From: Orobanche coerulescens
Taxonomy: Eukaryota; Streptophyta; Magnoliopsida; Lamiales; Orobanchaceae
Direction of reading: 5' to 3'
Assembly: GCA_033398695.1 (NCBI GenBank)
Contig: CM065815.1
Coordinates: 104,436,501-104,500,500 of the forward strand
Length of the DNA: 64,000 nucleotides
The notes under the pieces are model-generated. The model had not been told where the DNA came from. It ran no database searches and saw nothing but the letters and a program-made list of their open reading frames with translations. Numbering within the stretch: the stretch's first letter is position 1; every line of letters begins with the position of its first letter. The position numbers were made by a program, and so were the translations under genes. This document shows, piece by piece, positions 1 to 64,000 of the stretch.

Positions 1-466
1 GGCAGTGAACTTAATGATTCAACAAATATGCTTATACGATACTAGTGACCAAGGATAATAATACTCTATTTTTAAAAAGACAATGAAGTTTAGTGGAGTT
101 TAAAGGAACTTCATCAATTTCGAATGAATAGTGACATGACTTTGAGAAAATGGATAAGTGATGTAAATTATATCCGTTTCAAGAGTTCAACAGAAGGATT
201 GATCCAGTTGGGGAAATGCCGTGGATAATTAATAAAGTACTTTGGCCAATGACTTAGGAATTTTTAATTTGACTATGCATATTCCAAGTGAATAGCGACA
301 AGTCGAAAGAGATCTTTAATGAGAATCGACTCGAGAAATCTACATTAGGTCTCAATATTATGGTTCACTTCATCCTAGGTGGAATTCTCATCTAAGTCCG
401 AAGAATCTTATCCTGGTTAGCCCGTTGTAAGTGTCCTTCTCACAAAGCGGGCTTCGATACCACTCC
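1..466 (-). mobile_element. Element K internal leader (5' end, cut by window edge)
   Basis: This is the first 466 bp of the internal region of a minus-strand LTR retrotransposon whose 5' LTR lies immediately to the right. It begins with a primer-binding site and shows no open gag frame, so it is read as untranslated leader. The rest of the element lies outside the window. The lineage cannot be assigned without coding sequence. Confidence 0.6.
447..462 (-). promoter_or_regulatory. Primer-binding site of element K
   Basis: On the minus strand the LTR end is followed after four bases by TGGTATCGAAGCCCGC. This resembles the initiator-Met tRNA primer site TGGTATCAGAGC found in other elements here. 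It fixes the element's orientation and identifies the adjacent LTR as the 5' one. Confidence 0.6.
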
Positions 467-3400
467 TGTCACGCCCCCAACATGGGGAAGGACGAGGGCG
501 CGACGCATCGGTCGATCAATCAATCAAAATGCGATAATAAATAGCGGAAGCAAAATAAAGATTGGATAACATTTCAAACAACCATCTTAGCCCGATGTAC
601 TAAGATTCGCTGTGAAAAAGTTGATACTCGAAATTACACTGTTCATAAGTTTGCAGCGGAAAAAACCAAACGAATTAAGTACGAAGCATAACTAACTATT
701 ACAAGTTGGGATAACAACAGAAATTCTAAGAACAGAAGTCCTAAATCTTGAAGGCATTCTTCTATTCGGCCTCTTCCACGAAGCCTTCTTCGTCCTCTGC
801 TGTTTGCTCATTCTCTGGTTTAAAAGGGAAAACGGTGGGGTGAGACAAAAGGTCTCAGTGAGTGGGTGATCGTGTGCGAGTGTGGGTCTTTTCTTTGAAA
901 ATTTTTTAAGTGATGCATGATTTAATCAATTATAAAAAAATGAGAACAATTACAATTATATCGAAATTTTATAAACAATAATTATTGTGTAGTTGTAATA
1001 TTATAATCCAATCCCCGTGGACGGATATCAAGTCAAGCAATACCAATCGATCGATCAAATCTGGTTTGAATCCTGTCGATGTGGACTTTGGATTCTAAAC
1101 TCTCCTTATCACTCCTAGCAAGATAGGCCGTCGCCCCAAGATTTGGACCGTCGCCCCAAGATGCTGAGCCTTCGCTCTCACACTTAGCGTGTGCTTCCTT
1201 ATCTCTTATCTGGGCTCGGTATGTCCTTAGCTGTGGGTCAATACCCGGATCACACCATAATCGCGATTATACCCCAAGTCTACGACCCAGGTCCCTCGGA
1301 ACACTCCGTTCCTCGGTTATGGGAATAGGAAACAACGGTAGCCTTGTTCATGAACCGCAGCCGCACTGCTTGATCCAAGACTCGGTCTAACAGTCCCGAC
1401 ACGATTTGGGACTCTAGAGGTGGCTCCTACAGCTCAAGAGGTGGCCCCCAGATTGTAAGTCGGCACTCTGTTTCATATGGACTCAAGAGGTGGCCCCCGT
1501 CCGTCGACGTGGCACTTTGTTCCGATAGAGTTAGAGGCGGACCCGTCCGTGGCACTTTGTTTGTATATCACTTAGTTCCCAGACAGACACAGTTATCAAT
1601 TTGACGCGTTTCACACGTAAACGTTCGGTCAGTGAGGTTAGTAGCGTCTTTTGATTAAGTATGGAATATAGTTAATTTTATTTGTGGCCCGGTAATGCGG
1701 AATAGGACTTGTATATAGACTCGAAAATATTCTCAATAATTTATTAACAATCTGATGGGTTCATATTAGATATATTAAATGGGTAGGTTCGACGAAATGA
1801 AACGAGAGTTTCGTAAATAGTTTGAAAGGACGTTTTTGCCCTTAGGTTCAAACCTAAGCGTTGGAGTATGAAACGAAATCGGATGGTTATGAAATTTTAT
1901 GAGGAAGCCAAAAATAATTCCTCGACTCCAGATTAAATGAAAATTCGGAAATTTCCAGTTTCGGGACTGAAATTCCCAGAAATTACGATATTGCTCCAAA
2001 CCTTAAGGAAATCGTTCCGAGGCATATAGGGCTATGAATTTAGCTCGGAATTTAACGAAATTTTACGAGATGACTTATGATGAACCTGGAATTACAGATT
2101 TGTGAAAATTATAGAAAATTTCGGACCTGATCCAGAAGTTTGGGATTCTTGCATTTTGACCCCGAAATTATTTAAAATTTGCGATTTGCACTATTAAGTT
2201 TAGATGTCGAACTCCGAATCACTTGAAACTTTATGGACAGCCTATACGGGGTATAATATATTCTGTCCAAGGTCCAGAATGTTGTATTTTTCGAAATTTT
2301 CAGTTTAATCCTCAAACTTTAGGAAATTACAATTTATGCCCAAAAGCTCCGTTTACTCGTTTCAAGTCTCGTTTTGGCCGCAAATAAATTATCCATATAT
2401 CATAACATAATCATATAACACAAGATTTCAGATTTTGGTAGAGTTTCAACGACATATAGAAGAAAACATATAACTTTCAAGTTATCACAAAATCGGCACC
2501 CGACTACCAAATCGGTTGTCGTTTAAATTCAATAAATCATATTGCATATGGTTATAACTATAACATTCATCTTTAAAAACATACATTTATACAAGAATTT
2601 CAGATTAGTACATACTTTCATATTTTTCATAATATTCGATGATTATGTTTAAGAAAAACGAATTTCACATAGTTATACATAAAATCATAAAATGAAATTA
2701 TAACATGAAGATTTTAACAAAGATCATATCAAAAGAATCTTGAAATACTTCAGATTTAACACATGCATCACAAGAAGAAGAATAGATTTCTACTTTGAAG
2801 TTTGAAAGAGTTTTCACCCACCTCGATCTTGTCGGATTTGGTCGGTTATAGGTCTTGAAAGTTGGAAAACGGCCTCTCCTCTACTACTATATGGTTTGGC
2901 CGATCCATATGCACCCCCAAGGTGAGAATTATGTTTTCATGTATTAATATTGAGGTTAGATTATGGAGGATTTCATAAGAATTTATGGAAATAGTTATAA
3001 GGGATGAGATTACCTATTTCTTGTTGAAAATCTTCTTCCTCCTCCTTCTTCTTCCTCTTGGTTCGGCCCTCTCTCTCTCTCTTAGACTCTCAAATTTCAG
3101 ATTTTTTGGTTGTTGGTTTAAGTGTAGAGGGTTAGGTTAGTATGTAGTATTTAATGGTGGTGTTATGAGGGTTTGGGAAGAGTAATGTGTAGAAGACTTG
3201 TTACATGTGTCAAGATGTTTCATGCAAGTCTTCCATGTGATGAGTGAAGAATCTAGAGCTCCACTCTTCTACTCCCTCATGGCCGCCCATGTGTATATAT
3301 ATATATATATATATATTATTTTTTTTGTTAAATTAAGAGTATAATTAAAATGGTAAAGGATTTAATTAGTTGGGTTGGGCTTTGAAGTGTAACTTCAAGT

Positions 3401-3659
3401 CTTATGATTTTTAATGAGTTGGGTTGAGTCCATTAGTGAGTCCACATGTAGTTAGGTGTTGACAATTAGCCCAATAGGTGAATCAACACACTAATTTAAT
3501 TTTTATTAATTGGTTTATTAAGTAAATTACAAAGTTAAAGAGTGAAATAAAATAAAATAGATGTAGGTTATATCATGTCATAAAATAACTATTATTAAAT
3601 TACATCATGATTTGATACATTGTACATGTGATAAGTTATCGAATTTACGGGGTTTTACA
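467..3659 (-). repeat. 5' LTR of element K (about 3.2 kb)
   Basis: On the minus strand this begins TGTAAAACCCCG (at 3659) and ends GGGGGCGTGACA (at 467), a standard TG..CA LTR, and a primer-binding site follows. It is unusually long. It contains a (TA)n tract at 3296-3317, a pyrimidine tract near 3070, and a cluster of short direct repeats at 1408-1570. Comparison with the related LTR at 18541 shows that K interrupted the 5' LTR of element A just before CTCAAAGG. The TSD would begin CTCAA, but its partner is off-window. No coding frame is supported. Confidence 0.65.
1408..1570. repeat. Short direct repeats in LTR K
   Basis: Three to four imperfect copies of CTCAAGAGGTGGCCCCC alternate with copies of GTGGCACTTTGTT. 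They lie inside the K LTR and may correspond to the palindrome clusters seen in the other LTR families, but these units are not palindromic. Confidence 0.6.
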
Positions 3660-4438
3660 CTCAAAGGCAAGTATATATTTATGATTGTACGTTCTCGACT
3701 TTGAAAGTCAGGTATATTAATGGCATGATTATTTATATCCACTCTGGGGCGGGCCGACGGGTCCCCTGAGGGTTTCGTAGCCTCTTGATGCGATTCCACG
3801 GATGATATGAATGAACCACTCTGGGATGGACCAACGAGTCCTCTGAGGGTTCCGTAGCCTCTGGTGCGGTTCCACGGTATTCATATATGTATTGTTGTGA
3901 TGCTATAAGATTTAGTTATTCCGGAATACTAGTCTTGAATTGTTGAATTGACGGTTACATTTACTTTATTGTCGAGGAGTATTGTATTTCATACTTGATA
4001 TACTTGCACTAGCTATTCGACGGCTAACCCCTTTATGGGGGAAATACTTTTTATGTATTTCAGGTTCCAGGAGAGCGGTCAGGCAGGTATCGGGTCGGCA
4101 TGAAGATGGTAGGCAAGTGTGATACTGTGTCTTTCCTCTGGTTATGTTTTGTGTTTCTTCATTCAGTGTTGTTGTACTGGAATGGTTATTGAATACTCGA
4201 GTATTGTTTTCCATTTTCCTTGATGTCCCGGTTTGTGTTTGCCGAGGTATTGATTTGTGTTGTGATGTCTTTGAGATACATTGGATATGTTTTGAATACC
4301 CTTTGTATTGTTCTTCATTCCATTGTATGTAGACCTTCTCGGTCGAAAATTTATAGTTCCGCGTATGTTTAGCCTTGTGGGTCCCACGGTGGGGCTCACG
4401 GCGCTGTAATATTCCCTGAATAACTTGGGGGTGTTACA
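3660..4438 (+). repeat. 5' LTR of element A, 3' part only
   Basis: It is nearly identical to 18541-19316 and ends GGGGGTGTTACA just before the primer-binding site. The upstream portion was separated by the insertion of K. It includes a pair of adjacent hairpins at 4027-4062 shared with the other LTRs here. Confidence 0.85.
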
Positions 4439-4443
4439 GATTA

Positions 4444-4456
4444 TGGTATCAGAGCC
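4444..4456 (+). promoter_or_regulatory. Primer-binding site of element A
   Basis: TGGTATCAGAGCC lies five bases after the LTR end and matches the 3' end of plant initiator-Met tRNA. It primes minus-strand cDNA synthesis in Ty3/gypsy and copia elements. Confidence 0.9.
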
Positions 4457-4683
4457 TTAGGTCTATGGATACCTAGGTTGTCGGTCTTTTGGGTCAAGTG
4501 AGTCGTCATTTGTCCACAGTATCACTACTCTGCCATCATCACAGTGCGACCGGTACTTGTAAGACCTCTTACTCTTCTGGTGTTTCCTTATTCGTTTTGC
4601 TTCTATTTTTGGTATTCTCGAGAATCGGTCACTTCGATGACGTGCGAATGAATTGTACTTACGTGCCTTGTGTGTTCTTCAGT

Positions 4684-5940
4684 ATGTCAGCTGGTAGGGG
4701 ACGAGGCTGTGGTCGTAGCCGTGGATGTGGACGAGGACGTGGCGCGGCCGTTTCCCTTAGTTCTGTTGCGGGGTCAACCAACACCAGTTTGTCGAACTCG
4801 GTGCATCCTGACACCGAAAGTCAGCACGATCAGTCGAATGGCCAGGGGAACAGCGCGGACGTTGGAGTTGCGAACGTACTTCAACAATTGTCTACCCAGA
4901 TGACCATTTTAGCCCAAACTGTTCAGCTGAATAATCCAAACCCGAACACGGATGCCTTGTTTCAGAATGTAATCCGTATGCACCCTCCACAGTTTGGCGG
5001 TGCCACAGACCCGTTGGGTTGGGAAGATTGGCTAGCGGAGTTGGAGAAAACTTTTTAAGCGGTTGATTGCCCTGAGGTGAGGAAAGTACCGATTGCCCAG
5101 TATTTCCTCACTAAGGAGGCCGCTACATGGTGGAAAGTCATCAAGCCACAGGATCGTGTTGCCACGTGGGATGAATTTAAGGAACTTTTGGAGGCCGAGT
5201 TTTGTCCTTGGCCGGTGCGAGAGGGCCGAATCCGAGCCTTTTTCGAGGCTAAACCACAGAATATTCCTCTTTTGCAAGCAATCGTAGAGTACAACCAACA
5301 ATTGATCCACGTGAAGGACCAAGTGAGAAACGAGCGTGATAAAATCCGTTATTTTGATATGCGGATAAATATGGACTTACGGCGGTACATGGCCGGATTT
5401 GCTTGTACCACACTGAAGGAATATCATGACAGAGCTTTAGCCCATGATATGTTAAGCCCCGACAACGATACCACAGAAGAACCGAAGAAGCAGAAGGTCG
5501 CAGGAAATTTTTCTGGCTCTAAGAGTGGCAATTTCCAAAGGTCACAGACGACCAACCATTCTACCGGACAGTCGTCATGTTCTGCTAAAGGAAAGAGGGG
5601 TTTCCGTTCTGCTCCGGGCACCACAAATCGCACGGTAACATGCTATAATTGTGGCCGTCCAGGCCATGTTAATTTGGAGTGCAACTTTCCACCATTGAAG
5701 TGTCACACTTGCGGACAGATGGGACATAGAGCGGCTTATTGTTCCGAACCAAATCAGACTTTGGACACTCGGGCTTCTGCCCTAGTATCACTTGACCAAG
5801 GCATAAATCAGCGGCAATCTTTTGGTCAATCTCAGCAGAATTTTGGCAGGGGCCGGGGACGGGGTCAGAACGCTGGAGGGGGAAACTCTAGCGTTGGTTC
5901 GGTACAACCATGGGTCTATGAGATGCGTCGATCAGATGAA
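4684..5940 (+). pseudogene. gag: Gag of element A (nucleocapsid with two zinc knuckles)
   Basis: The likely start is the ATG at 4684, which opens a Gly/Arg-rich N-terminus (MSAGRGRGCG..). An upstream in-frame ATG exists, but the RGRG start matches elements I and D. The gag domain has the typical W..W..LEK and [12 protein letters not shown] blocks. Two CCHC knuckles follow: [14 protein letters not shown] (5641-5682) and [14 protein letters not shown] (5701-5742). A TAA at 5056-5058 interrupts the frame early; after it the same frame runs on through pol. The product would package element RNA in a cytoplasmic virus-like particle. Confidence 0.85.
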
Positions 5941-7083
5941 CCCGATGCGGCGGTGGCTTCAGGTACCATTCATATTTTATCTCATCCGGTCCGTGTGCTT
6001 TTTGATACGGGTGCTACACATTCTTTTATTTTCTTGGAGTGTGTAGGCCTTTTGAATATAACTTGTTTGACTGCTTGCGATCCCTTCATTGTGAAACTAC
6101 CTAGCGGGGACAGAATTGTGGGAAACCAGGAGATTAAAGATTTTCCTGTGACTATATCCGGTATGGAATGGTTATCGAATCTGATTGTAGTTGATATGGT
6201 AGGTGAGGACGTGATCCTCGGCGAGGACTGGCTTGATAGTCACCAAGCGAATATGAATTACCGTACTAAGGTTATCACCATGATGACTAAAGACGGAATC
6301 GAGTACTCATTTTTGGGACGTAAGTCGGGCAAATCCAAGTTACTTATTAGCGCCATGAAGGCCGTAAAACTTTTGAATAAAGGTTGTACGGGCTATTGGT
6401 GTTATGCCTTGAAAACGGAAGGGAACGAAGTCGATTTCTCTTCAATTCCGGTTGTTAATGAGTATCCCGATGTTTTTCCGGACGATCTCCCGGGATTACT
6501 GCCAGATTGTGAGATAGAATTCTCTGTGGACTTAGAGCCAGATGCAGCTCTGATTTCTAAGCCACCTTATCGAATGGCACCTTCCGAGATGCAAGAATTA
6601 AAGAATCAGTTGGGAGAACTTCTAGAAAGAGGGTACATCAGACCGAGCACTTCGCCTTGGGGCGCGCCTGTTCTCTTTGTGAGAAAGAAGGATGGTTCAC
6701 TACGTTTGTGCGTTGACTACCGTGATCTGAACAAAGTGACCATCAAGAACAAGTATCCCTTGCCTCGTAGAGACGATTTATTTGATCAATTGCAAGGGGC
6801 TGCAGTTTTCTCGAAAATTGATTTAAGATCAGGGTATTATCAACTCTGGGTGAGGGAGTCCTACGTTCCGAAGACGGCATTTCGGACGAGATATGGGCAT
6901 TATGAATTTGTAGTTATGCCTTTTGGGTTGACTATTGCGCCGGCAGTATTCATGCAGTTAATGAATAAAATTTTCATCGAGTATCTCGACAGGTGTGTAG
7001 TCGTCTTTATTGACGACATTTTGATATATTCTCGAGATAAAGAGGAACATGCCCGACACTTGCATTTGGTGCTAGATATTTGA
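5941..7083 (+). pseudogene. pol: Protease and reverse transcriptase of element A
   Basis: It continues in the gag frame. The aspartic protease motif FDTGATHSF is at about 6001. The reverse transcriptase fingers and palm are clear: [20 protein letters not shown] near 6710 and the catalytic FIDD at 7006-7017. The usual FGLTNAP reads FGLTIAP, a likely damaging change next to the active site. The frame ends at TGA 7081-7083 because one T is missing from a run that has four in the homologous part of element D. Confidence 0.88.
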
Positions 7084-7698
7084 GAACCGAGCACCTCTAT
7101 GCAAAATTCTCGAAATGTGAATTCTGGTTAGAAGAAGTTATGTTTCTCGGCCATGTGATTTCGGCCGAAGGGGTTCGTGTAGACCCGCAGAAGATTGAGG
7201 CAGTGCTAGATTGGGCACCACCTAAAAATGTTAAGGAAGTCCGTAGCTTTTTGGGCCTTGCTGGGTATTACCGTCGGTTTGTCGAGGGGTTCTCGAAACT
7301 CACTCGGCCGCTTACCAAATTACTCCAGAAGACCGAAAAGTTTGTTTGGTCGGATGAGAGACAACAGAGCTTCGATGATCTAAAGAGACGTTTAACTTCA
7401 GCGCCGATTTTAAATTACCTCATGGTAGTGAGGGCTTTGCAGTTTATAGTGACGCTTCGGGTCAAGGTCTTGATGTGTGCTTATGCAGCATGACAAGAAG
7501 ATAGCTTTTGCATCACAACAACTAAAGCCATATGAGATGAATTATCCTACTCACGATTTGGAGTTGGCCGCAATTGTCTTTGCACTCAAGAATTGGCGGC
7601 ATTATTTGTATGGTTCCCCGTGTCGGATTTATACCGATCACAAGAGCCTGAAGTATATTTTCAGTCAGAAGGAGCTGAATATGAGACAGAGACGTTAG
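7080..7698 (+). pseudogene. pol: RT thumb and RNase H of element A
   Basis: After the frameshift the frame resumes with the RT thumb/connection ([18 protein letters not shown]) and RNase H. A second one-base loss near 7463 truncates the block before VLMQH, and the reading moves to the frame starting at 7477. RNase H residues around DLELAA and [10 protein letters not shown] are present. TAG at 7696-7698 replaces the conserved Trp of RQRRW. Confidence 0.85.
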
Positions 7699-7704
7699 TT
7701 AGAG

Positions 7705-8420
7705 TTGATAAAGGATTACGATTTGGAAATTCTTTACCACCCCGGAAAAGCCAATGTCGTCGCGGATGCTTTGAGCCGCAAATCGGCATCTCTTCAAATG
7801 CTCGAGGTTCTTACATCTCAGACGAAAATTCGTCAGGATTTAATTGAGCAAGGAATAGAAGTTTGGCTTCAACGAGTACAAGGACAGTTGTGTACTCTCG
7901 AAATTACTTCGTCCTTGGTTGATAACATCAAAGGGAAGCAGTGGAGTGACCCGATGATCTCTCAACTGAAAGAGGATGTAATTAAAGGAAAATCTCCTGG
8001 CTTTATGGTTCAAGAGGATAGTATTCTGAGATTTCAGGGCAGGCTTTGTGTTCCGAACGATTTAGAGTTGAGGCAGAGAATTCTCCGAGAAGCTCATGCT
8101 ACGCCTTACTCAATCCACCCCGGGACGAGTAAGATGTACAAAGATTTGAAACGTAATTTTTGCTGGAACAACATGAAGAAGGATGTCACGGAATTTGTAC
8201 TGTGGTGCCTGACGTGTCAACAAGTCAAGATCGAACATCAACGACCAGCGGGGTTGTTGAAACCGCTTCCCAATCCCGAGTGAAAGAGGGAAGACATTTT
8301 GATGGATTTCATCACTGGCATGCCGAGAACTCAGGCCGGAATGAATATGATTTAGGTAATTGTCGATCGGTTGACCAAGTCTGCACACTTTTTGGGTATT
8401 AAAAATACTTGGGGACCGGA
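7705..8420 (+). pseudogene. pol: Integrase of element A, N-terminal half
   Basis: In the same frame as the RNase H part. It has the H2C2 zinc-binding domain (HPGTSKMYKDL at about 8119 and CLTCQQ at about 8206) and the first Asp region of the catalytic core (MDFITGMPR). Two conserved Trp codons are stops (TGA 8281-8283, TAG at about 8353). At 8420 the core breaks off and runs directly into LTR sequence, so the second Asp, the Glu and the C-terminal domain are gone. Confidence 0.85.
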
Positions 8421-8601
8421 TGTTGTGATGTCTTTGAGATACATTGGATATGTTTTGAATACCCTTTATATTGTTCTTCATTCTATTGTATGTAGACCTT
8501 CTCGGTCGAAAATTTATAGTTCCGCATATGTTTAGCCTTGTGGGTCCCATGGTGGGGCTCACGGCGCTGTAATATTCCCTGAATAACTTGGGGGTGTTAC
8601 A
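8421..8601 (+). repeat. 3' LTR stub of element A
   Basis: These 181 bp match the end of the A LTR (compare about 4258-4438) and of LTR C (19136-19316), ending GGGGGTGTTACA. Its 5' boundary is an internal-deletion junction with integrase. The flank GACTGGACC is the same as that following LTR C at 19317. Confidence 0.85.
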
Positions 8602-8611
8602 GACTGGACCT

Positions 8612-8706
8612 CTGACCCGACCATGTCATATGACACGGCCCGTGTCGTTCCTGCACAGAAAATGAGATATGGTCTGCCTGCATGACCCGACCGTGTCATA
8701 CAGGCC
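8612..8706. repeat. GACACGG palindrome cluster in B1 3' UTR
   Basis: It contains GACACGGCCCGTGTC and degraded relatives (CCCGACCATGTCA, CCGTGTCATA). The same cluster is at 19323-19440 with one extra unit, and similar boxes lie in the B2 LTR at 26286-26530. Confidence 0.65.
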
Positions 8707-8969
8707 TGGATAGTGCAGTTTTGTCCTCGGGTCTTTTTCCTGCGAATTGAACACCAATAGTTGAACTCGTTAGTTCTATAACAAGTAAAAATATAACGAA
8801 AGTGCGAAAAAGAACAAAACGTAAAAAAATAAAAACTATTGGGTTACCTCCCAATTAACGCTAAGTTTAACGTCTTCAGCCAGACGTCTTCGACGGGAAG
8901 TTCTTATAGCTCGATTAAAGTTATTACAAACACGGCCTCCTTTTGATTTGGATGATAGTAGTGTTTAAC

Positions 8970-9824
8970 TCATTGTCCGTTGACTTTAAATACTTCTCCA
9001 TCTCTGCTCATGAGCTCGACTACTCCTAGTGGAAGTATTTTCTTGATTACGAATGGCCCTGACCATCTTGATTTTAATTTTCCGGGAAACAATTTTAATC
9101 TTGAATTATAGAGAAGTACTTGCTGCCCCGGCATAAATTCACGTTTTACGATCATCTTGTCGTGCCATCTTTTGGATCTCTCTTTGTAGATTCAAGAGTT
9201 TTCGTAGCATTCATCCCGAAACTCTTCCAACTCGTTTAGCTCTAGCAATCTTTTCTTTCCGGCGGCCTCAAAATCCAGATTTATTCTTTTTACTGCCCAC
9301 ATCGCCTTTTGCTCCAATTCCAAAGGTAGGTGACATGATTTCCCAAATATGAGTTGATAGGGAGATGTTCCCAAAGGAGTTTTGTAGGCCGTACGATAAG
9401 CCCAAAGTGCATCGTCGAGCTTGGACGACCAATCTTTCTGAGATGTACTCACCGTCTTTTCCAGGATTAATTTGATCTCTTTGTTAGCCGCTTCGGCTTG
9501 TCCATTTGCTTGTGGATGATAGGCCAATGATATCTTTGATCGGACCCCATATTTCTGAAGGAGTTTATCCATGATTTTGTTGACAAAATGCGATCCCAGA
9601 TCATTGATTAACGCTCTTGGAGTTCCAACTCGACAAAAAATGTTCTTCTTTAAAAATTTCATTACTACTTGAGCATCATTTGTTGGGGAAGAAATTGCCT
9701 CGATCCATCGAGATACATACTTGACCGCTAGTAAAATGTACTTATTCCCATATGATGAGGAAAATGGACCCATGAAGTTGATGCCCCAAACGTCAAATAG
9801 TTCAACCTCAATTACGTTGGTCAT
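8970..9824 (-). pseudogene. pol: Athila integrase core and C-terminus (B1)
   Basis: On the minus strand from 9824: catalytic core with [21 protein letters not shown] and [16 protein letters not shown], giving Asp, Asp and Glu positions in the expected order. The C-terminal domain RWSGPFVIKKILPLGVVEL follows at 8970-9155. A stop lies between the blocks near 9192. A small deletion near 9822 causes a frameshift from the zinc-binding domain. In B2 the DRG motif after the second Asp is intact; here it reads DLG. Confidence 0.8.
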
Positions 9825-10678
9825 GGCATCTCATGACGCCTTGAAATATTCCCCACTCGTTGGCATCTATCGCATTGTTGAATGAAGAGATAGCAATTTT
9901 TGTATAACGTAGGCCAATAAAATCCGCTTTGCAACACCTTTGCAGCAGTCCGTGTTACTCCAAAATGTCCTCCGGTTGGTGAAGAATGGCATTGTTGAAG
10001 AATTTCATCCCATTCCTCTTGCGGTACACATCTCCTCACTATCAGGTCGGCACATCTCTTAAAAAGTAGTGGATCATCCCACATATAGAACTTGATATTA
10101 TGTAGGAATTTCTTCTTTTGATAATGAGATAAATCCAGGGGTAGCACGACCAAAAAATTAACAATGTCAGCAAACCACGGAAATTTAGCTTCTACCATAA
10201 AAAGCCGCTTGTCCGGAAACTCTTCTTTAATCCCTTTAATCTCGGGCTACTCCTCCTTCTTGTACTCGAGGCGAGATAAGTGGTCAGCCACCACATTCTC
10301 ACAACCTTTCCTGTCTCGAACTTCCACGTCAAACTCTTGTAAAAGAAGAATCCACCGAATTAGGCGAGGTTTAGAATCTTTCTTTTCGAACAAGTACTTC
10401 ATAGCTGCGTGGTCCGTGTGTACTATCGTCTTTGTCCCGATTAAGTATGATCGGAACTTATCAAAAGCAAATACCACAACAACCATTTCTTTCTCTGTTG
10501 TTGTGTAATTTTGTTGGGATCCGCCCAATGTTTTGCTTGCATAATAAATAGCCCGAAAGAGTTTATCACGACGTTGTCCCAACACGGCTCCGACCGCATA
10601 ATCACTTACATCACACATGATCTCAAAAGGCTGAGACCAATCCGGTACTATGAGGATAGGAGCACTCACTACTGCCAT
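9821..10678 (-). pseudogene. pol: Athila RNase H and integrase zinc-binding domain (B1)
   Basis: RNase H ([15 protein letters not shown], then [12 protein letters not shown] and ADHLSRL) is followed by the integrase H2C2 region ending in CDRCQR. The two halves are in the same frame but are separated by an extra TAC trinucleotide near 10249 that creates a stop absent from B2. B1 keeps 14 RNase H residues that are deleted in B2. Confidence 0.8.
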
Positions 10679-10696
10679 CTTTAAAGTTTTAAATGC

Positions 10697-11227
10697 CTAC
10701 AAACACTCGTTAGAAAGAATGAAAGCGGTATCTTTTTCTAATAATTTATTCAAAGATTTAGTGGTTTTTGAAAAATCTTTTATGAATCTCCTATAAAAAC
10801 CCGCGTGACCAAGAAAACTCCTAATTGCCTTTTCATTCTTCGGTGGGGGAAGTTTCTCAATGGCGACAATTTTCGCCCTATCAACCTCCAAACCAGCGGC
10901 GGACACTCTATGGCCTAGGACAATTCCTTCTTGCACCATAAAGTGACATTTCTCCCTATTTAGCACGAGAGTAGTATCTTCACATCGCTGCAAAACTAAA
11001 GTGAGATTATGCAAGTAATGATCAAACGAATTTCCAAACACCGAAAAATCATCCATGAATACTTTCATTATATTTTCGATCAAACCATGAAAGATAGCCA
11101 TCATGCAACGTTGAAAAGTGGCTGGGGCATTACATAAGCCAAACGACATTCTACGATAAGAATAAATTCCATAAGGACATTTAAAAGCCATTTTTTCTTG
11201 ATCTTCCGGTGTTATGTAGTCTTGCAT
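10697..11227 (-). pseudogene. pol: Athila reverse transcriptase, C-terminal part (B1)
   Basis: It begins in mid-domain at ITPEDQEKMAF, then has FGLCNAPATFQRCM, catalytic FMDD and the thumb (CHFMVQEGIVLGH). The N-terminal RT half is missing. The first few codons of the open frame belong to unrelated sequence joined at 11219. The stop after NECL at 10697 is shared with B2, so it predates the duplication. Confidence 0.82.
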
Positions 11228-11500
11228 TGAAATTTCTGTGATGGTCTGGATGATAGATTTGGTGCGGATCTCTTGAACTTCCCACTTGTGCGATCCTTCG
11301 CCTGTCCCAACCGGGTCATCCCGCTTTCGATTCGGCTGGCAACCTCGATAGCTTCTATCATTGTAATCATTCTTAGTGGCAGCAAGCTTTGTTGTAGCGT
11401 AAACCTCAACCCGCGCTTAAATTTGTACAGTTTGTCCTCCTCTGTGCTCACCAGTCTTGAAGAAATGTTTGATCAATCTCCCGGGGGCATCTCATCATTC
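11220..11500 (-). pseudogene. gag: Ty3/gypsy gag fragment
   Basis: The minus strand encodes LVSTEEDKLYKFKRGLR and SLLPLRMITMIEAIEVASRI, typical of the C-terminal part of a gypsy gag domain followed by a Ser/Arg-rich linker. It belongs to a different family from A or B and is joined directly to B1's broken RT. No flanking LTR was found. Confidence 0.6.
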
Positions 11501-12203
11501 TCTATCTAAGAAATGTTTTTGTCTTTATATCTTATTCTACCATTCCACCTATTTCCGACTTATCAAGTGTTGTTTGATCAATCAGGTATGGTTTTTCTGT
11601 GTGGGTTTTGTGAATTTACTGAAATATCGTATAATATAGGGGCTGATGTTTTCGTCGCCCGCCTCCTGATTGACCTCCTTCTTCAGGCGTCTGCTTCATC
11701 TGCTCCTTGCCTGGCGTTTGCTCGTGGTTCGGCTTCTCTCATCGTCATACCTTCTGTTATCTTTTGTTGTCCTGCCTTCGTCTCGTTTTTTTCAATTGAC
11801 CAGGCTTATCCTCTTGGTCTTTCTCAATCGTCTAGTTAAAGATAAAATTCAGTTCATCAATGGATTGGATTAGAAATATTATAAAGTATATAATCCTTTG
11901 ATTAATAAGTATATAAATAGAACACAAGGACTAATTTGATTAATCTTGGACAATACTTTCTGTAGACATTAAATTGGACAGTATGAAAAAAGTTAGGTGT
12001 TTTGGTGTATATTTGTACAACATACTTGATTAATTTGTGGATACAGCTGTTGCAGGTTCTACCATTGTTTCTTATATCCAGTTTGATAGTGTACGTACAT
12101 TGATCTTTATTTAACTAGTAGGGTCATGTTCGTTTAGAAAAACACTTTTGTGGTGTCTGGTTTATATTTAGTAATTCACATTGTGTCTGTACACTTGTTT
12201 CAG
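11501..12203. other. Unassigned sequence, probably CACTA interior
   Basis: No coding frame is supported. From about 11880 it is AT-rich with intron-like sequence leading into the CACTA transposase exon at 12204. A 33-bp stretch at 11838-11870 resembles the DKIQFIN segment of the cysteine-rich ORFs at 17305 and 61340; this match is short and may be chance. Confidence 0.35.
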
Positions 12204-12460
12204 GACATGGCAGGGTCAATGAAGAAATGGACGTCAAGGTGAATCAGAAGCTCCAGCACAACCTGACATGGATTCTAAAAAAAATAGGTGAAGCCAACCC
12301 TGACTTGAAAATTGATATTGGTGCAACACTTTATGGTGACACACGAGAAGATGGCACTCCAATTACGCCAGAAGATGGCACTCCAATTACGCAAGAATAT
12401 GACACTCCAGTTAAGGAGGCCCTAGCTCTTATATGTCATTCATTTGTTCTTCTCTTTTGA
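12204..12460 (+). pseudogene. CACTA (En/Spm) transposase-associated exon fragment
   Basis: The frame after a CAG acceptor-like site encodes TWILKKIGEANPDLKIDIG, a signature I associate with the C-terminus of plant CACTA transposase proteins. A 24-bp segment (DGTPIT) is tandemly repeated just after it. The upstream exons are missing. A CACTA terminus about 540 bp downstream supports the call. Confidence 0.55.
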
Positions 12461-12599
12461 ACAATTTTCATCCATTTGTCTATTTGGTTGATGTAGTGAA
12501 TTGGTTGATGTTTTTGGTAGATTGATGTACTTGTTGGTTTAACTATAGCTAGGTTAATAATGCAGAATTGTTTTTTTATGAGAAATGCAATATTTAAAT

Positions 12600-13002
12600 G
12601 TTATATTTTTATTCTGTTCATTTTAGGTATTGTCATACTTAAAGCACCCTTTTGCAATACACATTGGGTTGCAGGTATTGCATTAACCACGTTTCCACAA
12701 TATGGGCCCACAGGTGGGACCCACACAATCTGGTATCTACTTTATTAAATTATAACATCTATTGCAACACAGATAAAATGTTGCAATAGGGTGCTAAGTA
12801 TGTTGCCATAGGCTCCTATGGTAACATGAGAACAGGGTGTTACCTTAGGCCGTTCGCATGTTGCCTTTGTGGTCAAAGGCAACTGCTGAGAACACAACAC
12901 ACTTTTGGTGTTACCTTTGCCCTTTTCGGGGCTAAGGCAACACTAAATCAGGTCTATGGTGACACAGTTTCAGGGTTGTTGTAGGCCATCTATGGCGTAG
13001 TG
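12600..13002 (+). mobile_element. CACTA transposon 3' end with subterminal repeats
   Basis: It ends ATCTATGGCGTAGTG; its reverse complement CACTACGCCATAGAT starts with the CACTA signature. The preceding 230 bp contain repeated GTTGCCTTTG, GGCAAC and GGTAACA boxes in both orientations, the usual transposase-binding subterminal repeats. The 5' terminus was not found. Confidence 0.65.
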
Positions 13003-13946
13003 TGTTGATCCTTGGCCAAAACACGGACCTCAAGTAGTCTTTGAGAAAGATTACCAAAATTTATTTTGAATTACCATACAATAGCAACTGACTGGTTGCA
13101 AACTGCCTAGCAGGGGACACCCGGTATTTCATAGACTAGCAAGGGACAATCGAGATTATTTGGTTTCAATTGATTCGTTGAATTATCCAGTGGTAATTTT
13201 AAATTACAAAATGCTAATGTAATAACGTAGAATTTTTCAATACCACTGAACGACATAAAGTGAATTGACTACGTGGATCTAAGGAGCCCGGGCATAAGCC
13301 CAGTAGGGCCTAACAAATCAAGACCCTACAAACTCCCCAACTCGGGGTAAGTGAATGGCATCCAGGCCGACCTAAAGGCCAGGTATCCTAACCCAGCTTG
13401 CCTCAGCTCAGATTTAAGTCAAGACTTGTTATCAGGCGACCATCTTATCACGCTGACTTGGTGTGAGTGACAAAGCAGGCCGAGATCCCTCAACCTCTAC
13501 CCCTTGTCATCAGATGAAGGTCTTATCCTTCAAGTACACGGAATCTGATGAAATCCAAGATAGTAACAAATAAAGACATCCTTACTTAACAAGGACTCTT
13601 TTCCACAAGGAAACTACGTACACAATCCTTATCAGGTTTCTACTTTCCATATATACATAAAGTCCAATATCAACACGGACTCAATGACTTTCTCCGCAAG
13701 TTAGGGTAGCAATATTCATGCTTATAAATAGGTGTCCTCCACTTACACTGGTATACACATATAGAATTCTTGACTCTCAATACAGTCAATTTATTTCCAC
13801 CACATATTCAATATACTTACTCTCACACCGGAGGGCCTTCGCTGGTGAAGCCCCAGCTCAGTTTACATGTTTTCTTGTGTGTAGGTCCGATCAGGAAGTT
13901 CACTCGCTGGAATTATCCGAACCGCTTGGATAAGGACTGATCCGAT
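13003..13946 (+). repeat. Probable 5' LTR of element G
   Basis: It begins TGTTGATCCTTGG immediately after the CACTA terminus and is followed by a primer-site-like TTTGGCAGCATC near 13950. TATAAATA at 13723-13730 fits an LTR promoter. The 3' boundary is approximate and no second LTR is present. Confidence 0.5.
13723..13730 (+). promoter_or_regulatory. TATA box in LTR of G
   Basis: TATAAATA lies about 220 bp before the LTR end, as expected for an LTR promoter. Confidence 0.45.
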
Positions 13947-14018
13947 ATGTTTTGGCAGCATCAGTTTGGTTCCGTGGCCGGGAAATGTCGAAGAACTTCT
14001 TTGGGGTAACCACGCATC

Positions 14019-15176
14019 ATGACTGAGATCCCCTGGGGCGGTCAAGAGACCAGTATTACCGCAGGCGACCAGCGCCCGCTTCCACATACAAATCAATCGG
14101 ACGTGACTATCCCCCGCACACCGAGTTCGGACGCCACTAAGACCACTTTAGCAAAAACCAAGGTGGGCCAACTATTGGATCTCAAGAATCTGAACCTAGA
14201 TGGAGAGGTCAAGGAAAGGGTCCAAAAAATAATCATTGAAACCTTGGAGTTCAGGGATGGACTAGTACTGGAACCCGTCGATCGACTGGAAGAGTTCGTC
14301 ATTAACTCAGACTATCAGGTCAAAATAGGAGGACAACTCCCTCCCAAAGAAAAGAAAGAAATAATTACCCTTCTCAAGAACAACTTAGACGTATTCGCGT
14401 GGAAAGTAGAAGACATGATTGGGGTGAAAGACGACATAGCCCTACATAAATTGGAAGTTGATAAGTTCTTCAAACCTGTAAAACAAACAAGAAGAATCTT
14501 TGCCAAAGACAAAGAGAAGGCGATCCAGGAAGAAATTGAGAAATTACTCAAAGCAGGCATCATAACAGAGGCAACTTACCCGGTCTGGATGGCCAATGTA
14601 GTGATGGTCAAAAACCATAATGGTAAGTGGAGAATGTGTGTGGACTTCACGGACCTCAATAAGGCCTGCCCAAAGGATAGTTATCCCCTCCCAAGGATTG
14701 ATAAGTTGGTGGACTCTATTGCGGGACATCAGACACTTAGCTTCCTTGACGCTTACTCTGGCTACCATCAAGTCAGAATGGCTGAAGAAGACATTGAGAA
14801 GATGGCCTTCCAGGCAGCTGGTGGAATTTACTGTTATGTGATGATACGGTTCGGGCTCAAGAATGCGGGAGCAACCTACCAAAGGATGGTCAATAAGGTT
14901 TTCAAGTCTCAGATTGGGAGAAACATGGAGTCCTACATCTACGACATGGTTGTAAAAACTAGGAGGGAAAGTCACACCGCTGACTTAGGAGAGACCATTG
15001 ATAACCTAAAAGCAAACACCATGAAGCTTTACCCCAGTAAATGCGTATTCGGGGTCACAGCAGGCAATTTCTTAGGTTTCATGGTTTCTCAAAGGGGCAT
15101 TGAGGCCAACCCAGAGAAGATCAAAGCATTGAGACATGCGAGAGCCAGCCTGCATCAAAGAAGTCCAAAGGCTTAA
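14019..15176 (+). pseudogene. pol: Tat/Ogre-lineage reverse transcriptase (G)
   Basis: The first 45 codons are gag-like and unassigned. The frame then enters pol with LLKNNLDVFAW, a PVKQTRR linker and the RT palm: CVDFTDLNKACPKDSYPLPR (about 14638), LDAYSGYHQV and FGLKNAGATYQR. This DFTDLNKACPKD wording is typical of Tat/Ogre RTs. The catalytic motif, normally YIDDM, reads YIYDM at about 14938, so the first metal-binding Asp is lost. A frameshift near 15140 moves reading to the next frame. Confidence 0.8.
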
Positions 15177-15476
15177 CGGAAGAGTGGTAGCATTGGGAAG
15201 GTTCGTAGCCAAAGTTGTGGAGAAATCACTCCCCTTTTTTAAGGTCTTAAAAGGAACGAAAGACTTCGTATGGACACCCGAGTGCTCGGCCTCTTTTCGA
15301 GAGTTGAAGAAATATTTGGGTTCACCACCTCTTCTCAGCAGCCCCGTCGTGGGAGAAATTCTTTTCGTGTTCTTGGCGGCAACAGACCATGTCGTTGCTG
15401 CAGTCCTAGTCCGTGATGATAAAGGTGCTCAGAATCCAGTCTACTATGTAAGCAAGGCATTATTAGAAGTTGAATC
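15136..15476 (+). pseudogene. pol: RT thumb / RNase H start of element G
   Basis: It encodes IKEVQRLNGRVVALGRF, the conserved RT thumb of Tat/Ogre elements, then KDFVWTPEC and an RNase H start (LAATDHVVAAVLVRDD). It breaks off after ALLEVE where element H's LTR begins at 15477. Confidence 0.75.
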
Positions 15477-16965
15477 TGTAACATCCCAAAATCCCATTGG
15501 GTCATTACAGTGCCGTGGACCCCACACCAAGAGATCCACCAGGCGGACATGACTAAAATACAACAAACTGACCAAAAAAAAGGGGAATCACAATCCCTAC
15601 ACTCACATCTAACCTAATATTCCGATATGGAATTTCATCTACAATAGTGGGCCTACATGGCCAAAATAAAATACAACAACATCCACGAGCCTTGCTCGGA
15701 TAGTATAAAATGACAATATCTGACAAAACTGGAGTACTCCAAACTGTCCGACTGACATGAACACAAAAACATGTCAGACTAGTATCGCTCGAATGCCTCG
15801 TCGCCATCGTCATGCCCCTATGTCTCAACTCTCTCCTCGCAAGCACCTAAAACATGAAAACATGTTGCGCCCCCACGGAGTTAGTCATCCGGATAATGAA
15901 TATCAAATACATGTACAACATAATATGCATCCAAAGGCAGAATGAACAGTACAACAATGGTAGTACGAGATGCTCACAAACCAAAGTAAGAATCGAGCAT
16001 TCGTGAAACACTATGCCCACGGCATACGATCAATACATGCTCAATAGGTTAGAACATAAGTGCCCAACGGCGAATCATCAATATAGAACATAACAATACA
16101 TTACCCGAAGGTAACCAAACCAACGCTGAAATAAATACGAAATCACAGTGCCCGGAGGCTCCAACGAAAATATCGATACATCACAATGGCCTGAAAGCCC
16201 TCAGCCGAAACTGTATATCATAATGGCCTGAAAGCCGAACAGCCCGAAGCTGTAAATCATCACAATACATATCTCAAAGAAACAAACCCGACTGTCGAGC
16301 ATACCCCTTAGCGTATGCACAACCAGTCACAAATCGTCGGACATATCCAATACAACATGGACTATGAACGACCAAAACAATAAGGCTCAAGAGGGACATC
16401 ACAGTATGCCCGATCCGGAAATGTGTCCGTGCACATGTCCACCCCGTATACGGAATCCAGAATATACGTCGGACAATGTACCTAATTAGCCTCACGAACT
16501 ACGTCTCGTGTGCACGGTCCAATGCGGAAACATCCACGTATGACCATCGTGTGCCGGGCTAAAAATCCTACACATAACCAATCGGCACGCATATATGATT
16601 CCAGATATGTCACGATGCCACATGACAACGAAACCCAAAGGATAACACATCCAATACGGATCATACGACTCACCAAAGTGAACGATGACACACGAATAGT
16701 GAAATATCGACACGATCAACAATATTCAAACAACCATCCTCGGATCACAATCCCTAAGGACCGATTAACACGAACAACAATCACAACACAACAATCCGGG
16801 AATCATCAACCCTCAACGATCACAAAATTACCGAGTTCACAAGAATGATAGTGTGCTGCCTTGAGTCGGCCAACACGACAATAATAACTCAACCGTCCTC
16901 GGCGATCCCAATTCAATACCTCAATTGCCTTATAATGGCCAATCGATAACGATACCTCAATTAAA
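15477..16965 (-). repeat. LTR fragment H (minus orientation)
   Basis: It opens TGTAACATCCCAAAATCCC, then ATTACAGTGCCGTGGACCCCAC, collinear with the start of the LTR at 46956 read in the same direction; it is therefore the 3' end of a minus-strand Tekay-type LTR. An AACATG..CATGTT stem followed by a C-rich run at about 15848-15875 matches the position of the twin hairpin in the other LTRs. The right end is lost; near 16966 it gives way to the cysteine-rich ORF fragment. Confidence 0.65.
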
Positions 16966-16978
16966 ATGTTTTTTAGTT

Positions 16979-17345
16979 ATGGAAGAAACTTTGATAACTA
17001 TTGAAAAAAGATTTCCATTTCTTAGAAAAAAAGTAATTTTGAAAATTTACAAAACCAGACTTGAAAGGATGAGGTTGCTTATGAATAAAAGCATACCTTT
17101 TGGTATTTGATTCATTATTGAAGCCAAAATGAGAATAGTAGGTGAATTCACAGAAACACCTACTAGATTTTACCAGGGCTTGGAAAAAGTTCATATGCCA
17201 AAAAACGACGAGCAAATAAAATGGTTGTTTGCTACAAATGTGTAGGTGGAACTCTGATTTCAAGATGTCGATCTTCAGAAATTCCTTCCACAAACAGAGA
17301 AGATAAAATTTAGTTCATCAAGGATGGTCTGAATAAAGATAATTC
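16979..17345 (+). pseudogene. Fragment of small basic cysteine-rich ORF (same family as in F)
   Basis: This is a relative of the ORF at 61131-61672. It shares IEKRFPFL, LKIYKTRLERMRLLMNKSIPF, IIEAK and the DNA around CAAAAAACGACGAGC, ACAAATGTGTAGG and CAAACAGAGAAGATAAAATT. Several stops and small shifts break it. It ends at 17345, where copia gag-like sequence begins. The function is unknown; see the F copy for the domain argument. Confidence 0.5.
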
Positions 17346-17608
17346 AGTCATAAGACAGGACACATTCAAATCGACTGTCCTGATCTTAAGAAGGACGAAA
17401 GCAAGAAGGAGGTGAGCAGAAAAGAAGACAGAACGAAGGCCCTCATCGGAGAAGATCAAGAGTGTGTAGAGTCCAGCAGCGGATTCTTCTCAGATGATGA
17501 TGAAGAGTATGATTGTCTGATGGCCAACCTAGCTGATGAAGAGGTAACATCAAAACCCTCTGGTTCAAATAATAGTTCAGCCATGTCACAAGATATGGAT
17601 CTAAAATG
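17346..17608 (+). pseudogene. gag: Ty1/copia gag fragment
   Basis: The sequence following the junction reads like the end of a copia zinc knuckle (GHIQIDCPDLKK), then a Lys-rich stretch and an acidic tail containing DDDEEYDCLMANLADEE. That knuckle, basic, acidic, CLMA order is typical of Sirevirus-type or related copia gag proteins. The rest of the element is absent. Confidence 0.65.
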
Positions 17609-17686
17609 AACCAATGTTATCTGTTGAATTCCGCGTACGTTCGTGTCGTGTGGAGATGCCGGACTCAGGCTTGTGTAACATCATCA

Positions 17687-18005
17687 TGTTACGGTCGTAA
17701 GCCTTCCTTGTTACGGCCATAAGTTAAGTTCGTCAAAACCTGTTGATCCAGTCGCATAGTTACGGCCGTAAGTCAGTTGTTACGGCCGTAAGTTTTCTTG
17801 TTACGGCCGTATGATGTCTTCGTCCAAAACCTTGCCATTTCAGCAACATTTTCTACGGCCGTATTCCTTCATATGTTACGGCCGTAAGAGTTGAATGTTA
17901 CGGCCGTAATTCTTGATTCTTACGGTCGTATGTCACGTTCGTGAAATTTTAGAGAGTAGCCAGTGGGGGAGTTACAGCCGTAAGGAGAAATAGTTACGGC
18001 CGTAA
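17687..18005. repeat. TTACGGCCGTAA palindrome array in LTR C
   Basis: About eleven copies of the perfect palindrome TTACGGCCGTAA or one-base variants occur here. Within groups, starts are 20-23 bp apart (for example 17760, 17780, 17801; 17853, 17876, 17898, 17920; 17972, 17993). Groups are separated by spacers beginning TTCGTCCAAAACC or similar. The array stops about 12 bp before a TATA box. Confidence 0.9.
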
Positions 18006-18017
18006 CATTGGTCAGAC

Positions 18018-18027
18018 TATATATATC
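18018..18027 (+). promoter_or_regulatory. TATA box of LTR C
   Basis: ATATATATCT-type TATA sequence directly downstream of the palindrome array, followed by a pyrimidine-rich leader. This is the expected LTR promoter position. Confidence 0.55.
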
Positions 18028-19322
18028 TGAAGGACGGGTTTCTTAACCCATTTCTCCCTTTCTCCTCTCTTGTGCAGCAATTTGGGGCATTTCTAAGTGA
18101 GAATTCGGCGATAGATCATCAATCTTCAGCCTCTCAAGTTTGTATCATGATTTAATCACTACGATCCCATTTCTCATCCTTCGAATCGAGGTAAATCTCT
18201 ATGAATCCTTCTGTGGGTAGTTTTTGGGGGTTTTTCGATTTGGTTGTGTAACCCGTTTTTGGCCATGGAAATCTTGAGTTTATTATTAATATCAATTGTA
18301 TATATGTAGACCCTATGAAGTCATGCCCTTCGTCGATTGGAGTTGCAAATTCTAGAGGGTTGGGTGTTCCCAACCCTATGTTCTTGATATTGTAATCGGG
18401 GGGAATCGTAGCGGGTATCTCCGTGTTATTTACATATCGATTGTTAATTATCGTATCCCTTACAAATCGTTTAGGTGCCGGAAATGCGTTCTTGGACCAA
18501 CCGAACTCATACTCTTTTCCGTTCAATTTCTCGATGTCTCAAAGGCAAGTATATATTTATGATTGTACGTTCTCGACTTTGAAAGTAGGGTATATTAATG
18601 GCATGATTATTTATATCCACTCTGGGGCGGGCCGACGGGTCCCCTGAGGGTTTCGTAGCCTCTTGGTGCGATTCTACGGATGATGTGAACAAACCACTCT
18701 GGGATGGACCAACGAGTCCTCTGAGGGTTCCGTAGCCTCTCGTGCGGTTCCACGGTATTCACATATGTATTGTTGTGATGCTATAAGATTTAGTTATTCC
18801 AGAATACTAGTCTTGAATTGATGAATTGACGGTTACATTTACTTTATTGTCGAGGAGTATTGTATTTCATACTTGATATACTTGCACTAGCTATTCGACG
18901 GCTAACCCCTTTATGGGGGAAATACTTTTTATGTATTTCAGGTTCCAGGAGAGCGGTCAGGCAGGTATCCGGTCGGCATGAAGATGGTGGGCAAGTGTGA
19001 TACTTTGTCTTTCCTCTGGTTATGTTTTATGTTTCTCCATTCAGTGTTGTTGTACTGGAATGGTTATTGAATACTCGAGTATTGTTTTCCATTTTCCTTG
19101 ATGTTCCGGCCTGTGTTTGTCGAGGTATTGATTTGTGTTGTGATGTCTTTGAGATACATTGTATATGTTTTGAATACCCTTTGTATTGTTCTTCATTCCA
19201 TTGTATGTAGACCTTCTCGGTCGAAAATTTATAGTTCCGCGTATGTTTAGCCTTGTGGGTCCCACGGTGGGGCTCACGGCGCTGTAATATTCCCTGAATA
19301 ACTTGGGGGTGTTACAGACTGG

Positions 19323-19440
19323 ACCCCTGACCCGACCATGTCATATGACACGGCCCGTGTCGTTCCTGCACAGAAAATGAGATATGGTCTGCCTGCATGA
19401 CCCGACCATGTCAAATGACACGGCCCGTGTCATACAGGCC
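19323..19440. repeat. GACACGG palindrome cluster in B2 3' UTR
   Basis: Two GACACGGCCCGTGTC palindromes with flanking CCCGACCATGTCA half-sites. B1 lacks one unit by a 20-bp deletion. The same palindrome type is in the B2 5' LTR. Confidence 0.75.
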
Positions 19441-21379
19441 TGGAAAGTGCAGTTTTTTCCTCGGGTCTTTTTCCTGCGAATTGAACACCAATAGTTGAAC
19501 TGGTTAGTTTTATAACAAGTAAAAATATAAAGAAAGTGCGAAAAAGAACAAAACGTAAAAAATAAAAACTATTGGGTTGCCTCCCAATTAGCGCTAAGTT
19601 TAACATCTTCAGCCAGATGTCTTCGATGGGAAGTTCTTCTGGCTCGATTAAAGTTATTACAAACACAGCCTCCTTTTGATTTGGATGATAGTAGTGTTTG
19701 ACTCGTTGTTCGTTAACTTTAAATACTTCTCCATCTCTGCTCATGAGCTCGACTACTCCGAGTGGAAGTATTTTCTTGATTACGAATGGCCCTGACCATC
19801 TTGATTTTAATTTTCCGGGAAACAATTTCAATCTTGAATTATAGAGAAGTACTTGTTGCCCCGGCATAAATTCACGTTTTACGATCATCTTGTCGTGCCG
19901 TCTTTTGGATCTCTGTTTGTAGATTCGAGAGTTTTCGTAGCATTCATCCCGAAATTCTTCCAACTCGTTTAGCTCTAGCAATCTTTTCTTTCCGGCGGCC
20001 TTAAAATCCAAATTTACTCTTTTTACTGCCCGCATCGCCTTTTGCTCCAATTCCAAAGGTAGGTGACATGATTTCCCAAATATGAGTTGATAGGGAGATG
20101 TTCCCAAAGGAGTTTTGTAGGCCGTACGATAAGCCCAAAGTGCATCGTCGAGCTTGGACGACCAATCTTTCTGAGATGTACTCACCGTCTTTTCCAGGAT
20201 TAATTTGATCTCTTTGTTAGCCGCTTCGGCTTGTCCATTTGCTTGTGGATGATAGGCCAATGATTTCTTTGATCAGACCCCATATTTCTGAAGGAGTTTA
20301 TCCATGATTTTGTTGACAAAATGCGATCCCCGATCACTGATTAACGCTCTTGGAGTTCCAAATCGACAAAAAATGTTCTTCTTTAAAAATTTCATTACTA
20401 CTTGAGCAACATTTGTTGGGGAAGAAATTGCCTCGACCCATCGAGATACGTACTTGACCGCTAGTAAAATGTACTTATTCCCATATGATGAGGAAAATGG
20501 ACCCATGAAGTCGATGCCCCAAACGTCAAATAGTTCAACCTCAATTACGTTGGTCATGGGCATCTCATGATGCCTTGAAATATTCCCCACTCGTTGGCAT
20601 CTATCGCATTGTTGAATGAAGAGATAGCAATCTTTGTATAACGTAGGCCAATAAAATCCGCTTTGCAACACCTTTGCAGCAGTCCGTGTTACTCCAAAAT
20701 GTCCTCCGGTTGGTGAAGAATAGCATTGTTGAAGAATTTCATCCCATTCCTCTTGCGGTACACATCTCCTCACTATCATGTCGGCATATCTCTTAAAAAG
20801 TAGTGGATCATCCCACATATGGAACTTGATATCATGTAGGAATTTCTTCTTTTGATAATGAGATAAATCCAGGGTTAGCACACCTGCGACCAAAAAATTA
20901 ACAATGTCAGCAAACCACGGAAATTTAGCTTCTACCATAAAAAGCCGCTTGTCCGGAAACTCTTCTTTAATCCCTTCAATCTCGGGCTCCTCCTTCTTGT
21001 ACTCGAGGCGAGATAAGTGGTCAGCCACCACATTCTCACAACCTTTCCTGTCTCGAACTTCCACGTCAAACTCTTGTAAAAGAAGAATCCATCGAATTAG
21101 GCGAGGTTTAGAATCTTTCTTTTCGAACAAGTACTTCATAGCTGCGTGGTCCGTGTGTACTATCGTCTTTGTCCCGACAGCAACCATTTCTTTCTCTGTT
21201 GTTGTGTAATTTTGTTGGGCTCCGCTCAATGTTTTGCTTGCATAATAAATAGCCCGAAAGAGTTTCTCACGACGTTGTCCCAACACGGCTCCGACCGCAT
21301 AATCACTTACATCACAGATGATCTCAAAAGGCTGAGACCAATCCGGTACTACGAGGATAGGAGCACTCACTAATGCCAT
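19430..21379 (-). pseudogene. pol: Athila RNase H and integrase (B2)
   Basis: RNase H with [15 protein letters not shown] and [12 protein letters not shown] lacks 14 residues present in B1. The integrase H2C2 region ends QQCDRCQR. The catalytic core shows [20 protein letters not shown] and [16 protein letters not shown] with Asp, Asp and Glu positions kept. The C-terminal domain RWSGPFVIKKILPLG follows. A TGA at 20273-20275 replaces the Arg codon that B1 retains (YGVR), consistent with a CGA to TGA transition. Confidence 0.85.
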
Positions 21380-21397
21380 CTTTAAAGTTTCAAATGC

Positions 21398-22213
21398 CTA
21401 CAAACACTCGTTAGAAAGAATGAAAGCGGTATCTTTTTCTAATAATTTATTCAAAGGTTTAGTGGTTTTTGAAAAATCTTTTATGAATCTCCTATAAAAA
21501 CCCGCGTGACCAAGAAAACTCCTAATTGCCTTTTCATTCTTCGGTGGGGGAAGTTTCTCAATGACGACAATTTTCACCCTATCAACCTCCAAACCAGCGG
21601 AGGACACTCCATGGCCTAGGACAATTCCTTCTTGCACCATAAAGTGACATTTCTCCTAATTTAGCACGAGATTAGTATCTTCACATCGCTGCAAAACTAA
21701 AGTGAGATTATGCAAGCAATGATCAAACGAATTTCCAAACACCGAAAAATCATCCATGAATACTTTCATTATATTTTCGATCAAACCATGAAAGATAGCC
21801 ATCATGCAACGTTGAAAAGTGGCTGGGGCATTGCATAAGCCAAACGACATTCTACGATAAGAATAAATTCCATAAGGACATGTAAATGCCATTTTTTCTT
21901 GATCTTCCGGTGTTATGTAGATTTGATTATACCCTGAATATCCATCAAGAAAACAGAAAAATTCATGCCCTGCCAATCTATCAAGCATTTGGTCAATGAA
22001 GGGAAGGGGAAAATGGTCTTTGCGAGTAGCCGCGTTCAAAGCCCTATAGTCTATACACACTCGCCATCCCGTAACTACCCTCATAGCAATTAATTCATCT
22101 TTCTCGTCTTTGGTTACAGTCATCCCTCCCTTTTTTGACACAACTTGCGTAGGACTCACCCACTCACTATCGAAAATTGGATATATCATTCCGACATCTA
22201 ATAGTTTGAGCAC
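21398..22213 (-). pseudogene. pol: Athila reverse transcriptase (B2)
   Basis: A complete RT palm is present: DSEWVSPTQVVSKKGG, RVCIDYRALNAATRKDHFPL, FGLCNAPATFQRCM and catalytic FMDD near 21755, then the thumb. A stop at 21656 replaces Trp in LNWEKCHF, and another at 21398 is shared with B1. The intact N-terminal half shows what was lost from B1. Confidence 0.87.
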
Positions 22214-22219
22214 TTCCTT

Positions 22220-23953
22220 TTACACCACTTCTTTCATTATGGGATTAAGTCTTCGTTGATTTTGCACTTTAGGTTTAAAATTTTCTTCAAGCAAAATTCT
22301 ATGCATGCATATGGAAGGGCTAATTCCCTTCAAATCTGAGATAGACCATTCTATAGCTGACTTATGTGCTCTCAATACACGAAGCAATTTATCTAGTTGA
22401 GTAGATGAAAGTGAAGAGGATACAATTACCGGATTGGTATTGTTATCATCTAGAAATGCATACTTGAGGTGTTCCGGAAGGGCTTTAAGGTCCAAGCTTG
22501 GTTGAGATACATCCGATTGAGATGAAACGGACCCAAAATTTTGAACCGTGTCATTCGACATGGTCGAGTCGTCTGTCAGCTTGATATCCGCAACTACTTC
22601 ATGCTCTTCTTTGTCAAAATCATCGGATTTATTGATTTGTGGTTCTTCTTGTAGAGAATTCAATTTACAAACATAATCAAACAAGTCAGAATCGCCAAAC
22701 TCCAAAGTTGAATCACTATAAAAACATGAGTTTGTAAGAGCAAACTCTAACAGATCCGAAGACAATGAGTGTAAGATTTCTTTATTTCCATACGAGCTTA
22801 TATGGTCAATAACATTGCAATATTCCATATCATCATGAAATTTCATAGCTTTAAATACAGAAAATAGAACATGCTCATCGTTAACACGTAGTGTTAATTC
22901 TCCCCTTTCAACATCAATAAGAGCCTTTCCCATTGCTAAAAATGGACGTCCAAGGATAAGTGGTAGATCTTCATCTTCTTCCATATCAAGAACGACAAAA
23001 TCCGCTGGAAATATAAATTTGTCGACTTTTACAAGCACATCTTCAACAATCCCCTTGGGGTGTGTTATGGATCGATCTGCCAATTATAGCATAACCGTTG
23101 TGGCTTTCATTTCTCCAACACCTAATTTCCTGAAAATAGATAAAGGCATAAGGTTAATCGAAGCACCTAAATCACACAAAGCTTTATCTAATGAAACGTT
23201 TCTAATGGTGCATGGAACGGTAAAGCTTTCGGGATCCTTAAGCTTTTGAGGTAATTTGCATTGGATAATAGCGCTACATTCTTTGGTTAGTTTAACCATA
23301 TCATGCCCTTCCATCTTTCTTTTTCTTGACATCACATCCTTCAAGAATTTTTCATAGTTAGGCATTTGTTCCAAAGCGTCTGCAAAAGGAATATTGATAT
23401 TAATTTTCTTGAAGATGTCTAAAAACTTTGCAAATTGTGCATCTAACTTTTTCTTTTTGAAACATTGAGGAAAAGGGAGAGGAACGTTAGGAGTAGAGTT
23501 AGAAGATATTTTAGGCTTCTCAGCCCCCCTGGATGTATCATGCTTCCCTTCTTCCTCTAAAATTTCGATTTGATCCTCCTTGACTCCCTCTTTTTGTTGG
23601 ACCATTGGCATCTTTGGCCCTTCATAATTCGTACCACTTCTTAAGGTGATAGCTTGACAAGACTCTTTTAGATTCACTTCGGTATTGCTCGAAAATTGTC
23701 CCCAGTGATGTTGACTCCCGACAACTTTAGCCAATTGTCCAATTTGAGTTTCGAGATTTTTCATTTGAGCTCCCATGGTGGTAGCTAATTGAGTGGCATG
23801 GCCTTCGATTTTGTCCAATTTTTCCTCATCTCGACTAAATCGGCTTTTTGTCTCCATCATAAAGGTAGCTAGAATATTCTCGAGATTTGACGTCGGCTCT
23901 GCTTCTTCAATTATCTCACCATTCGACACTTTGAATCCGGTCGGTGGTTGCAA
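22220..23953 (-). pseudogene. gag-pro: Athila gag C-terminus and protease (B2)
   Basis: The 5' half encodes a gag C-terminus with a coiled-coil-like stretch (KIEGHATQLATTMGAQMKNL) and QAITLRSGTNYEGP, a familiar Athila signature. The protease follows, with CDLGASINLMPLSIFRKLG (the DLGA variant of DTGA usual in Athila) and LILGRPFLA. A stop at 23084 lies between these two protease motifs and another at 22220 precedes the RT. Confidence 0.83.
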
Positions 23954-24183
23954 GGCATTCTTTGGATTAGCATAGCTAAAATTTTCATGATTTCAGTTGG
24001 AGGGATGGTAGAAGCCCGGTGGTGGATTATTCCGGAAATTAATGTAATTCCGATTATTAATGTAATGTGCCTCCTCCAATGGGTCGGGCGGTAGTGAACC
24101 TGAACTTCATTGAGAAGCTACCTTCGAATCACCTCCTTTTGTTAGAGCTCCCAATTGAGTAGTTAACATCGTCATTTGCACGG

Positions 24184-25088
24184 TTAGTGCCTTATAGGAT
24201 CCGAATCGGATATCTCAGCCACCCTTCTAATATTTGCTCTTTCCATCGGCCATTGATAGCTATTCATAGCCATTTCTTCTATCAATCCATAAGCTTCTTC
24301 AGCGCTCCTTGCTAGCAATGCCCCTCCGCGGAAGCATCTATAAAATTTCGTGTTTCTCCCATAAGACCATTGTAAAAGAAACACATTTGTTGGTCTTCGG
24401 GGAAACCATGTCGAGGGCATCGCCTTAGTAGATCTTTGAAATGTTCCCAAGCTTCATATAACGGTTCGGAGTCCAGTTGATAAAATTGAGTAATCTCACT
24501 TTTTAGCTTCATTGTCTTGTTGGGTGGGAAAAATTTGAACAAAAATTTTTCGCTCAATTCCTCCCATGTCTTTATACTTCCAGGAGCTAAAGTTCCAAGC
24601 CAATTTCTTGTGTTCTCTCTCAAAGAGAATGGAAATAATTATAAGCGTATTGCATCATCCGAGACTCCATTCATTTTAATAGTATGACATATTTGCATGA
24701 AATGAGTGAGATGGGCATGTGGATCCTCGACAGCAAATCATCCAAATTGTTTTTGTTGAACCATTGAAATTAAGGTGGGCTTCAACTCGAAATTTAGGGC
24801 GTTGATTGGAACATGAGTGATTCCTCCAAAGTTTCGGTCCAGTTTTGGTCGGAATCCATCCCGAATTGATTGCACCCTAGTTGTTGCATTTTCAATTCTT
24901 CCGCCCTCTTTGTCTTGGATTATTGCATTCTCGTTCGTGTTGTCCCTTCCCACGTTATCTCCCGCTCTCTCCATGTCTTCAAAAAGATCCCTTCTTAGTT
25001 TCCTTGAGGTAGCACTTGTTCTTCGGGCAAATGCTTCTACTTCCGGGATGAAAGTTTCTAAAGGCACTCTAGATGAACGAGTGTTCAT
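24184..25088 (-). pseudogene. gag: Athila gag, N-terminal and core (B2)
   Basis: The gag N-terminus starts at 25088 (MNTRSSRVPLETFIP). The core has NWLGTLAPGSIKTWEELSEKFLFKFFP, YEAWEHFKDLLRRCPRHGFP and FYNGLMGETRNFIDASAEG, the conserved Athila gag block. The region is split over three frames by stops near 24738 and a frameshift near 24312-24450. The link to 23953 is also broken. Confidence 0.82.
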
Positions 25089-25207
25089 GCACTCCCTGAG
25101 TAAGATTTAAAATTGTACAACATGAGTTATGTAACAAATATAATAAAATGCCTAAAGTAAGACTAGAAACACTTATCATAATATCAACACTAATAAAAAT
25201 AAATTAG

Positions 25208-25225
25208 TCCCCGACAATGGCGCCA
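25208..25225 (-). promoter_or_regulatory. Primer-binding site of element B2
   Basis: On the minus strand TGGCGCCATTGTCGGGGA follows the LTR by a few bases. It is one or two bases off the 3' end of plant Asp tRNA, the primer known for Athila elements. Confidence 0.85.
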
Positions 25226-25231
25226 AAAACT

Positions 25232-26784
25232 TGTTCGCTATATTTTTAAACAATCTGCAAGTGTACGGAGTAAATGTAGAAAGCGGTGAGCAAGATCGTA
25301 TTCCACAGAGACTAAAATTTGTATTATATTGAGTACTAGATTATAATGTTTCTGGTTTTATCTAGACGATCGAAAGGTGAATGAATATTTAACGAAATAA
25401 AATAAAATAATAACAATAAATTTAAACAAAAGACACTATTCGAATTAAAGAGAATTTAAAGAGTTTTGAAAGATAGATTCCAAGGCTAGGTTTCCATTGA
25501 TCACTAAGTTTTAATCGGGATTGATATCGAAGGGTTCTAAGTGCGTCTCCAAAATGATAATCACAACAATATTCTAAAGTCACTCTCGAGATGCATTAAA
25601 ATGTAGATTAAACAACCTATAACAACGTCTCCGTCTATTATAAATTATCTAACTCCAAAATGTTCATAAGATTAAATATCATCATAGTTCATCAACGATT
25701 TCTCAATCTCGTAATTTACTACGTCAAATACTCAAAAACCTATTAATGCCCTATTCTCTCGAATTATGAGCAATTAAGTTAAACATGTAAAAATATTGAT
25801 CAAGTGTTCTAACATGAATTAAAATCAAGTATTCGATAAAGAAATCACACTAGATATATATAATCATCAATCCCTCAAAAACAACATGAATCAACGTACT
25901 CCTATGCCCGGAATCTACAAGTTTAGCCGGACATGGTAATGAAGGAAATCTCAATAAATATTATGTTCATCATGTTCATGCTAAATAAAACAACAAAAAT
26001 AAGTAAAAGATAGGGAGAAGATAAAACTCGGATGGTATCTTGAGTGGATGTAAATGTAGGATCAAGCCTTCAAAATATTCTTCAAGAGTTCTTCCTTTTC
26101 TTCCTCCAAGTCTCCTTCTTTTTGGTAAGTTTCTTTCTTAATCTTGTGTTTTTCTTCTCTCACCAACTCTCCAAGACTCTCTCCATCAGAATATCTCCAT
26201 AAGTCCATCCAAAGATACATTTTGTAAAGCCACAATACCATTTTTCTTGTTCAAATCATGCAAAAATGTCAAAAAGGTGATTTTGCACCGAAAAGTGACA
26301 CGGCCCATGTCATACTGCTCTAAAAACTTCAGTTGCATCTGGCTAGGCAACCCGACCATGTTGCATGACACGGTCGAGCCAGTGACACGGCCGTGTCAAA
26401 TGACACGGCCTGTGTCGTAGTTTCTTCATTTGGCGAAATTGTCTGGGCATGAATCCCAACCATGTCACCTTGGCACGGTCAAGCCTGTGACATGGCCCGT
26501 GTCAAATGACACGGCCGAGCCCGTGTTGGTCCGTTTTAACTCCGTTTTTCCTCCTTTTTCGGCTCGACCTTCCGTTTCCGCATTGCTTGATATGTATTTG
26601 GGGTTGAGACTTCGTTCTTGCTTGATAAATGTCCATAAAATACCTATAAAATCAATAAAATGTACCCAAGCATGATCGAGTCTAATAAACACAATATGAG
26701 CACAAACGACACAATTCTACACATTTTAGGATCTTAAAATCTGGAAAAGCTTTGCAAAAATATGTGTAAAAATGAGTGTTATCA
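25232..26784 (-). repeat. 5' LTR of element B2
   Basis: On the minus strand it starts TGATAACACTC at 26784 and ends at 25232 beside the primer site (about 1.55 kb). The start resembles that of element F's LTR (TGATAAGTGTC). It holds a palindrome cluster at 26286-26530. No coding frame is supported. Confidence 0.8.
26286..26530. repeat. GACACGGCCGTGTC palindromes in B2 LTR
   Basis: Several boxes occur here: the perfect palindrome TGACACGGCCGTGTCA, the imperfect GACACGGCCTGTGTC and GACATGGCCCGTGTC, and half-sites CCCGACCATG and CACGGTCGAGCC. Confidence 0.8.
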
Positions 26785-27400
26785 GAAACGCATTTGCTTA
26801 GACCCAAGGGTCGAATATTTCTGAAAGTTTTTCACTAAAGAAAGTGTCCTCATTTTGATCCAACGCAAGATGTTTTTTCAAAGTCTCGATGATGATGTTG
26901 TACTACTTTTTGAAAGATGATACTCAAGATCAACTGATATTTCCAAAATTATTTTCAAAAGGTGGTTCTCATTTTTAAAACCTATCACTTCTTGCTTGTG
27001 GTCGGAGAAGGTGTGTATGATGTTAGTATTGTCGTTAGGGTGTTAGCCCTCCGAGTTGTGATTGAGTTGGTGGTGTGACTGTTGAGTCGTTCGCCACGCA
27101 TTTGTTGTACTAGCCCTCTGTGAGAGGTGTGATGTGGTATTTAATGTTTATCGCCTCGTGGTGAATTGTGTGTTGTCGCACATGTGCGAGTTGTTAAAGC
27201 TTGGGTTCGTATGTTTGTGTACATGTGTGATTGTTTCATGATATTTTGTGATTGTGTGCTGGTTATCGTTCGGGCCGTTAAGATCGTCGAACGATGTCGT
27301 CATTGCTGTGATGTTGGTATATGTGTTGCTTTATGATAGTAATCATCGTATGTGTTGCGTGTTATGATTTTTTGTTGTGCTGAGTGGTTGCTCATTCAGT
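26785..27400. other. Unassigned sequence before element I gag
   Basis: No ORF or primer-binding site is seen. The first 250 bp loosely resemble the 3' half of a Tekay-type LTR (ACCCAAGGGTCG; compare the I LTR near 30470). A worn 5' LTR and leader of element I is the simplest guess, but the LTR end and primer site cannot be located. Confidence 0.3.
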
Positions 27401-28240
27401 ATGCCGAGGGGCAGAGGTCGTGGTCGTGGCGACCGGATGCGTGATCGGGATCATGCTGCCGGTGATGGTGTTGGTATCGGGGTTGCTACTATTCTGCAGC
27501 AGGTAGATGCACAGATGACTCATTTGACTCAAGCAGTTCAACGTAATACAGATGTGACCCAGAACGTTGGTGCAAATCAGTGGCTTCGAGAAGTGGTTCG
27601 TATGAATCCCCCTTGTTTTGCTGGTGCCGCACATGCATTGGGTTGGGATGGTTGGCTTTTACAGTTGGAAAATATATTGGAGGTAGTTGATTGTCTAGAA
27701 GAACGTAAAGTATCGGTAGCTCAGTATATTCTCGACAAGGATGCCGCTAACTGGTGGGGGCTGTTAAGCCTCGAGATCGTGTTGTCACGTGGGCAGAGTT
27801 CCAGAGATTCTTGAGAGATGAGTTTTGTCCGGAGCCGATCATAAATCCGAGGATTAATGAATTCTTTTCGGCAAAACCACAAGATGTACCGCTGTCTCAA
27901 TCTATTATTGATTTTAGCAAACAACTCAACTATGTGCAGGATCAAGTAAGGACGGAGGAGGACAAGATCTGTCATTTTAGTAGGCGGATGAAGCGGGAGA
28001 TTCGTCAGTACATGGCAGGTCTCACTTGTACTTCCTTGAGAGATTATCAGAATAGGGCGTTAGCCTATGAGCTATCCAGATTATCGACCGAGAATATGTC
28101 TGAGTCGAAGAAACAGAAAACCGTTGGGGACTTTTCAGGAAAACAGGAGAGTGGGCCCCCTGAGGTTGGGACTTTATTTCGTCGTCCTAAGATGGTTCCT
28201 CGATCGCGTGATCAGAGGAGGAGTACCCCTGCAGTGAGAA
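27401..28240 (+). pseudogene. gag: Gag of element I
   Basis: The likely start at 27401 gives MPRGRGRGRGDRMRD. The gag core has GWLLQLENILEVVDC and VAQYILDKDAANWW. One G is lost near 27755, so the protein continues in the frame at 27754 (VKPRDRVVTWAEF, EYCP-type FCPEP, SAKPQDVPLSQSI). A second shift near 28235 separates the nucleocapsid. It is homologous to A's gag with substantial divergence. Confidence 0.8.
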
Positions 28241-28390
28241 TGTGAGCAGCTCGAAGATATGTTATAAATGTAGTCGAGCGGGCCATACTACGAAGAATTG
28301 TCGTTCACCGTTAGCAGCTGTTTCGAGTGTAGCCAGGCGGGTCACCGAGCCGTGCATTACGAGTCGGTAACTGAGAGATTTGGGGATCGA
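28241..28390 (+). pseudogene. gag: Nucleocapsid zinc knuckles of element I
   Basis: CYKCSRAGHTTKNC starts at about 28261 and is followed by CFECSQAGHRAVHY, where the last Cys of the second CCHC knuckle has become Tyr. The two knuckles are in different frames. After about 28390 the similarity to gag-pol ends. Confidence 0.7.
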
Positions 28391-28818
28391 GGTTGCGTAT
28401 CTGCTCCGAAAGGACACGGAGATGCCTAGTGTAGTTTTTGAGGATTTCGACATAGTCCGAATTGTTTATGATTGTCCTTGTGGATCGTTTTGTGTTTATT
28501 TTCTGTTTTCTTCACTGTGCATGTTTTCTTAAGTTGGTACCTCTGGCTTTGTGATTGTTCGGATAATTGACTCGATTGTACTATCTGTTTGATGACGCTT
28601 GTCACTTGTTGGTTTTATTATGTCTCTGCCTGTGGCGTTGTGATGGTCATCGTGGAGCGTGTTTTCACGCTGTATGTTTCCTCGCGTTGCTTGTAACGTT
28701 TCGTCGTTGGGCGCGAGTTTTTGGTTCTGGTGTATCTTGTTTAGTGTTCCTGGTGGGATTTTGATCTTCCCTACTTATTTTAAGTTTCGGGACGAAACTT
28801 CTTTTAAGGAGGGTAGTA
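28391..28818 (+). other. 3' internal region of element I with PPT
   Basis: All of pol is missing here: protease, RT, RNase H and integrase are absent and only 430 bp separate gag from the 3' LTR. The segment ends with AAGTTTCGGGACGAAACTT (28782-28800), a perfect inverted repeat, and the polypurine tract AAGGAGGGTAGTA just before the LTR. Confidence 0.7.
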
Positions 28819-29212
28819 TGTAATATCCGCAATTTTGATTTCCGGTAATTTTTGTTTTTCGACGGGAGTCCATTTTGATGACACGATTGTGACCGTTTCG
28901 TCATTCTGAGAATGATTAATTCTGCACTTTTTGACATCCGAGTTCATTTCGGTGTCGTTTTGTTGAGTTCCGTGTTCTTAAGCGACTTTTCCGCGCTTGA
29001 GTTCGATTCTTGCGAATCTCATTCGAAAATGTTGTTTTGGGTGTCTCGTAAGTTCATTCAACATTGTTGTACGTGTTGTCAGCTTCGGTTTGGTTATTCG
29101 TTGCCGTATCGTGATTTTCCGACATTTGGGGCCATTTTGTAATTTCCCAGAGTTGTGGGTATCCGTCGTCGTACCCATTTTTGAGAGTTCTGTTGCTGTC
29201 CTTCTGAGTCGT

Positions 29213-29587
29213 TAGCGAACGCTACACTTAATGGTTAGCGCGCGCTATGGTGCAGTTATTAGCGCACGCTACGCGTGTGGTAGCGCACGCTAACGGGTGG
29301 TGCAGAAACAGTCCAGAGGCTACTGGAGTGGGTTAGAACGTTGGTTAGCGCACGCTATTTGGTGACATAATGCGCGCTAGGGTGCATTGGTAGCGCACGC
29401 TAGGGGGAGGATAGCGCACGCTACCTGGTAGTTCAGGGCAGTCCAGGAGCTACTGGACTGGGTCTGAAGGTCTCTTTAGCGCACGCTAACACTTGTGGTT
29501 AGCGCATGCTAATAGTGTATTTTTGGTCAAGAGTTTTGTTCGGTGCCGCGATAGCGCACGCTAACCTTAATGATTAGCGCACGCTAA
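29213..29587. repeat. TAGCGCACGCTA array in LTR I
   Basis: Twelve near-palindromic boxes (TAGCG-CA-CGCTA and variants) start at 29213, 29236, 29260, 29281; 29346, 29370, 29391, 29412; 29477, 29500; 29552, 29575. Spacing within rows is 20-24 bp and row starts are about 131 bp apart. Between rows lies a repeated spacer containing CAGTCCAG..CTGGACTG. Confidence 0.9.
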
Positions 29588-29598
29588 TTTGTGTCCAG

Positions 29599-29606
29599 TA
29601 TAAATA
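29599..29606 (+). promoter_or_regulatory. TATA box of LTR I
   Basis: TATAAATA about 12 bp after the last palindrome box, the same relative position as in LTRs C, D and E. Confidence 0.6.
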
Positions 29607-29992
29607 CTCCGCATTTGTGATTATTCGAGGCAAGTACCTTGTTCATACTTTTCTTGTTTCGTGGATATGATGATCGGTGATCGTCTAAATGTGTTTGTTT
29701 GGTTGATTGAAATAAACTTTCAAAAGATTCAGTTAGCCTCGTTAAAGGCTCTCTTTCAAAACCTTGTGTGTTTTGTGATGGGTGTGTTTCGTAAACAATT
29801 ATGTGAATCCTGTGATTACGCTTGGTGTTGTTGTTGTGCTTTGGTAATATAGATTCATATATTATCTCACTTCGATGTGTTGTGATTTGATACTCGTGTC
29901 GTTCTGTGTGTTTGTTGCCTTTGGGTGAATTGTTCGGATATCCTTGGCGAGCTGTATTATGTGTGTGAATGTGTGTATATGGGCGAGGTCTA

Positions 29993-30240
29993 TGGTGACA
30001 CATGACATGTGATCATGTGGTCAGGATGCTACAAGTGATTGATCCAACCGTGAGACCCTCGGGATACCTAAGGTGACACATGACGTGCGATCATGTGGTC
30101 AGTAGACAACAAGTGATTGATCCAACTGTGAGATGACGTGGCAAGTGATCACGGTGGTATATGGAACATGTGGTGACATATGGTATGTGATCATATGGTC
30201 AGGAGACAACAAGTGATTGATCCAACTATGAGATGATGTG
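29993..30240 (+). repeat. Imperfect direct repeats in LTR I
   Basis: Three copies of a 60-bp motif (GGTGACACATGACATGTGAT, then ACAAGTGATTGATCCAAC) start near 29993, 30072 and 30171. They lie downstream of the presumed transcription start. Confidence 0.75.
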
Positions 30241-31136
30241 CCATGTGTTCACGGTGTTATGTATATGTGCTTTGCTCACCTCAGGGGGGTCCGTCGAGGC
30301 CTCGAGGGAATCTATGACTTCACTCTGGATTCACGAGTTGGTGTTGTATTTGTGTGACCAAGATTTGCGTATCTTGGGTGATTATGTTGTGTTGATTTTA
30401 TGTCCGTCGAGGACACGTGACGTGGGTTTTGACCCTGTGAATTGTTGTTGGTTTTTTATTTGTGAAAACAAAACCTTTGGGCCGTGACCCTTGTTGATTT
30501 TGGAAAGAGAGGGATTTGAAAATCCTAAATTGTTTTCCATTAAAACTCCCGAGGGCATTTTATACTGTTTTACAAATTGTCCTCTTGATTTGTGACCTTT
30601 CGAATTTGGAAAGTCTTACCCAAACCCTTGCCTCGGGAAGTATTTTCGTTATGTTTGAATCTTTGAGGATTCCTGATTGTTATTATTCTTGGATTTTGAA
30701 TTGTATGACTCGTAGTTTGTACTTTGTACTTGCACTAGCAAAATAGTGGAATTTTGCTAACCCCCGAGGAATCGGGGGGTGGATGTCTGTATTGCATTCA
30801 GGTTTTGGGGAGCATAGCACAGGGTTGGCATGAGGGATGATGAAAGATGATCGATACTAATCACATGAGGACTCGTTCATTGTTGTATTAGTTCAGTTGT
30901 ACGTTATTTCCGCTGCAATATTTTTCCCGTTGTACGGGAGTATTTTGTATTTGACCCCTTCGTAGGCATGTATTGAGATTGAGTTGTATGTTTTTATTGA
31001 AAGACCAAATCGGTCTACTGAGTCATTTTAGCCTTAATGGCATTGTTGAGATGTTCGATGTTGTTACCAGCCTGGTAGGTCCTTGAGGAAGGGTTCTACG
31101 GCGTGTAATATCCCTGAGCGGATTGGGGGTGTTACA

Positions 31137-33585
31137 TTAGGAACATCGCTAAATTAGATATATCTTGACATCCGTATAGTTGGATCGTCGATAAATATTT
31201 TTAAAAAGATAGAAACAATAATTCGGGACAAAGCACTAGTTACTAGTACTAGTCAATTTAGTGGTGGTTTGCTAAGATTTCTAACCAAATTAATCTTTTT
31301 TTTTTGAAAATTGGGAAAATCACTCAATTAGATATATGTTAACATCTGTATGGTTGGATCGTCGAGAAATATTTTTAGAAATAGAAACAAAAATCGGGGA
31401 CAAAGCACTAGTTATGAGTACTAGTCAATTTAGTAGTGCCCTACTAAGAATTCAAACCAAATTAATTTTTTATTTTTTGAAAATTTAGAAGCATCACTAA
31501 TTAGATATATGTTGACATCTGAATGGTTGGATTGTCGAGAAGTATTTTTAGAAAAATAAAAACAAAAATCCGGGACAAAGCACTAGTTACAAGTACTAGT
31601 CAATTTAATAGTGCCCTACTAAGATCTAAAACCAAATTAATTTTTTATATTTTGGAAATTTAGAAACATACTCAATTAGATATATGCTGACATCCATACT
31701 ATTGGATCGTCGATAAATATTTTTGAAAAAATAAACAATAATTCGGGATAAAACACTAGTTACTAGTACTAGTCAATTTAGTAGTGGTTTGCTAAGATCT
31801 CTAACTAAATTAATTTTTTATTTTTGAAAATTTGGGAACATCACTCAATTACATATATCTTGATATCCATGTGGTTGGATCGTCAATAAATATTTTTAAA
31901 AAATAGAAACAATAATCCGAGATAAAGCACTAGTTACTAGTACTAGTCAATTTAGTAGTGATTTGCTAAGATCTCTAACCAAATTAATTATTTATTTTTT
32001 ATAATTCGGAAAAATCACTCAATTCCATACATGTTGACATCCATACGGTTGAATCGTCGAGAAGTATTTTTAGAAAAATAGAAACAAAAATCCGGGACAA
32101 AACACTAGTTACGAGTACTAGTCAATTTAGTAGTGTCCTCCTAAGATGTCACACCAAATTAATTTTTTATTTTTTAAAAATTTGGGAACATCACTCAATT
32201 AGATATATTTTGAAATCCGTACGGTTGGATTGTCAAGAAGTATTTTTGGAAAAATAGATACAAAAATCTGGGACAAAGTACTAGTTACGAGTACTAGCCA
32301 ATTTGTAAACATCACTCAATTAGATGTATATTGACATCCATACGGTTGGATTGTCGATAAATATTTTAAGAAAAATAAAAACAAAAATTCGGGACAAATC
32401 ACTAGTTACGAGTACTAGTCAATTTAGTAGTGTCCTATTAAGATGTCACAAATTAATTTTTTATTTTTTAAAAATTTGGGAACATCACTCAATTAGATAT
32501 ATCTTGAAATCCGTACAGTTAGATAGTCAAGAAGTATTTTTAGAGAAATAGATACAAAAATATGGGACAAAGTACTAGTTTTAAGTACTAGTCAATTTAG
32601 TGGTGCCTAATAAGATCTCAAACCAAATTAATTTTTTATTTTTTGAAAATTTAGGAACAACACTCAATTAGATATATCTTGACATCCGTATGATTGGATC
32701 GTCGATAAATATTTTTGAAAAAAATAGAAACAATAATTCGGGACAAAGCACTAGTTACTAGTCCTAGTCAATTTAGTAGTGGTTTGCTAAGATCTCTAAC
32801 CAAATTAATTTTTTATTTTAAAATTTGGGAACATCACTCAATTAGATATATCTTGACATCCGTACGGCTGGATTGTCGATAAATATTTCTTAAAAAAAAT
32901 CGACACAATAATCCGGGAAAAAACACTAGTTACTAGTACTAGTCAATTTAGTAGTGGTTTGCTAAGATCTCTAATCAAATTAATTTTTTATTTTTTAAAA
33001 ATTTGGGAGAATCACTCATATATGGTGATATCCATATGGTTGGGTCGACAAGTATTTATAGAAAAATAGAAACAAAAATCTGGGACAAAGCACTAGTTAC
33101 GAGTACTAGTCAATTTAGTAGTGCCCTACTAAGATGTCACACTAAATTAATTTTTTTTTTTAAATTTAGAAAAATCACTCAATTAGATATATCTTGAAAT
33201 CCGTACGGTTGGATTGTCAATAAGTATTTTTAAAAAATAGATACAAAAATCTGGGACAAAATACTAGTTACGAGTACTAGTCAATTTAGTAGTGCCCTAA
33301 TAAGATCTTAAACCAAATTAATTTTTTATTTTTTAAAAATTCGGGAACATCACTGAATTGGATATATCTTGACATCTCTATGATTGGATCGTCGAAAAAA
33401 TATTTTTAGAAAAATAGAAACTATAATCCGGGACAAAGCACTAGTTAGTAGTATTAGTCAATTTAGTAATGGATTGCTAAGATCTCTAACCAAATTATTT
33501 TTTTATTTTTTGAAAATTTGGGAACATTAACTAGATATATCTTGACATCCGTACGGTTGGGTCGTCGATAGAAACAACAATCTGA
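31137..33585 (+). repeat. 174-bp satellite array, about 14 monomers
   Basis: The anchor CACTAGTTAC..AGTACTAGTCAATTTAGTAGTG recurs at about 31234, 31406, 31581, 31754, 31928, 32103, 32279, 32400, 32573, 32749, 32924, 33091, 33262 and 33439. Periods are 167-177 bp except one 121-bp unit with an internal deletion. Monomers are AT-rich and diverged by eye. Each carries an ACTAGTTACTAGTACTAGT-type dyad. There is no ORF. Confidence 0.92.
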
Positions 33586-34290
33586 CTCTAATATATAGTA
33601 TACAATGTAATACAAACTTTAAAATATATTATAATATATATAGTCTTTTTAATTTTATTTCATAATAAATTTAGTCGACAAATTAAAAAATTATTATAAT
33701 ATTTATATTATTTCTCATATTAGCACACAAAAAATTATTACAATATTTTATAATATTTTGTTTCACATAAATATTTATTATAATTTAGAGACATCCAATA
33801 ATTTTATTCCCTCCTAAATTAGTAATAACCCAAAATTTATTCCCTTCTATACTCTTATTTCCCCCTCCACCAATAATTCATTTCTCCTTAACGAAAATTT
33901 CATTTCCCTCTCCCTTCTTCCCCCTCGTTTATTCCAGAGTCGCCCATCTATCTTCTCTAACAAACCTAACGCTTAGTTCCTAAGTTTAACTTAACGAGAG
34001 AAAGAAGGGAAATGGATGGAAATAAGAAAAAAGAAAAAATATTTGGTATTCCTGAATTTTTTAGTGAAAAGAAACGGAAAGAAATGGAAGAAAAACTTTC
34101 CCTCCTAACTTTCCTTCCAATTTGGAAGGATTTGGAGAGAAAAGAATAAAATGGTTAATTTTCTTTCACTTTCTTCCAACTCGAAAACATAAAATACACT
34201 TTACTTGCACTTCCTTTCTCTTCTTTTCTCTCCTAATTTTCTTTCACTTTCTTTTCTCCCCTAATTTTCTTTCACTTTCTTTTCCAACTC
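33586..34290. other. AT-rich sequence, no gene seen
   Basis: AT-rich DNA to about 33850, then pyrimidine-rich stretches with repeated CTTTCACTTTCTT near 34160-34285. No coding frame is supported. Confidence 0.5.
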
Positions 34291-35135
34291 GACCTGCAAT
34301 GTTGTATGGCTCTGAATGTTGGGCGATGAAGAAGTCGCTTGAGAGCAAGTTGGAAGCGGCTGAAATGAGAATGTTACGCTGGTCGTGTGGTCGCACAATG
34401 TTAGATAGAATCTCGAACGGGGTCTTCAGGAACGCGCTAGAAGTGGCTCCCATTTCAGCGAAAGTTAGGGAAGGGAGATTGAGATGGTTTGACCACGTCC
34501 GCAGGAGGCAGGCATCTGCTCCGGTGAGGAGGGTCGAGAGTTTAGTAGTTGTCGGGGAGAGGAGGAGAGGCAGACCGAGGAGGACGTGGTAGGAGCAGCT
34601 GAGATTAGATTTGAAGGCCTTAAACCTTTCCGAGACCATGACTATTGATAGGTGCGCTTGGAGGCGCCAGATCAGAGTTGTGGATTTTTTAGTTGGGAGT
34701 GGTGCTGTAGTTGAGAGCCTCAGGGTTGGGTTGTCTCGGTTAGCTTTGATCTAGAGCATTGCATTTTTTAATTTGTTGTATATTTTATCCTATTGCCTTT
34801 TGCGTGTGGTGTATTTTTGACAGGGAGCTGTGCGCAGAGTCAATCTCTCTTCTGTTTAAGCAGCATTCATCGGGAGTGAAGTAGCCAAATTACTCTTAGG
34901 TAAGTTCCATGTGGATTAAGCCATGGGCTCAGGTATGATATTGAGTTTTTTCGTATCATATGCTTCCCTTTGTATTTTTCACTCAATATGTTGTTGTGCA
35001 CTAAGCTGAGGGTCTTCACGAAAATAGCCTCTCTACCATAATAGGTAAGGGCATGGTCTGCGTACATCTTACCCTCCCCAAACCCTGCTCTGAACGGGAT
35101 ATACTGAGTATATTTGATTTGGTTTGATTTTTTTC
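34291..35135 (+). mobile_element. LINE (RTE-type) 3' fragment
   Basis: It encodes the C-terminal end of a LINE reverse transcriptase: RPAMLYGSECWAM, EAAEMRMLRWSCG, DRISN and EGRLRWFDHVRRR, then a Gly/Arg-rich end (ERRRGRPRRTW). A TAG replaces the next codon at 34590-34592, after which the typical tail (RCAWRRQI) continues. The 3' UTR contains GTCTGCGTACATCTTACCCT at about 35054, a hallmark of plant RTE LINE tails. The 5' truncation is usual for LINE insertions. Confidence 0.8.
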
Positions 35136-35236
35136 TTTTCTTACCTTTACTAACACAAAGGAAGCGTAAAAGAAGCCCAGGCATCTCATCTTTATCGTCT
35201 CACAAATCTTAGGTCTCTCTCACCCCCATCCGTTTA

Positions 35237-37066
35237 TCTATAATACTATAAGATTGAGTCTCAAAAGTTAATGTGGAGTAATGAAGATAAAGGTTTTTGA
35301 GTTAAAAACAAGTTGGGGGCCTTTATTATTCGTCCATGCCTTACCTGCGTATAAATGCTTGCATCTCAAGAGTCTTTAAGTTAATGTGGAGTAATGAAGA
35401 TAGAGGTTTTAGAGTTAAAAACAAGATGGAGGCCTTTATTATTCGTCCATGCCTTACCTGCGTATAAATGCTTGCATCTCAAGAGTCTTTCGATTTTATT
35501 TAGCGGAATTAAACATGACCATGGAAGATGAATAGAAGATACAAAAAAGAATATAAACAGTTTGGCAGTTATAACAGAGAAGGATTATAAATAGAAGATA
35601 CAAACCCTCACAGTTTTTTGGGCACCAATCTTCACCACCATGCCCACATCATTTTCTCTTTAGCAATGGAAGTATTACCGTGCTATTAATTTTTTTTTAA
35701 TCTGTCATTTTCGTGTTTTGGTTGATGTGTGCAGGGAATGACTTCAAGTTCCACATACAAAAATATGAAAGGTTAGTTACTTTACATGCAGATTAATTGG
35801 TAAAAGGTTGTTTCGGTTGCACTGATTTTTTTATACATAATATTGTGATTCGTTCAAATCCATCGATCTATCACTGAATGAAAAAAATAAGATATGGTTT
35901 GAGTGTGTGAGCTAAGAATAGCAGAAAAGGGATATGGTTTTGCTTAGCTTCGGTCACATAAAGATAGATAGATACTTTGATTGTTTATTTCTTTTGTGGT
36001 TGAGTTTGGGGAGTGCGAACATAAGGGTTTCGTTAAGTGATGATGTATGTGATTTTGAGATGTAGATGGTGACTGCAAGTGAGGCGTGTTATAGTGTGTA
36101 GGGTTAGACTAAAAGAGAGTGTTATATGATTAGGGTTAAATTTGAGTGGGTTGTGTACCATATTTTTTGTAGTGTTTATGGGCTTAAAGGTAGTATGGGC
36201 TGGAACGGTTTGCAAAGCGGGTTAAGATTGACAACAAAATAACACTTGAGGTGCATACGTGTGCACAAGATTTTATATTTATTTTTTTCCTGACATAAGT
36301 AATGATTTTTTTATTCATGTGACCAAATTTTCATGTCTTTATAGGTACAAAGTTGGTGATGTGCTATGAGTTACCGTTTCAATGTGCCACACTTCAGTTT
36401 CATATGTCGAAAATATGTCGCATTAAGTATTGATTCCCACTTTGGTTTCATTGTTTTTAGTTTCTAGCTTGAACAAAAATATAACGTCAGTTATGTATCT
36501 TTGGGTTTTTTAATATTCCCTCATTTTCAAATGTAATGCAATGTTTGACTTGCCATACTGCATGATTATAAACATTCCTACATGATGAAAGTAAAGATAT
36601 TTAATAATAAAATAGTATCAAGATGTTAAGCCACAAAAGATTGTTAGTGCCATATAACTTTCACATAAAAGGCCACTGAATTGGCCACCTTGGACAATAC
36701 AGATTCCATGTCCACATATAGGAAACTAACCCATCAATTAAGTGTCTAAAAAAATAATAATAACAATAAAATTAAGGCATGGTGAAGATAACCAATTTTT
36801 CCTACTAACTGGATCGATAAAAAGCATCACGGTATGTGCATATATATGTTTCATGGTAACACATCACAACTTAATAACAGAAAACCCATTTATAAAACAC
36901 AAAACGACAAAACCAAAACAAACATCAAACATTTTTAAATTTTTATACAACAAAATAAAAACATTTCATAAAACATACTAAAATCTTAAACAAAAATAAG
37001 CGTACACTAATGATATGCGAGTGTCTATGAATTAATTAGATTAAAAGCCCGTGCGTAGCACGAGTT
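35237..37066 (+). mobile_element. Possible degenerate Helitron
   Basis: The left end resembles a plant Helitron start (TCTATAATACTATAAGATTG). The right end has AAAAGCCCGTGCGTAGCACGAG, a short hairpin like those just before Helitron 3' ends. The terminal CTRR is not recognisable and no Rep/helicase is present, so any Helitron would be non-autonomous and worn. Its interior shows no supported gene. Confidence 0.35.
35256..35491 (+). repeat. 113-bp tandem duplication
   Basis: Two adjacent copies of a unit containing GTTAATGTGGAGTAATGAAG and CTTACCTGCGTATAAATGCT start near 35266 and 35379. They differ at a few positions. Confidence 0.85.
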
Positions 37067-37249
37067 ATGCATGCCTCGTTCTCTATATCTCTCTACTATT
37101 ATTTCTCTCCCCACACTCTGCTTTATCCCTCACACATCGAACACACACACGAAACTTTCATCTACAGTACACTCACAACAGATTACACATGCCACACGGA
37201 CATATAAATCGGGAAAGTGCGAAGGCAGAATCTGACTCGGCTTGATTCG

Positions 37250-39480
37250 ATGATGATGGAAGAAGCGGAAGAGATGCTATGGTCTCGGACTTCAGGTAAA
37301 AGTCTCGATTTTCTGAAAAAGTAATTTGGGTTCAAAATTTCCCTTTTAAGAACTTTGAAATTAGGATTGAAAAAATCACGGTCGTTGATGTGTTTGCGAC
37401 TCTGGCTCCCAGTAGCTCAACACGGACAGAGGTGAGGGCTCGGGTTGAGGTCAGTTTGATATTTAAATCCTTGTATGGGATGGGGCGGTGGTGTTATTTT
37501 GAATGTGGGCTCGACACTTTCAGTGGGCTAGTTTTGTGTTTAGTTTTGTCATTTTATTAGAATAGGGTCTGCTGTAGATTTGTGGTTTGGATGGTGATGG
37601 GGGCGGTGGTGTCTGTTTTTGCAATTAGGACTTCTCTTTGTCTCTCTTTCTTCCCCATCTCTTTCTCTCTCTCTCTCTCGTTCTCTACGTCTCTATGTCT
37701 CTATGTGTTTCTCTTATGGTATATGTATATATAAGCGTTAAAAGTGTTATATGTATGTTCAAATTGGAGATTATGAGTTCAGTTTGTTCAATCAAAGTTA
37801 TAATATGTATGTTCCATTAGGGAATAGATGTATGTGTTATATATTCGATTTGGGGACTATTTCTATGTAAATACTTATTTAGATATCTGGTTTAGGTGAT
37901 TACTCTTTAGTTTAGGGCTTATTTAATTCGACTCTTTTGTATGTGCAGATTCTACTTAGTCTAATGGTTATTTAATTCCTTTTCGCAGCAAGAATACATT
38001 TGAGGAATCAGTGCTTGGGATTTCAACTTGAAAGATTTAAAGAACCGGGCTGCATGGTATGTTGTTTGTTCAAGATATCATCTTTAACATGTGATACATT
38101 GGCAATAAATCACAAATAATAGCTGACTTGTGTTTTACATTCTACATAAACAAGATTCGATATGACAATAGAAGAAAATAAAGATGCATCATTATTTATA
38201 CTAACATTCTTGAAATTATTATTCTTAATATCTGTTTGGCAGGTCTACTATCAAGACATTGTGCTAGAAGACACCAATGTAGTCAAAGGATTGATCCAAT
38301 ATGTATAAATTAGAAAGAGAAATATTGATTGTTGGAGCTGGATCGAAATGAGGCTTTATTAGGTATGCATTTAATATTTTACAAAGCTCAAGTTTGTTTA
38401 TTTGAGTTATTTTTGTATTTAATAAGGTTACTTCTTATTCTAAACAAGAGGCAAGAATCACTTTGTAATATATTAATTTATTGGATTTATGTACCAGATC
38501 TTCGAGGAAATGATGCACCTCTCAGTCTCTCTGTATATTTTGCTCTCTCTCTCTCTCTCTCTCTCTCTCATTCTATTGTGTTTGTAATGTTTTATGCTTT
38601 GAATGTTCTTTTTGATTGATTTGTATGTATATGTGTGATGCATGACTCTGTAACCAATGAGTTGGTTTAATTTGTGATTTTTTTTTTGATAATATAAACT
38701 GAAAACAGAGATTAAAAGGAACAAACTGCAGTTGAATTGAAATAACATGATAAGGACGGGTTGCAGCCATATGTACAGTCATATGATTGATTCAGTGAGG
38801 ACTACGAATATCTCTGTACATTATCTATTATCGAATATAGATTGTATCCCAGAATTTTGCTTTGATCATATTTTTTTAAGGATTCAAGTGAAGAGGAAAG
38901 AACACAGATGCTAATGGAATATCAAGTGCTTGTAGTGTATAATTTTATTCTTTTGTATGTATGAAGTTATCGTATAGTAACTAATATCTTTGGTTTCAAA
39001 CAGAACATATCGCTGTGGAAGAGTAAAACTGCACTCAATACTGAATCCCCCTAGCGAATGTCACCATGCGGAGAATTGCGATGCATTGTATGGTAGTTGA
39101 AGTATTATTTCCTTCTATAATTAGAGGAAGCCATTTGTTCTTTCTCTGCACTAAAAATATGTAACTGATGAGGTTTCTTATGTGAACAGCCATGGAGCTA
39201 GCCTTACCTTTAGAGAAGCTGACAAATGGGTAACTTCTGAGCCTGCGTCCAACTCTATTATTTGAAGTTTTATTAGTTGTTGTGTGGCGTTGGTATGCAT
39301 GTTACATCTGAACGATGAACCCGTAATGAGCAGATGCCTTTAAAGCTTAAACCAACTCTACTTATTCTCATTCCAGATTTTTGTTTTCCATCTTAAAGGT
39401 CAAGGATGTTCGTGCCACCCAACTTCTGTTGGATAGTATTGCAAAAAGAGCAGCTATGGTCAGTCTTTATTTTAGGTGTA
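37250..39480 (+). pseudogene. Possible relic of a multi-exon host gene
   Basis: Short coding-like segments flanked by splice-like signals occur here: 37250-37293 (ATG start, then GTAAA), 37990-38058 joined in phase to 38242-38308 (ending with a stop), 39003-39097, 39188-39228 and 39402-39460. The pair at 37990 and 38242 gives one open reading across an AG..GT boundary (LRNQCLGFQLERF then VYYQDIVLEDTNVV). I do not recognise the protein and cannot link all pieces in one frame. CT-rich leader-like DNA precedes the first ATG. Confidence 0.22.
38541..38570 (+). repeat. (CT)n microsatellite
   Basis: About fourteen CT dinucleotides in a row inside AT-rich DNA. A shorter CT run lies at 37664-37680. 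Confidence 0.95.
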
Positions 39481-39800
39481 CCATGTATATATAAATTATA
39501 TATTTTCTAGGAGCCTTGTTTTTTTTTTTAATCTTGATGTTGTTTATGATCTATTGAGGACTGAGAAGGGTTTTTTTTAATGCTAAAAAAATATGTGCTT
39601 TTGCTATCCATTAATAATGGGGCTTCATGGAGAAGAAGTCATCACCATTATGTATCTGATAATGGTAACAATAGCAGCAGTTTAGGAAGGAGTGGTTCTA
39701 AGCCTGATACTAATACCGATAAAGAAGCACCATTAATTTCCTCGAGGATATTACATCTTGGTAGAAACCAACACACCAACCAGAGGTCGTCTCCATGAAA

Positions 39801-40707
39801 GTTGCAATTGCTATTGCACTCCATCCTTTCGGTAGCATTTATCTCTTTAAATTGGTAATGGAAAGTGTATTGTGCTGTTATAGGTTCAGGGGTTTAGCAT
39901 GTTCTTTTTGTGAATGGTGAAAATATTTTTCATTTTATGTTGTAACAATAATTATATAGTATGTACAATTGTGGCTCATTACATTGTATTACTTGAATAA
40001 CTTAATTTGTTTGAATTAGTTTTGTATCTAGTATGGCAAAATTAGGAAATGATCTTCGGTTTACTTTTAAATTTGCAGACTTTTGTTAATTTAAATAATT
40101 CTATACATATGCATATTTAAGAAATTTTTATATTTTTCTTTGTAACTATTGTGTTAAAGATAGTTGACCAGTGTATTAAAATTGTAAAACCATTCTGTAA
40201 AAAAAAAACAGTTTTAAACTAATGACAATAAAGGCAAGTAATTATTAAAAGAAAACTATTGCACATGTTAATCTCACAATTGTTATAAATGCATAAAGCT
40301 TTGTGTAAAAACAATACAAACAATTCTTCCCTTAAAACTAAACCGTTGTGTGAAATCAACAAAAGCAATCATTTTAAAAAATAAAACTATTGTGTACTTA
40401 TCTATTCAAAAATGGTTCACCAAAAATGGTCCAGTCAAAGAAAGCTGAACCAGTAAACAAATGTTTGTCTAATGAAAAACACTTGATTTATTTATTGGTT
40501 GACAACGGTTTTAGAATATTGTGTTGTTGTTTCTAAATATTATACAACGTTCTGTAAAACACCGTATGTTGTCGTCAATAAAATCAAACAACATATTCTG
40601 TACTATTGTCTGAGGCACTTAAGAGACGGCGTCTCAAAAGACAACGAAAAAACATGGGGTTAGACAACGGGCAAAAATCATTGTCTGATGCAGTTTTTCT
40701 TGTAGTG
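39801..40707 (+). mobile_element. CACTA 3' terminus with subterminal repeats
   Basis: It ends GCAGTTTTTCTTGTAGTG, the reverse complement of the common plant CACTA end CACTACAAGAAAA. The preceding 600 bp are dense in ACAACG, TTGTCTGATG and ACTATTGTGT motifs in both orientations, typical subterminal sites. The other end was not located, so the left limit is approximate. Confidence 0.6.
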
Positions 40708-40815
40708 CCAGATTTTTAGAAAGGACAAGTTTGGTCTCTTACTAGTCCATTTCTAAAATGGTGTCTTTTCAACTACTTTAGATGGAACATGGTTAAGGGT
40801 GAATGCTGTTGTTTG

Positions 40816-41215
40816 TTAGGCGTGACCCCAAAATGATAATGGAAGCTCCATCCGACTCATCATAGATCGAACCATATCTAATAAAGTTCGATTCCTCCTC
40901 TTGGACACTCCATTATATTGAGGTGTTCCAGTAGGAGTAAGTTGTAAAACAATTCCACAACTCCTAAGATGATCATCGAATTCTTGGCTCAAGTATTCAC
41001 CACCTCGATCCGATCGAAGGGCTTTTCTTGCGAAGTTGATTCTGTACTTCACTAGGTAATATTTTGAACATTTCAAAAGATTCATGTTTTATGCTTCATA
41101 AGATAAACATATCCATACTGGCTGAAAGCATCGATAGAAGTGAGAAGTATTGGTATCCGCCTATGGCATGAGTGCTAAGAGGTCTGCATACATCAGTATG
41201 TAATAGGCCTAATAG
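40816..41215 (-). pseudogene. pol: Ty1/copia integrase fragment
   Basis: The minus strand encodes the copia integrase core: LHTDVC and THAIGGYQYF upstream with shifts, then ALRSDRGGEYLSQEFDDHL, GTPQYNGVSKRRNRTLLDM and LPLSFWGHA. The second Asp and the Glu-equivalent region (here SKRRNRT) are visible. The usual W before NGV is Y and the usual E is K, so the catalytic Glu is lost. No LTRs are nearby. Confidence 0.85.
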
Positions 41216-41519
41216 ATGGGGCAGCATGATGATGTGGGTACACAATGATGTTAGTCGTCCGAGGTGTTATTCTAGTTTGTGTTCGTGTTTTGAATAAGTA
41301 CTCGAACACATCGTTCGTTTGTTGTTTAATTTTAATATTTATGTGTTAGTGATTTCTATTCAGTGATGTTATTTACAATTAAACCCGGTTAATAATAATT
41401 ACTACATTGCTGGTATTCACATAGTGTGTTTGTGTTTGTTTTACATGTTAGCCTAGTAAATCCTTACATAAAAGATTTATGGTGCTGTAATATTCTCTGA
41501 ATATCTCAATGGTATTACA
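41216..41519 (+). repeat. Diverged end of a Tekay-type LTR
   Basis: The last 70 bp (GGTGCTGTAATATTCTCTGAATATC.. ending GGTATTACA) are collinear with the 3' end of LTRs A and C but much diverged. The left boundary is uncertain and no primer site follows. Confidence 0.5.
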
Positions 41520-43470
41520 TGGCCGAAGAGGATCTTTAGGACAAGGGAACACATACGCTTCCTCATCACATGTTGATGAGATTCATTTGACTACACTAGA
41601 GGGCGATAGAGATGAGATGGACTTCGATGCGCACATTGATCTATTCGACCCCAATAGAGCCACTTAGTTTGATGCTGACGGTTCATTTCCATGTTGATGA
41701 TGCTTGCTTGACATGACCTCCCTAAGTATAATATTTAGGGTGATAGGTCAAGACCTGCATTTAACTTATAACTAAATGAATTGTCAAGATGCAGAACAAA
41801 TAATTTGTAAGCTTGTGATTGATTCAATTATTTTGTCGTAGGTTGATGCTGGATGATACAATTGGTAGTTATAGGTAGGGTAGTCCATAGGAATATCAAT
41901 GAGAGAGAATGTACCAGGAAAGAAGTCACTGCCCCCCATAAGGACTTCCTTTTTACCAAGTTCCACGTAAAATTTATATAAGTTTAAAATTCTTTAAAAA
42001 TTTGAAAAATTCCTAAAAATTTAAAGTTTAAAATTTTGAAATTGCTGAAATTGATCTACTTACACAAACGTGTCTAAACAATCAATCTGATGTTTATTTT
42101 TCATATAGTAGATAGTGTTTGCATTTTCTGACTGGGTAGACGGCGCTCAGTAGGTGTCAGACCGCATAATTTATGTCTGAATAGGTGGTGCTTAGTATGT
42201 GTTGGACCACATATTTATGCCTCGATAGCCCACGCCCAATGTGTGTAGGACCGCCTATTTTATATCTGGGTAGAGATCGCCCAATATGTGTCAGATCACT
42301 ATATATTGAATATATATTGGTATATGTTGGTATATGTTTGTATATGTTGTTATAAATTGCAAGTTTATATTTTTCGTATAATCTTTTTTTAGGGGAGATG
42401 TTGCCGAAATTTTATCATGGATTTCAGTGTAAGATTTTTCCGTAGAAACACCATCTACGGGACTCGGAGCATGAGGCTACTGTAAAGAAAGTATTCATGT
42501 ATCATGCTGGTAGATGGTACACCAACATTTTATATGATATGAGACAGACTAGGACAATGTCATATTATGTATCGGAGTGGATATGAGTCGTGCCATACTT
42601 AGTGGTTGAAGGTCGTGTTTTGGAGATGTCATGTAAGTACAGCCTTAAAAGGCTGAGTGAGCCCCTGGGTAGCGGTATTGGGGTATTCAAGCATATTGGT
42701 TAATCTCACTCTATGCTTGGACATGTTAGAGCTATGGTAAATATCACTTCACAAACCATTAAATTGTTTTTCTAACACTTGTCATTTCTTTCTTTATGAT
42801 AGTTTGTTAATTTCAAGAAAGATGAGTTGGGTATGGATTCTACTTGGTGTGATTGCTTCGTCCATACGAATATAAAGAAGGATGGTACTTATGTTGACGA
42901 CCGATCAAAGGCTCCGACTGCAAGTATATTTATTTACTTTTTATCTTCTGTTTGCGTAGTTAGTAATTATATTTATATATAGTTATGAATGTACGTATAT
43001 TTTGCAACATCTATTTGTTTTGTATCTGTATGATAGGAAGTGGTCGAGTGACGCATATCAGAGGCAAAGGCGGCAGGGGGAAAGCCTCACATCAACCAGA
43101 TTTATCTCATGGTCGTGGGCGAGCCAAGCAAGGACCATTACTAATGACTCGGATGAATATCAGGCATTTTCGTGCAGGAGGGTGATAAAGGCGCATTTCC
43201 TTCGGTGCCGATAGAGAGCCGACATCTGCGGCATTAGGTTGAGTAGCGTCAACAAATATAGGCTGAGATGACAACATAGTTTGAGCTGACTATTCTTCAG
43301 ATGCAGAGGTAGACACACATGGAGATGCAAACGCAAAATTCCGGCTCTTAAGAAGACTCAGGTGCAGCAGTTGGTTGAACAAATGATGCAGGATCAACAG
43401 TAGGGAGAATTTTTTATTTCTCGTACACAACCACCACTGAGTCCCGATGAACGCTCTAAACTATAGACAT
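41520..43470 (+). pseudogene. CACTA-associated 'Transposase_24'-type protein remnant
   Basis: Pieces in several frames read like the plant transposase family often carried by CACTA elements: RWYTNILYDMRQTR near 42510, KRLSEPLGSGIGVFKHIG near 42650 (family wording: NR..P.G..HTGGS), then TNIKKDGTYVDDRS near 42870 (family: H.KKDGTFVD.RS), and a Gln-rich end near 43300. Introns and stops intervene. It is a decayed gene with no intact frame. Confidence 0.5.
42130..42300 (+). repeat. Four imperfect ~46-bp repeats
   Basis: Four diverged units follow the pattern GGTAG..GCTCAGTAGGTGTCAGACCGC..TTTATGTCT. They lie within the CACTA remnant. Confidence 0.65.
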
Positions 43471-43592
43471 GTTGTTTTTTTTCAAACTTTGTAGACAAAA
43501 TCACTTTTTCGGAAAATATTATACTAAATTGACATTTTATATTGTAGTGTTTTCTCTTTTTAGTTGTCTAATTAGCATGGTCGATTTTTATA

Positions 43593-43814
43593 CTCCCTCC
43601 ATCGCTCAAATTTGTTCTTGAGAAATATACACATGTTTTACTAAAAATTGTCATGTTTATTTTAGAGTATAGTGTGGGTGGAGAAGGGATCCCACAACTA
43701 GTGGTGTTGTTGAGGGTATAAATAGGTATTTATATGGGATAGTGCCCATAAATGGTATAAGACAAATTTTGGGGACGTACCAAAAAAAATTTAGGAAGTT
43801 GGGGACAGAGGGAG
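43593..43814. mobile_element. Stowaway-type MITE
   Basis: The element begins CTCCCTCCATCGCTCAAA and ends GGGGACAGAGGGAG, terminal inverted repeats typical of Stowaway (Tc1/mariner) MITEs. It is flanked by TA on both sides (43591-43592 and 43815-43816). Its 222-bp length and lack of coding capacity fit. Confidence 0.88.
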
Positions 43815-43816
43815 TA

Positions 43817-44330
43817 TTATGCAAGTTATATAAAAAACAAAAATACACATAAATTAACAATGAAACAAGAGATATTTACAAATTACGGACAAAATTATTG
43901 TACGAAAGGACAATTCAGTCAAAAAACCAAATTGACTTGATTTACCAATGGATCTAGCAGAAAATTCTGTCAGTAACTGTGTTGGTAAATTACTAGCAGC
44001 TGTCAAAGTCTTCGAAAACTATTCACCTACAATGACTTTGTTGACCAATAAAGTTCGCTAAACCAGCAGTATTGTTCCAAGCGGAATATCTGGACTTGAC
44101 CGACAGATAATTCCATCAGTAAATAACAAGTTATTCGTTGTAAAAGCTACGGGATTCTGAATGTGAAACAGAGACCTAATGTTCGATATTTGTATGAGAG
44201 GATGGGAGTAGAAAAGCACGAATGTTGAACTTTAATTAGGGTCACGTTGAGGATTAGTGTTAGACCCTTAGGAAGTCGGCGCGCAATGACTTGGAACCTG
44301 ATGGGCAGGGTTTCGAGTCATGGTGCATTG
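43817..44330. other. No feature recognised
   Basis: About 500 bp with no supported ORF and no similarity to the other elements in this window. Confidence 0.4.
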
Positions 44331-44334
44331 TGGG

Positions 44335-44570
44335 TTCTCGGGTAAGTCGATGGGGCTTAGTCGGGATTGTGCTCGGGCAAGTCGGTGGGACTTGGCCGGG
44401 AAATATGGGCACTCGAGTAAGTCGGTGGGGCTTAGTCGGGATTATGTTTGGGCAATTCGGAGGGGCTTGGTCGAAAAAATACATATTCGGGTAAGTTAGG
44501 AGAACTTAGACGAAAAAAGAGAAAGGGGAACTTGAACGAATCGGTGGGACTTGGTCAAGAAAGTGCGAGT
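44335..44570 (+). repeat. Minisatellite with GGTAAGTCGGTGGGGCTT-like units
   Basis: About six to seven imperfect units of 30-40 bp repeat AAGTCGGTGGGGCTTAGTCG. The open frames through it on both strands are a by-product of repetition and are not called genes. Confidence 0.8.
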
Positions 44571-44939
44571 GGGACATTGGGGGATGGACCTCATGAAGGT
44601 TAACTTGGGCATACATCGGGAAAAGGGTCTCAAGGGTATGTGAAGTCATGATGGAGTAATGTTCAGTCCTAATTAGGGATTTGGGTAGTCTTAACTGTGG
44701 AAATACCAGGCTAATACACCACACACAATACACAATAATCTCTTAACAACACATTAATAATCTAAATAGGGCTGTGGCCTCAGCCAAAATATTTTAGTTC
44801 AAATTTAGAAAGACAGAGAGTAAAATAAGTTCATTGCCCACGCCGAGGAATTCAACGACATCCTTAAAACAATAACTAGTTTACTTGACTAACTTCAACA
44901 AACTGTTTAAGCATAACATAATGAATACACAGACTCGAG

Positions 44940-45309
44940 CCTCATCATCATGCTTGGCCATCATTACCATGCGATTCTCGTGCTGGATCCTCAGCTCGCC
45001 CGATACCTGAAATGTATGAAACGTATTTCCCCCATTTAAGAAGTTAGCATCTGAATAGCTAGTGCAAGTACGCAATTACACTACATTATATCATATACGA
45101 TTCAACATAGTTATTTCGTTTAGAAGGCATTTGAAAACCAAATTCCGGAATATCACATTTACGTCAAACATCATTTTCATAAACATTACATCAACTCATT
45201 TCATCACAACAAGAACATCCATAATTGGTAACCCGTGGTCGTACCCATTAGTATCGACCCCCAGAGGCCCCGTCGGACCGTCCCGGGGTGGGAAACCACT
45301 TCTGCGGCC
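44940..45309 (-). repeat. LTR fragment J (minus orientation)
   Basis: It is collinear with 47265-47640 of element D's 3' LTR: TACCTGAAAT, GTATTTCCCCCATTTAAG, CTAGTGCAAGTAC, TTCCGGAATAT and AGGCCCCGTCGGACCGTCCC. It stops at 45309 where element E's LTR begins, so E probably inserted into it. The stem halves of one hairpin are mutated. Confidence 0.65.
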
Positions 45310-45587
45310 TGTAATACCATCGGTATTTCATCCTTGATTACCTTGTACTGTGTGATTCCTTATAGTGTGATAATGCCATTTCTATTATGTGATTTCATTA
45401 AATGCTATTTCGATACAATTGTGTGATGTGGATGAAATGGAGGTGACGCACCTTGACGCCGTTGGACAATCGTCGGTGCGAATATGACGGTGGCCAACGT
45501 CTTGTTCCCCGATAAATTGTTGATGAGTGGAAAGGATGGTCACCCCGAAATAGTTAAAACGTGAATATATGACTAAGGAACTGAATG

Positions 45588-45955
45588 TCTAATGCACGCT
45601 ATAGAACCTGCATAACGTACGCTAAAACTGATACATTACGCACGTTAAAGTGACATGGTTATGTACGTAATGGTTGAGTTGGTCTTCCAACTAGAATCTT
45701 CCTTTTGACGTGGATTGGGTTACTTTCGGCGGGCTAGAAGACAAACGAGTCAAACCCTTATAATGTACGCTATTCGCAAAGTTTAACGTACGCTACGGTC
45801 AGGCGCCTTACGTACGCTATTGCAGCCTACGTACGTAACAGATGAGTGCAATTCAGTCATTAGCCTCTGGACGACCTTTACATATGCTAACAGCAGAACA
45901 TTACGCACATAACGAGCATTCCGTACGTAAAGCATGGGACTTTAACGTACGTTAA
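45588..45955. repeat. TTACGTACGTAA-type palindrome array in LTR E
   Basis: About twelve boxes (TAACGTACGCTA, TTACGCACGTTA, CTACGTACGTAA, TTAACGTACGTTA and others) start near 45590, 45613, 45636, 45659; 45761, 45784, 45808, 45828; 45878, 45901, 45921, 45943. This gives three rows of four at about 20-24 bp spacing. A spacer between rows contains GTTGGTCTTCCAAC. Confidence 0.88.
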
Positions 45956-45968
45956 TAAGATCGAGTGC

Positions 45969-45976
45969 TATAAAAT
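45969..45976 (+). promoter_or_regulatory. TATA box of LTR E
   Basis: TATAAAAT about 14 bp downstream of the last palindrome, followed by a C-rich leader. Confidence 0.6.
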
Positions 45977-46955
45977 AACACACCCTCCTTCATTTTCCCC
46001 GACCTAAAATATGAAGTGAAGCATTCTTGAAGCACTTCCATAGCCTTATACTTGATTCTTGGCCTCTCATACACTTGAATTAACATAGAGGAGGTGATTT
46101 CGTAAGCTCCGGTGAAGATTATTCAAGTCGTTTGATCCATTCTTCGTTTCTACCCGTGGCTCTTATTGATTGTGATCCATCTTCATTGTTCTTCATCTAT
46201 TAAGGTAAGTCTATCCATACTAGAAGTAATCTACTCAATGTTGTTGATTATACTTGTTAGATTATGGGCACTTGAGTAGATTTTACTAACTCTCGAAGAT
46301 AATCTAATCAAACGAACTTGTAGTAATCGGGACTATCATTGTTCATATATTTAGTTTTCGTGCAACTCATTGTAACAATCACATTCGAAATTTCCATCTT
46401 AGTTGATATTGAAATTTTAAAACTTGACGAACCAATTGTAGGAGATTTTCGTAGGAATTTGTCACCGTTTGATAAACTAGTCATAACCCACTATTGTCAT
46501 ATAATTATCAACGTTAAAATAACAATGGGAATAAATCCGATGGTATTATTGTCATTAAGAATCAACACCGAGATCATTACGTAGATGGTAACCCACCGGT
46601 TAAAGTAATCGGAGTTAAAAATTTGATTAGAAGTATGGGATTCGACTATGCTATGGTTGTTTGTTGCTAGCCGAACGATGATTGGGATAATCTTGTCGAG
46701 CAAATCATTATAGCTAAATGTTAATCATAGAGTTGAACGGCATAGTAGTACGTATCATTTGTGAATTTAGGAACACGATATTAGTTTAGGCGGAATCAGA
46801 ATAAGTTGAGAATTCGGTTAGGAGGGGGAAGGGAAAACAAGTTTTATTCTTCTTTATCCATGCAAAGTATTAATCAAGGAGTACGTGACTAAGTTAAGCT
46901 CGATCGGGCATGGAGATCCCCAGTTATCATAAGGCACCTACCGTCGGATCAAAGG

Positions 46956-48983
46956 TGTAACACCCCCAAGACATTCAGGGCATATTACAGTGCCGTGGAC
47001 CCCACACTGTGGAATCCACCAGGCTAACATACCAAACAAGACATTCGACAACGACAACAATGATCAATAATACGACAATTCAAATAAGATTACAATCCGA
47101 CAATAAAATCCAACATTAATCCATTTCCCAAACAGGAACACAACATTAACAATTTTGTAAAAGAAGTACTCGAGTACTTAAACCAGTTTTTATAAAACAA
47201 AATCCCCAAAACAAGATATCAAATATTCGACATATAGAACATCAATAATCAACTTCTGGACAGTATCATGCTCACCCATCATCCTCATACGGCTCTAGTG
47301 CTCGATTTTCCCCACGATCAATACCTGAAATACAAAAAGTATTTCCCCCATTTAAGGGGTTAGCGACAACTGCTAGTGCAAGTACAATCCATTTGAACTA
47401 CATTCTAATCAGATGAATATATGAGCCAAAAAGTCATTTTAGAAAACATTTTATATTCCGGAATATTTATGATGTACACACAAAACACATTATCTCCAAC
47501 AAATCATAATTCAAAGTTAACCGTTGGCACGAGACTCACGGCCACCGTACCCCGCAGAGCCCCGTCGGACATCCCTGGGTGGCTAACCACAGTTCGTGAT
47601 ACGCACACACACGGCAATACGTATCCCTAGAGGCCCCGTCGGACCCTCCCTAGGTGAACATACACATATCTCCCCACAACAACCACATATAGCCATAATT
47701 CAAATACTAGAACATGTAAACAAATGTAAAGTACTTGCCTTTGAGACATTCTTGAAGAAACGGAGATGAAACACGACTACGAACGGTCGGTGGAAAGCGG
47801 CGGTTCCTAAACGAAGGATCAATACGATTCAGTCCCAACGGACAACAATATTCTCTTGGAATACACCACTAATCCCGGTTACAATATACGACAATAGACG
47901 GTCAATTGATACGGGCGAGGGTTTACGCAAAATCTCCCCGTATCGATAATTCACGGATTAAAATCAAGGAATTTGGATTTGGAATCATTCAACAATCACA
48001 AACGGTGAAGAATATCATAACATACTGGAATAATTCGGTTCCAATTAGCAAAACCCGGAAAAACCCCCAAATTTGACGAGTTAGGGTTCTAGACGAAAAT
48101 ACCTTGATTTCGGATGATGGATGACGATTATGCTGATGATAATATGTTGGCACGACTCTACGGTGATGGAATGTGAATAGAACGCCGATCAGGACTGATG
48201 GAAATCGCCTCTGAGGTCGCACGTCGAAGAAACGAAGGAAAAAGAATGAAACTGCTCAAATCGCGCATTGGGCTTATATAATTGTGAAGTTAGTGCACGC
48301 TAATCGTCATATATAGCGTGCGCTAACGGGTCGTGATAGTCCGGTGGCTATTGCCACCATTCGTTAGCGTACGCTAACAAAGGGGGTTAGCGACGCTAAC
48401 GCTTATCGGTAGCGCACGCAAGGGAACAGGGGTAGCGTGCGCTACCTACATGCCAGTCAAAGATCGGCGATGTCACACCAGCAGAAGGCTGGTCGAGGGT
48501 CTAAAACACGAAACGCATTTACGAGACCAGAATCCGGGAACATAGACGCGAAGCATACAAGGCAGCGGAGCTAAGCGCTGAAAGAAAATACAATTCCGAC
48601 CACCGGAGGGTCCGTTATGCGACAACGAAACTAAGATTCCCTAAACTATTAGGAAATTACAAAAATGGCCCAAGTGCCCGAAAATCACGAAACGACGTCG
48701 GATTTACAAACCGAAAGTCTCCACATGACCAACTCAACCATACGAACTTGTACAAACCAAGAAACAACGAAAACGAACGAGTTTTACAAGAGACGAATGT
48801 TCATACGGCAAAACATGTCATAAAATGAAATTACGTGAAAACACCATCAACACTCGTCCAGATGGAAAAACTCCAAGAACAAAATAGATTCAAAATGTCG
48901 AAACGGTTACAGCGAGTCGATAAAAATAAACATACACCAAAAATGGAAACTGCTAAAAATAGAAAAAAATTACGGATATTACA
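46956..48983 (-). repeat. 3' LTR of element D
   Basis: It runs TGTAACACCCCC..ATATTACA in plus-strand reading and is paired with 53858-55881. On the minus strand it contains a palindrome array at 48445-48288 followed by a TATA box (48273-48280) and a twin hairpin at 47327-47359. Confidence 0.9.
48288..48445. repeat. TAGCGCACGCTA-type array in D 3' LTR
   Basis: Six boxes related to TTAGCGCACGCTAA and its complement TTAGCGTGCGCTAA, with a GGTGGC..GCCACC hairpin between two of them. It matches 55192-55346 apart from many small indels. Confidence 0.85.
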
Positions 48984-49020
48984 TTCTCCCCCTCTAAAAT
49001 AAAGTTTCGTCCCGAAACTT
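48984..49020 (-). promoter_or_regulatory. PPT and preceding palindrome of element D
   Basis: On the minus strand AAGTTTCGGGACGAAACTT (49020-49002) is followed by TTTATTTTAGAGGGGGAGAA, the polypurine tract that primes plus-strand DNA, directly before the LTR. Element I has the same arrangement. Confidence 0.85.
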
Positions 49021-49903
49021 AAGAATCAAAAAGCTCGGGGTATCTCGAACGCATATCCTCCTCTAGCTCCCACGTCGCTTCTTCTACTCCGTGCCTCGAC
49101 CATCGCACCTTAACCAAAGGAATGGTTTTGTGCCTTAACTGTTTGTCACGACGCTCCAAAATTCTGACGGGCCTCTCTTCAAACATAATATCCTTCTCGA
49201 TCTCCACGTCCCCAAAGTCAATAATGTGGGACGGGTCCGGAACATACTTCCTCAACTGAGAAACGTGAAATACGCTATGAACATGACTCAAAGACGGAGG
49301 TAAAGCTAAACGGTATGCCAACTCACCGACTCTCTCCAATATCTCGAAGGGCCCAATATACCTCGGACTGAGCTTCCCCTTTTTCCCAAAACGGAAAACT
49401 CCCTTCGTCGGAGACACTCTCAACAGAACATGATCTCCCACCTCAAACTCCAAAGGTCTACGCCTAACATCCGCGTAAGACTTTTGTCGACTCTGAGCAG
49501 CCAACATCCTCTTTCTAATCAATTCGACTTTCTCCCTCGTCTCCAACACAAGGTCCGGCTCGGTGCCAACCAAATCGGACGGCTCATCCCAACATATCGG
49601 TGATCGGCAATGTCGGCCATAAAGTGCCTCATACGGTGCCATCTTAATCGACGCGTGCCAGCTATTATTATAAGCAAACTCAATTAAGGCCAAATGCTCC
49701 TCCCAATTACTACTCGATCCTAACGCACACGCGCGCAACAAATCCTCGAGCGTCCGAATGGTAGTGCGTCGGATCGCCATCGATCCGGGGATGGAACGAA
49801 TAGCACAAACTAAGCTGAGTCCCCAATGCCTTAAGAACTTCATGCCAATTATGCGATACAAATCGGCCATCTCTGTCTGAAATAATGGTCCTCGGCGTAC
49901 CAT
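49019..49903 (-). CDS. pol: Integrase C-terminal part with chromodomain (D)
   Basis: It encodes [21 protein letters not shown] and the [19 protein letters not shown] integrase C-terminal fold, then [12 protein letters not shown] and a chromodomain ([21 protein letters not shown]) ending near 49022. Chromodomains direct chromovirus insertion to marked chromatin. The junction with the upstream core frame near 49750-49800 is shifted, and the catalytic Glu region (normally Q.ER) is not recognisable there. Without that shift this would be one polyprotein with the next entry. Confidence 0.88.
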
Positions 49904-51227
49904 GAAGCCTCACTATCTGAGTGATAAAAATACGAGCCAACTTTTTCGAACCCCAAGTATCCTTGATGCCCAGAAAATGTGCCGACTTAGTCAGTCGGTC
50001 TACAATTACCCATACCATATTCATACCAGTCTTCGTCCTCGGTAAACTCGTGACAAAATCCATAGAGATGTCCTCCCACTTCCATTCCGGGACGGGAAGC
50101 GGTTTCAATAATCCGGCTGGCCGCTGATGCTCAATCTTGACTTGCTGACAAGTCAAACACTTAGCTACAAACTGAACTACCTCCTTCTTCATATCGCTCC
50201 ACCAGAAATTCTTCCTCAGATCTTTATACATCTTACTCGAGCCCGGATGGACTGAGTATGGTGACGCATGAGCCTCTCGCATAATGCTCTGTCTCAGTTC
50301 CGAGTCGTTCGGAACACACAACCGACCTCGGAATCTCAACACGCCGTCCTCATGAATAACGAATCCCGGGGCTTTCCCCTTTCCTACACTCTCTCGAAGC
50401 TGAATAAACATCGGATCCTCTAACTGTCCCGACTTAATGTCCTCGACCAGAGATGAAGAAATCTCAAGAGTACGCAACTGCCCGGAACTCTCTGGCAGTA
50501 CAATCTCAATGCTCAACCTCATAAACTCTCGCTGAAGTCCCGACTGGGCCGTGAGTAACTCAAGCGCCCGAAGCGATACCGATTTCCGGCTCAAGGCATC
50601 TGCTACCACATTAGCCTTGCCCGGATGATAGAGGATCTCAAGATCGTAATCCTTAATCAGTTCCAACCATCTCCTCTGTCTCATATTAAGCTCATTCTGC
50701 GTGAAGATGTACTTCAGGCTCTTGTGATCGGTGAAAATCTGACACGACGAGCCATACAAGTAATGACGCCAGATTTCCAACGCAAACACAACTGCGGCCA
50801 ACTCAAGATCGTGCGTAGGGTAATTCAATTCATACGGTTTCAACTGACGGGAAGCATAGGCAATCGTCCTCCCGTGCTGCATAAGTACGCATCCGAGCCC
50901 TTGGCCCGAAGCATCACTATAAACGGAGAAACCATCATTACCACTCGGTAAAGCCAACACGGGAGCGGTCGTCAACCGCTTCTTCAACTCCTCAAAACTA
51001 TTCTGCCTCTCATCGGTCCACACAAACTTCTCCGACTTCTGTAACAAATTAGACAGAGGTCCAGCGAGCTTAGAGAACCCCTCGACGAATCTGCGGTAAT
51101 ACCCGGCTAATCCCAAAAAACTGCGGACCTCCTTCACGTTCTTGGGCGGCGCCCAACCCAACACTGCCTCTACCTTATGTGGGTCCACACGAACACGCTC
51201 GGCCGAGATCACATGACCGAGAAACAT
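49710..51227 (-). CDS. pol: RT thumb, RNase H and integrase core (D)
   Basis: Open over 505 codons. It starts at the RT thumb ([10 protein letters not shown]), then RNase H ([19 protein letters not shown] and [10 protein letters not shown]), the H2C2 domain ([23 protein letters not shown]) and the integrase core with the first Asp in MDFVTSLPR and the second in ISDRDGRF. The first codon lies within the gene, so this is a reading segment of the polyprotein. It breaks near 49800 before the catalytic Glu. Confidence 0.88.
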
Positions 51228-52359
51228 AACCTCCCGTAACCAAAACTCGCACTTTGAGAACTTCGCAAAAGATCCGAGTTCTCAAAATATCTAACACAAT
51301 ATGCAAATGACGGACGTGCTCCTCCTCGCTCCTCGAGTAAATCGGGATGTCGTCGATAAAAGCGACTACACACTTATCGAGGTACTCGATAAAGACTTTG
51401 TTCATAAGTCGCATGAACACGGGTAGTGCGTTAGTTAGCCCAAAGGCATAACCACAAACTCGTAGTGACCGTATCTCGTCCGAAAGGCCGTCTTGAATAT
51501 CGGTATCCTTCACTCGGGTGATAATACCCGATCTCAAATCAATCTTGAAAATACGATTGCCTTGCAACTGATCAAACAAATCATCAATCCTCGGGAGCGG
51601 ATACTTGTTTTTGATGGTCACTTTGTTTAACTCTCGGTAGTCGATACACAAACGAAGTGACCCATCCTTCTTCTTTACGAATAGGACCGGTGCGCCCCAA
51701 GGCGAAGCGCTCGTTCGAATATATCCCATGTCTAGCAACTCTCCCAACTGTTTCTTCAACTCAAGCATCTCGGCAGGCGCCATCCGGTATGGCGTCTTAG
51801 AGATAGGTGCTGCACCCGGCTCTAAATCGACGGTAAATTCAACCTCTCGGTCCGGTGGCAAACCCGGCAACTCATCTGGAAAAACGTCAGGATACTCACA
51901 TACTACCGGAATAGACGAGAGCTCGACTCCCCCTTCTTCCGATCTCAAAGCGTAACACCAATAACCCGTGCAACCTCCTCGAAGAAGTCTCACCGCCTTT
52001 AAGGCGCTGATCAGTAATCTCTGGCTACTCCGCTTACGCCCCACAAAGGAATGCTCGGTACCGTCAGAGGCCAACATCGAAACCGTCCTCATTCTATAAT
52101 TCATGATCGCCCCATGACGGTCCAGCCAATCCTCACCCAGAATCAAATCCTCATCTCTAATATCTACCGCAATCAGATTAGAAGGCCAAACCCTCCCTGC
52201 GATACTCACTGGAAAATCTCTAACCTCACGATCCCCCACGATGCTATCCCCACTAGGAAGTTTAACAACAAAAGGCTCACAAGCAACAAGGCAATCAACA
52301 TGCAGGCGACGCACACAATCCATAGATATAAAAGAATGCGTAGCACCAGAATCGAACAA
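51175..52359 (-). pseudogene. pol: Protease and reverse transcriptase (D)
   Basis: The protease motif FDSGATHSF (D-S-G instead of D-T-G) opens the segment, followed by [12 protein letters not shown]. The RT has [23 protein letters not shown] and FGLTN, and FIDD near 51355. Between about 51440 and 51540 the protein sequence departs from the family and then returns, as two or more compensating small indels would cause. The 3' end also shifts out of frame near 51290. Confidence 0.83.
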
Positions 52360-52499
52360 TACGGAAACAGGATGATCAAGGATGTGGACGGTACTGTGGC
52401 CACCGTCGCGTCGGGATCTCTGCTCGTCTCATCTCGTACACACGGGGCGGAATGAGACCCGCACTAGAAGCTCCCCCTCTAGAAGGTGACCACGACCTC

Positions 52500-53763
52500 G
52501 ACCTCTACCAAAACTCTGCCGGTGAGAGCGTCAGTGTCGATTCACACTCGGCTCTCCGCGGTGGGCTGATATCCGAGTAATCGGGCCCGAGCCGCATCCG
52601 TACAAAACTTAGCACGATGACCCATACGACCACAAGCAAGACACCGAATCGGAGGCCTATCACACTCACTCATCATGTGGCCGGACAGCGGTTGAAGCAT
52701 GTAGGACCACGAACGGAACCAGCGAGCGGACCTAGAACCGTTTCCTCGACCAGCGATGGCGGCCCGACTCGAAGACTCGCGAACAGTGAGTCTTCGGATA
52801 TCCTCTGACTTGCCTCCCGTGGCCGGTGGTTTTCTGTTTCTTTCCTTCGGTTGCCGTCTCTGCCATGAAAAAACGACATCTCATAAGCCATCGCTTTATT
52901 CTGATATTCTTTCAAAGTCGTGCACCCCAGACCCGACATGTAGTGGCGCACTCTCGGTTTCATCCGCATGTCAAAGTGGCGGATCTTATCGAGCTCATCG
53001 CGGACTTGGTTTCTTACATAATGTAGCTGTGATTGTAGTCTTTGATGGCTTGAGATATAGGTACATCTTGGGGCTTAGCCTCAAAGAAGGCTCGGATCCT
53101 CCCTCTTTCACCGGCCACGATGCACTCGTCTTCCATCGAGATCCGGAACTCGCCCACGTAGCCGCCCGGTCACGCGGTTTCACCGCTTGCCACCACGTCA
53201 TTTGCCTCCTTGGCGAGGAAATCTTGAGCAATGGGTACTTTCCTCTCCTCGGGGCAATTAGCGCCTCAAACACTTTCTCCATCTCGAGCCCAAATCTCCC
53301 AACCGGAAGGGTGGAAGCACCATCAAGCTGCGGAGGACGCATACGAATCACGTCTGAAGTAGCTTATCATTCTTTGGACCAGTGGCGGAACCGGGTTGGC
53401 ATTAGCATGGCCGACCAGAACGGCTGAGTCGGTAGCGTCATCTGGTTCGCTACTGTTGTAAAATGTTGGCCACTCCAACATTCTCATGAGCATTACGGAG
53501 CTAGCGGTGGTCTGTGACCTCCGGAACTAGGGGAACACTGTTCGACAAGGAAGGCATCGCGAATCGGTTCAGTGATCGGACATGGCCGCCCCACCGCGCC
53601 ACGTCCCCTACCGCGTCCGCGTCCTCTACAGCGGAATCGAAGAAGCAACGGGTAAGTACAATTCAAACGCAAAACGCAAAAGATACTAAGACAGGAATAG
53701 AACAGAACGGTGAAACGAGTCAAGTTAGGAAAACTTACGAGCACCGGCGTACTGAGATGATGG
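52500..53763 (-). pseudogene. gag: Gag of element D, heavily frameshifted
   Basis: Recognisable pieces occur in several frames: an RGRGRGRGRG start near 53620, MIRMRPPQLDGAST and KVFEALI near 53270, WWQAVKPRDRAATW, MRMKPRVRHYMSGLGCTTLKEYQNKAMAYEM near 52950, then CPATGHMMSEC and CGRMGHRAKFC zinc knuckles near 52690-52600. The indel load is far higher than in the adjoining pol. This may be decay or consensus error. Confidence 0.7.
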
Positions 53764-53841
53764 CATAACAGTGATACTGTCCCAAAAACGACACTTAACT
53801 AGACCCAAATGACCCACAGCCTAGGTATCCATAAACCTAAG

Positions 53842-53853
53842 CTCTGATACCAT
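53842..53853 (-). promoter_or_regulatory. Primer-binding site of element D
   Basis: TGGTATCAGAGC on the minus strand just after the 5' LTR, identical to A's site. The following leader (TTAGGTTTATGGATACCTAG) is also shared with A. Confidence 0.9.
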
Positions 53854-55174
53854 ATTCTGTAATACCCCCAAGACATTCAGGGCATATTACAGCGCCGTGG
53901 ACCCCACACTGTGGAATCCACCAGGCTAACATACCAAACAAGACATTCGACAACGACAACAATGATCAATAATACGACAATTCAAATAAGATTACAATCC
54001 GACAATAAAATCCAACATTAATCCATTTCCCAAACAGGAACACAACATTAACAATTTTGTAAAAGAAGTACTCGAGTACTTAAACCAGTTTTTATAAAAC
54101 AAAATCCCCAAAACAAGATATCAAATATTCGACATATAGAACATCAATAATCAACTTCTGGACAGTATCATGCTCGCCCATCATCCTCATACGGTTCTAG
54201 TGCTCGCTTGTCCCCACAATCAATACCTGAAATACAAAAAGTATTTCCCCCATTTAAGGGGTTAGCGACAACTGCTAGTGCAAGTACAATCCATTTGAAC
54301 TACATTCTAATCAGATGAATATATGCGCCAAAAAGTCATTTTAGAAAACATTTTATATTCCGGAATATTTATGATGTACACACAAAACACATTATCTCCA
54401 ACAAATCATAATTCAAAGTTAACCGTTGGCACGAGACTCACGGCCACCGTACCCCGCAGAGCCCCGTCGGACATCCCTGGGTGGCTAACCATAGTTCGTG
54501 ATACGCACACACACGGCAATACGTATCCTTAGAGGCCCCGTCGGACCGTCCCTAGGTGAACATACACATATCTCCCCACAACAACCACATATAGCCATAA
54601 TTCAAATACTAGAACATGCAAACAAATGTAAAGTACTTGCCTTTGAGACATTCTTGAAGAAACGGAGATGAAACACGACTACGAACGGTCCGGGTGGAAA
54701 ACGACGGTTCCTAAATGAAGGATCAATACAGTTCAGTCCCAACGGACAACAATATTCTACTGGAATACACCCATAACCCCGGTTACAATATACGACAATA
54801 GACGGTCAATTGATACGGGCGAGGGTTTACGCAAAATCTCCCCGTATCGATAATTCACGGATTAAAATCAAGGAATTTGGATTTGGAATCATTCAACAAT
54901 CACAAACGGTGAAGAATATCATAACATACTGGAATAATTCGGTTCCAATTAGCAAAACCCGGAAAAACCCCCAAATTTGACGAGTTAGGGTTCTAGACGA
55001 AAATACCTTGATTTCGGATGATGGATGACGATTATGCTGATGATAATATGTTGGCACGACTCTACGGTGATGGAATGTGAATAGAACGCCGATCGGGTGA
55101 TGGAAATCGCCTCTCGAGGTCGCACGTCAAGAAACGAAGGAAAAAGAATGAAGCTACGCTCAAAGCGCATTGGG

Positions 55175-55183
55175 CTTATATAG
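55175..55183 (-). promoter_or_regulatory. TATA box of element D
   Basis: CTATATAAG on the minus strand, directly following the palindrome array. This is the probable promoter of genomic RNA. Confidence 0.6.
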
Positions 55184-55191
55184 TGTGAAGT

Positions 55192-55346
55192 TAGCGCACG
55201 CTAAGCTGTCATATATAGCGTGCGCTAACGGGTCGTGATAGTCCGTGGCTCGCCACCATTCGTTAGCGTCACGCTAACAAAGGGGTTAGCGTCGCTAGCT
55301 TGCTTATCGGTAGCGCACGCAGGAGAACAGGGTAGCGTGCGCTACC
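55192..55346. repeat. TAGCGCACGCTA-type array in D 5' LTR
   Basis: The counterpart of 48288-48445. On the minus strand it ends about 10 bp before the TATA box. Confidence 0.85.
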
Positions 55347-55881
55347 TACATGCAGCCAAGATCGCCGCTGCGATGTCACACCAGATGAAGCTGCGTCGAG
55401 GTCTAAAACACGAAACGTCGACGAGACCGAGAATCCGGGAACATAGGCGAAGCATACAAGGCAGCCAGAGCTAAGCGCTGAAAGAAAATACAATTCCGAC
55501 CATGAGGGTCCGTTATGCGACAACGAAACTAAGATTCCCTAAACTATTAGGAAATTACAAAAATGGCCCAAGTGCCCGAAAATCACGAAACGACGTCGGA
55601 TTTACAAACCGAAAGTCTCCACATGACCAACTCAACCATACGAACTTGTACAAACCAAGAAACAACGAAAAGGAACGAGTTTTACAAGAGTCGAACGTTC
55701 ATACGGCAAAACATGTCATAAAATGAAATTACGTGAAAACACCATCAACACTCGTCCAGATGGAAAAACTCCAAGAACAAAATAGATTCAAAATATCGAA
55801 ACGGTTACAGCGAGTCGTTAAAAATAAACATACACCAAAAATGGAAACTGCTAAAAATAGAAAAAAATTACGGATATTACA

Positions 55882-56588
55882 AAAGGCAAGTGAAATCTTG
55901 CTCGAGAAATGCTAATATTATTGAAATATTCATATTAATGAATGTGCCATTGTTGATGAATGCCGATGGTTGTTTTTCTCTAAAATGTGTTATAAATGGT
56001 CCGATGTGTTGGGGATAAAACCTGTATGGTACCCGTATGGAAATGTGTTAGGGGATAAGACCCGGATTGGGCACCTATGTTCTGGGGTATTCCCGTGTGG
56101 ATACTTTCGTGACCCTTGGTTGCGATCTTGGGGTTTATGTGATAAAAAGAGAAAGACAACGTTGGTCGTGTGGTGAAATATTTTCTGATGGTTATGTGGC
56201 ACTGTGTCTGGTAGAATTTGTGTATATCGTTGCTAATAATCGTTATTGGTAAGCATTCTCTGACCTTGGTTACCTGGCATGAATTGTTGTGCCAGGTAGA
56301 TTTGTTGATCATGTACAGGACATTCCTGAGGGGTCCGGTCAGACGTGAACGGTGTTGGAATAAATTCTTGCCGCTGCTTAAATTAAATTTGGTCTTAAAA
56401 TTTCCGTTATCTAATAATCGAACTTTGAATTATGTTTCTTCTTAAAACCTTTCGGCTCATGATATGTAAGTGTGAACTTATTGTTTTATTGCAATTTATT
56501 TAAAATATCTATTTTCTAAACTAGCCTTGTGGGTCCCACACAGGATTCACGGCACTGTAATACCTTGGGAGATTTTGGGGGTGTTACA
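55882..56588 (+). repeat. Element E 5' LTR, second part
   Basis: It resumes with the AAAGG duplication and ends GGGGGTGTTACA before a primer site. It contains the conserved GGTCCGGTCAGACG box and GGGTCCCACACAGGATTCACGG, shared in diverged form with A and C. An ACCTGGCA..TGCCAGGT hairpin lies near 56271-56298. Confidence 0.88.
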
Positions 56589-56593
56589 GAAAA

Positions 56594-56606
56594 TGGTATC
56601 AGAGCA
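56594..56606 (+). promoter_or_regulatory. Primer-binding site of element E
   Basis: TGGTATCAGAGCA, complementary to initiator-Met tRNA, six bases after the LTR end. Confidence 0.88.
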
Positions 56607-56783
56607 ACGACTCCTGGTTTAAATAAAATTTCTCCCAATTTTCAAAGTTATTCCAGTCCAACACCCCAAGCGACCGTAACTCCTCGTGGGAATGCAAGTA
56701 AGTGATATGTGTGTTTTCTGTCTGGAAACTACACTAAATTGTAAACTATGTGTAAAATTGGGTTTAGATTAATATTGTCAGTA

Positions 56784-56986
56784 ATGTCACGCCAAGGAGC
56801 TAGGAGGGTGGTGACTGATGCTCAAGGTTCCGCCACCAACCACGATGGGGACAGGAACACTGTCGAGACCCATCCTGCTGGGGACCAGCCACCACCAGTT
56901 AATCTAAATGATCAGGAGGCGGAACGCCAGAATAACAACCCGGGAGGCATGGACCCAACTTTCATTCAAGCCCTTGCCCAAGCTAT
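56784..56986 (+). CDS. gag: Gag of element E, N-terminal part (split by F)
   Basis: The ATG at 56784 (MSRQGARRVV) is chosen because it lies about 190 bp after the primer site, as in related elements. The N-terminus is polar with a PPPVN stretch and reaches MDPTFIQALAQAI, where element F is inserted. The frame is preserved across the insertion when one copy of the 5-bp target duplication is ignored, and gag continues at 63510. Confidence 0.8.
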
Positions 56987-58561
56987 TGACACGCTTTTAG
57001 TGTAACTATCGCAAGTGCACGATATCGTATCAAGTAGTAAAGTGGACTTTTTGAGTCCGGTTTATCGATCCCACAAGGAAGTTTGGTTATAATTTGAATT
57101 ATACACTATTAGTCTATTTTTATAGATACTTAAGATGAGTGAAACACACAATTAAAAAGTTTGGTTTAATAATTACAAAGAAATTGCAATAATAGTTCTA
57201 ATATTATAAGGAAATAAAAAGATAGCAATAATAATAGATTGATTATCGATAAAATGAAATAGTTGGGATTACAAACTTAGTTTGTCATTAGTTATAAAAG
57301 ATGTATTGGAGATCATAAGATGAATTTACTTATTATGTTGTGTAGATTCGATTTTCCTTAAAAAGACAGTTTCTCTTTCGAACTATAAAACGTCCCTTAC
57401 ATATTGAATCAATCCACTATATTTCTATGTTGATTGGCTTCAATACATAGCATTAGGATTTATGAAAATAACTCAAAGAATTATCTACGGACTAGGGGTA
57501 TATTTCTATCCCCTAGAACAACTTAGAGTGAAGATCATTTGATCTAATCAAACATATTTTCTTTCGAAACATATGAATACCATAAATATCTTCATTAATT
57601 GGCCAAATAAATAAAGATTGTTAAAACAATGAAAATCACACACAATAATAAGTAATTCACAATAGATCTTTTATACAAACATAAATAACATGACTAACCT
57701 TGTTTATAATCCCAACTAAAGATTACTTAGCCCATGAAGGGTTTATTACACATATTACAAGCTTTGGTGGTCATGTTTAGTTGAAACAAGAGAAAGAATT
57801 GATCCTAACTCCCTTAGTAGATAAAGGAGATAGAAACAATAAACTCTCTGAACAACATATGTTATACCACACTTACAAAGATCACTCAAGAACACAAGTG
57901 TGTTCTTCACACAAAAAGAAAAGTTTACAAGAAAATGGAAAATTATAAGATGAATGATAAATGATGAAGGATCTAAGGGGTCTATTTATACACTTAAAGT
58001 CATCTAATAGCTCCAAAACTCCAGCATTATTACATTAGATCGGATCAATGCCAGCCATCCCCTCAATAATACACAAAAAGTATAAAAAATTAGACAAATC
58101 ATAGTAATCTGTCAAGAGTTACGGCCGTAACATTCAGGAGTTACGGCCGTAACTAAGGTGACTTACGGCCGTAACCCCAGAATATTACGGCCATAACTCA
58201 ACCGTAAATTTGCTCATTTGAAGCTTGGATAGTTACGTTTTCGGGAAATTTCTCGGACTTTGCGTTTTTGCCCAGATCTTCTTCGGATGATAACTTTTGA
58301 TATATAACTCGATTTTGAATCGGAAAAGCCGAATTCGTCTCGGAAAGCCCTACAACATGAATATATCAAAATTCAATAAAGAGAATATTTATTAAACATG
58401 TTGTTTCTTGAGTAATTCAGTTATTTAATCCGATCATCATCCGATAAAAATAAAATTATTAAAACTAATAAATTAAAAGCAAAAACGAGTAGACTAGCTC
58501 AATTATGGGTGAATTTTATCGATACAAACCATGGATAAGTGTACAAAACTGACACTTATCA
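56987..58561 (-). repeat. 3' LTR of element F
   Basis: On the minus strand it starts TGATAAGTGTCAG and ends AAGCGTGTCA. A palindrome array lies at 58119-58198 and a TATA box (TATAAATAG on the minus strand) at 57982-57990. Confidence 0.92.
58119..58198. repeat. TTACGGCCGTAA array in F 3' LTR
   Basis: Four boxes at 58119, 58141, 58163 and 58185, exactly 22 bp apart. The last has one change (TTACGGCCATAA). Confidence 0.95.
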
Positions 58562-58575
58562 CACCCCCAAACTTG
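58562..58575 (-). promoter_or_regulatory. Polypurine tract of element F
   Basis: CAAGTTTGGGGGTG on the minus strand directly before the LTR start. A second copy of the same phrase lies at about 59761-59776. Confidence 0.75.
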
Positions 58576-60178
58576 AATTCTTGCTAGTCCCGAGCAAGAC
58601 TCTTTATTATTCACACTCCAAAAATAAAATAAAAAATAAAACAAAAATAAGAAAATTAATACACACATAAATTAAAAAATATAAAAAGAGAAAAGGAGAT
58701 CAAAATGCAATTAAAAAACAACAACTACTTTATACGGTAGATAGAAATGAATCAAGATTCAAAATAAATCTACTAATGTTTTTGAAGTTAAAACACGGTT
58801 TTTATTTTGTAATTCCAAAATGTAAGGTTTCCCCCCAATAGGTTGATTATTTCTTTCCCACTCGTGATACACACGACTCCCTTTAATGGTTGCTCTCGAT
58901 CACTCGTTTATTTTTCGACTCAATATGAAGAAGAATTTCATTGGCGTCATCAAATATTGTGATTTTCATAAAATTGAGTGTATTGAAATCCAGCCGCTAA
59001 TTAATTCAAATCTGCTCATAAACTACGTCCCTTTTAGTGATAGCTTTCACACCGTTATTTGCTAATGTGTAGCTCTTTTCACTAACACAATTTCTATCTC
59101 ATTATTTTTCTTTCGTAAAAAAGGTGATAGCTTTCACACCGTTATTTGCTAACGTGTAGCTCTTTTCACCAATTTTTCTGAGACGGCAGCTACGCACCAA
59201 CAATGGTTAGTCCTTTATTTTTCGCAAAATTTAAGACTTCCAAAATTAGGCATTTATTCTTGCTCAACACTTCTCCTTTTCGTCATTTAAGTTTTTAGGT
59301 GATAGCTTTCACACCGTTATTTGCTAACGTGTAGCTCTTTTCACCAATGACTCCTTTTTTAGGGAATAGAATATTTTCAGAAAATCATTTTTATATTTAA
59401 GAATGAAAAATCAAAAACTCCACAAATTAAGTAAATTTCAGTTTTATTTTTCATCAACCAATTGATTCTTCTTTTCTCAAGGTAACGAATGACTCGATTT
59501 TATATGATAATTACAAGGCTCGGAAAGAGAGAAATTTTTTTTGGAATATACAATTTTTTTACCGGTTAAAACGATTTTAGAAGCTTGTATATAGCTAATT
59601 TATTGGTGTTATGGCCAGATCTAGAAATCTCAAAAATCAAAATACTATAAATATATATATATATATATATATAAAATAAAAAAAATAAGGCAAATAACCA
59701 AATCAATCAAAACACACCAAAAACCAAATCAATCAAAACACACCAAAATAATTAAACAAACCACCCCCAAACTTGAAAATAAAACTGTCCTCAGTTTTAA
59801 AAATAAAAAACATAAAAATTAATGCAGAAAAGCAGAATACTCCCTGTTAAGAAAGTTGATGTCTGAGCTAACGCCTTTTAGAATCTGCAAGAGAATAAAT
59901 ATACGAGGCACACAACAAAAGAAAATAAAATATACTCGTAAGTATAACACAATTTTTAAGATGCGCATCAAGAAAGTCCGAAGAGTCGCCTTACGCTGCC
60001 ATCAAAGTTTTTATAAAAGCAAAACACGAAATAAACATTACAGTAATGAAATAAAAATACATAAATCACGAATAGATGCGCGTCAAGAGATCAAGAAGAA
60101 ACTCCTTAAGCTGCCATCATTTAGCACGATTATTACACACGACATAAAGTAAAAATACAAGAGGTCCGACACGGGTTA
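58576..60178 (-). other. 3' untranslated region of F with dispersed repeats
   Basis: No coding frame is supported on the element's sense strand. It contains three copies of a ~48-bp motif (GTGATAGCTTTCACACCGTT .. AACGTGTAGCTCTTTTCAC) at 59036, 59123 and 59298. It also has two copies of a ~46-bp motif (ATGCGC.TCAAGA .. TGCCATCA) near 59961 and 60075, and a (TA)n tract at 59651-59673. Confidence 0.7.
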
Positions 60179-60817
60179 TCAAAGGGAGAGGAATGAATCC
60201 ACTTTTCGTTTTCTCACGGTAAAATCTTCTACCCAGACAATTTTAGCTAGAGCTGGTTCTGGTTGAGGAACAAATTCATTGAGTTTTTTGATTAGTTCTT
60301 CTGGTGTTGTTGCAACGACTATGATTCGTTTTGCACGCTCGGAAATAAAGCTCTTTTCAGCAGAGTAGTCGATGAAAGACAGTAAACCATCAAAGAAACC
60401 ATTGACATTAAGCACTCCTATTGGTTTTTGATGAACATTTAGCTGGGCCACATGAAAAAGTTCCTCAAGGGTGCCAAAACCACCGGCAAGGGCGATAAAG
60501 GCGCCAGAATTATTTATCATGTGAGTTATGCGATCTTGCATATTCACAGATCTAAACTCATCTCCAATAGTTGACCCGGTGATTTTACTTTCAGCCAGAG
60601 GTTTTGGGATTATTCCTAACACTCTTACTCCTTCCATATAGGCGTATGACTCGTCCCATTAATCCTAGACTTCCTCCTCCGTAAACTACATGAATGCATT
60701 TTTCTCTAAGGTACGACCCAAGTTGTGGGTTTGCTTGATAAAGCATGCCTCTTTTCAATTAGCTCCACCAAAAATGCATCTTGTGTTAAATTTTTTTGTT
60801 GAAGATGATGGCTCCAT
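60179..60817 (-). pseudogene. LOG-like: LOG-type cytokinin-activating enzyme, captured copy
   Basis: Homologous to LOG proteins, which release free cytokinin bases from nucleoside monophosphates. The start at 60817 fits a full-length protein of about 213 codons. Visible motifs are YGGGS (60669-60683), GLMG, VLGIIPKPL, GFGTLEE (60461-60487; the family PGGxGT reads AGGFGT) and KPIGVLNVNGFFDGLLSFID. Two one-base shifts, near 60765 and near 60650, break the N-terminal third; 152 codons stay open to the stop. No introns are present, although plant LOG genes have several. It lies in the sense direction of F. A TATA-like CTATAAATAA at 60909-60900 and a CT-rich leader precede it. Confidence 0.85.
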
Positions 60818-60899
60818 TTTTGAAATGAATATTTTTTTTTAGAGAGAAACAGAGAAAAGTGCAAGTTTGAGGGATGAATGAAAGAAACCAGTAGAAAGT

Positions 60900-60909
60900 T
60901 TATTTATAG
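60900..60909 (-). promoter_or_regulatory. TATA-like box upstream of the LOG copy
   Basis: CTATAAATAA on the minus strand lies about 85 bp before the LOG start codon, followed by a pyrimidine-rich leader. It could allow independent transcription inside the element; this is inference. Confidence 0.35.
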
Positions 60910-61130
60910 AAGAAAAAGAAGGTAAAAATTGTTTAACAAGTTTGTGATTGCGTTTGATTGTGCTTCAACTACTCAATAGAATAATGAAAACTTTTATCGC
61001 GTATCACATTTTTTTATTGAGTAATTCTCACCACACGACAAAAATAAAAGATACTTACGCGTATGTACGGTAGTTGTGATTGTGGCTCACATCTTCCTCG
61101 ATTTTACGTTGAAAGCGGCCTAAACGCCTT

Positions 61131-61672
61131 CTATGAGTCGGGAAGAAGCTTCCCATCCAATATTCTTACAAATTGGCAAACAGGGTCTTTTAACGTCAGA
61201 TTCCCAAGACGTTGTTCATATTCTGGTTTGAATTTATTCCACAAACATTGAATTCCGTAATACACAAGTCCACTAGGATGCGTGTCAAGAGAAATTTCGA
61301 TATTATCTAAATTCTCCTTATTCAGACCATCATTAATGAACTGAATTTTATCTTCTCTGTTTGTAGATGGAATTCCTAAAGATCGACATTTTGCATTACA
61401 GTTCCATCTAGCACATTTATAGCAAACGGATAGTATCTTTGCTCGTCGTTTCTTGGCATATGAACTTTTCCAAGCCACAGTAAAAATCTAGTTCGTGTTT
61501 CGTGAATTCACCTTCTATTCTTACTTTGGCTTCGATAATGAATCTTATGTCAAAAGGTATGCTTTTATTAAAGCAACCTCATCCTCTCAAGCCTTGTCTT
61601 GTAAATTTTTAAAATTGCATTTTTGCTTAGAAAGGGAAATCTTTTTTCAATTTTAAACAATATTTCGTCCAT
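61131..61672 (-). pseudogene. Small basic cysteine-rich ORF (carlavirus NABP-like layout)
   Basis: It starts at 61672 (MDEILFKIEKRF), giving about 180 codons in two overlapping frames with a shift between about 61480 and 61567. The order is a helical basic N-terminus (LKIYKTRLERMRLL), IIEAK, then SSYAKKRRAK directly before CYKCARWNCNAKC and GIPSTN..DKIQFIND. A basic patch, a four-Cys cluster and a G-I-[SP]-x-N step are in the order seen in carlavirus cysteine-rich nucleic-acid-binding proteins. A 60-residue C-terminal extension has no match I know. An Ogre-type extra ORF1, also located just after the primer site, is the main alternative. A second copy is at 16979-17345. Confidence 0.5.
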
Positions 61673-61893
61673 GATAAAAAAAACAAAAATAAAAAGACAA
61701 TGAAAATAATTGAATAAAATATCTACAAATATCAGTTGTTGTGGGAAACTGAAAAATCCGACTTTAATAGTCACGGAGTACCGTTATCCGCCACTTGACC
61801 GGACAAACACAATTTAGTACTAAGTTACAACGTCGAGAAATTTGTACCTATAAAAATAGTTTACAATGTAAGATTTCAAATATAACTTATACT

Positions 61894-61911
61894 TCCCCGG
61901 CAACGGCGCCA
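61894..61911 (-). promoter_or_regulatory. Primer-binding site of element F
   Basis: TGGCGCCGTTGCCGGGGA on the minus strand, matching the 3' end of plant Asp tRNA, six bases after the 5' LTR. Confidence 0.92.
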
Positions 61912-61917
61912 AAAACT

Positions 61918-63504
61918 TGACACGCTTTTAGTGTAACTATCGCAAGTGCACGATATCGTATCAAGTAGTAAAGTGGACTTTTTGAGTCCGGTTTATCGAT
62001 CCCACAAGGAAGTTTGGTTATAATTTAAATTATACACTATTAGTCTATTTTTATAGATACTTAAGATGAGTGAAACACACAATTAAAAAGTTTGGTTTAA
62101 TAATTGCAAAGAAATTGCAATAATAGTTCTAATATTATAAGGAAATAAAAAGATAGCAATAATAATAGATTGATTATCGATAAAATGAAATAGATGGGAT
62201 TACAAACTTAGTTCGTCATTAGTTATAAAATATGTATTGGAGATCATAAGATGAATTTACTTATTATGTTGTGTAGATTCGATTTTTCTTAAAAAGACGG
62301 TTTCTCTTTCGAACTATAAAACGTCCCTTACATATTGAATCAATCCACTATATTTCTATGTTGATTGGCTTCAATACATAGCATTAGGATTTATGAAAAT
62401 AACTCAAAGAATCATCTAAGGACTAGGGGTATATTTCTATCCCCTAGAACAACTTAGAGTGAAGATCATTTGATCTAATCAAACATATTTTATTTCGAAA
62501 CATATGAAGACCATAAATATCTTCATTAATTGGCCAAATAAAAAAAGATTGTTAAAACAATGAAAATCACACACAATAATAAGTAATTCACAATAGATCT
62601 TTTATACAAACATAAATAACATGACTAACCTTGTTTATAATCCCAACTAAAGATTACTTAGCCCATGAAGGGTTTATTACACATATTACAAGCTTTGGTG
62701 GTCATGTTTAGTTGAATCAAGAGAAAGAATTGATCATAACTCCCTTAGTAGATAAAGGAGATAGAAACAATAAACTCTCTGAACAACATATGTTATACCA
62801 CACTTACAAAGATCACTCAAGAACACAAGTGTGTTCTTCACACAAAAAGAAAAGTTTACAAGAAAATGGAAAATTATAAGATGAATGATGAATGATGAAG
62901 GATCTAAGGGGTCTATTTATACACTTAAAGTCATCTAATAGCTCCAAAACTCCAGCATTATTACATTAGATCGGATCAATGCCAGCCATCCCCTCAATAA
63001 TACACAAAAAGTATAAAAAATTAGACAAATCATAGTAATCTGTCAAGAGTTACGGCCGTAACATTCAGGAGTTACGGCCGTAACTAGGGTGACTTACGGC
63101 CGTAACCCCTGAATGTTACGGCCATAACTCGGCTTCGTAAATTTGCTCATTTGAAGCTTGGATAGTTACGTTTTCGGCCCAGAATTTCTCAGACTTTGCG
63201 TTTTTGCCCCAGATCTTCTTCGGATGATAACTTTTGATATATAACTCTGATTTTGAATCCGGAAAGACTGCCGAATTCGTCTCGGAAAGCCCTACAACAT
63301 GAATATATCAAAATTCAATAAAGAGAATATTTATTAAACATGTTGTTTCTTGAGTAATTCAGTTATTTAATCCGATCATCATCGGATAAAAATAAAATTA
63401 TTAAAACTAATAAATTTAAAGCAAAAAACGAGTAGACTAGCTCAATTATGGGTGAATTTTATCGATACAAACCATAGATAAGTGTACAAAACTGACACTT
63501 ATCA
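61918..63504 (-). repeat. 5' LTR of element F
   Basis: Partner of 56987-58561. Differences are mostly scattered substitutions, with a group of indels near 63130-63270. A TATA box lies at 62913-62922 on the minus strand. Confidence 0.92.
63048..63128. repeat. TTACGGCCGTAA array in F 5' LTR
   Basis: Four boxes at 22-bp spacing, as in the other LTR. The fourth is again the TTACGGCCATAA variant. Confidence 0.95.
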
Positions 63505-63509
63505 GCTAT

Positions 63510-64000
63510 CGCCATGGGGATTGCTCAGGTCAACCAGGTGGAACGAATACCGGCCATCAATATGGAGGAAAATGCAGGAAGAGACCGATGGTTGGGAGAG
63601 ATGGTGAAGGCTAGGCCTCCATTGTTTGACGGGGCAGGGGAGAAACACATGGACGACTGGATTTCTGAAATGGAGACTGCTTTTGAGGTGATCGGATGCC
63701 CAGAGAACCGGAAGATGCCGCTCAGGGTTAATCAACTCCGTCACACTGCTGCCCGCTGGTGGAGGACTTACAGGCCAGAGGACCGAGTGGTCGGATGGAC
63801 CGAATTTGCCCGACTACTGTGGAGCGAGTACTGTCCCAGATCAGCCCAAACTGCTCGTGCACGAGACTTTTTTAGTGTCGGACCACAGAATATGCCAGTT
63901 CCAGAGATCATTCGGGCTTACCAAACCGAGCTAAGTTACATCTTGCAGATGGTTCCATCAGAAGATCAACGAATATGCCACCTTGCACAGAGGTTGCCGG
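63510..64000 (+). CDS. gag: Gag of element E, core domain (runs off the window)
   Basis: Continuation of 56784-56986 in the same frame after the F insertion. It encodes the gypsy gag core (WLGEMVKARPPLFDGAGE, DDWISEMETAFEVIGCP, VNQLRHTAARWWRTY, EYCPRSAQTARARDFF) and stays open to the end of the window without a stop. Apart from the F insertion, E's gag is undamaged, unlike the other gags here. Confidence 0.85.

Follow-up and report, generated by a model that had tools for sequence, protein, structure and literature searches.

Arrays of palindromic boxes near TATA-like elements as a putative exchangeable promoter module of plant LTR retrotransposons

Near-identical palindromic boxes stand in arrays within the LTRs of the retrotransposons studied here, and most arrays end shortly before a TATA-like element. 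The window, by which we mean the whole 64,000-nucleotide stretch that was analysed (C15:104436501-104500500 of a 3.65-Gb assembly), is a piece of plant chromosome consisting of nested LTR retrotransposons. We favour the reading, to which we give a probability of roughly 60%, that such arrays are swappable upstream arrays of dimeric host-factor sites and form a promoter module of the LTRs.

Each array would act as the upstream activator region of its LTR promoter, offering near-identical sites to dimeric, sequence-specific proteins that the host would supply and whose binding would activate the element. The sites would mostly stand 20-24 nt apart in small groups, with the last one usually 10-14 nt before the TATA. 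This genome has at least four site classes, namely d (TTACGGCCGTAA), b (TAGCGYRCGCTA), a (TWACGTACGTWA) and c (TGNGCCGCGGCACA), with different proteins or family members presumably reading each. An LTR lineage would switch class wholesale, the array, TATA and leader being exchanged or rebuilt while the flanking LTR stays homologous, and recombination would be the route of exchange.

Palindrome arrays in the window

The original prediction described palindrome arrays in five LTR families (C, I, E, D and F), each family having its own palindrome. All of the named arrays were found in the window (Table 1), and C was correctly described as having about eleven boxes that end just before its TATA. 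The assignment of one palindrome to each family was wrong, as C and F have one word (class d), D and I have another (class b), and E is mixed, with class-a boxes intermixed with b-like forms. At up to two mismatches, the class-d word has 21 matches in the window versus 1.5 expected. C, I, E and D do have their arrays in the place beside TATA that was said to be kept in all five families, but F does not, there being no TATA match within 100 nt on either side of its array.

Table 1. Arrays, TATA-like sequence matches and carrier elements in the window
Feature	Position	Strand	Description
Array C	17689..18005	+	11 boxes of TTACGGCCGTAA (class d), at most 2 mismatches; spacing 20-23, gaps 49-52
TATA-like element of C	18018..18026	+	TATATATAT; 12 nt past last box; sequence match
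LTR I	start ~28819	+	begins with TGTAATATCCG
Array I	29212..29587	+	12 boxes, TAGCGCACGCTA type (class b)
TATA-like element of I	29599..29606	+	TATAAATA; 12 nt past last box; sequence match
Array E	45589..45955	+	~11 boxes (class a); mix of TTACGTACGTAA-, TAACGTACGTTA- and TAGCGTACGCTA-like boxes
TATA-like element of E	45969..45977	+	TATAAAATA; 14 nt past last box; sequence match
Element D	46955..55881	-	LTRs ~46955-48983 and 53857-55881; interior with pol domains
TATA-like element, D copy 1	48273..48280	-	TATATAAG; 10 nt past last box; sequence match
Array D, LTR copy 1	48290..48445	-	~5-6 class-b boxes, part degenerate
TATA-like element, D copy 2	55175..55182	-	TATATAAG; 9 nt past last box; sequence match
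Array D, LTR copy 2	55191..55345	-	twin of D copy 1
Element F	56986..63504	-	LTRs 56986-58561 and 61917-63504; 3.4-kb interior with LOG-like ORF
TATA match of F copy 1	57983-57990	-	in LTR direction, 129 nt from array
Array F, LTR copy 1	58119..58196	-	4 boxes of TTACGGCCGTAA, one per 22 nt
Array F, LTR copy 2	63050..63127	-	twin of F copy 1

The pol domains place D and the C family in Ty3/gypsy, and this classing covers these two carriers. The interior of D contains RVP_2, RVT_1, RNase H, Integrase_H2C2 and SH3_Tf2-1 above the Pfam cut-off, with rve (28.8 bits; cut-off 32.6) and Chromo (22.5; cut-off 25.1) below it. The C-family interior (4477-8283) has RVP_2, RVT_1, RT_RNaseH, Integrase_H2C2 and SH3_Tf2-1 above and, again, rve and Chromo below; the region around it (3660-8414) starts with the LTR end of C (97%) and is 67% identical to D. 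Chromodomain Ty3/gypsy elements should have protease, RT, RNase H and integrase followed by a chromodomain, and D and the C family may belong to them, perhaps as Tekay-like members. The TGGTATCAGAGC contained in the sequence past the D LTR is presumably an initiator-Met primer site. Element F differs from D in its LTR ends and in its primer-binding region, the sequence past its LTR being TTTTTGGCGCCGTTGCCGGGG, presumably an Athila-type site. The LTRs of C, D and I have parts in common, directly or via fetched loci, and E is linked to them via locus L005b (80-84%). Within I, a module of ~133 nt is duplicated.

Abundance in the genome and in random stretches

The palindrome arrays are real and lie far above chance. 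A de novo detector, which required at least four copies, at up to two mismatches, of a perfect 12-mer palindrome, was run on ~267 kb made up of the window (in 8 overlapping pieces) and a random sample of 20 stretches of 10 kb (200 kb) drawn from the 15 largest contigs within their first 103 Mb, all of one species. It gave 22 clusters, 14 of them in the random 200 kb; mirror repeats gave none and Markov shuffles gave one in ~0.8 Mb. Three of the 22 were set aside, two because they are the 175-bp satellite of the window and one (L008:4904) for being without LTR or TATA, and the removal of the latter leaves 13 arrays in the random stretches, or ~1 per 15 kb. Copy 2 of D was overlooked by the detector and is recovered by the pattern search. 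It was in the random stretches that the fourth class, c, was met.

The satellite is arranged in tandem at 31142-33515, where 14 copies of ~175 bp are 62-82% alike to the reference copy, and ACTAGTACTAGT-like palindromes occur at nine places in it, at the satellite period. The cluster set aside in the random stretch (L008:4892-5091) is a GC-rich group of CCGCCTAGGCGG-like words, likewise free of TATA or LTR signs.

Exact counts on one strand of the genome reach 1,309,842 for the class-b word (reversed control 108), 184,551 for the class-d word (reversed control 83) and 59,884 for the class-c 14-mer TGTGCCGCGGCACA (reversed control 4), all of which reflect amplified elements and not independent events. 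A 14-base pattern of class b is TTARCGYRCGYTAA. When the class-d half-site is given an AT centre (TTACGATCGTAA), the genome holds 853 copies (reversed control 39). The contrast between 853 copies with the AT centre and 184,551 with the GC centre indicates that the boxes depend on their precise sequence, as would be expected of sites for specific proteins; being self-complementary and CG-rich, put forward earlier as the common property of the boxes, is therefore not the whole requirement. A scan of viral contigs for paired boxes gave 0 matches.

For the tallies that follow, loci L001-L004 were left out of every analysis, L018b and L021a, which are cut by the end of their stretch, out of the TATA count, and the twins D2 and F2 out of the box tallies. 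The class-d sample, 20 loci chosen by the class-d word, represents one end of one contig.

Distance to TATA

In 28 of the 36 arrays with readable flanks, the last box lies 9-20 nt before a TATA-like element, and in one more it lies 5 nt before it. Twenty of these 29 distances are 10-14 nt; 10 and 12 nt are the commonest, and the distribution lacks a single mode. A strict TATAWA within 36 nt occurs on one side of 21 of the 36 arrays and on the opposite side of 1. With looser TATA forms, which were picked after the sequences had been viewed, the numbers are 29 and 2. Because many arrays were oriented by their TATA, the fair figure is the two-sided count, in which TATAWA is found on 22 of 72 sides compared with 3.2% of random windows (P ~5e-16), and on 12 of 32 sides when the 20 loci chosen by the class-d word are removed (P ~1e-10). 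Seven of the 36 arrays (L008, L010, F1, L025, L026, L028 and L030) have no TATA match within 36 nt; among these, L028 and L030 have a TATA 32-33 nt off, and a TACAAATA is present in L008.

The same preference is seen genome-wide for class b. On both strands, the box followed by TATAWA after 8-15 nt occurs 113,099 times, compared with 19,670 times after 17-24 nt, and the latter number is near the chance estimate of ~21,600 per eight-base range (from the 3.2%); these counts include amplified families, and some boxes are counted double at TATATATA, an extended TATA. A range of 28-35 nt (87,522 occurrences) proved unusable as a distance control, since in the matches listed it mainly catches the next box, ~23 nt further upstream, and the range of 17-24 nt was taken instead. 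The first 100 places listed yield 35 distinct linkers between box and TATA, which fall into 19 groups. Across these 35 the sequence varies and the length is kept, 26 of them being 11-12 nt.

Spacing and conservation of the boxes

Arrays contain from 2 to 18 counted boxes. The distance from one box to the next was measured 145 times; it is 20-24 nt in 97 cases, including 49 at exactly 23 nt, and further groups are found at 49-53 and 63-66. Toward the promoter end, classes b, c and d often have two boxes, a gap and then three or four boxes, and class a often has four boxes at 23-18-23. Helical phasing was considered and rejected: a Rayleigh test is significant at periods 10 to 11, but the signal comes from the peak at 23 nt, a length that does not make an integer number of turns, so that we do not claim any phasing.

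Boxes and spacers behave differently. Within arrays, the mean likeness is 0.88 among boxes, 0.54 among short spacers and 0.52 among shuffled spacers (14 of 18 arrays, the other four having fewer than three short spacers each). Between LTRs, the boxes are better conserved than the spacers in 9 of 11 pairs (P < 0.02), and in the twin pairs D1/D2 and F1/F2 no difference between the two is seen. Both comparisons favour boxes, since a box was recognized by its resemblance to a consensus, and the 11 LTR pairs overlap and are not independent.

The two halves of a box covary slightly, with agreement at 891 of 1141 paired positions versus 873 when halves are swapped within arrays (P = 0.0055). Class c departs from a strict dyad, as one of its outer positions is free and the partner of that position is fixed. 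The earlier proposal, in which a dyad is what is recognized at the promoter, agrees well with the TATA distance, the 20-24 nt spacing, the contrast between boxes and spacers and the slight covariation, but less so with the form of class c.

In several of the ~53-nt gaps of class-b arrays (for example 29293-29345 and 29424-29476 in the window, and loci L012 and L018), a second imperfect dyad, AGTCCAG...CTGGACT, can be recognized by eye. A further factor might thus have its place between the groups of boxes.

Change of class on one LTR lineage

All four palindromes occur on one LTR lineage, the flank of which is 77-88% identical to that of I. Array I (class b) is embedded in sequence that matches locus L010 (class c) over 691 bp upstream (85%) and 500 bp downstream (78%), and locus L020 (class a, four boxes) over 345 bp (85%) and 1,525 bp (74%). 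Eleven class-d loci have the same 345-bp flank as I at 77-86% identity; for L010, the alignment to this flank is limited to 189 bp (88%). A tree of the 345-bp flank (18 rows) has two sides supported at 100/100, each with classes b, c and d. Five class changes are needed on this tree, and the strongly supported branches alone force two per class. Over its 18 rows, the class labels show no clustering beyond what shuffling them produces, and hence the tree does not give the direction of class change.

The converse is seen in C and F, which have the same palindrome, yet their LTR ends differ. A 381-bp stretch located 340 bp upstream of the C array is 83% like the interior of F, so an exchange of sequence between the two elements, and not convergence, may be behind this. 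Taken together, the different arrays on the same flank and the same box in C and F argue for readers outside the elements and for a promoter module that can be replaced.

That related elements have different words in the same place suggests that they can switch between activating host proteins. An extension, which we hold to be possible rather than probable, is that the retrotransposons of this plant draw on a few promoter addresses that can stand in for one another, every one of them corresponding to a different dimeric host factor, and that lineages repeatedly trade the module of array and TATA, so that distant elements agree and sisters differ. If this is true, the addresses in use would amount to a record of a contest about the host factors that transposons come to exploit. 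The natural changes of box class on a homologous LTR offer a ready comparison for finding the reader, and they allow one to ask whether a switch follows silencing or activation. The box words are, moreover, a simple means to locate LTR promoters in large plant genomes.

Alternative explanations

A first alternative is that the arrays act as RNA or DNA structure, with U3 transcripts forming hairpins that feed small-RNA silencing, a role that has been proposed in maize Sireviruses. The RNA of the arrays does fold strongly (z-scores of -6.4 for C and -5.7 for I), and in maize Sireviruses small RNAs are described as being in excess on palindrome-rich LTR regions, according to the accessible text of two studies (PMC10760457, PMC5311732). 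However, when the boxes were kept and the spacers shuffled, the native sequences folded no better than the shuffles in C (-113.9 vs -127.3) and E (-95.4 vs -99.6); native I was ~3 sd and the array of locus L013a ~1.6 sd better folded. The comparable folding of such box-preserving shuffles in C and E implies that the fold of the array RNA follows from the boxes. A hairpin, furthermore, requires neither a spacing of 20-24 nt nor a short distance to TATA, and it should not tell an AT from a GC centre ~200-fold. After the shuffling test, the hairpin as the selected property was set aside as the main reading, and we consider it unlikely.

It is somewhat less likely still that the arrays are the targets of anti-silencing proteins encoded by the elements themselves, similar to VANC of the VANDAL transposons, with class changes reflecting co-evolution. 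VANDAL elements are described as having dense short motifs whose build-up and change run in parallel among related copies, but the accessible text of these reports contains no description of VANC motifs as palindromes (PMC5735166, PMC10398659). Nor did an element-encoded reader appear when 19 of the 48 stop-to-stop fragments of the window with 110 aa or more were compared with Pfam, in which we found gag-pol domains, one LOG-like domain, two other domains below the cut-off, or nothing.

The arrays could also be a neutral by-product, in which slippage and unequal recombination amplify U3 palindromes and high-copy elements spread whatever arrays exist. Large families do inflate the copy numbers, and a module duplication is visible in I. 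However, boxes that are alike among short spacers that are unrelated are hard to derive by plain tandem duplication, and the TATA linker, of kept length and varying sequence, also speaks against this origin, which we judge to be very unlikely.

Least probable is that the arrays are dense platforms for CG methylation in which CG density counts and not the word, because, although the observed/expected CpG ratio is 1.28 in arrays with flanks versus 0.99 in all sampled sequence, the spacers have no CG enrichment (0.87) and a palindrome with an equal number of CGs is ~200 times rarer.

Relation to known systems

The exchangeable promoter module that we favour most closely resembles the RM boxes of Sireviruses, for which Bousios et al. 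2010 is our source in the part accessible to us (PMC2829016). There, as here, the upper half of the LTR contains a cluster of many near-identical palindromic CG boxes, shortly past which a conserved TATA follows, and the box word varies by element; the class-d word even includes the CGG-CCG core. RM boxes are defined by at least 8 palindromic copies per element, compared with which we count 11 in C, 12 in I and ~11 in E, and ~5-6 in D and 4 in F per LTR. A TATA shortly downstream is found here as well, 9-20 nt away in 28 of 36 arrays. Unlike the RM boxes, which occur in Ty1/copia Sireviruses and were called Sirevirus-specific, the arrays of D and the C family belong to carriers whose interiors have Ty3/gypsy pol domains. 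In addition, classes a and b are without the CGG-CCG core (as is one Sirevirus element), class c has CCGCGG, and four box classes are found on one LTR lineage. For RM boxes, a common binding factor was not found (PMC2829016).

Relatives in the Tnt1 superfamily (Tnt1A/B/C, Retrolyc1 and Retrosol) also differ chiefly in U3, which was termed 'modular evolution' (PMC1838419). These are Ty1/copia elements, whereas what is exchanged here is an array of palindromes with a regular layout; neither palindrom nor tandem occurs as a term in the accessible text of that paper. The VANC/VANDAL system of Arabidopsis shares with our arrays the dense short motifs in non-coding DNA that change together, but VANDAL elements are DNA transposons with a reader that they encode themselves (PMC5735166, PMC10398659). 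Structured LTR regions of maize are similar in having palindrome clusters in Copia LTRs, and they differ in that maize Ty3 (RLG) elements are generally described, in the accessible part of the source, as having no obvious structure peak, as opposed to the Ty3/gypsy LTRs with arrays described here (PMC10760457).

In a partial search of open-licence PMC titles and abstracts, which does not establish absence, no description of such arrays in Ty3/gypsy LTRs was found, and a search of the open-licence literature for the exact box words gave unrelated papers. We regard the arrays as a known device in another superfamily, with several interchangeable words on one lineage and a very high copy number.

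Captured gene and twin LTRs

An ORF in the interior of element F (60182-60658, minus strand) matches the Pfam family Lysine_decarbox, which is LOG-type and by name cytokinin-activating. The best homologues listed are Orobanche proteins with at most 83% amino-acid identity, two of which represent 244 and 328 members, and the plant is therefore probably one of the Orobanchaceae, a relative of the broomrapes. The ORF is apparently a captured host gene that was amplified by an LTR element bearing class-d boxes.

Indels between twin LTRs tend to lie near CG. In D (46919-48983 vs 53820-55881) this applies to 14 of 18 indels, compared with 43% of random positions, and in F (56986-58561 vs 61917-63504) to 4 of 6, compared with 16.5%. 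The pattern may reflect sequencing or assembly error at methylated CG, in which case some boxes would look degenerate, or it may be an odd mutation pattern. The twin LTRs of D differ by 43 transitions and 47 transversions.
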